DNA from: Asterella californica
Lineage: Eukaryota; Streptophyta; Marchantiopsida; Marchantiales; Aytoniaceae
Assembly (NCBI GenBank): GCA_036924285.1
Contig: JAYKYS010000016.1
Coordinates: forward strand, 1,488,001-1,552,000
Direction of reading: 5' to 3'
DNA length: 64,000 bases
The notes under the pieces were generated by a model. That model was not told the DNA's origin. It made no database searches and saw only the letters and a list, made by a program, of their open reading frames with translations. This document shows, in pieces, positions 1-64,000 of the stretch. The position numbers and the translations under genes were made by a program. The stretch's first letter is position 1. Each line of letters opens with the position of its first letter.

Positions 1-929
1 TACAGGAATTTGCCTCCTCCTGACATTACGTGCATGCTCATTTCTTGTTGTGTCTGACTTGTAGCGTTCCAGGCAGTGGATCGCGCAACTGGGAGTCCTG
101 ATCATGACATGGATGAGCGTGCTAATGATGGCCTCCAACTGAACGGGGGAGCTAGCCTTGATCTCGTGCACGTGAACTGGCAGATTCTCGTATGGGAGAA
201 ATGTAAAAACAGTAAGCAATCCTAGTTTAGACCGGACCTCACAACAAAGTTACCCAGCAGAAGAACAATCACCAAAAATTCTTTCCTAGTTTATACTGTC
301 CAAACTGTCTGTGTTCAGGCCAAGGATGTCCGGCCGGACTAGCGTTATAACGTGCTAGGCAGAGTCCCAGCAGACTTTCGATCACCGTTCGATGAATTGG
401 CCTCGTGCTTCATTCTACCTTCGAATCCTGTCCGATAAGCCCTTTTGTCTGATGAGACCTTTCGTTAATAGTGGCTTCCGAGCCCGCTGAGAGCATGAGA
501 AAGTGAAGCATGCCCTTCTATTTCCAGCGTGCGTGTCCAGACAATTCATGGATCATGATTCATCCCTAACGCGGAAGAGTACCTTCTCTTGTTGTCTTCC
601 TATACCTGCTTTGCTGAACTCGCTGAACTTTGCTGAACTGCTTTGCTGCACTGGCACGAACGAAGTTTCATACCATTCAACATTACCTCCATTGGATTCC
701 ATCAATTTGGAGGAAGGTAGTACTGCCCAGCTGCTCTACGGGCTTTACGGTTTGCAAGTGATACCATAGTTTGACAACCAATCTAGATCGGGAAGCTGAA
801 GCCTGATCATGAAGTCATGCCTAGGTAGCCGAGGCTGGCAGATCCGCACGCTGATGGGCGAAACGAGCACGATAATCGTCGAATTCCTTTCTTCATCCAG
901 TCCTCGTACGTAAGACTGCACAAATATCA
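1..929. other. Intergenic DNA, no gene recognised
   Basis: No reading frame here shows recognisable protein similarity. A short ORF at 503-769 has no motif that I know. A TTCGAATCC word near 420 resembles a tRNA B box, but no cloverleaf can be folded around it. This stretch is the left flank of the MITE at 940-1284. Confidence 0.5.
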
Positions 930-939
930 CGTTTTCTAA

Positions 940-1284
940 CAGAAATTTGCTTGATCATACCCCCAATACGATCGTTGCGATTGATCATACCCTTGACGGA
1001 TTATTGACATTCGAACCAGTCATTTTATCTTTTGGTTCATCATTGTAGTACTTTCAACATTGACTAAATATCACTGTAATTCAAAATATTTACCATTAAA
1101 AACACCTTAGACTATCCATATTTTCATTCCTTTAATATTTGCAATCTCACATGTGAATAACATCACTAAGTGACTGGTTTTATAGGCAATAGCCAGTCAG
1201 GGGTGTGATCAAACCAGACATCGTTAAGAGGGGGTATTATCAAGCTCACGGAACCTACTGGGAGTGTGATCAAGCAAATTTCTG
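940..1284. mobile_element. Mutator-like MITE with terminal inverted repeats and 10-bp target duplication
   Basis: A 345-bp non-coding element. The left end (940-957) reads CAGAAATTTGCTTGATCA and the right end (1267-1284) is its exact reverse complement. The similarity continues inward imperfectly for another ~13 bp. A second inverted pair lies inside, with TTGATCAYACCC-type words near 981-1000 and 1190-1211. The element is flanked by a perfect direct repeat, CGTTTTCTAA, at 930-939 and 1285-1294. A 9-10 bp target-site duplication is typical of Mutator-like DNA transposons. There is no transposase, so the element is non-autonomous and would depend on a transposase encoded elsewhere. The intact duplication and ends suggest it is not very old. 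Other superfamilies with 8-bp duplications (hAT) are less likely. Confidence 0.8.
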
Positions 1285-1294
1285 CGTTTTCTAA

Positions 1295-4200
1295 TTGCAG
1301 TATGGTATACACTGTACAGTCCGTCATCGCTAGCTTACTGATGAGTCGACACTGATTGCTACTTCTCATTGTTTGGAATAAAAGTCCAGATATGACCCGA
1401 TTCAAGCGTCGTCTTTCTTGGGACGGTGATCCAGCTCGGTAGACCCGAGGGAATAATTTGGGTGGGACCGGTAAAATATCTCGGTTCACAGACTCCACAC
1501 TCGTTCATACCGAACTACTGTGTACTTTACAGCATTATGTGTACCGGTCTCAAGGGACGACTACCGGTAAATCTGTTTTTTCGGTCATCTTCGAAATGAT
1601 ATCAGAAAGACTCACATGGACGCACCTGACCACCGTGCTGTGCAGGTCACCCGAGCTGGCGTCTGAAAGCCTTTTTGTGAAAGCAAGTCGTACACCTACC
1701 TACTTTCATAACAAGTAATACGGTTGGTCATGGACAAGTGCAAGGTTTGCAAAATTTCTTATTTATTTCTTTTTGTTTCTTTGAGCATTTAGTAAAATCT
1801 TATTTATTATTAGAAGGTCAAACTCAAATGAGACAAAAAAGAGAACCTGTTTTACTTTTAAGTAGATTTGAATATAAATGAAATGGTTTAAATAACAAAG
1901 GTGATATTTCAGAAAATATAATATATTTTCTTAAGAAAGATATATATATATATACTTTTTTGAGAAATACTGGAAGGTAAGTATACTCGCACATGTTGTC
2001 TCACATATATAAAGAATTGTCCCTCGAGTACATATAAAAGAGCAAGATATACTTTTGAATAATATTAAATTACTAGTTTTATTTCTCTATTTTCAACTCG
2101 GTTTAGTAATAATATTATGTGAACATCATTGCAGTCCGCCTTAATTATGAGTCAGAGACTAACGACTTTTTGCCAGAAGAAGAGAGTTTAAGAACTAAAT
2201 TTTACAAACCGGGAAGAAAAAGAAAAAAAAAACAAACTTCGCCATCTAATCCATATACGTTATTTGCGTAATAAGTCTTTACTCTTAGGAAATAAATTTC
2301 GGTTACAGAGTTATTCACTTTAGGCTTCACATATCATGGAGTTATTAACTTTAAGTTTCATATCTCATGGAGTTATGAATTTTCATGTTCAAGACAAAAC
2401 ACTTTACAGTTTTATGAGATGGTATAATCTTGCCGTTTAATTAATAGTACACATGTGTTTGTGTTCCTGTCCTATCATAACTAAATATTGAACAGATATA
2501 AGTATGAAAATTCATCTACAAAATTCTTAAATATCATTCATGAAAATAACCTAAACTATCATATAAAAATACAGTACAAATAACATACTTATTGTTTTGT
2601 TTTTACTATCTAATGATATAATGTTATAACTATGAACATGTAGTATACCTAACTACATGTACATAGTATATCTATCTAATCTACTATGAACATAACTATA
2701 TATCTAGTTAACTAGTAGATAACTAGATATATATATCAATAGAAATAACTAACTCGTTCTAATGTATCTATTATATCAATCACATTTGATAACAAGTGAA
2801 AGAAAAAAATATACTTCACCTTTTCCATGCATACATATCATTCAACATTTGCTTCATTGACTCAAAGTTACAACTTTTAAAGTTTAAATTTTAAATTCAA
2901 ACCTTACAATTTGATCTCCATAATACCAAGCACATATGAATTCTGGTGGTACCTATGAGCATTAACTTGTTGGAAGCACCTATGTCGCATGAGGTCAAGT
3001 CCTCCTGTCGATGGCGACAGAAAGCCTCACGGCAAAAAAGAAGCCTAAACAATGGGTAGCAAGCTAACCCTTTTTTACTTGATAAGAATAAATAAATATT
3101 AGCTTAACCCTTTTCTTATTATTAAAAGAAGAAAAAAGTAAAAACTTTTTGTGATCTAAAGAATAAATTAGCTAGAATATATGTTGCATCCAGATATGCA
3201 TGGTGGATTCATACTTGCATATTTAACCTTTAGAATACCTACAATCATTCCTTGCGATAGTCCGCAAAGACTGCAAAATTAGGTTCGTTTTCCCACATGT
3301 ATAATCGTGTTAGTTTTATTTTTTTTCTTTTGGTTCGCACGTTTTCTTTTCTTTTCCGGTAAGTGTCCGATACTTTGCTGTCATTTTCGTTCACGATGAT
3401 TTATACAACAAAGATTCTAACAGTCAGTTCACAGTGACGAAATATACTCGTTAATGGAAGATACAGTAGCTTAAAATTCATGTAACCACATCATTACTTG
3501 CATCCCGTTAAAAAATCTATATTCCAAAGTATTGATAACTCTATATTCTCAAACTAAAGTAAATTTTGGAACAAATTACAGTGATATTAACGTCTAGAAT
3601 GAAAGGTCCGAAACTTTCTTCCTTATGTAGGTAATTTATAATCACATTTGATCTCCACGACCAATACTTGATTATCCGTCCACTTGTACGCGGAGATATT
3701 CCTCATACACTCAAAGTAACTACCGAGCTATGAGTGCCACATAGGAGGCTCACTATATCATGTGCCTCTATAGTATGAATACTGGAGCGATTAAGTATCG
3801 AAGTTCGGCTGCTCCTCTTGCTCCTATACATGCCAGACGGGATCATTCTTGCTCCGTGTTTGGACTGGAAGATCTGAAGTTTCTGTAAAAGAAAAATTAA
3901 TTCTATTTTTTGATTAATTAATTAATCAATCAAAGATTAATGAGAAACTAAACTGAGGCTTGAAGTAGTATTCGTATATATGGGTCTTTCGAAACGAATC
4001 TATCATATGAGTGTGCTCCAAGAGGAATCGAGATATACTTGAGTAAAATGTGAACGATATGAAACTGAAGACATCAATTTTCCACTAGAGGCAGCACGGA
4101 GAGTTTAAAATCGTGGTCCTCAACAAGTTCTTCACTTGCTGAACAATAAAATAACATCCTCGTCGGTGAGACTGGAAAAAAAAGGATGTTGCTGATATTC

Positions 4201-4900
4201 TTCATACAGACGGTCTCAAGTACTCACATTGAATCTGAGCGCATATGTTGAATATCATAACCCATTAGCCACTTACAAGAGGGAAGTGTACTTTCCTGAT
4301 TTTATCATAGACCATAGACGGGTTCTCAACATTGTAGCCAAGGGATGATGGCTCTTGTACTTATTGTACTATAAAGCACGTTGTAGAACATTATTAGCAC
4401 TCAGTTCTATCTTACATATCGGCAGCTCCAAACAGAGTAAACTACTCCTCGTCAGCCCGAAGCATATCATCTGTTATATTTTTCATATAGCTTTAGCGAT
4501 AAGTTTCATACTTTTTTATGCAGTATAAAAGCATTCCCACGAACATATGTAGACTTCTGTTATTCAAGTTCTTGATGTAAACTTCTGCTCCTAACAGTCT
4601 AGCTGTACCTTTCCAAACCAAAACTGTTGTAACACATTTCTTAACTTCCATAAGACTAGTAGCATAGACGAAGATATTTATATAAGAGAAAAGCGTCGAC
4701 CTTGAATCTCTAAAAACAAATCACTCGTCAATTGTCTCAATATAATGAAAAGGACCAGCAAAACACTAAAGACAGAATATCGAACCGAGAAAAGAACGAG
4801 CAAAGAGGACATAATCCAAAGCTAGAATTAAAAAACTCTAGAAAGTCTTCAGTATGATCGAAATCTATGTAACGTAAGCTATATTCCTATATAAGTCTAA
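1295..4900. other. AT-rich intergenic DNA
   Basis: Very AT-rich DNA with poly-A/T runs, a short (TA)n tract near 1940-1955 and no ORF that I can assign. It contains a 13-bp perfect inverted repeat (2697-2709 with 2721-2733, 11-nt loop) and a 20-bp perfect palindrome of TTGATTAATT type at 3910-3929. Both could be chance products of the AT bias. No promoter or RNA gene is supported. Confidence 0.5.
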
Positions 4901-6226
4901 CATCATGAAACGAAAGACATCTTGTTTGGATACACCATGTAAGGAGGAATAGTTTCATGGACAAGAAAGCAATTGAATTTACATTTGAAAGAAATGGAAT
5001 CGTGGCAGAAAGTAGCTTGTATGCGATGGAAACCATACGCTAGTAAAGACAGAATGCTATCTTCAAAAGGAGTACTGTCTTGGAGATCATGTATTTTCAC
5101 AAGAGTAGCAATGGGAATAGGCAACAAAGACTACACTAATGTTTCTTCATAAACTGGATACCGACAATAGCAACATTCCTCATTGGCAAGCACACAAAGC
5201 AAAGCAAAAGAGTACGACAGATAAAGAGACAAAAGAAACTCATCTGTGTATGTTGATAGTGAGCGAGCAAGACAAATGTAAGAAATATGCCGAAGATCTT
5301 TGAAGACTACAACCGCAATATTCTCTCCATCGAAAAGAAGAGAGAAATGTAATCTTCCGATGAATTGCAGCAAGCTCAAAGACATGCACGTCAAAAGCAG
5401 ACCCAAAGCGAAATGTCGAAAAGATAAAAGACAAGAAAGAACTTCGACATGCAACCCAATAGCGACTGGACGTCAAGTTCCACAAGTGCCGACGACTAAC
5501 TTGCGAAGTAAACCTTTGTCCAAATGCAAGAAAAAAATTCCACATTAAACTCACTACCAAACATCGGTTCGAAGAGCAAAATCTCACGAGCAATCCATGA
5601 GTAACCTCGAGGTTGAGCAAGAGAACGCACGGGGAATGATCACAAAAGCGGCAGACGTCACTAGAGATTTTTGGCCATGGCTTCTATCGACTTAGTTCCA
5701 AAATACAACTTTGTTGTCACTTAGAACGGACAAGAATGAAAGCTCGGTACGGCTTGTACTGACTAAACTTCGAAAGCATGCCTTCTAGTCACTCACAAAC
5801 CTCGTTGCACCTTGAAATGACCAACGTCTAAAACAAGAATCAAAAATAATCTGATGATCTCTTTTACTCGAATCTAAACGTCTCACATGCAGCAAGCTGT
5901 GAATTCCAACCACTTCTTGTGGTTGGAACCTTCCATATTCTGCTTCTTGTTTGTGCGCTTCGTTTGCTTGTGTTGGCGCTTGATTTTCAGAGTGAGTTCA
6001 CTCAAGTGTGTTGTCGATAGTGAGGCTGGAGTTGCGGACCAGTCAGACTATCTTTGTTTCTCTCATGGTGCGGTTAAAGGGACGACCAACAGACCGTGAG
6101 AGTCTGCATGTGGTGATGGTAGGTACAGGTTGCCTTTACCTTGACCCTCCTAGTAGGGGATAGGTGAGCTCAGTAGGAGCGGGGTTAGGCAAGTGGTGGT
6201 TACGGTGGTGACGGAGATCATTCTGG
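4901..6226. other. Unassigned DNA upstream of the first retrotransposon
   Basis: Several overlapping short ORFs occur on both strands (for example 5240-5620 on the - strand and 5300-5548 on the + strand), and none has a recognisable domain. It may be a decayed repeat. The leader of the retrotransposon that starts at 6227 probably lies in 5880-6226, but I found no copy of the LTR-like sequence at 13255-13860 here. The 5' LTR is therefore either missing or unrecognisable. Confidence 0.4.
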
Positions 6227-7297
6227 TTGGAGAGTGTGTTATCGAGATTCTCTCATCACGAAGTTCTCGGGAGATTGTGGTGGAGGCTTCTGGACAATGA
6301 GTATACACGGAGTGAGGTGAGGTATCGACTACCTACACCATTGCCGTCGGTTGTTCCAGAGGACGAGTCAGACGCAAATAGCACGTTTTTTGATGGTGAG
6401 TCGAGTGTCATCATACTATTGTTGTGGGAGATGGACGAGATCTATGGGGCCACGAAGGGACCTCGACGTTACTCGGATACGATGGGTACCATCGAGCTGG
6501 ATGACTTCATCCAAGAGTTCGACAGTTGATGCGATCTACAGCAGATGCGAAACCCACAGCTGTTTACACCCTTCACGACGTGGAAGGGTTTGTTCCAACA
6601 CTCGGAGAGACCGCCAATGGACGATTATCATGAGTTCCGACGAGACTATAGTATGGAGATTGAGTTGTGGAGACAACATTGGTCTCTCAACTACGTTTCT
6701 ATCACTACTAGCGCAGTTTCAGGAGGCGTAGCACGTACGAGTTCGGGTGCCAGTAGCAGTGGTACATCCACAAGTGGCGGAATATCTACTACCGGCGGTG
6801 CGTCCACTAGTAGTGGAGCAGGTGGTAGTGTGAGCGGGATACCACCAGGGTTTAACCTTGTGGTTCAGTTCTTCCAGTGCTTGAGGAAGAACTATCAGGG
6901 TGTGCAGACCGATAAGTAGAAGAGTCTACAGGAGTTCCAGCGGAAGACTGGATAGAGCCTACGCGAGGCGTTTACTTGCATGAGGCGGTTGATCAGCGTT
7001 ACTCAAGGGGTGACGGAAGCACAGGCAGTCCAGTTCTGGTATGAGATACTAGATCGGGAGCTGCGTAGGAGAGTTAGAGATGCCACTCTTCTTAGAGACA
7101 CTGCTCCGACGTTAGCGGTTGTCTTTGGTTTGGCTGAGCGAATTGAGCTCAACATGGTGGAGGAGAGGGTGATGGTTGCTGGGTTCAGCAAGGAGACACC
7201 ACATGGGGCGATCACCTCTTCTCGAGGATCACAAGCTACACAACAACGTGGTGGTGGTGGTGGTAAAGATCGTGCGGAGCAATCACGATCTCAATGA
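6227..7297 (+). pseudogene. Retrotransposon gag (capsid) remnant
   Basis: One reading frame runs through 6227-7297 and is interrupted by stops at 6527-6529 (TGA), 6917-6919 (TAG) and about 6952-6954 (TAG). The N-terminal part has the gag-type segment FRRDYSMEIELWRQHW. A Gly/Ser/Thr-rich linker follows (about 6730-6840). The C-terminal part, with MRRLISVTQGVTEAQAVQFW and a helix-rich stretch up to LAERIELNMVEER, is typical of the Retrotrans_gag fold. In an intact element this would form the virus-like particle that packages element RNA. The stops show the copy is dead. The assignment rests on position and overall pattern, because gag is poorly conserved. Confidence 0.7.
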
Positions 7298-7760
7298 GGT
7301 GTTGGAGGATCTGGTGGGCAGAAGCCCATGCCGTCCTTCTCTAGTCAGCAACAAGCGGGTCCTTGCTAGACGTGTGATGATCCTCATCAGCAGAAGGATT
7401 GTTCACAGAGGAGAGGTGGTTATGAGACGTCAAGGACATCTCAAGCGATACCTAGGCAATGTGAGCATTGCGGACGACCAGGTCACAATAGTGACCGTTG
7501 TTTTGATCTCCATCCCGAGCTACGGCAAGAGAAGACTGATCGTGGACGAGGGTGGAGGAGCTCAAGGAGACCGTGGTGGTCGAGCTGGAGGTAGAGGTCC
7601 AGCACCTAGGAGAGGACCGGTCGATCCACCGTCTACTACGACGTCAGAAGCAGGTATGGCAACCCGAATTGAGCAGTTGGAGCAGAGGATAGCTAGTATG
7701 GCTATGGCTCAACGGAGATCTGGTGGAACAGAGGCTTCCACGTCTTATGGAGAAGAATGA
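7298..7760 (+). pseudogene. Nucleocapsid zinc knuckle and protease N-terminal linker
   Basis: At 7460-7501 one frame reads CEHCGRPGHNSDRC, a perfect C-X2-C-X4-H-X4-C zinc knuckle, the RNA-binding motif at the end of gag. It is one frame away from the gag ORF and from the 194-codon ORF that spans the same DNA (7176-7760), so a frameshift lies between them. Near 7656-7750 the longer ORF ends with a short helical segment (TRIEQLEQRIASMAMAQRR) that looks like a coiled-coil linker before the protease. The copy is non-functional. Confidence 0.75.
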
Positions 7761-8273
7761 GGTGACTTCAACTTCATGGCTGGTGTGGTGCAGATTGAGA
7801 CATCTGCGGCAATGACTCGAGGTGCAGTACGTGTCTTTGGACCGCGAGGTGCGTCTGTGGAGTTGGATCCACAACGCGAGGAGGTTGGTAGACAAGTCAG
7901 GCTCCTCAATCCTTCACGTTATCGGAGGCGTTGAGGACCACATCTATGATTCCTAAAGGATCTATCGATGGTGTAGTGGAGTTAGAGACATCGACATCTA
8001 GGAGTGGAGGTGATGTAAGTCAACCCTCGATGTCTGTGGATGCGATGTCGAACTCGATGTTGGGGGCGAGTACAGTAGTTTTGCGAGTCTCACTATTTTC
8101 AACCACGGATATGAGGGCATTGGGAGTCAGCTTGGTTCCAGTGTTCCAGTTGGCGGTCACGCTCAGAGAGCGAGGATGTTGTTACCTCTAGTGCTGAGGT
8201 GGTTCAGCGAGAAACGGTAGATGTGTCCATGGAGTCGAGGATCAAGACAGCTACCAATGATACTTGACAAGCG

Positions 8274-9057
8274 GTGGCTGCTAGGTTAGATGAGTTACCA
8301 GCTAGGCCGGCGATTGACCGTGCTGGTTTGACCTCAAGTGTGGTGTTGTTGGACTACAGAAATGGTATCTTCTGTTTGGTGACACCGTCAGGGAAGGTGT
8401 ATCGACCACAGAAAATCTTGTTAGACTCTAGAGCCCCACCGTTGATGTTGAGGAAGGTGACGTGTATTGGCTTGGGTCTGAGGAAGTCCGAGGTGGAGAG
8501 ATGTCCATTCCAGCTACAGACATCTTTAGGGGGATCAAGAGATACAGCTCTACACATGACACGTGAGATGTTGACGGTGAGAGTTCAACCAGATCATCCC
8601 ACGGATGGCTGTGAGAGCCAAGGCCATAGTTACGGCCACGGAGTCTTATGATGTATTGGTTGGAGGTGTTGTGTTATATCTTATGGAGTTCGTAATCGAC
8701 TATTGGACGTAAATAGCATCTTACAGATCAGGTTGGTAGTCCGGTGAGAGACGAGTGAGCCGCTTACCAATGCGGTTCAATGCTAGAGTTGGGACAACGG
8801 AGACTACACCAAGGACGATGCCATCCGTTGTAATGTTCAATTCGGTCATCACTTGGTCGGACGAGTTGTTAGAAGGCAATGCCCATGCGGAGGATACTCC
8901 GTTCTTTGAGGAGATGGAGGACATGCCTAGCATGACAACGGTAGTATCATTTGCCTTGGATGTTTCATTCTGGAGTTCGAGTGGAGAGTTGCAGCAATAT
9001 GCTGATCGGTTGGTGCAGCAGGCTTGGAGTGAAGCCTTTGTACCACCAGTAGAATAA
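8274..9057 (+). pseudogene. Retrotransposon aspartic protease and downstream spacer
   Basis: The segment KILLDSRAPPLML (near 8417) matches the flap-proximal active-site region of retropepsins, normally LLDSGA. The catalytic Asp is kept but the following Gly is Arg here, which would disable the enzyme. The sequence continues in a second frame from about 8605 (ESYDVLVGGVVLY) and on through 8755-9057, after two in-frame stops near 8709 and 8731. The spacer is acidic (EEMEDM, WSDELLEGN). It sits immediately upstream of the methyltransferase, so the intact polyprotein would be ordered protease, spacer, methyltransferase. Confidence 0.65.
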
Positions 9058-9099
9058 CCAAAGGTTGTTCCTGCTACTGGCCCTGTGACTTTATCACCG

Positions 9100-10115
9100 T
9101 TGGAGGACTCTCATTGTAATGATAGTATCCAGAGGAGGGTGTGTGTGTGCTGGAGCTGTTTGGAGAGATCAGCACAAGTTTGGCTGCGGTATTGCAGACA
9201 GACATGCGAGTACAGCGATACTTGTATGTGGAGAGAGATGAGGTTGCGAGACGCATCTCATTGCGTCATGTGGCACGCTTGGTGCAGAGATATCCTGAGT
9301 TGTTGTCCATATCAGCTGTTAGAGGATACCAGCAAGCATTACCGTCAAATATTTCGTTGCTGAGGGTGCAAGATCTCACGTTTGTTGGCACCATTCACTT
9401 GGTGATAGCCGGGTGGCCATGTCAAGATCACACGCGTGCTGGGAGAGGTCATGGTTTACATGACCCGCGATCTAGGATGTTCCGGGAGATGTTACGGATC
9501 TTACGATATCTTTCGACGCATCAGGTGGATTCTTCAACGTACATCTTGGAGAACGTTCCTTTGTTGGGTGATGCTCGTACACTGATGATGACGAGTGTGC
9601 ACCAGGTGCGGTCTTGGGTCGGACCGACAATGTTGTTAGATGCAGCGAGAGAGTAGGATCTCGTGCACATCGTCCACGGTTGTGGTGGACGAACTTAGTA
9701 TCGAGGGAGGTGCTCAAGCGAGCACACGATGCAGTGAGACAATCAGAACATCTCACAGTTGATGGCATCTTGGATGCGAGGCGACGATCTCAAGTAGTGA
9801 GAGTCGTCGATAAGTCACCCATGACAATGATGAACCTAGTGGGATGATCCATGATAGTGTTACCCACTTTGGTAAGCTTTCCAGCGTCACATGCTTACAG
9901 AGATGGAGGACATGGACGTGTGGGATACTCAATTACGGCAATTGGTAGAGCACAATACCGATGAGAGAGAGCGAGCGATGGATTTCACTACGGGTACGAT
10001 GGCAGTAGCTTCAGTATTGGAGGCTTCACGTCGTCAAGTATTGGGTCAAGCAATGGACTTGAATTGCTTGACATGGATTGTTAGCTTTGGATTGGCTGAG
10101 CAGCGTCGGATGTGA
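9100..10115 (+). pseudogene. C5-cytosine DNA methyltransferase domain inside the retrotransposon
   Basis: The main ORF (9141-9656) holds, in order, a weak motif I (VLELFGEISTSLAAVL, with the usual glycines partly lost), motif IV with the catalytic Cys (IAGWPCQ; Cys codon 9420-9422) followed by DHTRAGRGHGLHDPRS, and motif VI (YILENVPLLGD). After a frameshift, 9614-9847 carries HRPRLWWTNL, fitting motif VIII, and a variable region. After another shift, 9891-10115 carries NTDERERAMDF and VLGQAMDLNCLTWIV, fitting motifs IX and X. The order and spacing are those of DNA (cytosine-5) methyltransferases. It lies between protease and reverse transcriptase on the same strand, so it belongs to the element and is not a host gene. 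Three frames and stops make it a relic. I infer a role in methylating element cDNA or the target site; the sequence does not show which. Confidence 0.85.
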
Positions 10116-10346
10116 TCGACGGGTGTTACTGCTCAGACACTTCTGAGCTCTTTGACTATCGAGTCGGTGGAGGCAAAGATTGGGGGCGAGGCATGTGGAG
10201 TTCGTCATCCTTGGACATCATAGGATGTCATATGAGAGGGTGTGGAGCTTGCAGCTAGGATTGTAGGAGTTTTTCGCACAGTGGCGGTGGAGGTTGATGG
10301 TGATGAGCAGAAGGAAACTGCTCTAGAGGTTGCAAGATAGTAGTCA

Positions 10347-11215
10347 ATGACTTCGTCTTCTACCTCTAGCATGGTGACAGAGGATATTTGGGAGCTAGAG
10401 ATTGGACCCAAGCTTATAGGAGAGGAGAGACGAAGAGTTCAAAGATTCCTGAAGAGCTACATGAATTGTTTTGCTTTCAGTATGAAGGATTTGGGTACCT
10501 TGAAGGGACCAAGTATAAAGATCGACTTGGCTAATGACATGTCAATCTTTCGACGTCCTTATAGATATAGTGACATGGAGAGAGCCTTGATCCAGAGTAA
10601 GATTCAAGACTTGTTGGAGGCTGGGTTGGAGGAGATGTCGCATGAAGAGTATGCATCTGTCACAGTTATGCCAGCAAAGAAAGATATGTATGACAACTAC
10701 ACAGATAGGCGGATGTGTGGAGACTACCGTCCTATCAATCGGCAGACAAAGTTCAGTAAGTATGCCATGCTGACACCTGAGGAGATCTTTGATGCAGTGG
10801 GGCATGTGAAGGTCTTCAGTACTTTGGATCTTCGAGCATGTATCATCAATTGCCAGTGAGAGAAGAAGGTAAGTCCAAGACAGCATTCTGGAGAATTGAC
10901 TCTCACGGCAAGGATTGTTTGTATCAGTGGCGGTTCTTATCATTTGGGTTGAAGAACGCCCCTGCTGAGTTCCAGAGGATGATGGACAGGATCCTAGCAG
11001 GATTGGATTTTGTCAGATGTTATATTGACGACATCTTAGTCTATAGTGCTATTGTGGAGGAGCACGAGAGACACTTACGAGATGTGTTCGAGCGGTTGAG
11101 AGCTCATGGGTTGAAGTTACACCCTGAGAAGTGTAAGTTCTTCCAGGAGTTGGTAGAGTATCTGAGCCACACCATCTATCCAAGTGGGTTGGGTGTTCAA
11201 ACAGACAAAAGTTGA
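10347..11215 (+). pseudogene. Ty3/gypsy reverse transcriptase
   Basis: Two ORFs share the domain, 10347-10859 and 10838-11215, and overlap at a frameshift around the motif that normally reads GYHQLP. The first has IDLANDMSIFRRPYRYS, CGDYRPINRQT and FSTLDLRA (motif A with catalytic Asp). The second has KTAFWRI, FGLKNAPAEFQRMMD (motif B) and CYIDDILVY (motif C; YIDD at 11021-11032). All catalytic Asp residues are present. This enzyme would copy element RNA into DNA in the cytoplasmic particle. Apart from the frameshift the domain is well kept, which suggests moderately recent decay. Confidence 0.92.
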
Positions 11216-11830
11216 GACTATTGCACGTATCTCACGTCTCACAGATGGGAGTCGAGTTCGAGCGTTTGTTGGTTTGATGAACTTCTATCGTCGGTACGTG
11301 AAAGGGTTTAATGCAATTGCGAAGTCATTGACCAAGCTGATGAAAGTGGACCAGGAGTGGCAGTGGAGAGATGAGCAAGAGCGAGCTTTTGTAGAGCTCA
11401 AGGATAGGTTGACATCTGCTCTCATCTTGAGGAGACCCGTTAGGGGACATCCTTTCCAACTGCACACAGATTGGAGTATGTTGGGACTTGGAGCAATGCT
11501 GACTCAGCATGATGACGAGAAAAAGGAGTTTGTGGTGGCGTATGTCAGTCGCTCCAACAATTCGGCGGAGATGAGGTACAGTTCATACGAGGGGGAGTGT
11601 TTAGCTGCAGTGTCGGCTGTTGCACACTTCCGATGTTATCTATTTGGAAACCACTTTACTCTCATCACTGATCACTAGTCGCTCAAGTGGTTGATGAAGT
11701 CCGACAAGCTTACAGGGAAGCTTGCACGATGGGCTCTTATCTTACAAAAGTATGACTTTCAAGTAGTACATAGACCTAGAGTTGCAAACCTAGATGCCGA
11801 TGGGTTGAGTCGTAATCCATGCACGAGTCA
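11216..11830 (+). pseudogene. Retrotransposon RNase H domain and tether
   Basis: The segment 11184-11678 continues the RT connection region (FVGLMNFYRRYVKGF) into RNase H. First Asp: LHTDWSMLGLGAML. Glu: YSSYEGECLAAV. Next Asp: TLITDH. The codon after TDH is TAG where the family has Gln (TDHQSLKWL), consistent with a CAG-to-TAG change. The same frame resumes at 11691 and runs through LARWALILQKYDFQVVHRP and LDADGLSRNP, the usual end of Ty3/gypsy RNase H. It degrades template RNA during cDNA synthesis. Confidence 0.9.
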
Positions 11831-12179
11831 GCAGGATCAGACTGAGGCTCGATGGCATGACGAGGTTGATGAGGAGATAGTCTCAAGGTGGTATGAATCT
11901 GCCTTTCTTTGTGTGTTGATCATGAACTCTAATATGGAGGGTCAAGTCGTATCTTTTTCTGGTCAAAGAGTAGATGATGAGTCTCCAGATCTTGAGAGCG
12001 GAGATGGTGTATCAGACCAACGAGATATCCATGACGATGTGACTGTAATGGAGTATCGACGTACTGGCGTGGTGATAGGCACAGTAAGTGCCAAGGAGCT
12101 AAAATCGTGTCTTTCAACGAGCGGGGAGATTTCGACGAGAAAGACGACATGTACTTCGAGTCTGGGACGATGGAAGAGT

Positions 12180-12990
12180 ACGGATAGTGCCACATCCATC
12201 TCAAAAGACACAGTTAGTACGACATGCCCATGAAGAGTTGAGACATTTTGGAGTGAAGCGTACGCATAGCTTATTCCAATGATAGTATTGGTGGCTTTGA
12301 TATGCACGTCGATGTGCATCAGTTTGTCGCACGATGTGTGGTTTGTGATCAAATACGAGCATCATTTAATGCTCCTACTCCACAGTTACACCCCTTACGG
12401 ATTATGAGTTACCGTTGGAGCTTAGATTTTACGGGACCTTTATCGTTGATCGTACGTCACCACCGGTATGTGTTGGTGATGATGGAGCAATTCTCCAAGT
12501 GGATTGAGTTGGTGACATTACCAGACAAGGCGAGTGAAGAGACGGTGTATGCGTTCTTAGATCGAGTGCTGAGTCGTTTTGGAGCACCAGCTGAAGTGCT
12601 GACAGATCAAGGTACAGAGTTCCTTGGTGACCTTCGGTCATTCGTCCTGATTCTGCTGAGGTGCTGAACCTTGATGACCCGGATAGGTGAACGCATGTTC
12701 TCAACGAGCAGAGACATATCAAAGAGTTATGCCTATGACTTTTGAGAACCTAGCGATTGCTCAACATAGAGACACTTTGCGATATGCGACTATTCGAGGA
12801 GGAGGTTGTCGATCATCGATTCGCAGGTTTCATCCTGACGATTATATCTATCTACAGCAGATTGCACCGACGACGTTGGACGTGACCGTAGGACGCACTA
12901 TTTTACGAGTGCATGAGGTGTTATCTTCTGGAGTACTCATGTTAGAGTCGTGATGGTGTTGTTTGGAAAGATCATGTGCGTAATTGCGCG
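12180..12990 (+). pseudogene. Retrotransposon integrase, internally deleted
   Basis: The zinc-binding HHCC domain is split over frames: HEELRHFG (about 12227) supplies the His pair and CVVC (near 12336) the Cys pair. The catalytic core has LDFTGPL and VLTDQGTEFLGD, the first two acidic residues of the D,D,E triad. After about 12640 the reading breaks. What follows (about 12640-12760) no longer fits the core, and the third acidic residue is missing, which points to a deletion. The C-terminal domain follows at 12770-12990, with FENLAIAQHRDTLRYA, FHPDDYIYLQQ and RILRVHEV/SGVLMLES-type elements, then RNCAPCHFPN. It leads directly into the PHD finger. Confidence 0.85.
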
Positions 12991-13050
12991 CCATGTCATT
13001 TTCCCAACACCGTTGACCCAAGCTTAGCAATTGTATGGGCGGGCTTGAGG

Positions 13051-13190
13051 TGTATGTTATGTGGATCTGCTGGTGAAGTAGCTCGTATGTTGGTGTGTGA
13101 TGATTGTTCTAGAAGTTGACACATGTCATGTTTAACTTCACTTCTCAATGTCGTTCTTATTGGACGATGGTTTGTCCTCGATGTATATAG
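13051..13190 (+). pseudogene. PHD finger at the C-terminus of the integrase
   Basis: Directly after the integrase tail the frame reads CMLCGSAGEVARMLVCDDC, then SRS-stop-HMSC, then after a one-base frameshift VCPRC and a TAG stop at 13188-13190. This gives the PHD spacing C-X2-C, X11, C-X2-C, X4, H-X2-C, about 20 residues with GRW, C-X2-C. The internal stop is TGA where PHD fingers normally have Trp, a one-base change. PHD fingers bind histone H3 tails, so this would be a chromatin-targeting module comparable to the chromodomain of chromoviruses. Coordinates of the zinc ligands: Cys codons at 13051-13053 and 13182-13184 bound the finger. The fold is clear from spacing; the histone mark recognised cannot be read from the sequence. 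Confidence 0.8.
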
Positions 13191-13254
13191 CGGAGATAGT
13201 TGATTAGATCTTTGCGTGGTATGAATTGCAGACAGACGACTAACGATGGAGTGA

Positions 13255-13860
13255 TGTAGCACCCGGCCTCTTGATCCTTGCACTCATGAAAGTGTATATC
13301 ACGTAGTTTGGATATGCAGTTATCTGGAATTAGAGGGACCTAATCGCTAGTTAGGGAGGCGATTGTGGTACACTTGTGGATGTGTATGAGATCGTTCGTG
13401 TTTTATGTGTATGTGTGGTATATCTTTGACAGCGATGTATGTTGTGTAGCGATGTGTATGTGCACGACAACTGTCACGTCAGTTTGGGCACCTCGACTAG
13501 ATTGACCGAGTGCGGAGTGGTGAATCTCGGTAAGGCCGTTAGTGTCGTTAGGACGAGTTGTGGGAGAGCCCACTAGGGGTATACTTCGCAGGTAGTGCTT
13601 AGAAGCCTTAGTTCTTCTTTATGTGTATGTGTGATGTATCTTTGACAGCGATGTATGTTGTGTAGCCATGTGTATGTGCATGACAACTATCACGTCAGTG
13701 GACACCTCGGCTAGATTGACCGAGTGCGGAATGACGAATCTCGATAAAGCCATTAGTGCCGTGAGGGGGAGTTGGTGGGAGAACTCACTAGAGATATACT
13801 TCGCAAGTAAGGGCTTAGAAGCTTTAGTTCTTCAAGTTGAATTTTCAAGTTCCAAACTAT
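13255..13860 (+). repeat. LTR-like 3' end of the methyltransferase retrotransposon
   Basis: About 65 bp after the polyprotein stop, the sequence changes to TGTAGCACCCGGCCTC (13255 onward), a typical start of a plant Ty3/gypsy LTR. No matching 5' copy was found, so this is inference from position and the TG start. The 3' boundary is not clear. It contains the 216-bp tandem duplication at 13402-13833. Confidence 0.45.
13402..13833 (+). repeat. 216-bp tandem duplication
   Basis: Copy one is 13402-13617 and copy two is 13618-13833. Both start with TTTATGTGTATGTG, share TATGTTGTGTAG, the segment GATTGACCGAGTGCGGA and GAAGC(C/T)TTAGTTCTTC, and differ by scattered substitutions and small indels. 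The two copies are clearly head-to-tail. The duplication lies inside the putative LTR and may have duplicated promoter elements. Confidence 0.85.
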
Positions 13861-14965
13861 AATAGATAGTTTAGTTATGTATAACTCGGATTCTCTTCGA
13901 ACATAGAGTGAATTTGGCTTGATCATTTGTGAATAATTTTTGTTGCGATGTTAGAGATGGTAATTTCTCTATTTATATTATTGTTATACACTTGTGTTAT
14001 TGTTATACACTTGTAAATGTATACAAGAATGATTTTTCTAAAGCTGCTACCACATTCACTTTCATACATAGAAAATTATCGAAGTAACAGAATTAAAAAC
14101 AAAAAGAACATTGATATAATTTTAATTCAGATTAAACAAATATAATTCTAAATCTATGTGAATCCAATCATCAAGTAAAACAGAGGTCATGTGTTACTAC
14201 GTTTTAGACAATCAACTCTATATGATCTATGTTAATCTTCGCTTTTATATCTGATTTCTAAGAATTAAAAATATTGTTCTTTTCTATATGAAATTAGATT
14301 TAAGTCTAATTTACTTTTTTAAGTGACAATAACCTGCAATGATAACGTCTTAAAAGTGTAGATCATAGACCAAGAATCTCATGTAATAGTAGGTGTCAAA
14401 GTTTAAGCAAAAAGATACCTAAACGAGAGCAAGGAGAAGAGTCTTAATTAGATAGTGCCAGTCCCACCATATGATTCACAGCAATTTTATTGTGATAAAT
14501 AGATACAGATCAAAACCACAAATCGAATCTCCCGCCGAAATTACTCTTTGAAAACTTTACTCTTATCTTGAACTCTAAGATCACACGCATATTAAACAAC
14601 ATGAAAGCTTAGAAAACTGATGTAACATAAAGGAGTCCAGAACTATCGTGCAACTGAATCCAGAATGATTAGCTCTTCAACGCCGGAAAGTTTAGACAAG
14701 CACGAAAAGCCTAGCGATCTTGTCCATCACTTCGTTCCCAGTTTCATCCACAAAGGCCACTGTTTAGCAACTCTATATAGGGCGTACCTGACGGCTTCCT
14801 TTACATATTTCAACCATTCTACCCTGTATCTATAGACACCACTCTGATGTGACAAGATTCTGCACGAGTATATTACCCTGCGATTAAGAGAAGAGATATC
14901 CCAAAGAGCGGTTGGAAATTTATTCACTTCGATCTGTTGCTTCTATATCCTACCGACGCAGCATC
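13861..14965. other. AT-rich DNA and 3' flank of the primase gene
   Basis: AT-rich DNA without assignable ORFs. TTATTGTTATACACTTGT occurs twice in tandem near 13978-14013. The primase gene on the - strand ends at 14966, so the 3' UTR and polyadenylation region of that gene lie in the right part of this stretch. I cannot fix the poly(A) site. Confidence 0.5.
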
Positions 14966-17900
14966 CTACCAGTTCAGTGAGGGTCTCGAGGCCATCTCCT
15001 GTAACTTCGCTCGATGATTGGTCTCCAATTCAGCCTACATTTGTACATGACAACGGTTGAGCCAAGAGGAATGATAGCCAGAGTAGAAGGCACATAAACA
15101 AATCGACGATAACATCTGAACAAAACTGAACATATTACCTTATTGGTTCGGGATAGAGGATCGAGGATTGAAGATTTGAAGAAGTGTATCGAGTTTGCAA
15201 GAGATGTCCTCTCCCAGTCTGAGAGAAAAGTATGTCAGCGGTTTCTCATATGACAAACATCACAACGCTGTCGAAGGTCCATCATCGCGCATGTCTATCT
15301 ACGTTAGAGCAGGTAAGATAATGTACTGATGACTCAAACTGGATCGAATATAGGCAACGGGATTAGAAACCGAACTGCGTTACTGTCCATCTGATTACCT
15401 CTCTGCCTGAGATCTGATTCTGTATCGTCCCGGTTTAGCTCATCTAATAACTGTACATTGCATCACCAGCATGTCAGTTCCGGCCCGCCTCGAAGTTTCT
15501 AGCATTAGCAGCTTATTATTCCTTCGCTTGCACAATCAAAGATAGAGATAGTAGTGAGATACAAATACTTCGTATAGTGTTTAGGTTATGATCTTTCTCG
15601 CAGTTAGGAACCAAGTGGTGAGACTCAACTATGTTCGCAGTTAGGAACCAAGAACATAGTTGCAGGTTGATACTCCGTAGATCTTACAGACCGGGCTTTT
15701 GGAGACTATCCACATATCGTTTCTTTCTGCGACTGCCTGTGCACTGTTTCAAAAGCTGAATCATTTACCTGCGATAGAGTTGGAACTTCAAGAGGATTAA
15801 ATGCCTCACAGTTGTTCGGATCAATTGGTACACAAACACGACCTGCAAGAGCATCAACAAGATGAAACAATAAGGTCCGAGCATCCAAAAAGCGTCTACT
15901 ACATCTCTGAAGCGCATGTCGACGTAGGTACTATACTCTGTCACAAAAGGTAATCCCTACACTGACGTAAAAGGACATATCCTTGTAGACTGCAAACAGA
16001 TGTACTCGTAAGGGAGCATGCCGTAGCCTTTGCACCATAGACCCTGTTACACTAAGACAAAGTCCTTTATGATGTCCTGTGCTAACAATACATTATTGTT
16101 CCCTATCTGCCATATCCAAAGTATTTATTGGCAAACTATGCAGCAATGCACCTGTTTTTGGATGAACACAGAACGGTGCTTTCAGAAGATGATTCATATG
16201 TTTAGATACCTGGACAGGGAACAAGAAACATGTAAGCATGACAGAAGCGGCTTAGGTGGTAGTCATGGAACCTGTGGATATCGTAGGTTTATCTGTAATT
16301 TTGTCCATAATATTGTACCTCCATGTCGATTCTTGGATAGGTATAAGAGAAGATAATTTCCTCGACACAACGCCTCAAGGCTTGGCCCTGCCATCCCCAA
16401 ACTCGCGATTAGAGCAGATACCAACGTATGTTCGCTGACAGAGTCTCGACGAGCACGTGTTTTGTGAGCATGCCGCCAAGTTCGGAGTGCAGTAAAACGA
16501 GATTTACTTACTGACAAAGTGAACATTGTTGCTAGTAGGGAAAGCGCACAGGTGTGACTCCGTGTAGTTGTCCATTGCTGGCTTATAAATTGCTACTAAT
16601 GGGGAGCAAAATTACGGTTACGATCCCAGCACTGAAGTAACGGAGTAAGAAACTACCTTCGATTTACCCTGTTCCAACTGCAGCTTCAACTGCTTCCAAC
16701 GCTTGGAATTAGTTTCGTCATTGTTGGAGGACAAAGATGACTGCCATTTGCTGCGCATCTGTGACCTCACATCTGCAGCGAAAACATCCGCACAAGCAAT
16801 CATAAGGGGGTGTTCAGAACTGTTTAAATTGCAGGTTCACAACTTTCAACGGTTGAAGATGAAGGATGTTGAAAATATGAAGGCCTCACTCTCATCTGGC
16901 ACCATGTCAAGAACCTTCAGGAAGTTCTCTTCTGAAGCGAGCAGGTTTTGGTTCGGAAGGACTTTTTCCTCAAAGTACTTTTTCAACACCTCTGTGTATG
17001 CTCTCCTGGACGAGGCGTCACAACAATTAGCCCGAGAAATGGTCGTGACGGTAGTAAAATCCAGACAGTGCCCACCGTTGTTCACATCCAGTCTTTACAG
17101 CTTGCGGGTTCTGTCTCTTAAGTCTCCAAGTTCAGAAAGTAAAGGTGACAACAACAGTTAACCGTAGGAAAGAAAGCATTCCTCGGAACGAGAACCAATA
17201 AACGGTACACTTCAAACCATAAGAAAGGATGAAGGATGGAACAGTTTAATGATCATAAGAACGCATTAACCACGAGAAAACTCTCAGAAGACAGTATATA
17301 GGATCTGATAATCTGGCAAGTCTATGCTCCGGAAGGACAAGCACTATACCGAAAAAGTGCAAGCAGGCCTCAACTTGATATCTTACAATAAAGATGGATG
17401 AAGCGCAGGACCGGTGAATGCTACCTTCTTCCCATTCATCTCGTTTCCCTTAAGATCAAAGTTAAACTCCAAATCAGTGTCTTATCTCACGTGTCACTTC
17501 GGGTGATCGTGAATGCATGATTTAGTGTCCATTTGGTAGAGACAAACACAAACCTTGCATACACGGAAATACTCCGCAATTGACGACCTTTGCTCGTTTG
17601 TGAGTCTGCGACCACGTGAGGAGCATGTGTTTAAATTCCGTAGAGAAAGAAAAACTTAGCAGAGTTTTGTCCGAGTGGCGATTCTTAACAGAGGTAGTGT
17701 CTACGAAGAGAGAAACAGGCACAATTTAGAAACAAGATGTCGCTGACTTTGAATCAAACTGATTATGTACGAATCAGGTTGACATCAAACCCAGGCTACT
17801 AACTAGTGTAGTTCTATTTTCACAGTAGTGACATGCTAAAGATTCACGAAGCTCGTACTTACAAGCGCGTACTAATGTGGATGAGGCAAATATATCTCAC

Positions 17901-19464
17901 CTGCGTGCCCTTGAATCACAAACCCAGCAGTGAACACCACGACGGCCACTGTAAACCCACAGTATGTGCTCAAAGCCGAAGTCATCTGCAAGAAATCACC
18001 TCCATCAGAAACCACACCTCTTCTGTCGTCTCTTCTGCCGTCTCTTCTGCTTGTCGTAAGAACGTATCTGGTATACAGGTTCCCACATCGAAATAGCCAT
18101 ATGTACATGTTTGATGCATTTGAAATTAAGACCAGAAAAAATATCGCGCGCCTGAGAAAACCATATCTGCAAGGGAAACTTCATGAACGTGATCATTAGG
18201 ACCTTGAAGGGGCAGCGCATGAAACAGAACTGCGAAATAAAGCACCTCCTCTGCTCTTCTGATATGACAAGAGGAAGATGCTCTATCCGCACACCCCCAC
18301 CTTTGAGAGCAGCGTCGACAACCTTTATGGATATTGTCATCAGTGGCCAGCACAACAAGCAAATATCGGCACCACTGCAGCAGCTTCGAATATCGTCATA
18401 ATCGGTCATATCCTGGACGGAACAAACTTGTCAATGCTGAGCCGGGCAAGACTTCTGATGTGCTCAAGCGAGCAGTAATTTCTGAACCAAAAGAAAATTT
18501 ACGCATGGAATCTGACACATACCACATCAAACACCAATTCTCTTTCAACAGGCGAGAAGACCTTGTCTCCACCAACACTTGAGTATGCAGTTCGTTTGGA
18601 AGGCTGTGAGAAATATCAGCAGACAATGCAGCAAGTCATGAAGTATAGTTTTGCTGGAACAACAGAGTCCCGCATACAAAATACAGCGTTCAACTAGTCT
18701 TAAAACGGTTGTAAACGTGCAGTGATTAAGTCCTCAAGACCACTGTTCTTGACATTTACAGAGAGGACAAACGGAACTTACGTCGACGTTGTAAACAGCT
18801 CCAATATCAATCTTATGGGGACATTTTTCTCGGATAGCAGCCTCCATTGCAGAGGCATCATGGAATGACAAGTACCGAAGATAAATGTCATGTTCGAGTG
18901 TGAAAGAAAACTCCCTTCGGCAGAAGTAAGAGGCATCACATCCAGGATGCTTACCATCTACAAATTCAAGGTGTTTCCATAAGACGTAGAAGTAACAGTA
19001 CAAGCACCACCTAGAAGAACAGCAGCTGATAGGAGACGCAAATGGAGGGGATTATATTTCAGTCAGAGTGTGCCTACCATGCCCATAAGAAAGCCATTTG
19101 TGCATTTCGGCGTATGGAAACAGCCTTCCTGAACCACAGAAACAGGCGAAGTTACCATAAGAAAGCTCGTCACCCCTCAAACAGAGTACTCATCCTAGAT
19201 ACAATCTTAAACTGCAGGTCAGTGGCAGGGCTGAATGATAATGACTGGACCAAACAAAATACGCACGTGTAATGCCTAGTGCTGCAGTATTTCATTTCGC
19301 GGACGGAAGATAAGCTTGAAATGACAGAAATGTGAGGAAGTTGCTCCAACTTGCGGGCAAAAATTTGTGAGCTCACCATAGTACAACTTCAAGCAGTCGG
19401 GACTGAAGTCGTTTTGTTGTGGTTGAGCAGGTGGGACAGGATTGGCGTTTCCATCAACCTCCAT
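14966..19464 (-). CDS. PRIM1: DNA primase small (catalytic) subunit, 16 exons
   Basis: The protein makes the RNA primer in the DNA polymerase alpha-primase complex in the nucleus. Exons (- strand, 5' to 3'): 19464-19377, 19128-19078, 18957-18782, 18603-18523, 18412-18301, 17985-17901, 17605-17554, 17448-17387, 17005-16890, 16772-16657, 16387-16319, 16209-16152, 15842-15769, 15450-15399, 15218-15139, 15034-14966. Every intron is GT-AG and all phases join, giving 446 residues, close to the family length. Key motifs are [23 protein letters not shown] and ELVFDVDMTDYDD, with the catalytic pair D131/D133. The zinc ligands are CC at 143-144, C149 and C152, followed by [15 protein letters not shown] for nucleotide binding. 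[20 protein letters not shown] carries the third Asp (D334), and the C-terminus ends SLNW. No residue loss is seen, so the gene appears functional. The start is the first ATG of exon 1 and precedes the conserved family N-terminus. Confidence 0.95.
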
Positions 19465-19476
19465 CTTGAAACATAA

Positions 19477-19484
19477 GCGGGAAG
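19477..19484 (-). promoter_or_regulatory. Possible E2F site just upstream of the primase start codon
   Basis: On the - strand the sequence reads CTTCCCGC, 13-20 bp before the ATG at 19464. It contains TTCCCGC, which fits the plant E2F consensus TTSSCGS. Replication genes are usual E2F targets, so the position is plausible. A single 7-bp match can occur by chance. The site lies in the likely 5' UTR. Confidence 0.35.
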
Positions 19485-22400
19485 AAGTTCAGAAACGGAG
19501 CTCACATACTCGCTCAGGTATCATTCCAGGGCAGCTCTTACTTCTTCCATTCTTGACGATAAACCCCAGAAGAGACCGCGCGACTAGACCAGCTGTTAAG
19601 CTTGAACGATGCGTTCATTCACAATACGAATCATATCTTCTGTCTCATCCTCCGTGTTCACACAACACAACTCTCCAAGAATTTCCCGTCTTACGATGAC
19701 CTCCCAAGGGTATATATGTGCACCGGAACAGTCCGGTGCACAACTGTGAAGATTTCGCGTTTCCTAGGAGGAAAAGACCGGAGAATTTAACCGGAACAAT
19801 GTCGCTAACACGCCTCGATAAACATCACCATCTCCGATCGAGCTGACAATGCCCGCTCAAATTCTCCTGAATATTTCCTGAATATTTCCGTATAACTAAT
19901 CAGTTACGCGCCCTCTTCACGCACGCTTAAAACTTATCGGACCTACTTACTTACTTACAGTATAGCACTCGTACAATCCCTGCTGGTTCTGAACAAGGAG
20001 AGTTTGCGCAATGTGAACCCGGGAGTAGGGACGCGTCTACATTGTGTCTTTCCTCCGGTTTTCGCAACCTCCGGCATACGCGTAGAACTGTGTTTGCGAG
20101 TCTGTCACCGCTAACGGCATGTCGTAGACATACAGTCGTATACAGCGTGTACAAATTACAAACACCATAAAAAGGCGGGACGGACAGTATTGATGAAATG
20201 ACTGGTGAAGAAGTTGAACAGAGGTGCCACGGCCTCCCATATCAATTACGTCTCATTTCAAGTCATTTGCGCGTTATTACTGCAGTGTTATGTTCATTTA
20301 CATAGTTCAGGCGGTGGAACGTGTCGTGCCGAGGGGAATTCTCCTAAACGGAGATAACTTTACTCTGATGTCTCGTCTTCCGGAGTGAAGCCTGTGGAGG
20401 GAGCCGAAACTCGACGAGAAAACGCAATATGGGCGGACCTGCAATCCCAAGGTGTCTGGTGGGAGAATGCGCGTTGGGAACATGCACAGGTTTACTTGGA
20501 TGGGGACTACGGAAAGCCACTTTACCCCGCCTGTTCTTTAGTTCCATGTTTAAACTACCTTCTCGTCACTTCGAAGCCAAACGAAGTAGAAACCTCGATT
20601 TGGGTAGCACCCGAATACATCCGGCTTGTTCACGCCTATTCATCCTCCTATAATGGTAAATGTTATTACCTTTCCTGTGGGGTCTTCGCACACCATGGGA
20701 CTGTTCATGTGAGTCTCCATAGAGATTAATACCAGAAGGTTCGTTAATAGTTTGCAGCGCATGCACTTCCAACCGAACTCGCAAGAGACTGAACACACGA
20801 TCTTTTTCATAGAAGACTATAGACCAAACCACTTCGGACACCGATCTTCAATATAATACCGAAGATCCAGGATAAAGAATCAAGAATATTACAGCATCGA
20901 TCCAAGATATATGATACTTTAGCTGAGGTTTGTGTTTAATCAAGAACCCTAATTTTGGAGGACACTTACTTTTAGATAGCTATATACATCGGCGATATCC
21001 AATGTCAATCTAAGGTCACTGAACTGTGGATGTCTTGACCGTGTTAGATTGACAGCGTTAGTCTGGTCGTGGGTGGTTAGGATCCTAGGATGGATATTAG
21101 GTAATATTCGCATGCATTCGTTTTTGTTCGCATGTGAATTTACAAATCAGAACAAGTGGAACAGCGTTTAGGTTGTTTTTGTTCCTCGAGCAAGATGTGA
21201 TTTCGTTCTGAAAGCTTTAGTTTTAGCGGTTGAAATGAACCTCAATTGAGTGGGAATAGCTATCACCAACGATGACTCCATAACTCTAGGTCCCATCAAA
21301 GTGTATGTTGTAAATTTCGAAGCTACAGTTTCTCATCTGAAGCATTTTGTTTATCGAGCATGCAGGAGGTGGGTTACCACTGGTCAGATTTGTACTAAAT
21401 CACTGAAAGGTGGTGCGTATTGCAACCATGGATCAGGAAGTAGATCAGATAGTACATAGCTCGATTTATTTTGTTTCACTGTGTGACAATAGCCAGCAAG
21501 AAGAATCGATCCCGGTCATTATCTTCGACTAAGCTACGATTCTGTTGAACATGGACGCCAGCAAATTCAAACAGTGGAATGAGCTTGAACAGTCGTTCTA
21601 GCGTTGGTCCGGTGTGAAGTTCTCATTCGTGTTTCAAATGGTAAAATAAGTGGTTCAATCCATGAACTATATCAAGTTGCATCGTCAATGTCTAATCCAT
21701 CTCCATACATATTTCCTCGAGTAGTGTCGAGAACAAGAAGTAAAAATGCAACTCGAGCGGTTGTTCGTGACGCTGATTTACGTCATCAGTTAATTGACTT
21801 ATAAATGTATTAAAAACTATTTGCTTAGGACAAGAGAGAAGATAGTGCACATTGTGATGACGTGAAGTCTTATTAATAGCAAACAGCATAACATCTAGTT
21901 TGTTGTAGTTTTGTGATTCTTTACTGAAATTCACGTGCTGCATATTTGTGTTTGATCTATGTTATCTCGATCTCTTCAAGTAATTAAATTTCCATTCTAG
22001 CAGGATAGTAAGAGTTTCAAATGTGGAATTTTGTGGTGTACTGATTAGTCTTCAGTTTTGAATCGTGTGACACATTATGTTAGGACTACGAGGTCTGCAG
22101 TAATAGAAAAAAGATTACTGCATAATGACACTAAGCAGTGTCGTGTCGTGGATCGGCTATGATGTAAAACCTAACACTACGTGATTTCGAGCCATAGTTT
22201 GAAACTACAGAGGTTTGAAGTTCACGAGATGATTTTTTGTATGTAAAATCTACGCGAGGTGGGAGAAGGTGTTGTGAGACTAAGAGATGACAATCTATTA
22301 AAGGCTCGCATACATTTTCTCATTAAAGGGTTCGAAACCTTCAAGTGGTCCTAATTTGGACTACAAATGTCATTTTCTACTGAGTTCGGTAGCATGGGAC

Positions 22401-23182
22401 AAGATTTTCCAAGGGCTTTCTGATGATACCAAAAACACCGAGGCGGAACTTGCAAGGCAGAAGTTACATGTGCTTGGAGTTTGAGTGAACTTCAAGCTGA
22501 AAATATCAAAACTGTACGAGGGTTCTCACATATTTGTGGTTGGGACGGATTGTGAGGGTCTGAAGGTATATTTGTGCACGAATTCACATAGATTCTCAAA
22601 AGGGAGAGAAATCATATGGCTTTGACTGGCTATAACTAGAGTTCTAGACGTCAGTTGGGATGAAAGTGATATCTTTGGAAAAAAAACGTCGAGACTTTTT
22701 CAATGACATAAAGAACAGCTTGTTTGGAAGTATAGAGATAGAACCACATTGGTTTGAAATTAATGAAAACTTTCAAGACCGAGTCTGCAAATTTGCACGA
22801 GGGCCTGTGCAGATTTTATCTAAGGAATGAGTTTGGACCCGGAAAGTTTCCAACACTGACAACTTTTTACTGGAATGTTCGTTCGAGGCACAAGGGGTAT
22901 CACTGGAACCGAATTTTCACAAGGAGTGTACCTAGCTCTCTGGATTCATGCTTTGGTAAATAGTTTCAGGAATTCTAGAGATTAAAAATTATTATCTTGG
23001 AAGTAGCTTAACTTCCTTTATGGTAGTCCGTACGAGACATATAGCATATCGTTGGATTTTATTTTTTGAATGTTATGTAGCTTTAGTGTTAGATCAGATT
23101 TTTATAAATTTTTGTTAAGACCACATATCATTGCGTCTTGTCTGTAAATCTTGTGAATAATTGATGAAAGCAAAGAGTATGA
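19485..23182. other. Intergenic DNA between primase and the second retrotransposon
   Basis: The first part holds the 5' flank and promoter of the primase gene. It includes a 10-bp perfect hairpin GTGCACCGGA/TCCGGTGCAC at 19718-19741 (4-nt loop) right after TATATATG. Beyond about 20.8 kb the DNA becomes AT-rich. ORFs such as 20385-20729, 21250-21459 and 21604-21804 have no recognisable domain, and I regard them as chance. No RNA gene is supported. Confidence 0.5.
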
Positions 23183-23422
23183 TTTCCACCTCCATTCTAC
23201 CATTTAGACAAGGTGACAATATAGTAGTGCTCACTCTTTAAGAAATATCTGAATTCTGTCCAAAAATATAGCTAAGTTTAATCATAACTAACTTTAGCTA
23301 GTCATGACTAACTTTATACCTCCTTAACGTACTTGAGCAGCAAATAAACATTCTCCACACTTAGTTATAACTAAATACCTTACTAATAGACAAACTTCAT
23401 ATGTGTAACATATGTCGTTACT
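23183..23422 (-). repeat. Truncated 3' LTR of the second retrotransposon
   Basis: These 240 bp match 30828-31067 with no gaps and about 16 substitutions. On the - strand the LTR starts with (A/T)GTAACGAC, the usual TGTAACGAC-type beginning, here with its first base changed. A purine-rich stretch (GGGGGTAAAATT on the - strand) directly precedes it and may be the polypurine tract. The rest of the LTR, present in the right copy, is missing beyond 23183. Confidence 0.8.
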
Positions 23423-23476
23423 AATTTTACCCCCGAACTAAATTTTTGCTCCGTCCTCGGAATGAAGAGAGAACTT

Positions 23477-24559
23477 TCATCGATGAAACAACTTCAACTT
23501 GTCATGGTTGATCCAATCGGATCTATGTTCTCCTAGCTCTCGAAAATCATATGTGAAGTTGCTCCACACCTTATCTACAACAAAAGGACCAAAATATCTA
23601 GGAAGAAACTTCTTCCTAGCTCTCTTGAATCTGATAGCATCATACAACATTACCCAATCTCCGACTTGAAAATTTTTTACCTCCCTCTTGCCCAATCATT
23701 TGTCGTAATTCTTCTTTTGATACGCTTGAGCTCGTTCCATCCGGATCATTGCTACCGCTCGGATCTCTTCCAACTCCATGAGTTGCTCCTTTCTTGATCT
23801 GACGACGTCTTCTCTCTTCGACCTCTTCAACTTTCGTTGAATAGTTTGAAAAGTATCCAATTCGAATTGGATTGGCAACTTGGACTCCACTCCATAAACA
23901 AGTCAAAATGGAGAATATCTAGTAGAAGTCTTTGTTGTCACTCGATACTCTCATAAGATGACATGTAGTCGCTTATGTCAAGTATGTTTCGTAGTCTCAA
24001 CACTAGCATCTTTGGTGAGCATCATACAAAGTGTAAGATTAATCTTCTTCGCAAGACCATTAGCATTTGATTTGTATGACGTCGTTACTCGTGGCTTGAT
24101 AGAAAAGTGTTGCAACATAGCATTAGTCATGCTCTCTACAGACTCTCCTCCTCTATTTGAGATCAACTCTAACTGACATCCAAATCTTGTGATGATCATC
24201 TCTCATAGGAATCTACTCACTTCTGTTTCATTAGTCTCCCTCAAAGGTCTAGCCTCTACCCACTTGGTACAATAGTCAGTGACGACTACAATGTATCTAT
24301 TGCTTTGAGGTGTCTTATTAAGAAGATTTATAAAGTCAATACCTCACTTCTCAAATGGTACTAACATTGGAATTGATCTTAATGGAGGTGTTATAATAGA
24401 CTTTAGAGCAAATGATTGACATACGTCACATGTTTTGCAATAGTCTAAACACTCTTTGAAAATACCTCTCCAATGATAACGCGCATCCAAAATCTTGGAG
24501 GTTGTTATCTTATCAGCAAAGTGACCTCCGCAAACAATGCCGTCGTACAACTCGTGCAT
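23477..24559 (-). pseudogene. Integrase of the second retrotransposon
   Basis: The zinc domain is in 24559-24344, with GGHFA for one His and CKTCDVC for the Cys pair. The core continues through stops: GIDFI (first Asp), VVVTDYCTKWVEARPL and ELISNRGGES near 24150. The last motif is normally SDRGGEF, so the second catalytic Asp is Asn here. The C-terminal domain is split between 23906-23696 and 23695-23477, with NFQVGDWVMLYD, RKKFLPRYFGPFVVDKVW and LKLFH. The changed active-site residue and stops make it inactive. Confidence 0.85.
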
Positions 24560-24577
24560 TAGCTTGAAAGCTTCCTT

Positions 24578-25186
24578 CTAACCAACTGCTCTCCTTAGTA
24601 ATCCATCTGCTCCTTGATGAAACATAATTCTCTCCACCATGGTGTAAGATTTGCATCTCTTGATCAACGCATCATGTTCTAGAGTATGCATACCTTCTAG
24701 AAAAGAGCCATCTGCAAGAAAACTCCAGATTTCCTTGTATTCATCAAGTACCTCCTCAATACTTGTGATGGTCATCACTTGCTCATCTTGAAATGAATCA
24801 TCAAACGGTTCTTCTCCCTCATCCTCATAAGTTCTCGACAAAAAATCAGCATTTGTCAGCTTTTTCCCTGGTCTATCTTCGATCACATAATCATATTCTG
24901 TTAGAAGGATCTTCCAACGAGTAATACAACGTTCGACATTAGGCTTATTAAAGATATACTTTAAAGCCTTGTGATATGTGACTATGGAAAATTTCTCTCC
25001 TAGCAAGTAATGTAGAAATTTCTTCAATCCAAAAATCGCAACTAATCCTTCTCGTTCAATCACAGAGTAATTCTTCTCTGCGGGAATCATCTGCCTACTA
25101 GCATAAGCTATAGGATGATCATGCCCATCTCCATCTAGCTGACTTAAAGTACATCCGATTACTACATTGGAGACATCCGTATACAT
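24578..25186 (-). pseudogene. RNase H of the second retrotransposon
   Basis: An open frame of 202 codons starts with YTDVSNVVIGCTLSQ (Asp). It has the conserved HPIAYASRQM and AEKNYSVIEREGLV (Glu), then FSIVTYHKALKYIF, where the usual TDH is TYH so the last Asp is lost. RWKILLTEYDY and ADFLSR close the domain. A tether with an acidic stretch follows and leads into the integrase zinc domain at 24559. Confidence 0.88.
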
Positions 25187-25210
25187 AATAAAGTATTTAC
25201 TCCACTCAAG

Positions 25211-26177
25211 TTAAGCAAGTATACGAGTTGTCACCTTTTTCAACTCCTCAAATGCTTCTTTTGTCTTCTGACCATGCACTATCAAGTCAAAATCAACTTC
25301 ATTCTTCATGTACATAGTCAAAATTATTGCTTTGTTCGAGAACGAAAAGACAAACCTACAATAATATCTAACCATACCAAGAAACTGTCTCAACTTTGTC
25401 AAGTTGATTAGAAATGAAAGATCCACAATCTTCTTCACCTCTCAGGATCTACCACAATCTCATTCTTGGAAAGATGTGTCTTTACAGTAGATCTTCTTCA
25501 CAACCAAAGATGCACTTCTCTGGATTTTGAAAATCATTGGCTTGCTCCAACCGCTGCAAAACTTTGATCACATGATCAAAAAGTAGTCATCTTTTCTTCT
25601 CTTCGTCAATGAAATTGTGGACAAACTTTCTTACGAATGGTTCAACCACCTTGTTCATGAACCTCTGAAATGTGACCGAAGCATTACACAATCCGAATGA
25701 CATCACTCAAAATGCAAATGTTCCTCTAGGAGTAATGAATGTCGTCAACTATTCGTAGTCATGTGCTTTTATCTATAAATGACAAAGGATAATAATCCTT
25801 CTTGTTAACTGCATTCAACTTCTTATAGTCTATGCACACTCGTTGCTTACCATTCTTCTTCTTGACAATCACAATGGGTGAAACCCATTATGAGTTCTCC
25901 ACCTCGTAGATAAAACTTGCATCCTTTAACTTATCTATCTCCTCCTTGATCATCATTACAGGTGTAGGATTGACCTTTTTCTACTTCTGTGGACTGGTCT
26001 TGCGTTCTCTTCCAATTCGAGTCGGTGAGTCTCTAGAGTCACCTCCTTTAAATCTTTATAACTAAAATCAAATACATGGATATATTTCTGAAATATATCT
26101 AGGAATCTACTTTTCTCATCTTGAATGACATTTATGCCAAACTTCAGGGTAGAGAGTCTTGCCACAATCTGTCTCAC
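25211..26177 (-). pseudogene. Reverse transcriptase of the second retrotransposon
   Basis: The N-terminal part (26177-25956) has DLKEVTLETHRLELEENARP. Further pieces in shifting frames give IVKKKNGKQRVCIDYKKLN (near 25850) and GLCNASVTFQRFMN-type sequence (near 25660). VHNFIDEEKK (near 25610) occupies the position of the catalytic YIDD and would be inactive. LRQFLGMVRYYCRF (25438-25211) is the connection to RNase H. At least four frame interruptions are present. Confidence 0.8.
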
Positions 26178-26499
26178 TCAACTCTTCTTTGTCAACGTCT
26201 TTCTCAACTGCTGGTCGAGGCAACAAGTCAATAGCACTAAGTTCATGAACTGATTCATCCCGGCCGAATCCTTCATCATCAAACGAGGATTCTTGATCGT
26301 AAGAATCTCTCGTATCTACTTCTGAGACACTCTGATCGTCCTCCGTATCAGATTCTCAATAGTCACTAGTGGGTCTATAAGAGTCAAAAGTCACCACTTC
26401 AACTTCAACACCCGAGAGAGGTACTATCACTCTGTGATCTCTAGATCCAATTCATAAATATCCCTTATGCTACATATATGTGATGCGCACAGCTCTCAA

Positions 26500-26780
26500 C
26501 CAAGGCCTACCTAGGAGCGAATCATAACTAGAGTCTTTTAGCACTTGAAATGACATCAATATTTGAACTCCCATCACATACACAACCACCTTCTCTAACA
26601 CACCAAGAGGTCTTACCTGTTGCTTGTAGCCATCCTCACGACAATGCTAACCGGGTGAGTTGGTTCCATCCCCAACTTCTTCATCAACCTCTCCGATATG
26701 ACATTTACAGCCGATCCTCCATCCACCAACACGTCAGAGACATAGTGATCATTCAATCAGACTTTAATCTTTGAAGTCAT
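26500..26780 (-). pseudogene. Aspartic protease of the second retrotransposon
   Basis: On the - strand around 26735-26640 the sequence reads SDVLVDGGSAVNVISERLMKK and then LGMEPTHP. The DGGSA segment is the retropepsin active-site Asp motif, and it is followed by the usual hydrophobic strand. Stops interrupt the flanks. The position between gag and reverse transcriptase agrees. Confidence 0.7.
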
Positions 26781-27294
26781 AGTACATACCTCTAAAGCAT
26801 GCACATCCACCACACCAACTCTCACAGACTTTGATGTTTTGCTCTTGGATTTCTTCTTCTTGGTTCTCTTAGAACTCAGTACTCCTTTGAGTTTCATTTG
26901 TAAATTGAGGTTGAGTGCAATCAATTGTCCATCTATGATGTTGGCTTTTTAGCACCTACATCTTCAACCACATCATATCTCACTTGAGAAGATGAAATGG
27001 TAAAATTCTTCATCCTCAACTTCCTTCTTGGTTTTCTTGGTGTACTCGAAATATTACTCGAGTGAGTACTTCTACTTGGTGACTCCTCCATGAAAATTGG
27101 TTCATCAGAAAATCAAGAATTTTTTCTTTCTTGAGCTAAAAGCTCCACCGGTGCATGAGAAGAGTTCGAGCTCTATCCTTTTTCATAGATGAGATCTCGC
27201 ATTACATCGATAGTAGTCACTCTCTTGCTTGTGATGGATTTCCTCCACCAACATTCATTCTGATAGTGTCAGCACCCATTGCTCCGTTGTTAAG

Positions 27295-28225
27295 ACAATT
27301 TCGTTGGAAATGAGAACCTCCACAAGTCCAACATGTGATTCCTCCAAAGTTACCTTGGTTGCCTTCAAAGTTATCTTGATTTCCTCGATTGTGATTGTTG
27401 TCGTAACCTCTTTAACCTCCTCTTCCACCTTTGTTCCTCCATTCTCGTAACTGCACCACGTTTATCTTGAGATCCGCAAGAATCTGTGATGCTCTTTAAC
27501 TCGATATGAAAACCAGAGGTGGTAGTAGACATTGCTGTAGAGACAAACGAGCTTGGTACCTCCGTTGGAGTAGGAGTTAACGTTGAAGCGATCATCAGTT
27601 GTGATGGTCCAGATGTTATCATTATGGTTACACCAAGAGTCAGAGTCGACACCAGAGCGGCATGATGAGGTTGGATGATATCCTCTTCATCCAAACTCTC
27701 TTCCATATTTGTCGTAATCCTGATGGCTTCGACTTTGATTGCTAGCTTCTCGTACCTCACTTGGGTTTGAATTGAAGACCTCAACCCTCTCACCAAGTTC
27801 TTGGTCAGCACTGCTCCAATCCATGCCATCGTTAGCTCCATGTTGTCTCCACTCTTCTGTGGAACTGTCCGAAACCGTTGCTCCAACTTATCCACCCTTT
27901 CGGCATATTGTTGAACTTTCTCGTCGTCATGTTGCTTAAAATGAGTAAGCTCCACCATGAGCTTCTCATAACTCTCTTCTGGAAGAAACTCTTCTTTGAA
28001 TGTATTACTCAACGTCTCCATTGTGTCCTCAACTGCATTAGGCATCTTGTTTTTCTGTCGATCTTCATACCACGTAAAGCAAAATTTTCTAAAAAGCTCT
28101 AGCAGTAACAACACCCATTCTTCTTTCCTTCTCACGTTGTTTCCGACGCAACCTCTTTTGAAATCTCGAACAAACGGCTCTACATTTTCATTGTCATTCC
28201 CATGAAACACTTGTAGCTTCCTCAT
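27295..28225 (-). pseudogene. Gag with zinc knuckle, second retrotransposon
   Basis: An open frame of 284 codons (28225-27371) starts MRKLQVFHGNDNENVEPF. It has the Retrotrans_gag signature FTWYEDRQ, LSNTFKEEFLP and LMVELTHFKQHDDEKVQQYA. A zinc knuckle, CWTCGGSHFQRNC (C-X2-C-X3-H-X4-C), lies at 27333-27295 in a nearby frame. The capsid part looks largely intact; only the tail is shifted. Confidence 0.82.
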
Positions 28226-28437
28226 TTTATAACTACTATTTCTACTCTTCTAATCTTTGTGCAATAACGACTCGCTAAAAGAGTACGAAAATCACCAATT
28301 CCATTCGAGAATAATCTACCATAGATAAAATGAAAAGAAATAGTTGTAACAACACTCTTGTGTCATTTTTTCTCCCAAGGTAATCATGAGCTTGAGTCTC
28401 ATTATCGCCTTCTCCACCATCCAAATGACAATCTCCA

Positions 28438-28932
28438 TCACAACTCAATCGAGTCCTCCTTTGAAGTCGACAACTTCTCTTCCTCAACTCTTTGAGTCTC
28501 GTCTAGCTTCTTGACTACTGATGTAAGTAGAGTGACCATATCTACGCACTTGTGTCCCTTTGATAAATTACCCACTCCACAACTTGGACAAGGATTCTCT
28601 CTTAGGAGATGAACTGACGATGATGACGATAGACCCACTTGAAGACCTAAATCAGTAAACTCACGTTTTTCTTTAGCTCTTTGTGCTCTGATCCTAGTTG
28701 GACAATTCACTACTTTATATCCCAACCCTCTACAAAAATAACACCACAAGTCAATTTCTACTCTTCTCCTCGAAGATTCTACTTGAGGTTTTGTACTAGT
28801 GTTCTCAAACTCAGCGATAATCTCTCTCGAGCTCTCTCTGACACTTACTATGACATCTAAACTTTGAAGAAGGTTTCTAAGTCTAACTTTCCAGTCTTTT
28901 GAACTTCCACTCATGTTGTTGCGCCTTCTCAA
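28438..28932 (-). pseudogene. Zinc-finger ORF upstream of gag
   Basis: An open frame of 164 codons has two Cys-rich clusters. CYFCRGLGYKVVNC resembles a zinc knuckle with Tyr in place of His. CPSCGVGNLSKGHKC is a second possible metal site. The region between is basic (RIRAQRAKEKREF), and the C-terminus is acidic with a short helical stretch. It sits between the leader and gag on the same strand, so I infer it is an extra N-terminal part of the gag polyprotein. Its exact role is unknown. Confidence 0.5.
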
Positions 28933-29056
28933 CCATTAATTGTACAAAATACTTTTGAGGAAAATTATTCTACATCACTTTCTTAACTCTTTCGAGTTTT
29001 ATATTGGAAAATCATGTATTATACATGCTATACACGAAACAAAATCCAATCTAAAA

Positions 29057-29392
29057 TTAAGTGTCTAAGATAATATCCTCATGACCATCGTCTGTACTAA
29101 TCACAGCAGACAACTTAAAGTCACTCTTGTAAGAATCCAACTCTACTTCACCAGGAGCATTCGTGACCTCCACAGTGAATGATGCTTTCAACTCAACTTT
29201 TTTCACATTTGCGCCAATGGTCTCTGAAGCTTCATGATATAGAGCAAAGATGGCACCCCAAGTGCTAAAGATACGTGTTCGCAACTCATCTATACTTAAC
29301 TTTGCTTCTCCATCTCCGTTCAAACTTCCAAACATCTCTTCTTCCATCTCGGCATCCAAATTGGATTCTTCATGAAATATTTTCAAGACCAC
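29057..29392 (-). other. ORF of unknown function in the retrotransposon leader
   Basis: A 111-codon acidic ORF that I do not recognise. It has helical-looking segments (EEEMFGSLNGDGEAKLSIDEL and a Val/Lys-rich part) and no known motif. It lies between the tandem repeats at 29588-29967 and the zinc-finger ORF, on the same strand as the element. It may be the first exon-like part of the element polyprotein or a chance ORF. Confidence 0.3.
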
Positions 29393-29587
29393 CTTGTATG
29401 CCGAAACGTATATCTCTTAGTCGATAAGAGATCTCTCCAAGAATTTTGTGACCTCCATTAGTTCAACCTCCAAGCTACTAACTCATGAAGTTTTAACAAA
29501 AACTTCCCTAATCAGAAGAAATGGAGCTTATTGTATAAATTTCTAGAGAACTAAAAGTTGTATATTTTGACTTCACCCATGATTGTC

Positions 29588-29967
29588 AACCCCCTTCACG
29601 TTGAAAAATTCTATCTCTCTCTCCAGACCTCATCTTCTCATGATTTTTGTTGTCCAATATAGCTTATCAGTCAAGCTAAAATACTAGAAATTATCACAGG
29701 AAAATAAAAATCACAGAAAATCAAACAATGATTGTACACATTTTCCAGAGAGCATAATTCTTAAACTCTCGTGAATAAACCCCCTCAACTTTGAATAATT
29801 ATATATCTCTCTCTAGACCACCTTTTCTCATGATTTCTATTGTCTTATATAACTTATCAGCCAATCTAAAATACAGAAGTTTCACAAGAAAATAAAAAAC
29901 ACATAAAATATGACAGTGACTGTATACATTTTCAAAGAGTAGAATTCTTAAACTCTCGAATTTTTCT
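29588..29967. repeat. 190-bp tandem repeat, two copies
   Basis: Copy one starts at 29588 and copy two at 29778. Both begin with AACCCCCT and share TATCTCTCTCT(C/A), CTTCTCATGATTT, a GCTTATCAG-like segment, ACACATTTTC(A/C) and TTCTTAAACTCTCG. The copies differ by many substitutions, so the duplication is old. It lies in the leader of the second retrotransposon. Confidence 0.8.
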
Positions 29968-30392
29968 CCTCTAGTAACTTATTTCTCCTCTTTTCTCTCT
30001 CTACAACTCTTGTTGCATCCGCCTTCAACTCTCCTCTAACCCTTTCTAAGTGAACAAGATATAAATAATGATCTCGAAAGCGTCATAGATCACTACGGGA
30101 TACATGAAAGGTTCTAATGTTGTTAACATCGCGTTAACTCTCTCTCCTCCTAACGTTCTCTCCATGTGCTCTCGCATGATCTCATTCTGTCGAATGTAAA
30201 ACTGAATTCTAAACATCCTTCAACAATCTTTTCAAATGAGGTCCCGACAACAAAACAAAGAATGTAAACGCTCAGCGGTCTTATCGATCAACTACCCCTC
30301 AATCTCTCAACCTCCACGATAGTCATCGGTCAACCTGCAACATGTCCGACATGTCTGTCACTCAAGAGTCATCTCTAATGGCTTTGATGGAA

Positions 30393-31067
30393 GCACACCA
30401 TTAACTTGAAGAGAAAATGCCAAGTTCAGTCATTCACACACTAAAGTCATAAACTAAAATTCTTCATTATAATGACGTCTCTCAAGTTCTCACATGCTAA
30501 AATCTCACACTCTCTCTATATTGCTCAAGTTGTCATTATGACGATGTGAAAATAAGGATGAGGAGCTCTTCTCTACTCCTCTATTTATACATTATAGGTT
30601 TTTACTTTGGTATCCTCCGGCAACTCAACCGTAACTTTTTTTACTGGATTTTACTAAGGTATTACTTAAGATAAAAGTATTAATCACATGGGCTTCTTAT
30701 CTTTTCTCTCTACACTATGACCTATTAAAAAGATGACATGTGGAATCTCTTCTTGTTTTTAATGCTCCTAAAGTCCATAACTTTAGTCTCACCACTAATA
30801 TCAAGTCAAAAAAGAGATAATGGATACTTTCTACCTCCATTCTATCTTTTAGACAAGATGACAAGATAGTAGTGCTCACTCTTTAAGAAATATCTGAATT
30901 TTGTCCAAAAATACAGCTAAGTTTAACCATAATTGACTTTAGCTAGTCATGACTAACTTGATACCTCCTTAAAGTACTTGGGTAGCAAATAAACATTCTC
31001 CACACTTAGTTATAACTAAACACCTTACTAATAGACAAACTTCATATGTGTAACATAGGTCGTTACA
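30393..31067 (-). repeat. 5' LTR of the second retrotransposon
   Basis: The LTR begins on the - strand with TGTAACGAC at 31067, a common Ty3/gypsy LTR start. Its first 240 bp (31067-30828) are repeated at 23422-23183. A TATAAATAG box lies at 30589-30581. The 3' boundary near 30393 is inferred from a degenerate match to the initiator-Met-tRNA primer-binding site (CATCAAAGCCA on the - strand, 30378-30392), which normally reads TATCAGAGCCA. The boundary is uncertain by tens of bases. Confidence 0.6.
30581..30589 (-). promoter_or_regulatory. TATA box of the LTR
   Basis: TATAAATAG on the - strand, about 480 bp into the LTR, where a U3 promoter is expected. Matches the plant TATA consensus. Confidence 0.5.
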
Positions 31068-32909
31068 GAATTATCTATGCAAAGAATTTGATTATGTGAA
31101 AAGAGTGCTAACAAAGAACGGTAAAAAACTAGTTAGACTGCTTGTCTGCATAATAGTCCACACATAATTTTACTCTAAGAGGCCAATGAACTCACTTTTG
31201 TCAGTTTCTTAAACTTTACCGGCCGATTAAACTCTTACTTGTCTAGTGACAAGTAAGAGTTTAATTGTCTTGAATAGCTCAAAATTACTTTTCCATGTTC
31301 AAAAGATTCACACAAGCAAGACGTTAACTCTACTCATATTAATTGCCATGTATTACATGAAAATGATAACATATTGTTACTTCACGCATGCAAATAATAA
31401 CATATCATTATTTCTCACTTCATGAGACGATCAAGATTCATGCAGACTCACACAACATCAATTAAGATGAGTAGAGTTAACTTTGAGTTCGCAAAGCAAT
31501 GTCTGAGATGCCTGTACGGAAATGTCAAAGTGCTGATATTAACATAACCGCACGAAGATACGGTTCCAAGACTTCACATGGAATGGTTCACAATTTTGGT
31601 GTACGTGATGAGCACAATAGCAAAATGTGCATCAATACGAACATTTTTCTTCATCGTCCAAAAAAGACAGGCTCTCACGAACCTACAATAACTTTTTGAT
31701 ATTTGAAGTTTCCGTTCTTATTTGCATAACCCTGAAATTTAGAACTAGCATATGCATCCAGTAGCGTTCCGAGGAGTTGCGAGTCCGAGAGTCTAGACTT
31801 GTATTGCGATATTCATTTTATGAAAATGCGGGTACAAAGGTACCTCACGAATACGCGATGGATTTTCACCAAGTCTTGTCGCATCCATGTAGTATATACA
31901 CATGTGGATTTTGGATCTAGTCCATTTATATTATTGACATACCAATATGCTCGCCATCAGTTGTTAGGATATTAATTTCAGTATCAAGTAGAGAATAAAA
32001 GAAGATGAAAATAGAGATATGGATTTTTTCAGATGAAAAGAAGAGATTGGTTGCTGAGGAGAGAAGGATAAAGGAAAATGAAGAAGAAGGTGGACACAAG
32101 ACAAGTAGAGGAGCAGTGTTTAATATGTCTTAGTTGATGGAAGTAACATACAAAAATCATAGACAAAAGAACAACAAAAATGTGAAAGTGAACATGTTGA
32201 ATTTATATGAAAAGAGTATATATTAGAGATAAAGTACAAAATAAGAAGGTGTTTGTTGAATACAACATTGTGATATTGGAAGAGACACAAGAGTTAGAAA
32301 GAGCCACTAGAAAGAATAGAATAGAAAGAGACATGGATCTTTGTTTGTTTTGCATAAAGCTTGTAAGTCTTTTGAGGAACAAAGAAAAACCATGTGACTA
32401 GATTTTGGAAGAATAAAAGTTTGTTGCATTTTTTTCGTTTGACTTTCACTATATACGTAGTTCAAATGTTTGATGATGTTTCATTTCTTGATTGGAATTG
32501 CAAGGGTTTTTTTACTCTTTGAGTTCTACTTCCACTACTTATGCAGTTAAGATGTCGTGGTATGAATTCATTAGTGGATTGTCATTGTGAGAATTTTACA
32601 AGAGGTCAGGGGTGCGTGAGTACATAAGATTGCACATGTAAAGGTTGAGACAATCTAGCTTCTATAGAAACGTGTGAGAGGAAAAAAGGATTTTGCAAGG
32701 GATGTTTTGTCAGGGTTTAGGAAAAACTGAAAAATAAGGTGAGGAAGAGATTTTGAACTGCCGGATCGGTGCACAACCGACTTCGGCTTATGAATGAACT
32801 AACACAACTTAGCTTTGTGGTGCCCATAAATTACAGGATGCACGAATTTTTGAAATTTTTAAGAATAACGACTTGTTTGTATAACTGAAGAAGCGTTGTT
32901 ACTTAAGGT
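31068..32909. other. AT-rich DNA with a possible degenerate Cys-rich segment
   Basis: No intact gene. A 64-codon basic ORF at 32207-32401 has no recognised domain. At about 32544-32670 (+ strand) a frame with two stops reads CRG, CHCENF, GCVST, DCTCKG and DN, which resembles the end of a CXC (tesmin/TSO1-type) domain but is too broken to call. An inverted repeat, ACTCTTACTTGTC/GACAAGTAAGAGT, occurs near 31230-31260. Confidence 0.3.
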
Positions 32910-34829
32910 TACGTCTTCCTTAACAGGAAGATGATCATAAGAGCTGTTTGTAATAAGAAGTTGACTTCTTCAGAAGACGACCGTCTTCGGAAGATCGTCT
33001 TCTCAGTTGCGTCTTCGGAAGATGGGAAGACGGCGGAAGACACCTATCTTCCAGAAGACAGCGACCGCGAAGGACCAACCACGAGTTTTCGGATAAAGAC
33101 AGTAGGTGTACCTACTGGAGCGCACCGAATAGGTAGGTAGATCAGGAAGACACCAAGGACGAGAACCCCTAATCTGCGGGGAAGATGCGTGAGGAAGCAC
33201 ATTAGGCACCTTCCAACTTCCCGCAGCATAGCGCGCCTGAAGAAGATCGATTGAGAGAGTGAGCTTCGCGAGCTAGCATTGAGAGAGGAATCAAGTGAGA
33301 CATCGAGGTAGGAGAGAGTAAGTTGGCAGCTAGACGAAGGGTGAGATCGAATTGCGGGAGCACAAACAGCAGAGAAAGCGAAGGCGTTTCTGTGGAGCTT
33401 CCGAGAAGCTGACAGTGAAGAGTGGCGAGTAGAAGCAGAGGTGGAATCGAGGTGTGGACCGAAATTGACAGCAGGCGCAGTCGTGTGGAGTCGCATTGGA
33501 AGCTATGACAAGAGCCAGAAGCGCGCGGAGGTCGAAGGCAACTCGGGGAGCCGAAGAAGACTGTAGAGGTTCTTCCCCTTGTTCTGTTCCCCTCCCACTT
33601 CTTCTCGCCTTTTCTTGGTACTCCCCGCGCTTCCTTGATTGTGTGCAGGCAGCCTGATCGATTACCCCACCCCTATTCTTTCTATTGAGACATTGGGCGC
33701 GGAAGCGCTGCCCAATTTCTGTCGAGACATCTCCTTGCTTCTTCCCGAGCTCAATTCGAGCTTCCCTACTCCTAGTCCTCAAATTTGAGACCCCAACTAT
33801 CAATTTCCCTACCCCCCTACCTCTCTATCCCCGAAACTTGGAACAGAAGACGATTCGGAAGATGAGAACATCTTCGGAAGACGCTTCTTGAACTTGACTG
33901 TCTTCGGAAGACATCTTCGGAAGACTGTCTTCGGAAGTCGACTGAACACAATTCGTATCAAGAGTGGATTTGCTTTGCTTTTGTGTTTAGAGAGACTTGG
34001 TACGAATCCTGAGTGGCTTGGTGAGTTGTTTTGTTATTTCGAGAAGTTGGAAGTCGGGAACTAGGCCTGTGTCTCCCGGTCTTCCAAGCTTCTCAACTCC
34101 CCATCTTCCTTGAGAGACTAGAAGACTGGAGGGCTGGCAAAATGAGCGAGAAGACGCGAGGGTCCATTCGGGTCTCTTCTGTCCAATCCATAGCAGCCGT
34201 TCCTTCTTCTTCCCGAACTTAGAAGAGAGTTGTGAGAAGTCTTGCTGGCAGAATCCGGAGGGAATGGTCGAGGGTCATGTCTTCCCATCATGCAGCAAGC
34301 TTCTTCTGAGTGCGTATGAGAGGTGAGAAGTCAGAAGAACAGAGTGCAGTTGTCTTGAGTCTGTTGTGAGGATAGATTGCGTGTAGGAAGACGAAGACAG
34401 GTGAGACCAGTGAAGGGAAGTCTGACTTCGAGAAGTCTTCCGAGAAAGACATTGAATCGGAAGCTGTCCCAAGTGTCTTCCCAGAGACCACTGTCACCGC
34501 AGGAGCCCGCAACCATCTTCTGAACCTTTCTCATACTCTACTTCTCGCATATCTTGTATCTTCTGATAGGAAGTAGGATGTAATGCAAGGTGGGTTGTCT
34601 TCTTGGTAATCCATGCGAGGCCTTGCTTAGATAGGATTGTTTAGATATAGCTCGGAAGACGAGAGCTATCTAGGAAATACTGTTAGAATCCCGGAAGACG
34701 GAGTAGCTGTCTTCTGGAAGACTAGTTTCGTCTTCTGAGAAGTAGAAGCTAGACTGTGGGCACTCGGGAAGAACTGAGCCTTCAGCTCATAGTAGGTGCT
34801 TGTGGTTTAGTGCAACAGATCTTCCAGGT

Positions 34830-37147
34830 ATGTCGATGCATCCGCGAGGCTTGGTGTTACCCGCGACAGAATTGGCCGAGGCCACTCCTTTCCTCAAGGA
34901 GTTGGGTCTCGACTTCTTCCTGTGGGATTGGAACCTCGCAGATCAAGGACTTCTGGAGGAGGTGTGGGTCGCGTTACCACCGCGTAACCGTGTACCTGCG
35001 AAGGCAGGAGTAGCTCGGGGAAGACCGTCTTCCTGGACTGAAGACTGGTGGCGTAAGGCGTTTCACAGGCCTGAGACCGAGAACCGAGGATATTGGTACG
35101 AGAAGAAGATCTTGCCTAGGATTGTGAGTTCATGGCATGTGCCTGGGAGTACCACCTGCCTTTTCGTGGAAGACAGGCAGGGGAGGAACGGTTGGAAGAT
35201 AGAGTCTTACCGGGAGCCGAAGAAGCGACTTTTGACGAAGTTGTTTCTGTATCTTTTCCCCAAGGAAAAAGCGCAGAAGACAAGGTACTTAGGAGATCAG
35301 GACGTGGAGATCAGGACGTGGAGTTCCTGGAATCAGTGTGGGATGACAGAGTGCTAATCTACTGGGACGCGTACATCCACAACTATGTACAGACGGAGCT
35401 AGCATACTTGGGTACCCCGGCGGGAGGACATGTGACGCCCTTCTTCTGCTACTTGTATGTAGCCATGGGGGATCTTAGGGAAGATCAGCTGGCAGTGTAT
35501 GGGCCAATGGAGCGACAGGAGGTGAAGGAGGAGACCTCGGAAGACGATGACCGAGAGGCAGCAGCAACGTCCCCTCCCACTCTGATGCCACAGTTGAGAC
35601 CCGGCTCTCACCAGAAGACGCTTCTGGTGAGGGAAGACGAGTCTAGTGGGTCGGAAGACGCCACGCCAGTGAGGAAGATGGGTCACAGAAGTGTACCAAG
35701 GACACCCATCTCCCTCATTCATTCAGGATCGAAGTCGGACTCGGAGGAAGACTTGCTGAGTACCCGATCGGAGTAGAAGACAGCTTCTGTAACACCTGGG
35801 AGTCTTCCGAAGACTCCAGAAGACGACGGATGGATGGGCACTCCTACTGCGATGCGAGGAAGCGCAAAGAGGAGAGCCGCTCCTGCCACGAGGAGTCTTC
35901 CACCCCGGAAGATGAGAAGAGTAGCTTCTTCTCGTGCGCAGAAGATGAAGGCCGTAGTGGTGGAAGAGGCTTCCTTGTCTCTGGAAGACGAAGTCGACAC
36001 CATGGAGCGAGTGGTGGAAATGAACTTGTCTTCCGCAGGAAGACGACTAGAGGAGTTCAGTGCCTAATTCCAGAAGGAGATCCAGCCCGCTATGGAGTTG
36101 CTGGAGAGGAGAGCGATGACACAGGAGAAGCCTTTACAGCCTGGATTCGGCCTGCGCACCTTGCTGCGACAGGAAGACAGCCAGCAGAAGACGGAGTCGC
36201 TGGAAGCTAGCCTCCGCACTACGGAGAAGCTTGCAGCCAGGTACAAGGCGGAAGCAGCCGCTTCTGCCAAGGAGTCAATGCAACTTCGGAAGAGCAACTA
36301 GGAGTTGCAGACGCGAGTACAGCAGCGCGATCAGGAAGTTCTCCGAGTGCGGGAGAAGATCACTGCCCTCACAGAAGAGCAGACCACTTGGAGGATGCAG
36401 CGAGAAGCCACAGAAGCACGAGCTGCAGCGCAGAGGGAAGCAGCGGAGGCTCGTGCGCAGAAGATGTTAGCTCAATCGGTAGAAGCGCTTCGGAAGAAGT
36501 TCAACTTCACCGCGGGTAAGAAGTTACTTACCTTAGCTAGGGAATGGGACAGCGGGTCCAAGACGAGGTTGGTGGAATGCAGAGATAGCATGTTCAGGTA
36601 CCTGGATAGACAGATAGAACGAGTGAAGACACTTTATGATCTTCCCTCACTTCCAACACCTGCAACCGCATCTTCCCAAGCCCCAGCACCCTCGACTGGA
36701 TCCGGAATGGAGAAGGAGGAGTTCGATCTCGCTGTACACTTGGTGGTGACAGCGTTGGAAGACGAGAAGACTCCAGAAGACGCCCCGGAAGACATGATGT
36801 CTTCTGGAAGACAGGAAGACGAGCCGTCTTCCCAGGTATTCCGCGTGGAGGAAGCGACTTCCCCGGACCCCTATGAGGTCGCCATGGTCCCTAGTACTGC
36901 ATCTGTGCCTCAGAAGACCGAAGACGCACCATTCGACTCGTCTTCCCAGAAGACCATTCCATCTTCCGAAGTCGAAGCCGAGGAAGACGCAGCCGCAGAA
37001 ACAGCAGGGCCAGCGAAGAGCGAGGAGAGGGAAGCTACCTCAGTGGTACCCGAGGTAAGTGCAGGGCTTCCCAGCCCATCAGAAGTCGAGGTAGTAGCTC
37101 CGGTAGGAGCAGATCATGTGGAGATTGCCACCGAGCAATCAGAGTAG
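34830..37147 (+). pseudogene. Large ORF of unknown function with coiled coil, retroelement-associated
   Basis: The N-terminal part (34830-about 35300) has LGLDFFLWDWNLADQGLLEEVW and the motif SSWTEDWWRKAF. After a frameshift in 35230-35320 the frame 35132-37147 continues, with IYWDAYIHNYVQTELAYLG. Three in-frame stops follow, at 35774 (TAG), 36065 (TAA) and 36299 (TAG); each would be Gln after one C-to-T change. A basic Arg/Lys-rich part follows, then a long Ala/Glu/Gln-rich coiled coil (about 36310-36500), FNFTAGKKLLTLAREWDSG and an acidic Ser/Pro/Glu-rich tail. I do not recognise the family. An extra ORF before the 3' LTR is known in Athila/Tat-type elements, and this may be an analogue. 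Confidence 0.5.
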
Positions 37148-38790
37148 TTAGCAAACTTAATCGACACTTCCAGATTTAGTAGGATCGGACATGCTATCTT
37201 AAGGGTGGCAGTTTTTCATGTAAAAATAGTTAGGACCCCATGTGGCAGCATAGGTAGCGTAAGAGTAACACAGTGGAGGGCTAATTGGGAAGAGGGACCG
37301 CATGCATGTGAGGTGACAACCTCTTGTCAGCGCCTCTCTCTCTCTCCCTGGTGGTCGCCTCCCCTGACTCTCGAGGCAGATGGTTAAGTAGGATCGTAGA
37401 GTAGGAAATGGAGCTCTGACAGTTCTGCCAGTTCTGTAGAATTCTGTAGTAAATGAACATACACACCGATTCTACAGGCAGGCAAGCGAGACACATTAGA
37501 GCAGAGACAGTCTTAGCGCACTACACCCGTTGTTGGAAACATACGAATAGTCTTGGAATATACAGGAGGGGTCTGCATACTCGCACCAGCAGTGATTCGA
37601 AGATGTAGATAGAAGTAGTGGACAGTCTAGGAACAGGGAACGGCATCCTCGTGCAGTCCTGTTAGCTAGACTGGTGTGTCGAGGAGTAGACGCAAGAAGT
37701 AGCGGGAGTGAGCTTCCCAATGCCATTGTGACTTCTTCTCGGGGAATAGATTGTGGATTTGAGTGCAGCAGCTTCGCTCATGTCTTCTGGGTGGTGGAAT
37801 GTATTGAATTCGCTCCCAATTGTGCATGGGAAGTGTTCTTCTTGAGTGGCGGTGAATGTCAACAGTTGTGGAGTGTAGCTTGACTCGTTCAATAGAGCAC
37901 TTGGGATCTACGTACGAACGGTCTTCTGGGTAAGGGATCCCAGAAGATAGAGCAGTCAGAGCAGCGAAGTGAAGAAGAAAGAAGCCTTCTTCCCGCAACA
38001 AAAGACGACATCCTCGAGTAGAAGACGGTGCTACAGTACTCACGTTTGTTGTCTTCCTCCCCAAACTATTATAAGCAGGGATGGCTTGTTAGTCAGGATC
38101 CGGACTAGAAGCCTGTCGGAATCTTAATTGCCCTTTTTCATCCTGTTTTCTCTTGTTTGGATTTCTTCCCATCTTCCCTCATCTTCCCCATCTTCTTATC
38201 TTCTTCTAGTGAGCTTCCGATACTTCTATTGAGCTTCCGTGAAGGTGAATGTCGTTGTAGTGCTGCAGGAAGACAACTTCCGTAGGCAGAAGCCTGGGAA
38301 GGCTACAGGGGACATACACCCTGTGATTTATCCAACCCGTTGGAATGTGAATGTGAGAGTAAGGTGTAACGACTGTTACTAGTCGATTTCTGCGAAGCCG
38401 GACAACCTTCTGGAGGTGTGAGAAGACGAGTTGAACCCCCAGAAGACGAGAATCGCTTCGGGAAGACGGTATCGAGAAGACCGGAAGAAGCAACCTGGAA
38501 GCAGGAAGATCGTCTTCCCGAGCTTCTCTGTGAATAGTTGTATGATATTGTAATTGGTAGTTGTTTGTTTGGGTCCAGAGCACCATTTGGCGTGTCTGGA
38601 AGACGTGTTGTTTTGTGTGGTTTTGTGAGAAGACGGGATTTCTAGACAAAATCCGTGTGTTTGTGTGTTTGAACAGATCTTAGAACTTAGAGCAGCGTTA
38701 CTTGTGCAAATCCTCTGTGGGAACGATATCTTGTATACTAAATGGGCAAAAGGAGAAATCCTACGTCACTACATATAGTGAGGAACCATT
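37148..38790 (+). repeat. Putative LTR of the GAAGAC-rich element
   Basis: Non-coding DNA between the coiled-coil ORF stop and the primer-binding site. Its end carries the usual plant LTR/leader features (CTCTGTGGGAACGATATC near 38715). No second copy was found in the window, so the length (about 1.6 kb) is inferred from neighbours. Long LTRs fit the Athila/Tat group, which uses the same primer tRNA. The 5' boundary is unknown. Confidence 0.45.
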
Positions 38791-38793
38791 TTT

Positions 38794-38811
38794 TGGCGCC
38801 GCTGCCGGGGA
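38794..38811 (+). other. Primer-binding site for tRNA-Asp
   Basis: TGGCGCCGCTGCCGGGGA matches the 18-nt complement of the plant tRNA-Asp 3' end at all but one position (C for T at position 10). It is the priming site for minus-strand synthesis, with gag starting about 300 bp downstream. Confidence 0.8.
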
Positions 38812-39114
38812 TTTCATCTTAGTAACTTCTGTTCTAAGCTTCCTGGATCTGTGTGCCATTAGTTAGGATTCGTTTCGAACTAACTTCGATTGTAGTTGAA
38901 TGTGTTGTGGGACTCTATCTTGCTAGAAGACAGGAACCGCAACCAGAAGTTGATAAGATACATCAGGGAGAGTTGGAAGAAGCCGCTTCCCTGCTTCCAA
39001 GAACTCCTTGGAAGACTCGATCTTGGAAGATTGCAGTGAGTGCAACCAGAAGCAGGAGAAGAAGACGTTCTGAACTTGTGATCGGTTGTTCAGTCATCTG
39101 GTCTCCCGGATCTA

Positions 39115-40698
39115 GTGTTAGAAGAAGAGAGACATCTGTTCTCCGTACTCTGGTGGATGCCTCCGACCGGAGGAAGAAGCAGAAGACGCACGGGTAAAGA
39201 TCCTGAGTGGGTTAACTCACCCCAGCAAACCGCTTCTAGAGAGCAACGGATATCCCTGAGACACCAAAGGAAAGAAGAAGAGCTCAGGAAGATCCGATCG
39301 GTAGAGTTGGAAGAGCCTTCCATCTCGAGCATAATCTTTGGCGAAGACAGAAGCCAACCGGGTGATCACGTGTATAAAGTAGATTTTGGTACTGGTTACT
39401 CGGAAGACGTCTTCCCAAGTGCGGAAGAAGCTTCTCAAGATGAGGGAAGACTGGAGGAGATTGTTCCAGACGTCTCGGAAGGTAGCAGTGACAGTAGCTC
39501 TGACTCAGAAGACGATCTTCCTGATTCAGACAAGCATGGACCTTCGAGAAGACCATCTCCACCACCTGGACCTGAGGAAGAAGGAAATTGGCAGTCGCAC
39601 CAGCCGGCAGTCAACATGGCTTCCCACACTCGGCAGAAGTACCATCCGTACGACGATGATGATGATGCGGACGACTTCATCACGATGTTCGAGACCATCT
39701 CTAGATCCAACAAGGAAGACGCTGATGTTGACAGACTCCGTGTATTTCCCAGTTTGATCAAAGGGAAAGGAAGGAAGTGGATGAGTAAAACGTTGGATGA
39801 TGTTGTAGTAATGGCCGCTTGGGCTACTCTGAAGGCAGCTTTTCTGAAGAGGTTCAGAGGAGTGGGCTACGATCGTATGACCCTCATAGAGCTTCAGAGG
39901 CTCGAACGAAAGAAGAAAGAGACACTGAGGGATTACACCGAGAGATTTGAAGATCTCTTGGATCACATCCCTCAGAACCAAGGAAGACCCGGCTACTGTG
40001 CCCAGCAAGCTGTGGACTGGTACTTGGGAGGATTGTCTCAGGATATGGAATTGTACTGCAGGAGAGGAGGAGGTGATGATTTAGCGGAGGTACAGAAGCA
40101 TGCCGAGCAGTATGAAACCTCGAGCATCACTCGGAATATGACGAAAGACAAAGGGAAGACCTCGAAGAAGTCCAAGAAGTCGAAGAAGTCTTCCCGGAAG
40201 TCCAAGAAGAAGTCCAAGTCCACTGAAACTGATAACAGTGATTCGGAAGCAGCCTCTACTTCTGAAGAGTCTATTGTCGAAAGTTCAGAATCCGAATCTG
40301 AACAAGAGAAGAAGACGCGGAAAAAGAAGAAGGAGAAGGCGCGAGCAAGGGAGGAAGTTGTGCAGAAGATGCCTCAAACTCAAATCATTTAGTCTGCACC
40401 TGATCCCCGCATCGATGAGGTTCTGAAGCAGTTTGCCGACCTGAAAGTTCATCTTCTGAATCAGAAGGACAAGCGGAAGCAGCCTACGGCTTCCCGGCCA
40501 AACCTTTGGTGCAACCTTTGTAACTCTTCTGGACACACCAGAGATCAGTGTACGCAGGACCAAGCTGTCAACTGGGCAGGATGGGAAGAAGATGATGAGG
40601 GATATCTACACGATCCCAGTGGGGAAACCTGCTATAGGATCGAGACGATCCAACCCTTCACTCCACGCACAACGAGTATGCTGGTCCCATCTCTTTAA
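39115..40698 (+). pseudogene. Gag of the GAAGAC-rich retrotransposon
   Basis: The frame runs 39115-40392, has one TAG, and continues in the same frame to a TAA at 40696-40698. The N-terminal 160 residues are acidic and Ser-rich. The capsid domain starts near YHPYDDDDDADDF and holds FPSLIKGKGRKWMSKTL, AAWATLKAAFLKRFRG, TLRDYTERFEDLL and YLGGLSQDMELYC. A Lys/Ser-rich stretch (SKKSKKSSRKSKKKSK) follows. A zinc knuckle, CNLCNSSGHTRDQC (C-X2-C-X4-H-X4-C), lies near 40510-40553. The TAG follows QTQII and is one base from a Gln codon. No protease or pol follows, so the element is truncated. Confidence 0.85.
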
Positions 40699-43300
40699 TT
40701 GTACCGTCAGTCGATCAATTGAAAATCCCCTCTCTTCGTCAAGACCTCGAGATCTCACCAGAGCTCAATCGAGGATAGCGTTACTTGTTGCTGCGTTCCT
40801 TCCTTCCCTTCTTCTTTTCCTTTCTTGGTTGACTACTCACTCTGATTCTTTTGCCGGCATGATAATTCAAGCTTAGAGTTATTGTAAAGTTAAGGATTTG
40901 TCCTTATGCCCAGCATGATGTAGAGGGACGAGATGGTTTAGGTGAAAGAGTTCAGTTGTATATGAGAAAGAGTTTTTTGGAAGAGCGTTGAGAATTTCCT
41001 TGAGAATTTCAACTTGAAAGTTTGTAGGTTGGGTTGTAAGAAAGATAACGAGTTTAAGACGGCTCGGCACAATAGCAACGTGAAGGATTTCATAAATTGC
41101 ACTGCGTGCAACACAATTCATACTTGATTTTCGCACAAAGTGTATAGTGAATGAGGATTTTAGTACTCTTTTCTGCAATCAAAGGAGAACGACGTCATTC
41201 ATTTTATATATTGTCTTATCAAATTTCACGAAGTCACATCTAGGAAAGCACCGGGCTCCTAGCTTCTAAAGACGACGTAGTAGTGTGTGCAGAAGATAAC
41301 AACCTCAAGTGTGACTCTCTCATCTTTAAACCTGATTTTTCTGCACCCTTAAACTGTACCCAAACTTCAAACGCTTGTAGTATGTTTAGTTAAAGTTCTC
41401 GCCAAAGTTACAAGTAGTTAAAGTGTCTGTCTTCTACTCAAGTATAGTAACCTTGATTTCAAAATCGAGGTTTCACATGACCCTTCAACCTCCAAATCTT
41501 GATTTCAGAATTGAAGTTGAGACCTCAACTCCCAAACTCATTTCTGGAAAATAAATCTGTCGTAAATAATCTTCCGGTACATAACTCCTTTATGTTTATT
41601 AGAAGTTTTAACTCATACGTTGTTGTTTGTGTTTCTCAAACCTAAGCGCTTTTCACAGCCAGATACCCCACGTATTCCTGTAAACATCTTTCGTGCCCTA
41701 TGATATGACAATGAGAAATGAACTCCAAAAGCTAGAAGTATGTTTCTCTTGTGGACCCATGCTCGAAGTCATTCAAGGGTGTTAAGTTCTATGAAAAGCA
41801 TGTTGTTAGTAAGCATAACCAACTGTTTTCAATGGATTTGGAGTCTAATGGTTCATATGCACGAAAGAAAAAACAGTATAAAATGAAATTCTCGATCGAT
41901 GAGCCATGTGCATATTTCTTCCGACTTCAAGAAATACTTTTGACACGGTGGGTGCAAAATAAGTGCAAACAAAAGGCGAGGATCTGGAGACAAGTATGAG
42001 AGCGCGTTGCGCTTCTCATGGTCTGCCACCTTTAGCAGAAGAGCTTTATGTTCTTGCAACTATTCTACAAGTTGTGATGAAGCTGATGTTTGGTCTCTCA
42101 GCTTGGGAGTCATTGTTAGAAGATAAAAAGAGGTAAAGGGATAAAGTGTTTACCATGTCTGTTTTTATCCCTTCAAGGGACATCATACTGTCCTTTATGG
42201 GTAACCACAGCGTACTCGAACCAGATTCACACAATAGCAGTTCTTTGGCAACACCTCCAACCGAGAGCTGGAGGGTTTGAACTCCATATCTTTCGCTTAG
42301 AGGTCTGAAACTCAACCATCTCAGCTACCGATCTTCTGTTTATGATGGATACAGTAAGATATGCAAGTTGGGTAAGAATTCGACCATGACTACGTATATC
42401 AATGATGCTACCAAATTGATGATGAGATGATCGAATGTCTTTCCGCTGCAAAGGAGATCAAAGGGAATAAAGAGTGAAGGAAGCTTCAAGTTTTAAGTAC
42501 AGCTGTGAAATCAGTGTGATCTGTAGACATGGAAGATATCGATGCAAAACAATGATGGACCGGTACGCGAGGAGTGAGAAACAAGTGTTTGAAATTCTTA
42601 GATAAACAATGTTGTGCTTAGACAACATCAATTTTATGTGTTGGTAAGACCATATTGATTGTAGCACGTGAAGCTGATTTACTTTTTGTTGTCTTGCGAG
42701 TTGGAAATAATACTTCAACCTTATAGGGCCCGTAGAACCTTATCATATTACAGATATAACATCACATAGCGATATCATAACATCTGTAATTAATGTTTGT
42801 CATCCACTTATTCACTACACAAACAACCCTATCAATAACTGCAAATAAATTTCATACAAAAACATTCTAAAAATATATGATTTTGATTGTAATCTCCAAT
42901 ATTCTTCATATGAAGACATCATGTGTTACAAAGTATTGGATCGAGATAGAATTTCGATCGAGAACTAAACAAATCATAATCACACTCATACTATTCTCAT
43001 CCTTTGATATGATCCAAGTGCAAGAAATGATCACTACTTACAATCCGCAATCACCTTCTCGTTGTCATTCAATCTTGTCTCATACTTTACTTATGCAATT
43101 TATCGATCTCGTCTACCTCCTTTATGATTCCTTTTAAAGGAGTGTAGACTCCTCTCGAATGGTTGAACATCTCTCATTCAATGTGTATCACGCTTGGGTC
43201 TTTGAAAGACATGTCAAACGTTAGTTGCAACGTCTAGTTTGAATATAATATGTGATATTTAAAGTACCTCTTAACATATCTAATCCTTAAGGAGAGTCGT
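40699..43300. other. Intergenic DNA, no gene recognised
   Basis: The hexamer enrichment of the left neighbour ends here. An 82-codon ORF at 41751-41999 begins with PCSKSFKGVKFYEKHVVSKH, which looks like the second half of a C2H2-type zinc finger with an F...H-X4-H pattern (SERRATE/ARS2-like); the first Cys is replaced. It is too short and isolated to call. The rest is AT-rich and without recognised features. Confidence 0.35.
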
Positions 43301-43407
43301 AGTATAGTCTTAGGAGTGATCTCTGTCACCCCTCGTCCTTGAGATAATGCTATCCCGAGATGATGTCATTTCCTGTGTAAAGATAACATGCCTTCTTTTA
43401 ACCTCTT

Positions 43408-43518
43408 GGTGACGTGACTTATTCCTTGGATGATATCATCTGTCTCTTTGGTGACGTCACTTATCTTATAGGTGACGTCATCCCTTGAGTAAAGACTCAG
43501 ATTTCGAAGAATATAAAA
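43408..43518 (+). promoter_or_regulatory. Promoter-like cluster of TGACGTCA-type sites with TATA box
   Basis: Three GGTGACGT(C/G)A words lie at 43408, 43450 and 43471. Two contain the bZIP/CRE palindrome TGACGTCA, and the first is TGACGTGA. A TATAAAAT box follows at 43512, about 32 bp after the last site. The spacing and orientation read as a + strand promoter. No intact gene follows. It may be the U3 of an LTR linked to the integrase remnant at 44.9-45.5 kb. Confidence 0.4.
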
Positions 43519-43756
43519 TCTCTATTTCCAAGTTATCTAGCATAAGCTTCACTCAATCATAGTTTATGTCGAAACACTCGACTTTATACTTTACATATAA
43601 TGTGAATTGGCCGGTAACAACTTTAGGTCTTTTTCTTGCAAGAAATACTACATTCAGAAATTGAAAAAAAACTGCTCTCCATTCGAGATAAGTACATTCT
43701 TTTGCAAAATACCTCTTCTATATGAAGATACAAAAGGTAGTAGGAGGTAGTAGGAG

Positions 43757-43793
43757 GTTTAAGGTAGTAGGAGAGTCTCCTACTACCTTAAAC
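43757..43793. repeat. Perfect 17-bp hairpin with 3-nt loop
   Basis: GTTTAAGGTAGTAGGAG (43757-43773), loop AGT, and its exact complement CTCCTACTACCTTAAAC (43777-43793). Two more copies of GGTAGTAGGAG precede it in tandem (from 43737). The loop is too short for a usual microRNA precursor. It may be a replication-slippage product of the GGTAGTAGGAG repeat. Confidence 0.85.
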
Positions 43794-44882
43794 AAGTCCA
43801 TAAATACTTGCACACATCCTTAGAAGAAATTGTTGGGATGAGTGACCTGATTTTACTCACTCCCACACCACTAAAATTAGGCTTAGCTTATGCATGCCAG
43901 CAAGCTAGCTTGTTGGCTCAGCTCTGTCTCTACCTCCGCACTCTGCTCTCACGCCTCCGATCTCATGCACCTCTATTCTTCGAAACCTCTAAATATCTCC
44001 TAACACGTGCTCCACCCCGCTCACTCTCCGCTCAGCTAAACACACCCCAAACATCAACTTCGAACAACTCCACAAGGTAGAAATCTGCCAAGGATATACG
44101 CGTAGGTGAGTTTTCGTCAAATTTTTGATCACCCGCGATCTTCTTTCCTCTGTAACTCACTTGATCGTTCACCAAATTGGATGATTTTCTATGCGATGGA
44201 ATTGTCTTCCCAATGCGCACCAACTACACATATCACCACAAGAAATTACTGATCAATGTTCTATCCGATGTCCACTGATGTACATTTGTCGACCTTCAAA
44301 TTGATCCAAAATCTGTCACAAGAAATTTCAGCAACGCTTCCGCACTAACCCACCACAAATTTGACCAAGAATAAGTCCACACACTACTAATCCGAATAGC
44401 GATTAAGCACACGACCAAAAAGAATCACTTCGTGCACGTTCGTGTCATATCGTTCGGACCGTATGTACTTGCAAATCAAAGGTACATACGATATGCACAC
44501 TCCAGAGATATCACCGACAGAAATCTGCAACTTGAGAGCACTCAATCAAACCTCGCGACTTGAGTTATTTGATTAATAAGAATCGGTACTCACTCCATCA
44601 TGCCAACCGACAATACACGAACACTAAAGTTGAGCCACATCCACTCTACGCAACAAAGAATCCATGTTGCACTCACCAAGACTATCTACCATTGCTAGGA
44701 GCTAGAAGGCTCAACTCAAGAACTGCATTCTACAAGCCCTACCTACAAAGTATACCCCTAGTGGGATTAGCTCAAGAACCCACCCTAACGGCACTAACGA
44801 TCCTATCGAGACTAGCCACTACGCACTTGATAAACCTAACCGAGGGCTAAACTGACGTGACATAACTGCCTACAACCCCAAG

Positions 44883-45480
44883 GATAATGCGAAGAGCGAG
44901 CATGGTCATCCACTAATAGTCAAGGCTTTGGTGAAGGTTTGCAACGGACGAGCAAGAGAGTGGTCTAGACTATTATCATTTGCGTCATGGGCTGGTTGCA
45001 TTACACACAACTCAATAATAGTGTATGTGCCAATTGAGCTAATGACAAAGTAGAAACCTATCATTCAAATCGAAGAACATGTGTCGATATGAAGCGTGTT
45101 ATCTTGAGAATATAACTTGTATGAGAGAGGGAACTTCTAACAATCAGAATTCGATAACTAGAGAGGAGACCCGAGGACGTACATGTTATCTTAGACAATA
45201 TATGAGAGGTAAGGTTACAAAACAAGACTCTATTTGATGAAAACATCAATTGAGATCTAAGACGATTGAGTTTTCATCTACGATAACAATCTCGACAACC
45301 AGGATAGTGCATTACGAAAATTCTCTAAGCGGTGGTTTGAACTGTATGTCGTGAGGAGAGGTCATGATAACGCAACATACTTGCTGAAAGGGTTGGATGC
45401 TGCAAGGTTGAAGGTACCGATTGCGGAAAAATACGTGAAGATTATCAAACGACGAGGAGAAAAGATGGATTTGACATTTG
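44883..45480 (+). pseudogene. Ty3/gypsy integrase C-terminal remnant
   Basis: In shifting frames the sequence reads DNAKSEHGHPLIVKALVKVC, REWSRLLSFASWA, YVPIELMTK, then ELLTIRIRQLERRPEDVHV-like sequence with one stop, NKTLFDEN, SLDNQ and KFSKRWFELYVVRRGHDNATYLLKGLD and KVPIAEKYVKIIKRR. This is the end of the core and the C-terminal domain of a Ty3/gypsy integrase. It is not from the same family as the other integrases in the window. No other parts of the element were recognised except possibly the promoter cluster at 43.4 kb. Confidence 0.7.
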
Positions 45481-45959
45481 TAAACGAGATCGAGTTATCA
45501 CATATTAAGGAAGACAAGGAGATCATGATATATTGGAGGATGATGAGATTTTGTGATATACCTGTCCACTCCTTGTGTGTTTCTTTTGACACATACCGGA
45601 GGATGCGTAGGTTTAGAGGAGGTGGATGTCGTGTCGTGGATCCGCTAGTGAGTGAAAGGGACGTTGAGAGACAAATCTTTCCAAAATTATTTAGAATGTG
45701 AATTTGACAACACCATTGTTTAGAGCTAGAGGAGTAGAGCAAGATTGGTTTTTTAATAGTCACAAACGGACTCATATTAAGAAAGTTATAGAGATCAAAA
45801 GTTTTAGAGTTTGGATGCAGACGAATGCTCACATAGCATCCGAGTGCTAACATGGCAGGTGTTGACATGGCACAAAAATTTTGACATGGAAAGTTTACTG
45901 ACGTGACACGTTTTGATGATATGACAACTATACGACGAGATATGCAAGACGTACAATAG

Positions 45960-46440
45960 CACAAGATCTCATGCAGAAGCGTTTGAGACTCCCAAGTACC
46001 GCATAGTCTGGTGACGGCCAAGCACAATAAATTTCTATATCTCCTTGCTGTAGTGGACAAGAAGAAATAGTCGGTGATGTCAGCGTTGACCAGAACAGCC
46101 ATGAATGCCGAGGCGGGAAGATTGGTTATTAGATCCACAAAGTCTTGTCCAAATCCGAAGGCTAGTAAAAGCTGATGAAGATATGCATGAGAAAGTCTAT
46201 CATAGGCTTTTTTTGAAGTCAAGGAGCATAACAGTCACCGTCCTGTTATCTCGCCGGAGTAAATCATGCAATAACTTGAAAGTTAGAATGCAGTTATGAA
46301 CAGAATTGACCTCGAATAAAGCCATCTTGCTGCTGGTGGACAAGCCGAGATAACAACAAAGCCAAGTGAGATGTCATGATTTTAACCAGCAGCTTAGTGG
46401 ATTTTAAGCAAGGAGATTGGACATCAATCAGACAATGATT
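45960..46440 (-). pseudogene. LINE reverse-transcriptase remnant
   Basis: On the - strand the sequence reads CPISLLKIH, then after a shift LLSRLVHQQQDGFIRGQ, VHNCILTFKLLHDLLRRD and VTVMLLDFKKAYDRLSHAYLHQLLLAFGFGQDFVDLI. The QDGFI and DFKKAYDR motifs (motif A, with its Asp) are those of plant LINE reverse transcriptases. A one-base insertion splits DFKK from AYDR. The 286-codon ORF at 46222-45362 starts here, but its later part is antisense to the integrase remnant. Confidence 0.8.
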
Positions 46441-46889
46441 GGGGTTGAAGTGTTTTAGGGATCCCTAGTCTTGCTCCTTTGCACATACATCTCTTTTTGG
46501 ACCAATGCCGCCCAGTTTGTGGTTCTACATATGCCACGGTGATGCTCAAAGCCTGGTATTCTCTATTTGCTTTTACACATGAACTCCGGCCAGTCTTCAA
46601 TTGCTAGCAAGTTTACCTTTTTCTTTTGCTTTTGCCCTCTTCCATCCACAACCCTCATTCCATCCAAGGTGTCCAACTCTTCTGCAAGAATGATCGGCTT
46701 ATGGCTTTTCCACTTTGTGTGATTTTCTCCTCTCCTCCCATCTATTTTCTACTTTCTCTTCACAACTCCTCTCTCTTCGGTTAGCTCTTGTCCCCTTCAT
46801 CATTTATGCGTTCTCCATATGATGGTATCTTTTTAACTAGAGCTTAGCCGGAAAACCTCTTTCTTCCTTTGTCACTTCTCGTCTTCCTA

Positions 46890-48802
46890 TTTGCTCTATT
46901 TATTTGTTGTTCCTTGCGTTCTTCACCCTTCATCAGATGATCTCTCACCACTTGAGGTTCACGACTATCAGCTTGAGGAGTCATTATGTCCCGATAGATC
47001 TTTGTTTGCCCACGCCTTGTGTACAACTCCACGTCTATCTTCTGGAGGTCTGTCTAGGATGGTCTACGAGCACCTACGAGATTATTTTCAGACAGACGAT
47101 CTCTCTAGTGGTTTCACGAAGCTCTTTCAAGTAACATCGACAGTAGCTCAGGGACATTCTACATTATATAGCTCAGACTATGGGTAGCTAGACTTTTGAC
47201 CACAATAAGGATGACAAAGAGATTTAGCTCATAGCAATCGGTGAGATTCACTTATGACTTATTAGTGCTATCATTGTTCTTCAACTTCGAGATACTTTTC
47301 AAGATCACATTTGTCCATATCAGTTTGGAGTTGTGAAGCTTGGAGGTTGTGAGTCTGAGCCCTTCGGCATTAGAGTTCTCTTGGACATCCATCTCGATTG
47401 GGTTCTCTTACAAGTGTACGTAGAAAATACTTTTAACTTTTAATAGTATTTTTTACGCTTCCATCTTTAGAGAGCTCATGGATAACGGTGGATCTCTAAC
47501 GAATCTCATTTATTTCGTGCGATTGTTCTATGATTCTTTCTATGCTCTTTACTATCAACGCGATCATTCGATATAAGGTGTTATAGTCATCAACTCCACT
47601 GTAGGTACTAGTCAAGGAGACCCTTTGGGTGGATCCTTCTTTGTCTTAGCTCACTATAGAGCTCTCTTGACCATCGCCTTGGTTGCTCCAGATTGTGTCT
47701 TTTCATCTTTAGCTGATGACACACATATCGTACGTCCGGCGGATCAAGTCTATGATGTCTTTGATCACTCATCTCTCAATTGGCTTTGGTAGGATTGAGA
47801 TTGAAGGTGTCAAACTGTAGGGCTTGGTTTCTCATAGATATTCTGCCGGACCTCCATCTCTCAGCAGGATTTGTTACACCAAGAGATGATTTCTGTATCC
47901 TCGGAGTATCGAAGGGTTCAGATTACTTCATCTCTTGGTTCTTAGATGTTGCTATGGCGGAGGATGTTTTGCATACTGAAGATCTTCGTAGGTTAGAGGA
48001 CCCCCATGTTGCATTTGGTATCTTTTCCTCTTCCGTTGCACGTCATCTAGATTACTTACTCCGCACAGTACCTTCATGTCTTATCTTCATCTCGCACCTT
48101 AGAAAGTTTGATAGAAGGATCATGGAGGTCTTTGACGACATCTTAGGACCGTGGACCTTTGATTGTGTGGCAGTACCTCTTGCACGTAGACAAACATCAT
48201 TGTCTATATCATTGTAGTCTTTTTGGGTAGTTGGGTCCTCTCATCACCTTGGCTCTGTTGCTGTTTCTTCGTGCGAGATAGACATATTCTAGATAGCTAT
48301 GTGACAGAGGTGAGGGATGGTTCTTACTCACTACAAATATGTCTCCATGAAATAAGAGATAGTTTGACTCTTGAAGCACGTGAGGCACATCTCCGATTTG
48401 ATACCTTAGCTATCGATAGATCTCACAGACTGACTACAATACTCTCTGACATGACACTATTTTCAGTAAGTTCTTCATGCGCTCTTAGTTGATCTTTCCA
48501 TCTCATGAGATACTAGAGCTCGACTCCGCTCTTGTTCGAGCAAAGACACAGACTCTTGGCTCATAGCTCGATCTTGCATTACAACGTTCCGACTCGCACC
48601 GACTGTCTTTTCTATAACGATGAGGTCCTGTCTACGCTTGGTCCAACATGTTGCTTCGACTCTGTCCACATGCAATGTGCGATGTCTTGCTTATTGTACT
48701 CACGGTGGTGAGCGGATAGCTATTCATGATCCCATCAAGGACATTGTGTTTGCTATAGCAAAGGAGAGCGTTGGTACGTCTTTTAGACGAGAGGGTCAAT
48801 GA
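46890..48802 (+). pseudogene. Decayed non-LTR-type reverse transcriptase element
   Basis: In several frames: GGLSRMVYEHLRDYF (near 47045), CPYQFGVVKLGGCES and WVLLQVYVENTFN (near 47400; motif A with Tyr in place of the catalytic Asp), STVGTSQGDPLGGSFFVLAHYRAL (motif B, near 47600) and SLADDTHIVRP (motif C, near 47712). The thumb/linker follows in 47780-48217 and 48223-48492. A C-terminal part at 48620-48802 has CNVRCLAYCTHGGERIAIHD, a Cys/His cluster that may precede a restriction-like endonuclease. Stops are frequent. It differs from the LINE remnant on the other strand. The exact clade is not certain. Confidence 0.75.
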
Positions 48803-49130
48803 GAGCTAACTTGTACATGAACGAGATGTAGAAGCTCTAAAAGAGCTTGATATTACTCTAGATGGGATAGTGTTTTCTTGAGTTGGAAGAGTGTTTGACA
48901 TAACAATGGTTGCAGGTATTGCAATTCAGTGCAATATCTGCAATACATGACCTAGAGAGGGCGTTGGTACGCTCTTCAGACGACAAGGTTAGTGCGAGCT
49001 AACTTGTACATGAACGAGATGTAAAAGAGCTTGATATTACTCTAGATAAGGTAGTGTGTTCTTGAGTTGGAAGAGTGTTTAGCATATCAATGGTTGCAAG
49101 TATTGCAATTCAATGGAAGAATTGCAATTT
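48764..49130. repeat. Tandem repeat of about 190 bp, two copies
   Basis: Copy one starts at 48764 and copy two at 48955. Both share GCGTTGGTACG, GAGCTAACTTGTACATGAACG, AGAGCTTGATATTACTCTAGAT, TTCTTGAGTTGGAAGAGTG and ATTGCAATTCA. The repeat begins inside the end of the reverse-transcriptase element and may be its 3' UTR. Confidence 0.85.
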
Positions 49131-49978
49131 GTTGGTTGGGGCGGTTGTAACGTCATTTTCTACTATTGACTCTAAACATCGAGCAATGATTATCAACATC
49201 ACGTGACGGCTATAAGATCACGACCAAGACTTGAAGATGCTACATATCTAAGGGTTGTAAACCTTAGAGGGATTTTTGCTGGTTTTCACTTTCACTACGA
49301 GAGAGAGGTTTGGTGGTGGAGCAAAGATTGTACTTACAAGACTTTGAGAGGAAGGTGTGCAGGCTGGAGACACAGACCAAAGAACACAGAGAGTAAATTG
49401 TTGATACATTGATGTGAGCGAATGGTATCATAAGAGTTCTAGTGTTGAGCAGATAGTCAAAAATTAATCTGTTGAGTGGGAAATCAGCATGTTCAAAATG
49501 AATAAGTGAGGCTTGGGAGTTCTTGGATAATTTAGCACTACATAAGTTGTATGAGCGCTTGCATAGATATTTTGTGAGATGACAGATTGTAGTGGTCTCT
49601 TCCAACTAAGCGGTATATTGAATTGAGTTAGAAGAGTAATGTGGAAAGCCCCTTCAAGTACACTAGAACCGAGTAGATATAGCCAATCTGTTCGTTTAAA
49701 GATGGAGTTGTGGTATATTGATTGCTTATGACTATCGAATGTCAATCAAGTTTAGGCTGAAATTACTATGGTGTATCATAGTAAAGAGGTGGATAAAAAA
49801 TAAAACTAAAGAGTGCACCACCTGGAAGCTAATGTTTTGTCTCGTCCGAAAGCTTCAATTGATGCTCGATAACAAAGCATAGCTCAAAAGTTTCGAAGAA
49901 ATTCTAGTTCTGAAATGAAATTCTCATCGAAGAGTTTCAGAGCAGTGAAGATTGTCGATCAAGAGTCCTTCATGACCT
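49131..49978. other. Intergenic DNA
   Basis: No assignable ORF or motif. The ORFs at 49264-49605 and 49464-49745 on the - strand have no recognisable domain. Confidence 0.4.
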
Positions 49979-50231
49979 TGTCAACAAGCAAATGCCGTGT
50001 AATGTATATGAATATGTGATTTTATGTATTTTATGAGAAATAAGTTTGAATCATGTGTCAAAATTGATTTGGAAACATCTGATGTGGTGTTGACTCTATT
50101 TCTGTGTCAACAAGCAAACACTTTGTAATGTATATGAACTCATGATTTCAACTATTTTATGATAAGTAAACTTGAATTATATACCAAAGTTGAATTGGAA
50201 ACCTATTGTGTGATGTTGACGAGATTTATGT
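49979..50231. repeat. 126-bp tandem repeat, two copies
   Basis: Copy one starts at 49979 and copy two at 50105. Both start TGTCAACAAGCAAA and share GTAATGTATATGAA, TATTTTATGA, GTTGA and TGGAAAC. They differ by about one base in six. Confidence 0.8.
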
Positions 50232-50394
50232 GTAATTACATTTCCTTCTTACTTCTTTATGTCCACTAAATGTGTGTTGCTATTTGTAAGTAATTACGTT
50301 TAGACTTGATCATTAATAACAAAAACGTTGTACAAATATCATCAAATCCAAACCTAGAATTCTTTTCTTGTTCTTGTTCGGAAACCTGAAATTA

Positions 50395-50790
50395 AGACCT
50401 AAGACATGCAAAAGATTAACAGATTATCTTAAACCCATCCGATTGTTGTTAAATCTTTTGTTCTTATTAGCAAAAAGTTTGCCAAACCGGATGTGGAAAC
50501 AATTACTTTATCTTTTTATTTCTCAATGTTCACTAGAAGTTCTTAGTCTTGTCTATTACTCCATGTGAGTCGTTACCCATATGTTGTTAAATCCTTTGTG
50601 TTTATTAGCAAAAACTTTTCCAAACTGAATCTGAAACAAAAGAACAAAAATAATATATAAAGATTCTAGTTCTAAGACTTGCATAAGACTAACCGATTAT
50701 CTCAAACCCATATGACGGTTGTTAAATCCTTTGTGTTTATTAGCAAAAAGTTTTCTAAAACTGAATCTGAAACAAAAATAAAGTATAAAG
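50395..50790. repeat. Degenerate repeat, three copies
   Basis: A unit with GTTGTTAAATC(C/T)TTTGT, TTATTAGCAAAAA and CTGAATCTGAAAC occurs near 50445, 50585 and 50718. The first and third copies also share the upstream AAGAC(A/T)TGCA and GATTATCT(T/C)AAACCCAT. Spacing is about 130-140 bp. Confidence 0.7.
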
Positions 50791-51152
50791 ATTCTCGTTC
50801 GAAAACTAAATGGTTAGAATTCTATCCCAAGATTTGCGATCTAACGTTTCACCCCGCTTAGTTATATTCTACGCTCCCTTTTATTACGACCTCCCGAAGT
50901 GCTCGTTTAGTATAGTCCTTTTGTTCTTCTTTAGCCTACTGCCCCTCTCACTATGCTCCAACAGCATAGACTGTGGCAGTCATGGGCTTTCTCCCTCCCC
51001 GGCCGCAGCTCATTGTACCCTCGCTCATGGTTCCCCCTAAAAAGCTCTTGGGATTCATGACGGGGTGGTCGCTTGCGCAGACCTCTCTGCCTCTTAATGT
51101 TTACCTTCTCCACTTCTCATTAATAAAGTTCATGACGTTCCACGTCTAATAA

Positions 51153-51179
51153 AATAATAATAATAATAATAATAATAAT
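51153..51179. repeat. (AAT)9 microsatellite
   Basis: Nine perfect AAT units. It lies about 530 bp downstream of the stop codon of the RING gene on the - strand. Confidence 0.95.
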
Positions 51180-51711
51180 GTCTGTACCAACAACTCAAAC
51201 ACCTCTCAACAGATCCTTTTTCCGCTAATGAGCGCAGATGAACTTAAGATCGACCTACCGAGCAAATATTCTGAATGAGGAGAAGCCATGATCGTTAGCA
51301 ACTACGGGAAGTCATCCGCCAAATAACATGATGAAAATTTTCTGTTTGAATTTCAATAATGAAATTTGGAGGCCAGAATCATTGGAACCTTTCGTTACAA
51401 AGCTTCAAACGTATGACACTTAGAAAAGATACAAGTTTCATAATGTAGAGGCTAGTCCTGCATCCTGAACCTTCACTAAGCTTTAAGTGTGCGAACTGCT
51501 CCAAGTGAAGGGAACTATTTACGGGAATATTGGCCAATGTGGCGGTGATGCTACAAATGATGGAACCAGTCTGTGATCAGTCTTAAAGGACATATTTACA
51601 TCTACTCTAACATCATACAGCAATTTCACACAAGTTCCTGCTAGTTGGGCACGCGTCCGTTACCAGGGATGTCGTCCTTCAGCTCTACGTACCCTTGTCT
51701 TAAAATTTATC

Positions 51712-54700
51712 TTACACGTCGTAAACCGGCATTCTCTCAGCGATGGATCCCCGACAAACAGGGCATTGCTTACATTTTTCTGAACAGAAGCTGCACCGAT
51801 CAAATCGAGAAATCCATAACGTCAGTACCTCCTCTTTGGACGACCGACAGATGACCTCACAGACGTGTACCCGACACGATACAGAGTGTACAGTGTCGGG
51901 CACAGCCTATAGTGTTCCCTGGCTACAGTAACATGAACTAATGGTAATTCAAAAGTGCCGACATTGGACATCACAGCCAGAACTGAAAAGAGAGCAAGTC
52001 TAAAGCCCAAGTCCGCTGGCACAGTAACTGAGAAAGCGGTGCTCCGAAGTACCTGCAGAGGATGCGATGTCGGCAAGGAAGTAAAACCACTGCTATGTCC
52101 CTTTCAAAGCAAATCCGGCACAAAACCTTTTCCTGTCGGGCATTACAAAGATCAGTTAGTATCTGTTTCCGGGAACTAATATATAGTGATTAGTCTGTAC
52201 AGAAGAACCACATCCCTCGTGACGCTGGTATATGGAGATGGCAGATACCACTGGAAGTCTGTTATTTTCAACGCATTTTCTCGTTGAGCTTTCTTCTACG
52301 AACGTTCTACGGGGAACTTACCGACCATTATAAGAAATGTGGTGACTCTCAAGACAACTGAAAAAATGTTCTGGGCAAATGTTGCTACCAAACGAACTCT
52401 CCTTGAACTCTTCATCAAATATTAACTTTATCCTACAGCTGATAACTGGTTAGGCAAAAGTGGCGGTTGCTCACATTCTGGAGCCTGTCAAATTCCTGCT
52501 GCTGATGCTTGGTGATTTCCGCTTGTTCACCTAATACTGCTTGCAATCTCCAAACCTGCAAAACATTAGCCTTGATTACCATCACGAAACCTGGCAGGCC
52601 TTTCCCTCGTGAAAAAATACAGAGGCTTCGTGACCCATGAACCTCGTCCACTAACGACCATCCTCCATCCTCAAAAGACAAACTTAAGTTAAAAGGCTAA
52701 ACCACCAAACGGCCCGAAATCAGTGATTTACGAAGAGCTTCAAACAAGTAAGAAGTAAGAAGCTGTAAAAAAATTGACCCATACCTCTTCTGCCAAGTCC
52801 TTTCTTGCCATCTTCTTAACTACCTCTGGTGCGGGCCCAGCAAACGTGTGGTAACTGCTGGAAATAGATAAGAGAATCAACAGTAAATGCTTCATACTTC
52901 TTGAAACCACACGAATAAAGATAGATTTTGCTATCTTTTAACAGAAACTGTCTTTGCTGCCCTGACTAGATAGTCTCGAAAGAATTACAGCACAAGTACC
53001 TTGAAGTATCAGTACTGTAAAGTCGTGCATGCTCTTCCCGACTGGTTTCATCAATTGACCACCAACCCAGAAGTCTATAAACATGAAGATAAACCACATC
53101 ATATCTCCGTGGAAACTTTATTTATTTATTCTTATTTTTTGTTTTTCTGTATCCTATCTATACTTGACATTTACAGTTTCATAATCAGAGTGAGCGACAA
53201 CTCGAAGCCTGGTGCACCACTCTCCCAGAGGACGAGCTGAGTTACAGTTTCCAGGAGGGTGGAGCAAACATATAACTATATTTTCATCGCTCACGGTAGC
53301 TAATCAGACAACGCTCCCTCCAACCAGGATGAAGATTTCATCTACCTGTGCCTCACAAAGAAACATTTGTTCACGCAAACAACCACCCCCGATCCTTACT
53401 ACGACTCAGAATAAACGAGAAGACTAAGAGACTTGTGTCTAAACCTGCAACGCGTACCTAGATCCATGGTGAAGGAAGCCACAACAATCATTAAGCCTCC
53501 CAAACACTGCCATTGGGTTGGAGTGGCTGTCACCCAATCTCAGCATCATCCAGAACTGCTCAAACAACCGGATCATTGCGAAGATGCAAGCTAATACTTG
53601 CACGAGTAGCAACGGTGCGAAAATCACTGTAAGAGGTAAATCCCTTGCCTTGGATGGCGTGCCCTACAGTAAACAAAACCGTTTCAGTTAGATTCCTGAC
53701 CGAATGACTGCATCTTGAAATCCTGAAATCCGCTACACTATTCACACCATATATTTCGGTCAGCAGTGTAAGGCAAGAACTTTGACGTAGCCCGGAAATA
53801 TGGCACCCAGAGAAGTAGTATAGAGGGGCATGAATATACAGAGACTTAAAACATCTTGTTAGCGAATATATCTGTTAGAGGATCGACAAACGGGAATGTG
53901 TAGCACACCTCCAGAAATTGCCCCCCCTAGTGTTTAACCGCAGCATAGATGACATGTACAGAATTCAATACAGACAGATTTATGCCTATGATGTTTCTAT
54001 GCATAACATAAACTGAGGTCGAGGAGTGCGCACTGATTAAGATTTTAAGCGGTATAGATGAATAACATATCTTCCTTCATGTGTATACCAGTTCGATGCA
54101 AGAACTATCCTCGCACAATTAAGGTAACCCGCAATAACTGAACCTAGAGAAGTACATATAGAGAATGGCAGATTTCATCAAGGACCACTCTCTAGTACAG
54201 AGGTAAATACGGGGCCAAGTACACAGTAAGTAGCCAATAGGGGCTAGAGAAGTACATAGTGAGTAGCATGGAGCGACTGATTTACTGACTTTCAGAACAA
54301 ACCAGAAAAGACAGGAAACAGTGCTCCCTGTGTCACAAACTATCAGCACACAGGGCAATCAACAAGCATAGGTCCATTATCGGGATAAACATTCGATCAG
54401 CTTCTGCTCAAAGGTCACTGACATGGCTGGTAATGAGTAGGTGTGCCCTCAAATACCTAAATACACAAATAACATGCTGGAGCCTCAGAAAATATTGTGT
54501 GGATTCAGACATAGTGCGGCCTACACTATTGACTATGAGTTCAGTAACATCCTTGCGCAGATTAGCGTGGTTCAAACTATAGGGCAAAGTTCAGTATATT
54601 ACGGGTGAGGACTTAAAAATCAAATCTTCAGTTAAGCCATGTACGTGTGAAGTGACTTAACAGACCATAATAGATTTAAAGGAGATACTAAGTGTCAGTT

Positions 54701-57700
54701 TCAGTTCCCTAAATATAAAAGTCTTAAACCCCACGGTATGACTATAAGTGCTCCTGGTAACCCAGAAGACTTCATTTTGCCAGTTCGCTTTCAGAGGAGT
54801 AGTAAATTTAACTTTACGCACAAACTGTTTCTGGTGATAAAACATGCACTTAAATCAAAGCTCTCTACTAACTCTACACTTCGTAATTCATTTCTTAACA
54901 AACTACTCAGTATTGATTGAGAAATCTTGAAATGAAGTTTATAGGGTTTCTGGGGACAAAAGAGAGTATTTTCTTCAACCTCAAGTACAAGACGAGGAAA
55001 ATAAAGGAATATTCCTTTTCATGCTTTTATACCCGTACTGTGTTTAACAGAAATGGTATCCTTCAGTACCAGTTTAGTAGCGGTACCAGTAAAGTACCGC
55101 TACTATTCTAATGGTGGTGATGCTGGCCGCTATTACTACCAGTAAAGTGATTAGCGGCCTAATGCAAAGCTAATCACCTAGGCCTGAGGTAATCACAGCA
55201 GGAAAGAACCCGCTGAAGCACATACAGAAAACAATGCGCAAATGATGACGGATTATCGAGATATGCAGAACTTAAAGCTCCCGGTAAAATGAATCCAACT
55301 ATTATCGGCGGAACAAAACCCTTACCTCAAGCCGCATACAGAGTAGAACCTGAAATACTAAAACCGGAACCTTAAGCAGATGGCCCCCGATTTCCTGCCT
55401 TCCGCACATACCATCGCTCCCGTCATCCTCATCATTTGTAGAGGAGCTGCTATGGGTGGCGTCGTGCATAACTGACGACATAGAAATAAGCGGAGATATG
55501 GATGAATGTACACCGGATCCGGAATGAAAGACAGTATCTCTCTGAATAGTGGGATTTGACCATTTAGTGCAGACCAGGAACGAGAAGCACTCTGCAATTC
55601 TGTCAGGTCCCAATTGTGTTAAAGCCAATACATGCATCCGTACCTCTCGTGTTTACAAACAAAGAAATCATCAAGATCTAAGCAACGTAAGCGAAAGTGA
55701 AGTGAAGCACAGATAAATCAAATAAGTTAACCAGCAAGATCAAAAGTATTTTAGTTGCCAAATAAAACCATACCCGAAGTTGATAAACAAATCCCACCAT
55801 CCAAGGGCACCGACGTCTCCTGTAAAGGCAGAAATGCTGACCATGAGACAAAGTTGGGCTCAAGGTCATTATACCAAGATAACTCATCGTCACAAGATCA
55901 GGTGGCCACCCGAGATAAATCTCCACTTCATGGGGATAACTACCTCTTAAAGAGAAAATACTCAAACTAACGAACCTGGTCTCGTCTCATATTTCCCTTG
56001 AACTAGCAAACTAACCCTAAACCTTTTCGACTGAAACAGAACTATTGTCACTTTAGAGAGGTATCAAGTACACACGCAGCGAGGGACCTGATGCTGATGT
56101 GATAAGGTTCATAGTGCGGCAAATGCTCTCGCAGGTTTCAAGTCAGGCTCTGATCAGGACGCTTAGGGCAGTTTGGTAAGGACTTCAGTGGACAGTCTGT
56201 TCCCTGCGGGGATACATTTCATGAAATACTATCCTACAATGAAACGATGGTATCTCTTATGGAGTACGTAGTAATGCTATGAAACAATGAGGGTCCTTAC
56301 CACTAAGCTTCAGAAGCGTAAACATAGTCGCTGCCAAGAAGAACACCATGGAGACAGCAACCCAGAAGTGCTGCGCAATATACGAAGTCAGAACTACAGC
56401 CAAGTTTTGAGAAAATTTCTTTTAGGCGCAACTTCGGCGTTATCGGGGAAGTTCTGGCATAGCTACAGCTCGTACTCTCGACACGACAAACACGTCCTCG
56501 TTTCGTACGAAGAAGTTACTGCGTCCACTCAGTGACATATATCGCGACGGGCCAGCTCAACGTATTCACGGGTCGTAAGTGTGAAATCGTACTCTTAACT
56601 TTCAAGGTAAGCACGAACCTCATCACAACTACAGCTGCTATCACACACGGTTCACACTGTTCTTACACACGGTAGCCATATCAGAGGCCAACACTGATTA
56701 CTTACCGGTAGTGTTTCCCAAATAGCCTCGTCCGTCATGCTCTCTTCATCACCAGGCATAAGGGCCCTGCACATCCTGCAATTCACTATGTTTAGCACAC
56801 TTAACAAATCTGGCTGGTAAAATACGCTGTTCGTATGTGCTGACAGGAGGCTTCCGCATCATGACTGGTAATGCTCCCAAGTACAACACGAGAACGTACC
56901 AGCTAAGAATGAAGTGAAGCAAGGCACACATAAATATGAAAGCGAAGCATCCGGATACCGAGCAGGAGAATTCGCTTGGGGTGACTACTATATACTAGAA
57001 CAAAATGCACGATACAGTCGAGAATTGAGAGCCGACCTGAAATTGTCAATGAGTATCACAGCTTGGAAGACCAGCAACGGAAGAAACACCACCTTCAAGC
57101 TGACCACTTCTCCGTGACTAGCTGCACAGCTCGAGTCGTAATACTTTAGCAACTTTAGCTCACTACCAGTTTTAACATCAACCTTTAACATTCTTTCGCT
57201 CAAGACCTTATGTAGTATAGTGCCAGTGAGGCACTATACTACATAAAGTCAAAGCCACTGAAACAATTCAACCGTTTAACTAACAATCTGACTTGTGTTC
57301 CTTGTCATACGGAAATAACTACCAAGTACTCTCCAAAAGATGTCATAAATTGTAAACGTGCACTGAGAGAGCTTTCAACAAACCTTCAAGGGTGGCAAGG
57401 TAGCAGCAAAGAAGTAACTCGAAAGCAACCAACAGAGGAACAGCGACCACTGTGTGACATGGTGCCCACTACACATCAAAGAGGCAAAGCCTTACGGTTC
57501 AGTATCGCAATCTTTGAAATGAGCTCATAAATGGATAAGACTCCTCTGACATTCTGCAATGTTCTCTGCACTTGAGGTCCTCAGGATATAGATGAAGCAG
57601 ACAAGACTCCCCAAACTTCGAACAAAAAGCGAATTATTTGGAAAGACGAAGTGGGTACAGGTCGCCCGTAAATATCTTCTCTGGCTAAGATAGGACATTA

Positions 57701-60486
57701 TCAGATACTTCATGCTACATCCTCACTGAGACGCACAAAAATCTTTTCGAAGGAGGGATATTTTACTGGGTTTAATATAAAGGTAACAAACATGAATATA
57801 TATTGATACACGGGTAAAGCAGCTTTCAGAGAAAACAGTGACTTCGCCCGCACATTAAAGGTAACCCCAAAATAGTTTTGAACCCATGTAAGTACAAGGT
57901 GAGTGACGAAGAGTGGTAACATGTATGCTGACTTGGTTTGAGAAGTCAGCGAATGAATATAACCGAGGTTGGGCCAAGAGGAAATGTGTACGGTGAGCAC
58001 ATTTCCAAACTCTGGTGACAGTAGGACAGAATACAAATAAAATGCGATGCCTAACGAGCTGAGCGAGAAGACAACACAACTATTATCGGTAATAACTGAG
58101 CCAGCAAGCGCAACAGCTAGAGTGTCAACCCAGAAGAAAATTAGAGGTTAGAAGCAAATCTCCCAACGAAGGTCACGGGCACAGCTGTAGGTATTGAGTA
58201 GGTGTGCACTGAAACACCTAACTACCACAAGGTACACGCAGAGCATGCAACAGAACACACTCCCGTCGCATGCACCTCAACCTGCTCTCTTGACTTCATC
58301 AGCACCCAACAGAGAGGGTTAGACTGTAGATGAGTTGGAAAAGTGGTCAAACAGATGAAGACTTAACCGACTCAGCAGGGCCTTATCGATCCAGGAGTTT
58401 CTGTTTAGTTCAGGGACATCTGAGGGCAATCTCCCGTTCTTAGTGTAGTGGTAGATCCGTGAGCTTGTGAAGAGAAAATGCCAAAAAAATTAGTGAAAGT
58501 AAAACACCTTGTATGCCAAGCAAGAGAAAACCAGAAGGAAAGAAGTGGGGGGTACAGGCAAGAAGAGATGATCCAAGGCAAAGCGTAACGAAGGTAAAAA
58601 CAGAGCCTGTGTAACAAAGAAAACGGGAAAACACGTGGATTTCATAGAGACAGAAACCGAATTCCATCGTACAATGTATGCCTCGAATGGTTCCTTACTG
58701 ACATAAAGCTGCTTATACGCGTCAGTCTGGAAACACAAGTCCGATCACAGAAAGGGAAATGGTAAAGGTTGTAAAACAAGAAGCGGGCTAATGAAATAGC
58801 TCCCCACCTATTAGAGTCCCCACCTATGAGAGAGAAAAAACCTCCGAGTTAAGAAGGGGTTAAGGTTACAACACACGTACAACAAACATGAATATAGCTA
58901 TTACGTTACCTGACGATCGTGGGGAGGCGCCGGTGCAGGCAGGGAAAAGCGTCCTCTTGCGACGACTCCATGAAATATCCACAGCGGCACAAAGACATAC
59001 CTGTGGTGGTGTAAGCAGACATCTAATCAGCTACCTCGTATAGAAAAGGTGAGAATACGAAGCATAATCCTTGCTGCGGAAAATGAAGCATGCTCATATA
59101 TACTTCGATCCAAGAACAACTTTCAACTTCAGCTAGTTAGATAGCATTACGAAGCTTTAGCTGCGCTCACACGGCGACACAGAAGACCATATCTCAACTT
59201 CGGAAGTCTATGTGGGCCGTTCCAACTATCAGCTATCACCCGTCAACTTTTCGGGGGCAAATATTCAACTCGACGATAGTGTGACATCGTGCCTTGAACT
59301 CGGCTCTTGCAATCAATCTGCCATGGGAACTGAGTATGTGAAAAAACTATCAAACATAAATAAAGACCTTCTGGACCTTCCTCTCGACTTCCGTAGTTGG
59401 CCAGCCTCACATCCGGCCATCTAAACCGTGCAGTCATTGCCAGGCTATGCAAATCCCTAGACACGGTGGAGCATACTTGTTCTCAAACCGCCACATGAGA
59501 AGCTTAGCTTCTTGTCTAATTTCCACAAGCCCGTTCACTTTGAATGTCAAAGTATTTGTAGCCCGCGGAAAGGAGAGGCAACCCACCTTGTTAAACGGGA
59601 ATTCTTGGTCCAGTCCAGGTTCAGTTATCACATACACTAACTGGACCATTTTCGGAGGGACAAACGGAATGTGTTCTTAAAACGCGGTATGGATTCAACG
59701 TCAAGAGGGAGGTATCCAGCAAAGTCAAACTGCGCAGAAGAAATGGCTGGCTCCTCTCTTCAAGGACAAGTTCAATCTACATCGCAGTTTTTCTCCAAAC
59801 GGAAGATATCCATCAGGACGAGATCACGTCCAAAGTCAGCCCGGTACGTACCTGATAAGCCTAAGCCTTTCGGATCTCTGAGGGACATTGTCTTATTGGA
59901 GGAGAAGGGAGACAAAAGGCCCGTTCCTCAATCTAGCCAGTTCAGTTCCAGGATTGGTGGAAACTGTAAGTGGAATTTCGCTTCACGCTGACAAACGACT
60001 AAAAGCTATGAGAACACCCGATTTTCAGGCCAAAACGTACAATTGTGTGACAAAACCTTAAAATTCGTATCTCAACGCGGGAGCAACACTAAAGAAGTCA
60101 AGCCCATCGACAAACGGCACGTCAGGTTGATGAAACATCAGTAAACAGTAAATTATAGTTACGGCCTCACGTTAGTTGCTGTCAGCAGCAATGAAGAGTA
60201 AGTCGGGCATTCAAGAAGCCCGTGCCCTTCAGGAATATTAAGTCGTAGAGTGTCACGTGGGTGAGCTCAGACGTAGGAAGCTATCAGTACTAATTAAGGG
60301 AGGCAAGATCGACTCTTGACAGCAGGCGCTGGAGGTCTGGGTAAAGACGGCTAGAGAAAGTTGTACGCACCACCACGAGACCTTCAAATAATCTTCAAGC
60401 TTGGAAATCAGCAACCCGGAAAAACATAGTAGGGAGCAATGGCCGGCCAAGGCCTGCAGCAATCCTACGGTCCGGCCGCGCGTCAT
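51712..60486 (-). CDS. TMEM185-like multi-pass membrane protein with C-terminal RING finger, 14 exons
   Basis: The plant family is annotated as transmembrane Fragile-X-F-associated proteins; the RING suggests a membrane-anchored E3 ubiquitin ligase. Exons (- strand): 60486-60371, 59000-58910, 57468-57384, 57121-57037, 56775-56706, 56370-56301, 55819-55774, 55599-55326, 53663-53458, 53074-53000, 52857-52785, 52555-52475, 52132-52053, 51790-51712. All introns are GT-AG and phases join to 476 residues, close to the family. Hydrophobic segments include VFVPLWIFHGVVA, TVVAVPLLVAFELLL, VVFLPLLVFQAVILI, VSMVFFLAATMFTLL, LLKVPVLVFQVLLC and PLLLVQVLACIFAMI. Family motifs: IAECFSFLVCTKWSNP, CCGFLHHGSR, LLGWWSID and VWRLQAVLGEQAEITK. 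RING C3HC4: C429, C432, C444, H446, C450, C453, C460, C463; the C-terminus is PVYDV. The start at 60486 fits family N-termini; in-frame ATGs at 60525 and 60537 are alternatives. Target proteins are unknown. Confidence 0.93.
55073..55190. repeat. Cluster of short inverted repeats in an intron of the RING gene
   Basis: GTAGCGGTA/TACCGCTAC and GTGATTAGC/GCTAATCAC form nested stems of 9 bp, and GGCCGCTAT with AGCGGCC forms a third. The segment ACCAGTAAAGT is repeated. This looks like the remains of a snap-back or MITE-like element in the intron between 55326 and 53663. Confidence 0.5.
57208..57246. repeat. Perfect 17-bp hairpin in an intron of the RING gene
   Basis: TTATGTAGTATAGTGCC (57208-57224), loop AGTGA, and its exact complement (57230-57246). 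It lies in the intron between exons 3 and 4 of the RING gene. No flanking duplication was seen. Confidence 0.85.
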
Positions 60487-63137
60487 GGTGAGTCGCTGCG
60501 CATTATAGGATGTACTCGTTAACATTCTCCTGGTCAATACTCATAATCTTCTTCCCTCCATCCCTGCCTCCCTCCCTGCTCCCCTGGCTTCCCTTCACTA
60601 CCGTCCCTTCCTCTGCTCTCGTTTCTCTTCTCTTCTTTTCTCTACGAAGAGCGCAACTCGGTCTTCAAGTTCCGCCAAGGAACGCAACGGAACTGGTCCA
60701 ATTCTCCTCGCTCCAATTCGGGCTGCTGATCCTCCCCTCGCCTTCGTCTGATAAAGATCCTTCACATCAAACACGATCACACCAATCCGCGATCGAGACA
60801 ACAGACACGGATGAAAAGATAGAAAGATCGCTCGCCCACCGCTTCCGATTTACACTCCCTTTGACGTTACCCAGACGACTCGGACAAAGCCACAATCCAT
60901 AATTAGTACTCCACTTCAACTTTCGCTCCCCGTTCCCGTCCTCCCCTCCCTTACCCTGTCATCCCATCCCCCGCCCCGCCCTGCCTACTCGCATGCACTT
61001 ACTCTGGAGTCTGGCCTCGCCTATCCCTTTCCTGCCCTGCCCTCTTCTTGTCTTCTTGCCTTGTCGTCCCGTCCTCGACTTTCTCGTCCTACTCCTCGTC
61101 CTCCTAGGCTTCCCTCCTTCCGCTGACTCTTCCGGGGCTTGTTACCTCTCGCTGGGGTAGTGAGAAAATCTGGGGATTCCTCTTCAGTCTGCCCCGATTC
61201 AACCAGTCCGCAACACTAGCTGTTGCTCGTCCTGTCGTGTACTTTACCTCGAGGGTTAAAACGGTTAGGTTGGGTTGAGTTCCGTTCGGTGGTAAATTCG
61301 ACGGGTCGGACGGACAGGCAAGTTTTAGCCTTGGCGCAGGGGCCGAGGATTTCGTTTCAGACGGGGCATGCAAAGATTCTTTCCGTAACTGCCCGGAAAA
61401 GTGGAAGTGTGCGGCTTACACCATCGCCTTTGCCTTTTCCTTCCCTTTCCTTCCAGAGTAATTCACTCCTCATCATCTGGAGTATGAAACTCCGATCCTC
61501 CCTCTTTCTTTTACCCACAAAGTAAAAACTTTTGTTTATATCTTAAGCAAGATCATCAAATTGGCCCAGTTACGTTCTCCAGTTTTGTAAGCGTGTCTTC
61601 GGGTTTATCTTCAACCTACAGTTGGGTTCGTCTCAATCGTCCCAAACCCAACTGTAGTAACTGTGATGGACAGCAATCGTAGTTATCTCGCGGCGTGCTG
61701 GAATGGATTTAAACTTTGAAAGTCATCTCACACAACTCTTATCATCCGCCATTTTGGTTTACGCCAACCTGATGAGCTTGGGACATACTGAAATTAATAC
61801 CACTACCGTAGCAAATGGCTATCTACCTATCTCCAGGAGCCGATAAAGGCTATTTATCCTGTCAGATCGAAATACTTGTTCCTAAAAAATCGTTTGTGAG
61901 AGTGACGCTGCTAAAAGAAAAAACCACAACAACATGATTTCACTTTAGCATCTAAACGTAAAGTGTTGTGATGCTTTCGGAGATCTACCTCCAAGCAATG
62001 TACTTGCGTCAGTTCTCACCGTGTCGACTGGAACCGACGACCGTCCCACCTACATGGTCAGAAAAGTAGTTCTTACACGCACGCTTTGCAAGAGACGAGG
62101 ATACTGTACAGTACTGTTGATTTCTCCAACAAAAAGACATCGAATATACCCTAACCGCTGAAACAATGACTTTTCTAGCTAGCGTAGCGGTGAGATAGAC
62201 CGGACATATCCACGAACACCTCTGGAGTCTCAACTCCAAGTCAACTTCCGACTTCGGTAGGATACATCCAGAAACGTACGATAGGTCAAGTTGGTCAGGT
62301 GGGAGGGTGCTCGTTGTCAGACGTGAGCAGTTATAACATATACGGTATGACGATTCTGCTCTTTTCGGCTGACCGACCGACGGACCGACGTCCCACTTGC
62401 AACCGAACCACAAGAAGGACAGTCGCGAGTTTCGGCTGCTTCCCTCACCGAAGTGGATGGATGATCGCCTGCACGACAAAGCTCAGCTTAGGATAACGAG
62501 ACGCGTCAAACGACTCGACTCGGCTCAAACCTTCCGTTCTCGTGGTCCAGCTTCCACAAGATGGGCCGAAAACTAAAGGGTATCGAGACGGGACTGGGCG
62601 AAGGCCGCGAAGCCCCAGTGCCCCACCAGCTACCTCACAGAAAAGGACGACGTGATAAGATCCGAATCTGTCCACGACGGCGCCGTCAATAAAGTAACAC
62701 AACTGTAGTGTACGAGTAATGACAAGGCGCTCATAATGAACCAGCATCTTCTCCACCTCGTCTTTGTCATCGTCGTGAGAATTTCTCGTCTTTCCACTTC
62801 CCTCCAGACTCCAGAGGATGATGCCTACTTACGCACGCATTGATGAGGGTGCAAGAAAAAGAAGTACAGTACTGTGCAAGTATTTCCACAGTATGAGTTC
62901 GACGAGAGATTCGGTCGTGTCGAGTCGAGCGGCGTGTGGCGTGTGGATGGGATTGAAAAAGAAGAACGATGTGTGTGTGAGCGCGCGCTGAGGAAGCTAG
63001 CCACCAATTCCGTGCCCCTTTTACTTGCATGCATCGCCATCCCCATCATCATCCTGCTGCTCCTGCTTCGCGTGCCTGAGTACGGAGGAAGTTATTGATA
63101 TTTCGTGGTAGTAATCCTGCGATGTGAGGCGGGAAAG
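60487..63137. other. Divergent promoter region between the RING gene and MurF
   Basis: About 2.65 kb between two divergent start codons. 60550-61130 is strongly pyrimidine-rich on the + strand (CCCTCC, TTCCTT and CTCGTC runs), a pattern seen in plant 5' UTRs and promoters. A 13-bp perfect inverted repeat, CTACAGTTGGGTT/AACCCAACTGTAG, lies at 61616-61657. ORFs such as 62009-62479 (- strand) show no domain. No TATA box can be assigned to either gene with confidence. Confidence 0.45.
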
Positions 63138-64000
63138 ATGAGTGAACTTTTACCTCTGGCCACTCTTCTTCCCTCGTCGACGACTGTTACAGGATCAAGA
63201 GTCGTCGTAGTTGGTCGAGCTGTCTTCGGACTCGCCTTGAGGCATTCGTCCCTGACGAGGATACCGCAATCATCTGCCAGGAAGCTGGAATGGCAGCGAC
63301 ATAGATTCAGTGGAATGTTCGGGTATGTGGCGGACTCTTGTATGCTCAGTGAGGGTGGAGATTGGATTTGGAGTTGTGGAGAAAGTGGTGTCGTCTGGGA
63401 GGCCGATAGGATCGCGCGCGCCGTGAATGGAGAGATTGTGCAGTGGGGAGATCCTGGAAGCATTTGCACGGACAGTCGGAAAATCAAGAAAGGGGAATGG
63501 TTTCTCGCTCTCGTGGGACCCAACTTTGACGGGCATGAGTTTTTGCCACAAGCTTTAGATCGTGATTGTGCTGGCGTGATTGGACGAGATGTCGGCTGCG
63601 ATTGGCCGCGAGGGTTTATCAGAGTTGAGTGCTCCTTACAAGCTCTTCACAGGTTAGCGGCGTACGTAAGGAAATCGTTCAAAGGACCTGTAGTAGGCAT
63701 CACAGGTAGCGCCGGCAAGACCACAGCGAGGGCTATGACGTCTCTGGCTCTCTCGTCGCTGGGCCATATCCACCAGACGGTGGGAAATCTAAACAATCAT
63801 ATAGGAGTTCCTCTGACGCTTCTCAAACTACCCTCTACAGCCTCCGCTTGTGTTCTGGAGATGGGGATGAGTGCTGCTGGAGAGATTCAAGTTCTTGCAG
63901 AGATGGCAGAACCATCGGTGAGAGTTCTACTGAATGTCGGCCCTGCGCATATGGAGAAGTTCGAGAAGCTGGAGGAGGTGGCAGAGGCGAAAGGAGAGCT
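63138..64000 (+). CDS. murF: UDP-N-acetylmuramoyl-tripeptide--D-alanyl-D-alanine ligase (MurF), 5' part
   Basis: MurF adds D-Ala-D-Ala to the UDP-MurNAc peptide in peptidoglycan synthesis; in mosses and other streptophytes this acts in the plastid. The 287 codons present are uninterrupted to the window end. The first ~60 residues are rich in Ser, Arg, Thr and Val and extend past the bacterial start, consistent with a chloroplast transit peptide. The uridine-binding domain has ICTDSRKIKKGEWFLALVGPNFDGHEF (residues 109-135). The ATP-binding loop is GITGSAGKTTAR (187-198, Lys194). TVGNLNNHIGVPLTLL (214-229) and LEMGMSAAGEI (240-250) are typical of MurF, as are NVGPAHMEKF and EAKGE at the right edge. 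The start is the only upstream in-frame ATG after a TGA near 63122. The remainder lies outside the window. Confidence 0.95.
   Translation, partial: MSELLPLATLLPSSTTVTGSRVVVVGRAVFGLALRHSSLTRIPQSSARKLEWQRHRFSGMFGYVADSCMLSEGGDWIWSCGESGVVWEADRIARAVNGEIVQWGDPGSICTDSRKIKKGEWFLALVGPNFDGHEFLPQALDRDCAGVIGRDVGCDWPRGFIRVECSLQALHRLAAYVRKSFKGPVVGITGSAGKTTARAMTSLALSSLGHIHQTVGNLNNHIGVPLTLLKLPSTASACVLEMGMSAAGEIQVLAEMAEPSVRVLLNVGPAHMEKFEKLEEVAEAKGE

What the first reader, a model, noticed from the sequence alone, without database searches (positions are those of the whole stretch)
9100..10115. DNA methyltransferase domain embedded in a Ty3/gypsy retrotransposon
Seen: a C5-cytosine methyltransferase signature (PCQ with the catalytic Cys, ENV, RPRLWW, and motif X-like VLGQAMDL) lies between protease and reverse transcriptase on the same strand, without a host-gene boundary. 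Known: retrotransposon-encoded methyltransferases have been reported in charophyte algae and dinoflagellates (from memory). Inference: this lineage carries an element that could methylate its own cDNA or insertion sites, influencing host silencing. If the host is a land plant, this extends the known range.
Basis: partly seen in the sequence, partly recalled or inferred. Interest (0 to 1): 0.9.

Follow-up and report, generated by a model that had tools for sequence, protein, structure and literature searches.

The report
Plant retrotransposon carrying DNA methyltransferase
This is a decayed copy of an abundant jumping gene in a land plant that carries its own DNA-methylating enzyme, a combination reported before in an alga and in dinoflagellates and seen here also in liverworts and peat mosses.

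The parts
5912..13997 (+). relic of the element; the first about 1.46 kb of an intact copy, repeat A1 included, is not detected here
   Evidence: blastn of intact copy L033 against the window: 90.2% over 5912-12630, 89.1% over 12630-13616, 81.6% over 13619-13997
6479..7198 (+). Gag (capsid) region
   Evidence: tblastn 85.8% to L033; Retrotrans_gag in Marchantia relative P0041 only at E 0.054, below cut-off
7346..7534 (+). two CCHC zinc knuckles
   Evidence: tblastn 81.8% to L033; C-x2-C..H..C patterns read by eye from the translation
8298..8775 (+). aspartic protease region (named from the LLDSGA motif of L033; no Pfam hit); reads LLDSRA at 8421
8773..9105 (+). conserved linker between protease and methyltransferase
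   Evidence: tblastn 78.4%
9135..10109 (+). DNMT3-type C5-cytosine methyltransferase, in three frame pieces 9135-9650, 9644-9922, 9918-10109
   Evidence: PF00145 E 2.8e-7; tblastn
10338..10346 (+). site of the leaky stop: TAG-TAG-TCA here, TAG-CAG-TCA in the 31 other distinct copies examined
10437..11324 (+). reverse transcriptase, with frameshifts
   Evidence: PF00078 E 8.8e-25 for 10793-11212
11352..11864 (+). RNase H
   Evidence: PF17919 E 2.4e-31; 90.6%
12103..12950 (+). integrase, with about 256 bp missing at 12630
   Evidence: PF00665 E 5.2e-14
13027..13170 (+). PHD finger, degenerate
   Evidence: tblastn 75%, E 6.6e-19; PF00628 E 6.5e-11 in intact copy L033
13362..13980 (+). 3' repeat block: B 13362-13468, A 13472-13616 (partial), B 13619-13684 (partial), A 13690-13980
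   Evidence: blastn of parts A and B of L033
43775..44862 (-). second relic of the same family: repeat A plus pieces of the 5' leader
   Evidence: blastn

Best explanation
A high-copy, recently mobile retroelement of a land plant (probably a bryophyte) with a Ty3/gypsy-type pol carries a DNMT3-type methyltransferase fused to the end of its Gag-protease polyprotein. A TMV-type leaky UAG lets a minority of ribosomes go on into RT-RNaseH-integrase-PHD, so the methyltransferase is made at Gag level and packaged in every particle. There it most likely methylates the element's own new cDNA before integration, and the PHD finger steers the integrase to a chromatin state. Shown: architecture, copy number (lower bound), purifying selection, leaky-stop context, repeat structure, target duplications, DNMT3-like fold. 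Inferred: readthrough, packaging, catalytic activity, cDNA as substrate, PHD targeting. The window copy itself is dead.
Against: No activity, expression or readthrough data. By single-sequence search of the PDB the best hit of the window piece is M.HaeIII (E 0.0012), ahead of DNMT3A (0.0094). The K. nitens element enzyme and human DNMT3B gave no methylation in yeast, SymbioDIRS-Dnmt3 did (PMC5890265, section 10). Distant metagenome relatives carry the enzyme between RNase H and integrase, so Gag-level dosage is not universal. The copies were picked by similarity to the methyltransferase, so I cannot say that every copy has one. CpG o/e of six copies, 0.72-0.75, is not unusual for the window (0.54-1.04). 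dN/dS pools decayed copies, has no confidence interval, and the tail between methyltransferase and UAG gives 3.2.
Confidence: 0.6

Rival explanations
1. The methyltransferase marks the insertion site and its surroundings after integration, damping host damage and letting the element persist (self-restraint), not protecting the cDNA.
For: DNMT3-type fold; the PHD finger on the integrase side is by sequence most like PHD fingers of MLL3, CHD4, DPF2 and KDM5B, which read histones (recalled); slowing of transposition is offered as a possibility in PMC5890265, section 11.
Against: Placement on the Gag side separates it from the integrase-PHD part. The copies examined are alike and many (mean pairwise identity 96.0% among 31), which does not look like strong restraint.
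Confidence: 0.2
2. The enzyme acts on RNA (element genomic RNA or a tRNA) inside the particle.
For: Packaged with Gag it would meet RNA first; RNA methylation was suggested for SymbioLINE-Dnmt (PMC5890265, section 11).
Against: The structure is nearest DNMT3; DNMT2 hits by sequence are weaker than DNMT3A (E 0.37-0.89 against 0.0094).
Confidence: 0.1
3. A host methyltransferase gene copy was caught by chance between unrelated element fragments.
For: A single old relic could look like this.
Against: 150 scored genomic matches, 44 in one uninterrupted frame of about 1370 aa; the same domain order in the six fetched copies and in proteins of Marchantia, Calypogeia and Sphagnum; separate from host DNMT3-like and DRM-like genes in the tree (93/92).
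Confidence: 0.01
4. The domain is conserved but non-enzymatic, for example a DNA- or RNA-binding part of the capsid.
For: Some distant relatives read GWECQ or GFECQ in place of GWPCQ, and a few copies have GWPCQDH or AWPCQGH.
Against: The catalytic Cys and ENV are kept in 37 of 37 aligned rows (five rows repeat copies, one row has a stop next to the Cys), and dN/dS is close to that of RT.
Confidence: 0.09

Closest known systems
KnitGypsy-Dnmt3 of Klebsormidium nitens (PMC5890265)
   [quoted passage not shown] 4 legend)
   Different: Host is a land plant; here the enzyme lies upstream of a leaky stop, whereas the paper says Pol polyprotein ORF (its figure was not seen); the main text names no PHD finger (0 occurrences). 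Its copy number was not seen. Sequence kinship not tested: no K. nitens protein was listed (120 of 444 listed) or 52
SymbioDIRS-Dnmt3 of Symbiodinium (PMC5890265)
   Same: Retroelement with a DNMT3 domain; DIRS repeats
   Different: That is a DIRS element; here the integrase is of the rve type with 4-bp target duplications
Tf1-type self-primed Ty3/gypsy elements (recalled)
   Same: A stretch of 12 nt or more at the end of A1 is the reverse complement of a stretch inside A, 5 of 6 copies; in L036 the partner found is in A2
   Different: Split direct repeats, methyltransferase, PHD finger
TMV-type readthrough stop UAG-CAR-YYA (recalled)
   Same: Exact context in own copies and in L123
   Different: Here it separates Gag-protease-methyltransferase from RT-integrase-PHD in a retroelement

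Membership tests
Ty3/gypsy (Metaviridae) | pol order RT - RNase H - integrase (rve, H2C2) | tested here: met
   L033 ORF2
Ty3/gypsy (Metaviridae) | short target-site duplication from a DDE integrase | tested here: met
   4-bp duplications TCGG, ATGG, GAGC, ACTA in 4 of 4 copies with defined ends, of six fetched (read by eye)
Ty3/gypsy (Metaviridae) | two identical long terminal repeats at the ends | tested here: not met
   A1 ... B1 A2 B2 in 4 of 6 copies; L031 rearranged tandem, L035 no repeat found. So I call it gypsy-type in pol, not a canonical LTR element
DIRS/PAT tyrosine-recombinase elements | split direct repeats | tested here: met
   4 of 6 copies
DIRS/PAT tyrosine-recombinase elements | tyrosine recombinase | tested here: not met
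   Pfam scan of both ORFs of L033 at E up to 0.5 finds rve and no recombinase
DNMT3 family | motifs I to X in unrearranged order with a short target-recognition part | tested here: met
   alignment with fish DNMT3B-type P0181, P0189 over the domain, with gaps in the fish rows
DNMT3 family | fold nearest DNMT3 | tested here: met
DNMT3 family | nests inside DNMT3 in a tree with DNMT1, CMT, DRM and bacterial enzymes | tested here: inconclusive
   only fish DNMT3B-type, one host DNMT3-like gene and two host DRM-like halves were in the tree; element clade separate 93/92
DNMT3 family | de novo methylation of CG | not testable with these tools
   needs enzyme assay
KnitGypsy-Dnmt3 | same element lineage by sequence | not tested
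   no K. nitens sequence obtained
TMV-type readthrough | UAG-CAR-YYA followed by a long in-frame ORF | tested here: met
TMV-type readthrough | measured readthrough | not testable with these tools
   needs reporter assay

The most novel reading that the evidence does not exclude
An ancient gypsy-PHD lineage has kept a captured DNMT3 across bryophytes and other, unnamed lineages seen in metagenomes, moving it between the RNaseH/integrase boundary and the Gag end, where a leaky stop sets its dose. Its cDNA, bounded by PPT and self-priming site as [B-A] repeats, joins into a circle and is integrated from an internal palindrome GACAGCTGTC, not from its linear ends, after being methylated in the particle: a retroelement cycle with a pre-methylated circular intermediate.
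Probability: 0.25. Interest if true: 0.88.

Novelty: new variant of a known kind. Interest (0 to 1): 0.72.

Why it matters
[quoted passage not shown] Here the family is found in the model liverwort Marchantia, in Calypogeia and in Sphagnum, and in at least 150 scored matches in the window's land-plant host. That puts a possibly self-methylating retroelement into a genetically tractable plant, so the question left open in 2018, why retrotransposons carry DNA methyltransferases, can be tested directly. It also warns that counts of DNMT3-like genes in bryophytes could include element copies, and that de novo methylation there may have a second source.

Tried and rejected
Host gene captured by chance: rejected. 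Bacterial or phage origin: the viral-contig scan gave 79 loci, at best 48% over short stretches; the genome-contig scan gave 7 loci, six actinobacterial at 27-36% and one, L123, at 50% in a cyanobacterial MAG, which carries a gypsy pol and is most likely a misbinned eukaryotic contig. The long-protein search could not return bacterial enzymes, which are too short for its length window, so a bacterial root is not excluded. P0155 in viral contigs: none. Rfam on the window: nothing at gathering scores. Plain LTRs: not found. K. nitens element: not retrieved. Naming the host species: not achieved. Sampling copies by RT, to ask how many lack the methyltransferase: not done, the tool was unreachable. 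The spectrum of decay gave small numbers only (C-to-T at CHG 7 of 47, CG 5 of 74, CHH 16 of 370). My statement that I found no report in land plants rests on searches in an open-access library without preprints.

Full report
OBSERVATION. The window stretch 9126-9656 is an open frame of 176 aa that hits Pfam DNA_methylase at E 2.8e-7, with 30.7 bits against a cut-off of 22. The rest of the domain continues in frame 2 and then again in frame 3 to 10109. The copy is broken: relative to copy L033 it has 2 inserted and 2 deleted bases and one stop in the methyltransferase, about 256 bp missing in the integrase, and no detected 5' repeat.

THE ELEMENT IN ITS GENOME. The window lies in an assembly of 516.7 Mb. 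Searching it with the 176-aa piece gave 3155 first-look candidates, of which 150 were scored; apart from the window itself they are 85-88% identical. By my count of that table, 44 of 150 lie in frames of 1358-1383 aa with no stop in the match, and one more of that size has a stop. L032, L033 and L034 have an ORF1 of 1368-1381 aa and, after one stop, an ORF2 of 1041 aa in the same frame; L031 and L035 are damaged in ORF2, L036 in both. Pfam finds DNA_methylase in ORF1 (E 1.8e-8) and RVT_1, RNase H, H2C2, rve and a PHD finger (E 6.5e-11) in ORF2 of L033. By sequence the PHD finger is nearest those of MLL3, CHD4, ubi-d4 (DPF2) and KDM5B.

THE LEAKY STOP. The junction reads AGA-UAG-CAG-UCA in 6 of 6 fetched full copies and in 31 of 31 distinct copies other than the window (37 rows, five of them repeats of the same copies, L001 being the window). 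The window reads UAG-UAG-UCA. UAG-CAR-YYA is the tobacco mosaic virus type of readthrough context (recalled). An independent relative, L123, in a contig filed under a cyanobacterial MAG, has ORF1 (open at its 5' end) ending in UAG-CAA-UCA and ORF2 of 1047 aa in frame, with RT 64%, integrase 72%, PHD 64% and methyltransferase 49% identical to L033. So the motif is kept over a long distance, in the one distant relative for which I had DNA. The consequence, methyltransferase at Gag dosage, is inferred.

REPEATS AND ENDS. Four of six copies (L032, L033, L034, L036) have a 294-297-bp repeat A1 at the 5' end and B1-A2-B2 at the 3' end, B being about 108-116 bp by the blastn matches. The ends are TGTC and GACA, flanked by the 4-bp duplications TCGG, ATGG, GAGC and ACTA, which I read by eye. 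B1 and A2 meet in GACA-GC-TGTC, a palindrome, in these four. A1 and A2 differ at 0, 0.3, 1.4 and 1.3% of positions in L032, L033, L034 and L036, so these insertions look young. L031 has a rearranged tandem 3' end; L035 shows no repeat. A stretch of at least 12 nt at the end of A1 is the reverse complement of a stretch inside A in 5 of 6 copies (15 nt in L032; 10 nt in L035; in L036 the partner is in A2), like Tf1 self-priming (recalled), and a purine-rich tract precedes B1 in 4 of 6. Read this way, cDNA would end in [B-A] repeats, and the integrated form is a circular permutation of it, with A2|B2 being the join of the predicted cDNA ends. This is inference. The same kind of repeats is described for the K. 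nitens element (PMC5890265, Fig. 4 legend, read in section 9).

SELECTION. Pooled Nei-Gojobori dN/dS over 31 copies is 0.277 for the methyltransferase, 0.251 for the RT part, 0.444 for protease, 0.547 for the linker and 3.2 for the short tail between methyltransferase and UAG, where synonymous variation is very low. The copies were the best matches to the window's methyltransferase plus two others, some are damaged, and there is no confidence interval. The catalytic Cys is kept in 37 of 37 rows.

RELATIVES. One search gave 36 proteins; (X-padded query) 444, 120 listed; one search gave 71 at E 0.1 or better. Two main arrangements occur: methyltransferase after protease (bryophytes, P0138-P0148, P0164, L123; P0121 by its linker), and methyltransferase between RNase H and integrase (P0149-P0178 apart from P0164 and the Marchantia protein P0172; some of these are partial and show only one neighbour), most with a PHD finger; P0179 has it before RT. 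In the methyltransferase tree the first arrangement is a clade of 27 rows at 99/99. MT and RT trees of 19 rows both keep its three members apart at 100/100, and distances correlate at r 0.72 (18 rows). That favours joint descent with one move of the domain, but two captures from near sources are not excluded.

HOST. Forty-nine dirigent matches above cut-off, none in the 14 control genomes, whose identity I do not know, point to a land plant (recalled). The element falls among liverwort and Sphagnum elements. The species is not known.

LITERATURE. PMC5890265 (sections 9, 10, 11 and passages read) describes KnitGypsy-Dnmt3 and the Symbiodinium elements; its main text has no 'moss' and no 'PHD'. 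It was the only paper with those element names. PMC12344493 (passages) mentions DNMT3 members in retrotransposons as reported in streptophytes and dinoflagellates. PMC6338049 (passages) denies such transposons in land plants such as tracheophytes. PMC5784723 (passages) counts five methyltransferases in Marchantia, none from elements in the passages seen. PMC9516144, PMC10952607, PMC6453930 and PMC3286476: passages only, nothing on such elements. I found no report in land plants in the ten searches made, in an open-access library.

VERDICT. A real feature, a new variant of a known kind. The window copy is a fossil; the family is young and abundant in this genome. Its function remains inferred.

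Noticed in passing
L031-L036 and 25 further copies, about 78 codons between methyltransferase and UAG: Third codon positions vary less (8 polymorphic sites) than first and second (19, 18); shared sites 1 against 13, Fisher p 0.001 versus the methyltransferase. An overlapping frame or RNA constraint near the leaky stop is possible; it is one of several comparisons.
   Followed up: partly
window 23183-31066, strand -: Another gypsy-type element with 239-bp repeats 93% alike, RNase H E 1.7e-31 and gag E 4.4e-7.
   Followed up: no
window 39082-40392, strand +: Open frame of 436 aa with a Retrotrans_gag domain, E 2.5e-9, near a GC-rich stretch at about 34 to 38 kb.
   Followed up: no
P0155 residues about 1700-1880, and C-termini of P0159 and P0170: Metagenome relatives with the methyltransferase between RNase H and integrase end in a further domain with DPWAG and SPWF- or APP-like motifs, reminiscent of an N6-type methyltransferase (by eye).
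   Followed up: no
L123 (CADCWO010000201.1): A contig of a Synechococcales MAG carries a gypsy-type pol with methyltransferase and PHD finger, so it is probably a misbinned eukaryotic contig.
   Followed up: partly
own genome C1:40145499-40146481 (L135, L138): Host two-exon DNMT3-like gene with PCQ in motif IV, where the fish enzymes have PCN.
   Followed up: partly
window relic versus 31 copies: C-to-T decay is highest at CHG (7 of 47) against CG (5 of 74) and CHH (16 of 370), and the lost readthrough CAG is itself a CHG site.
   Followed up: partly
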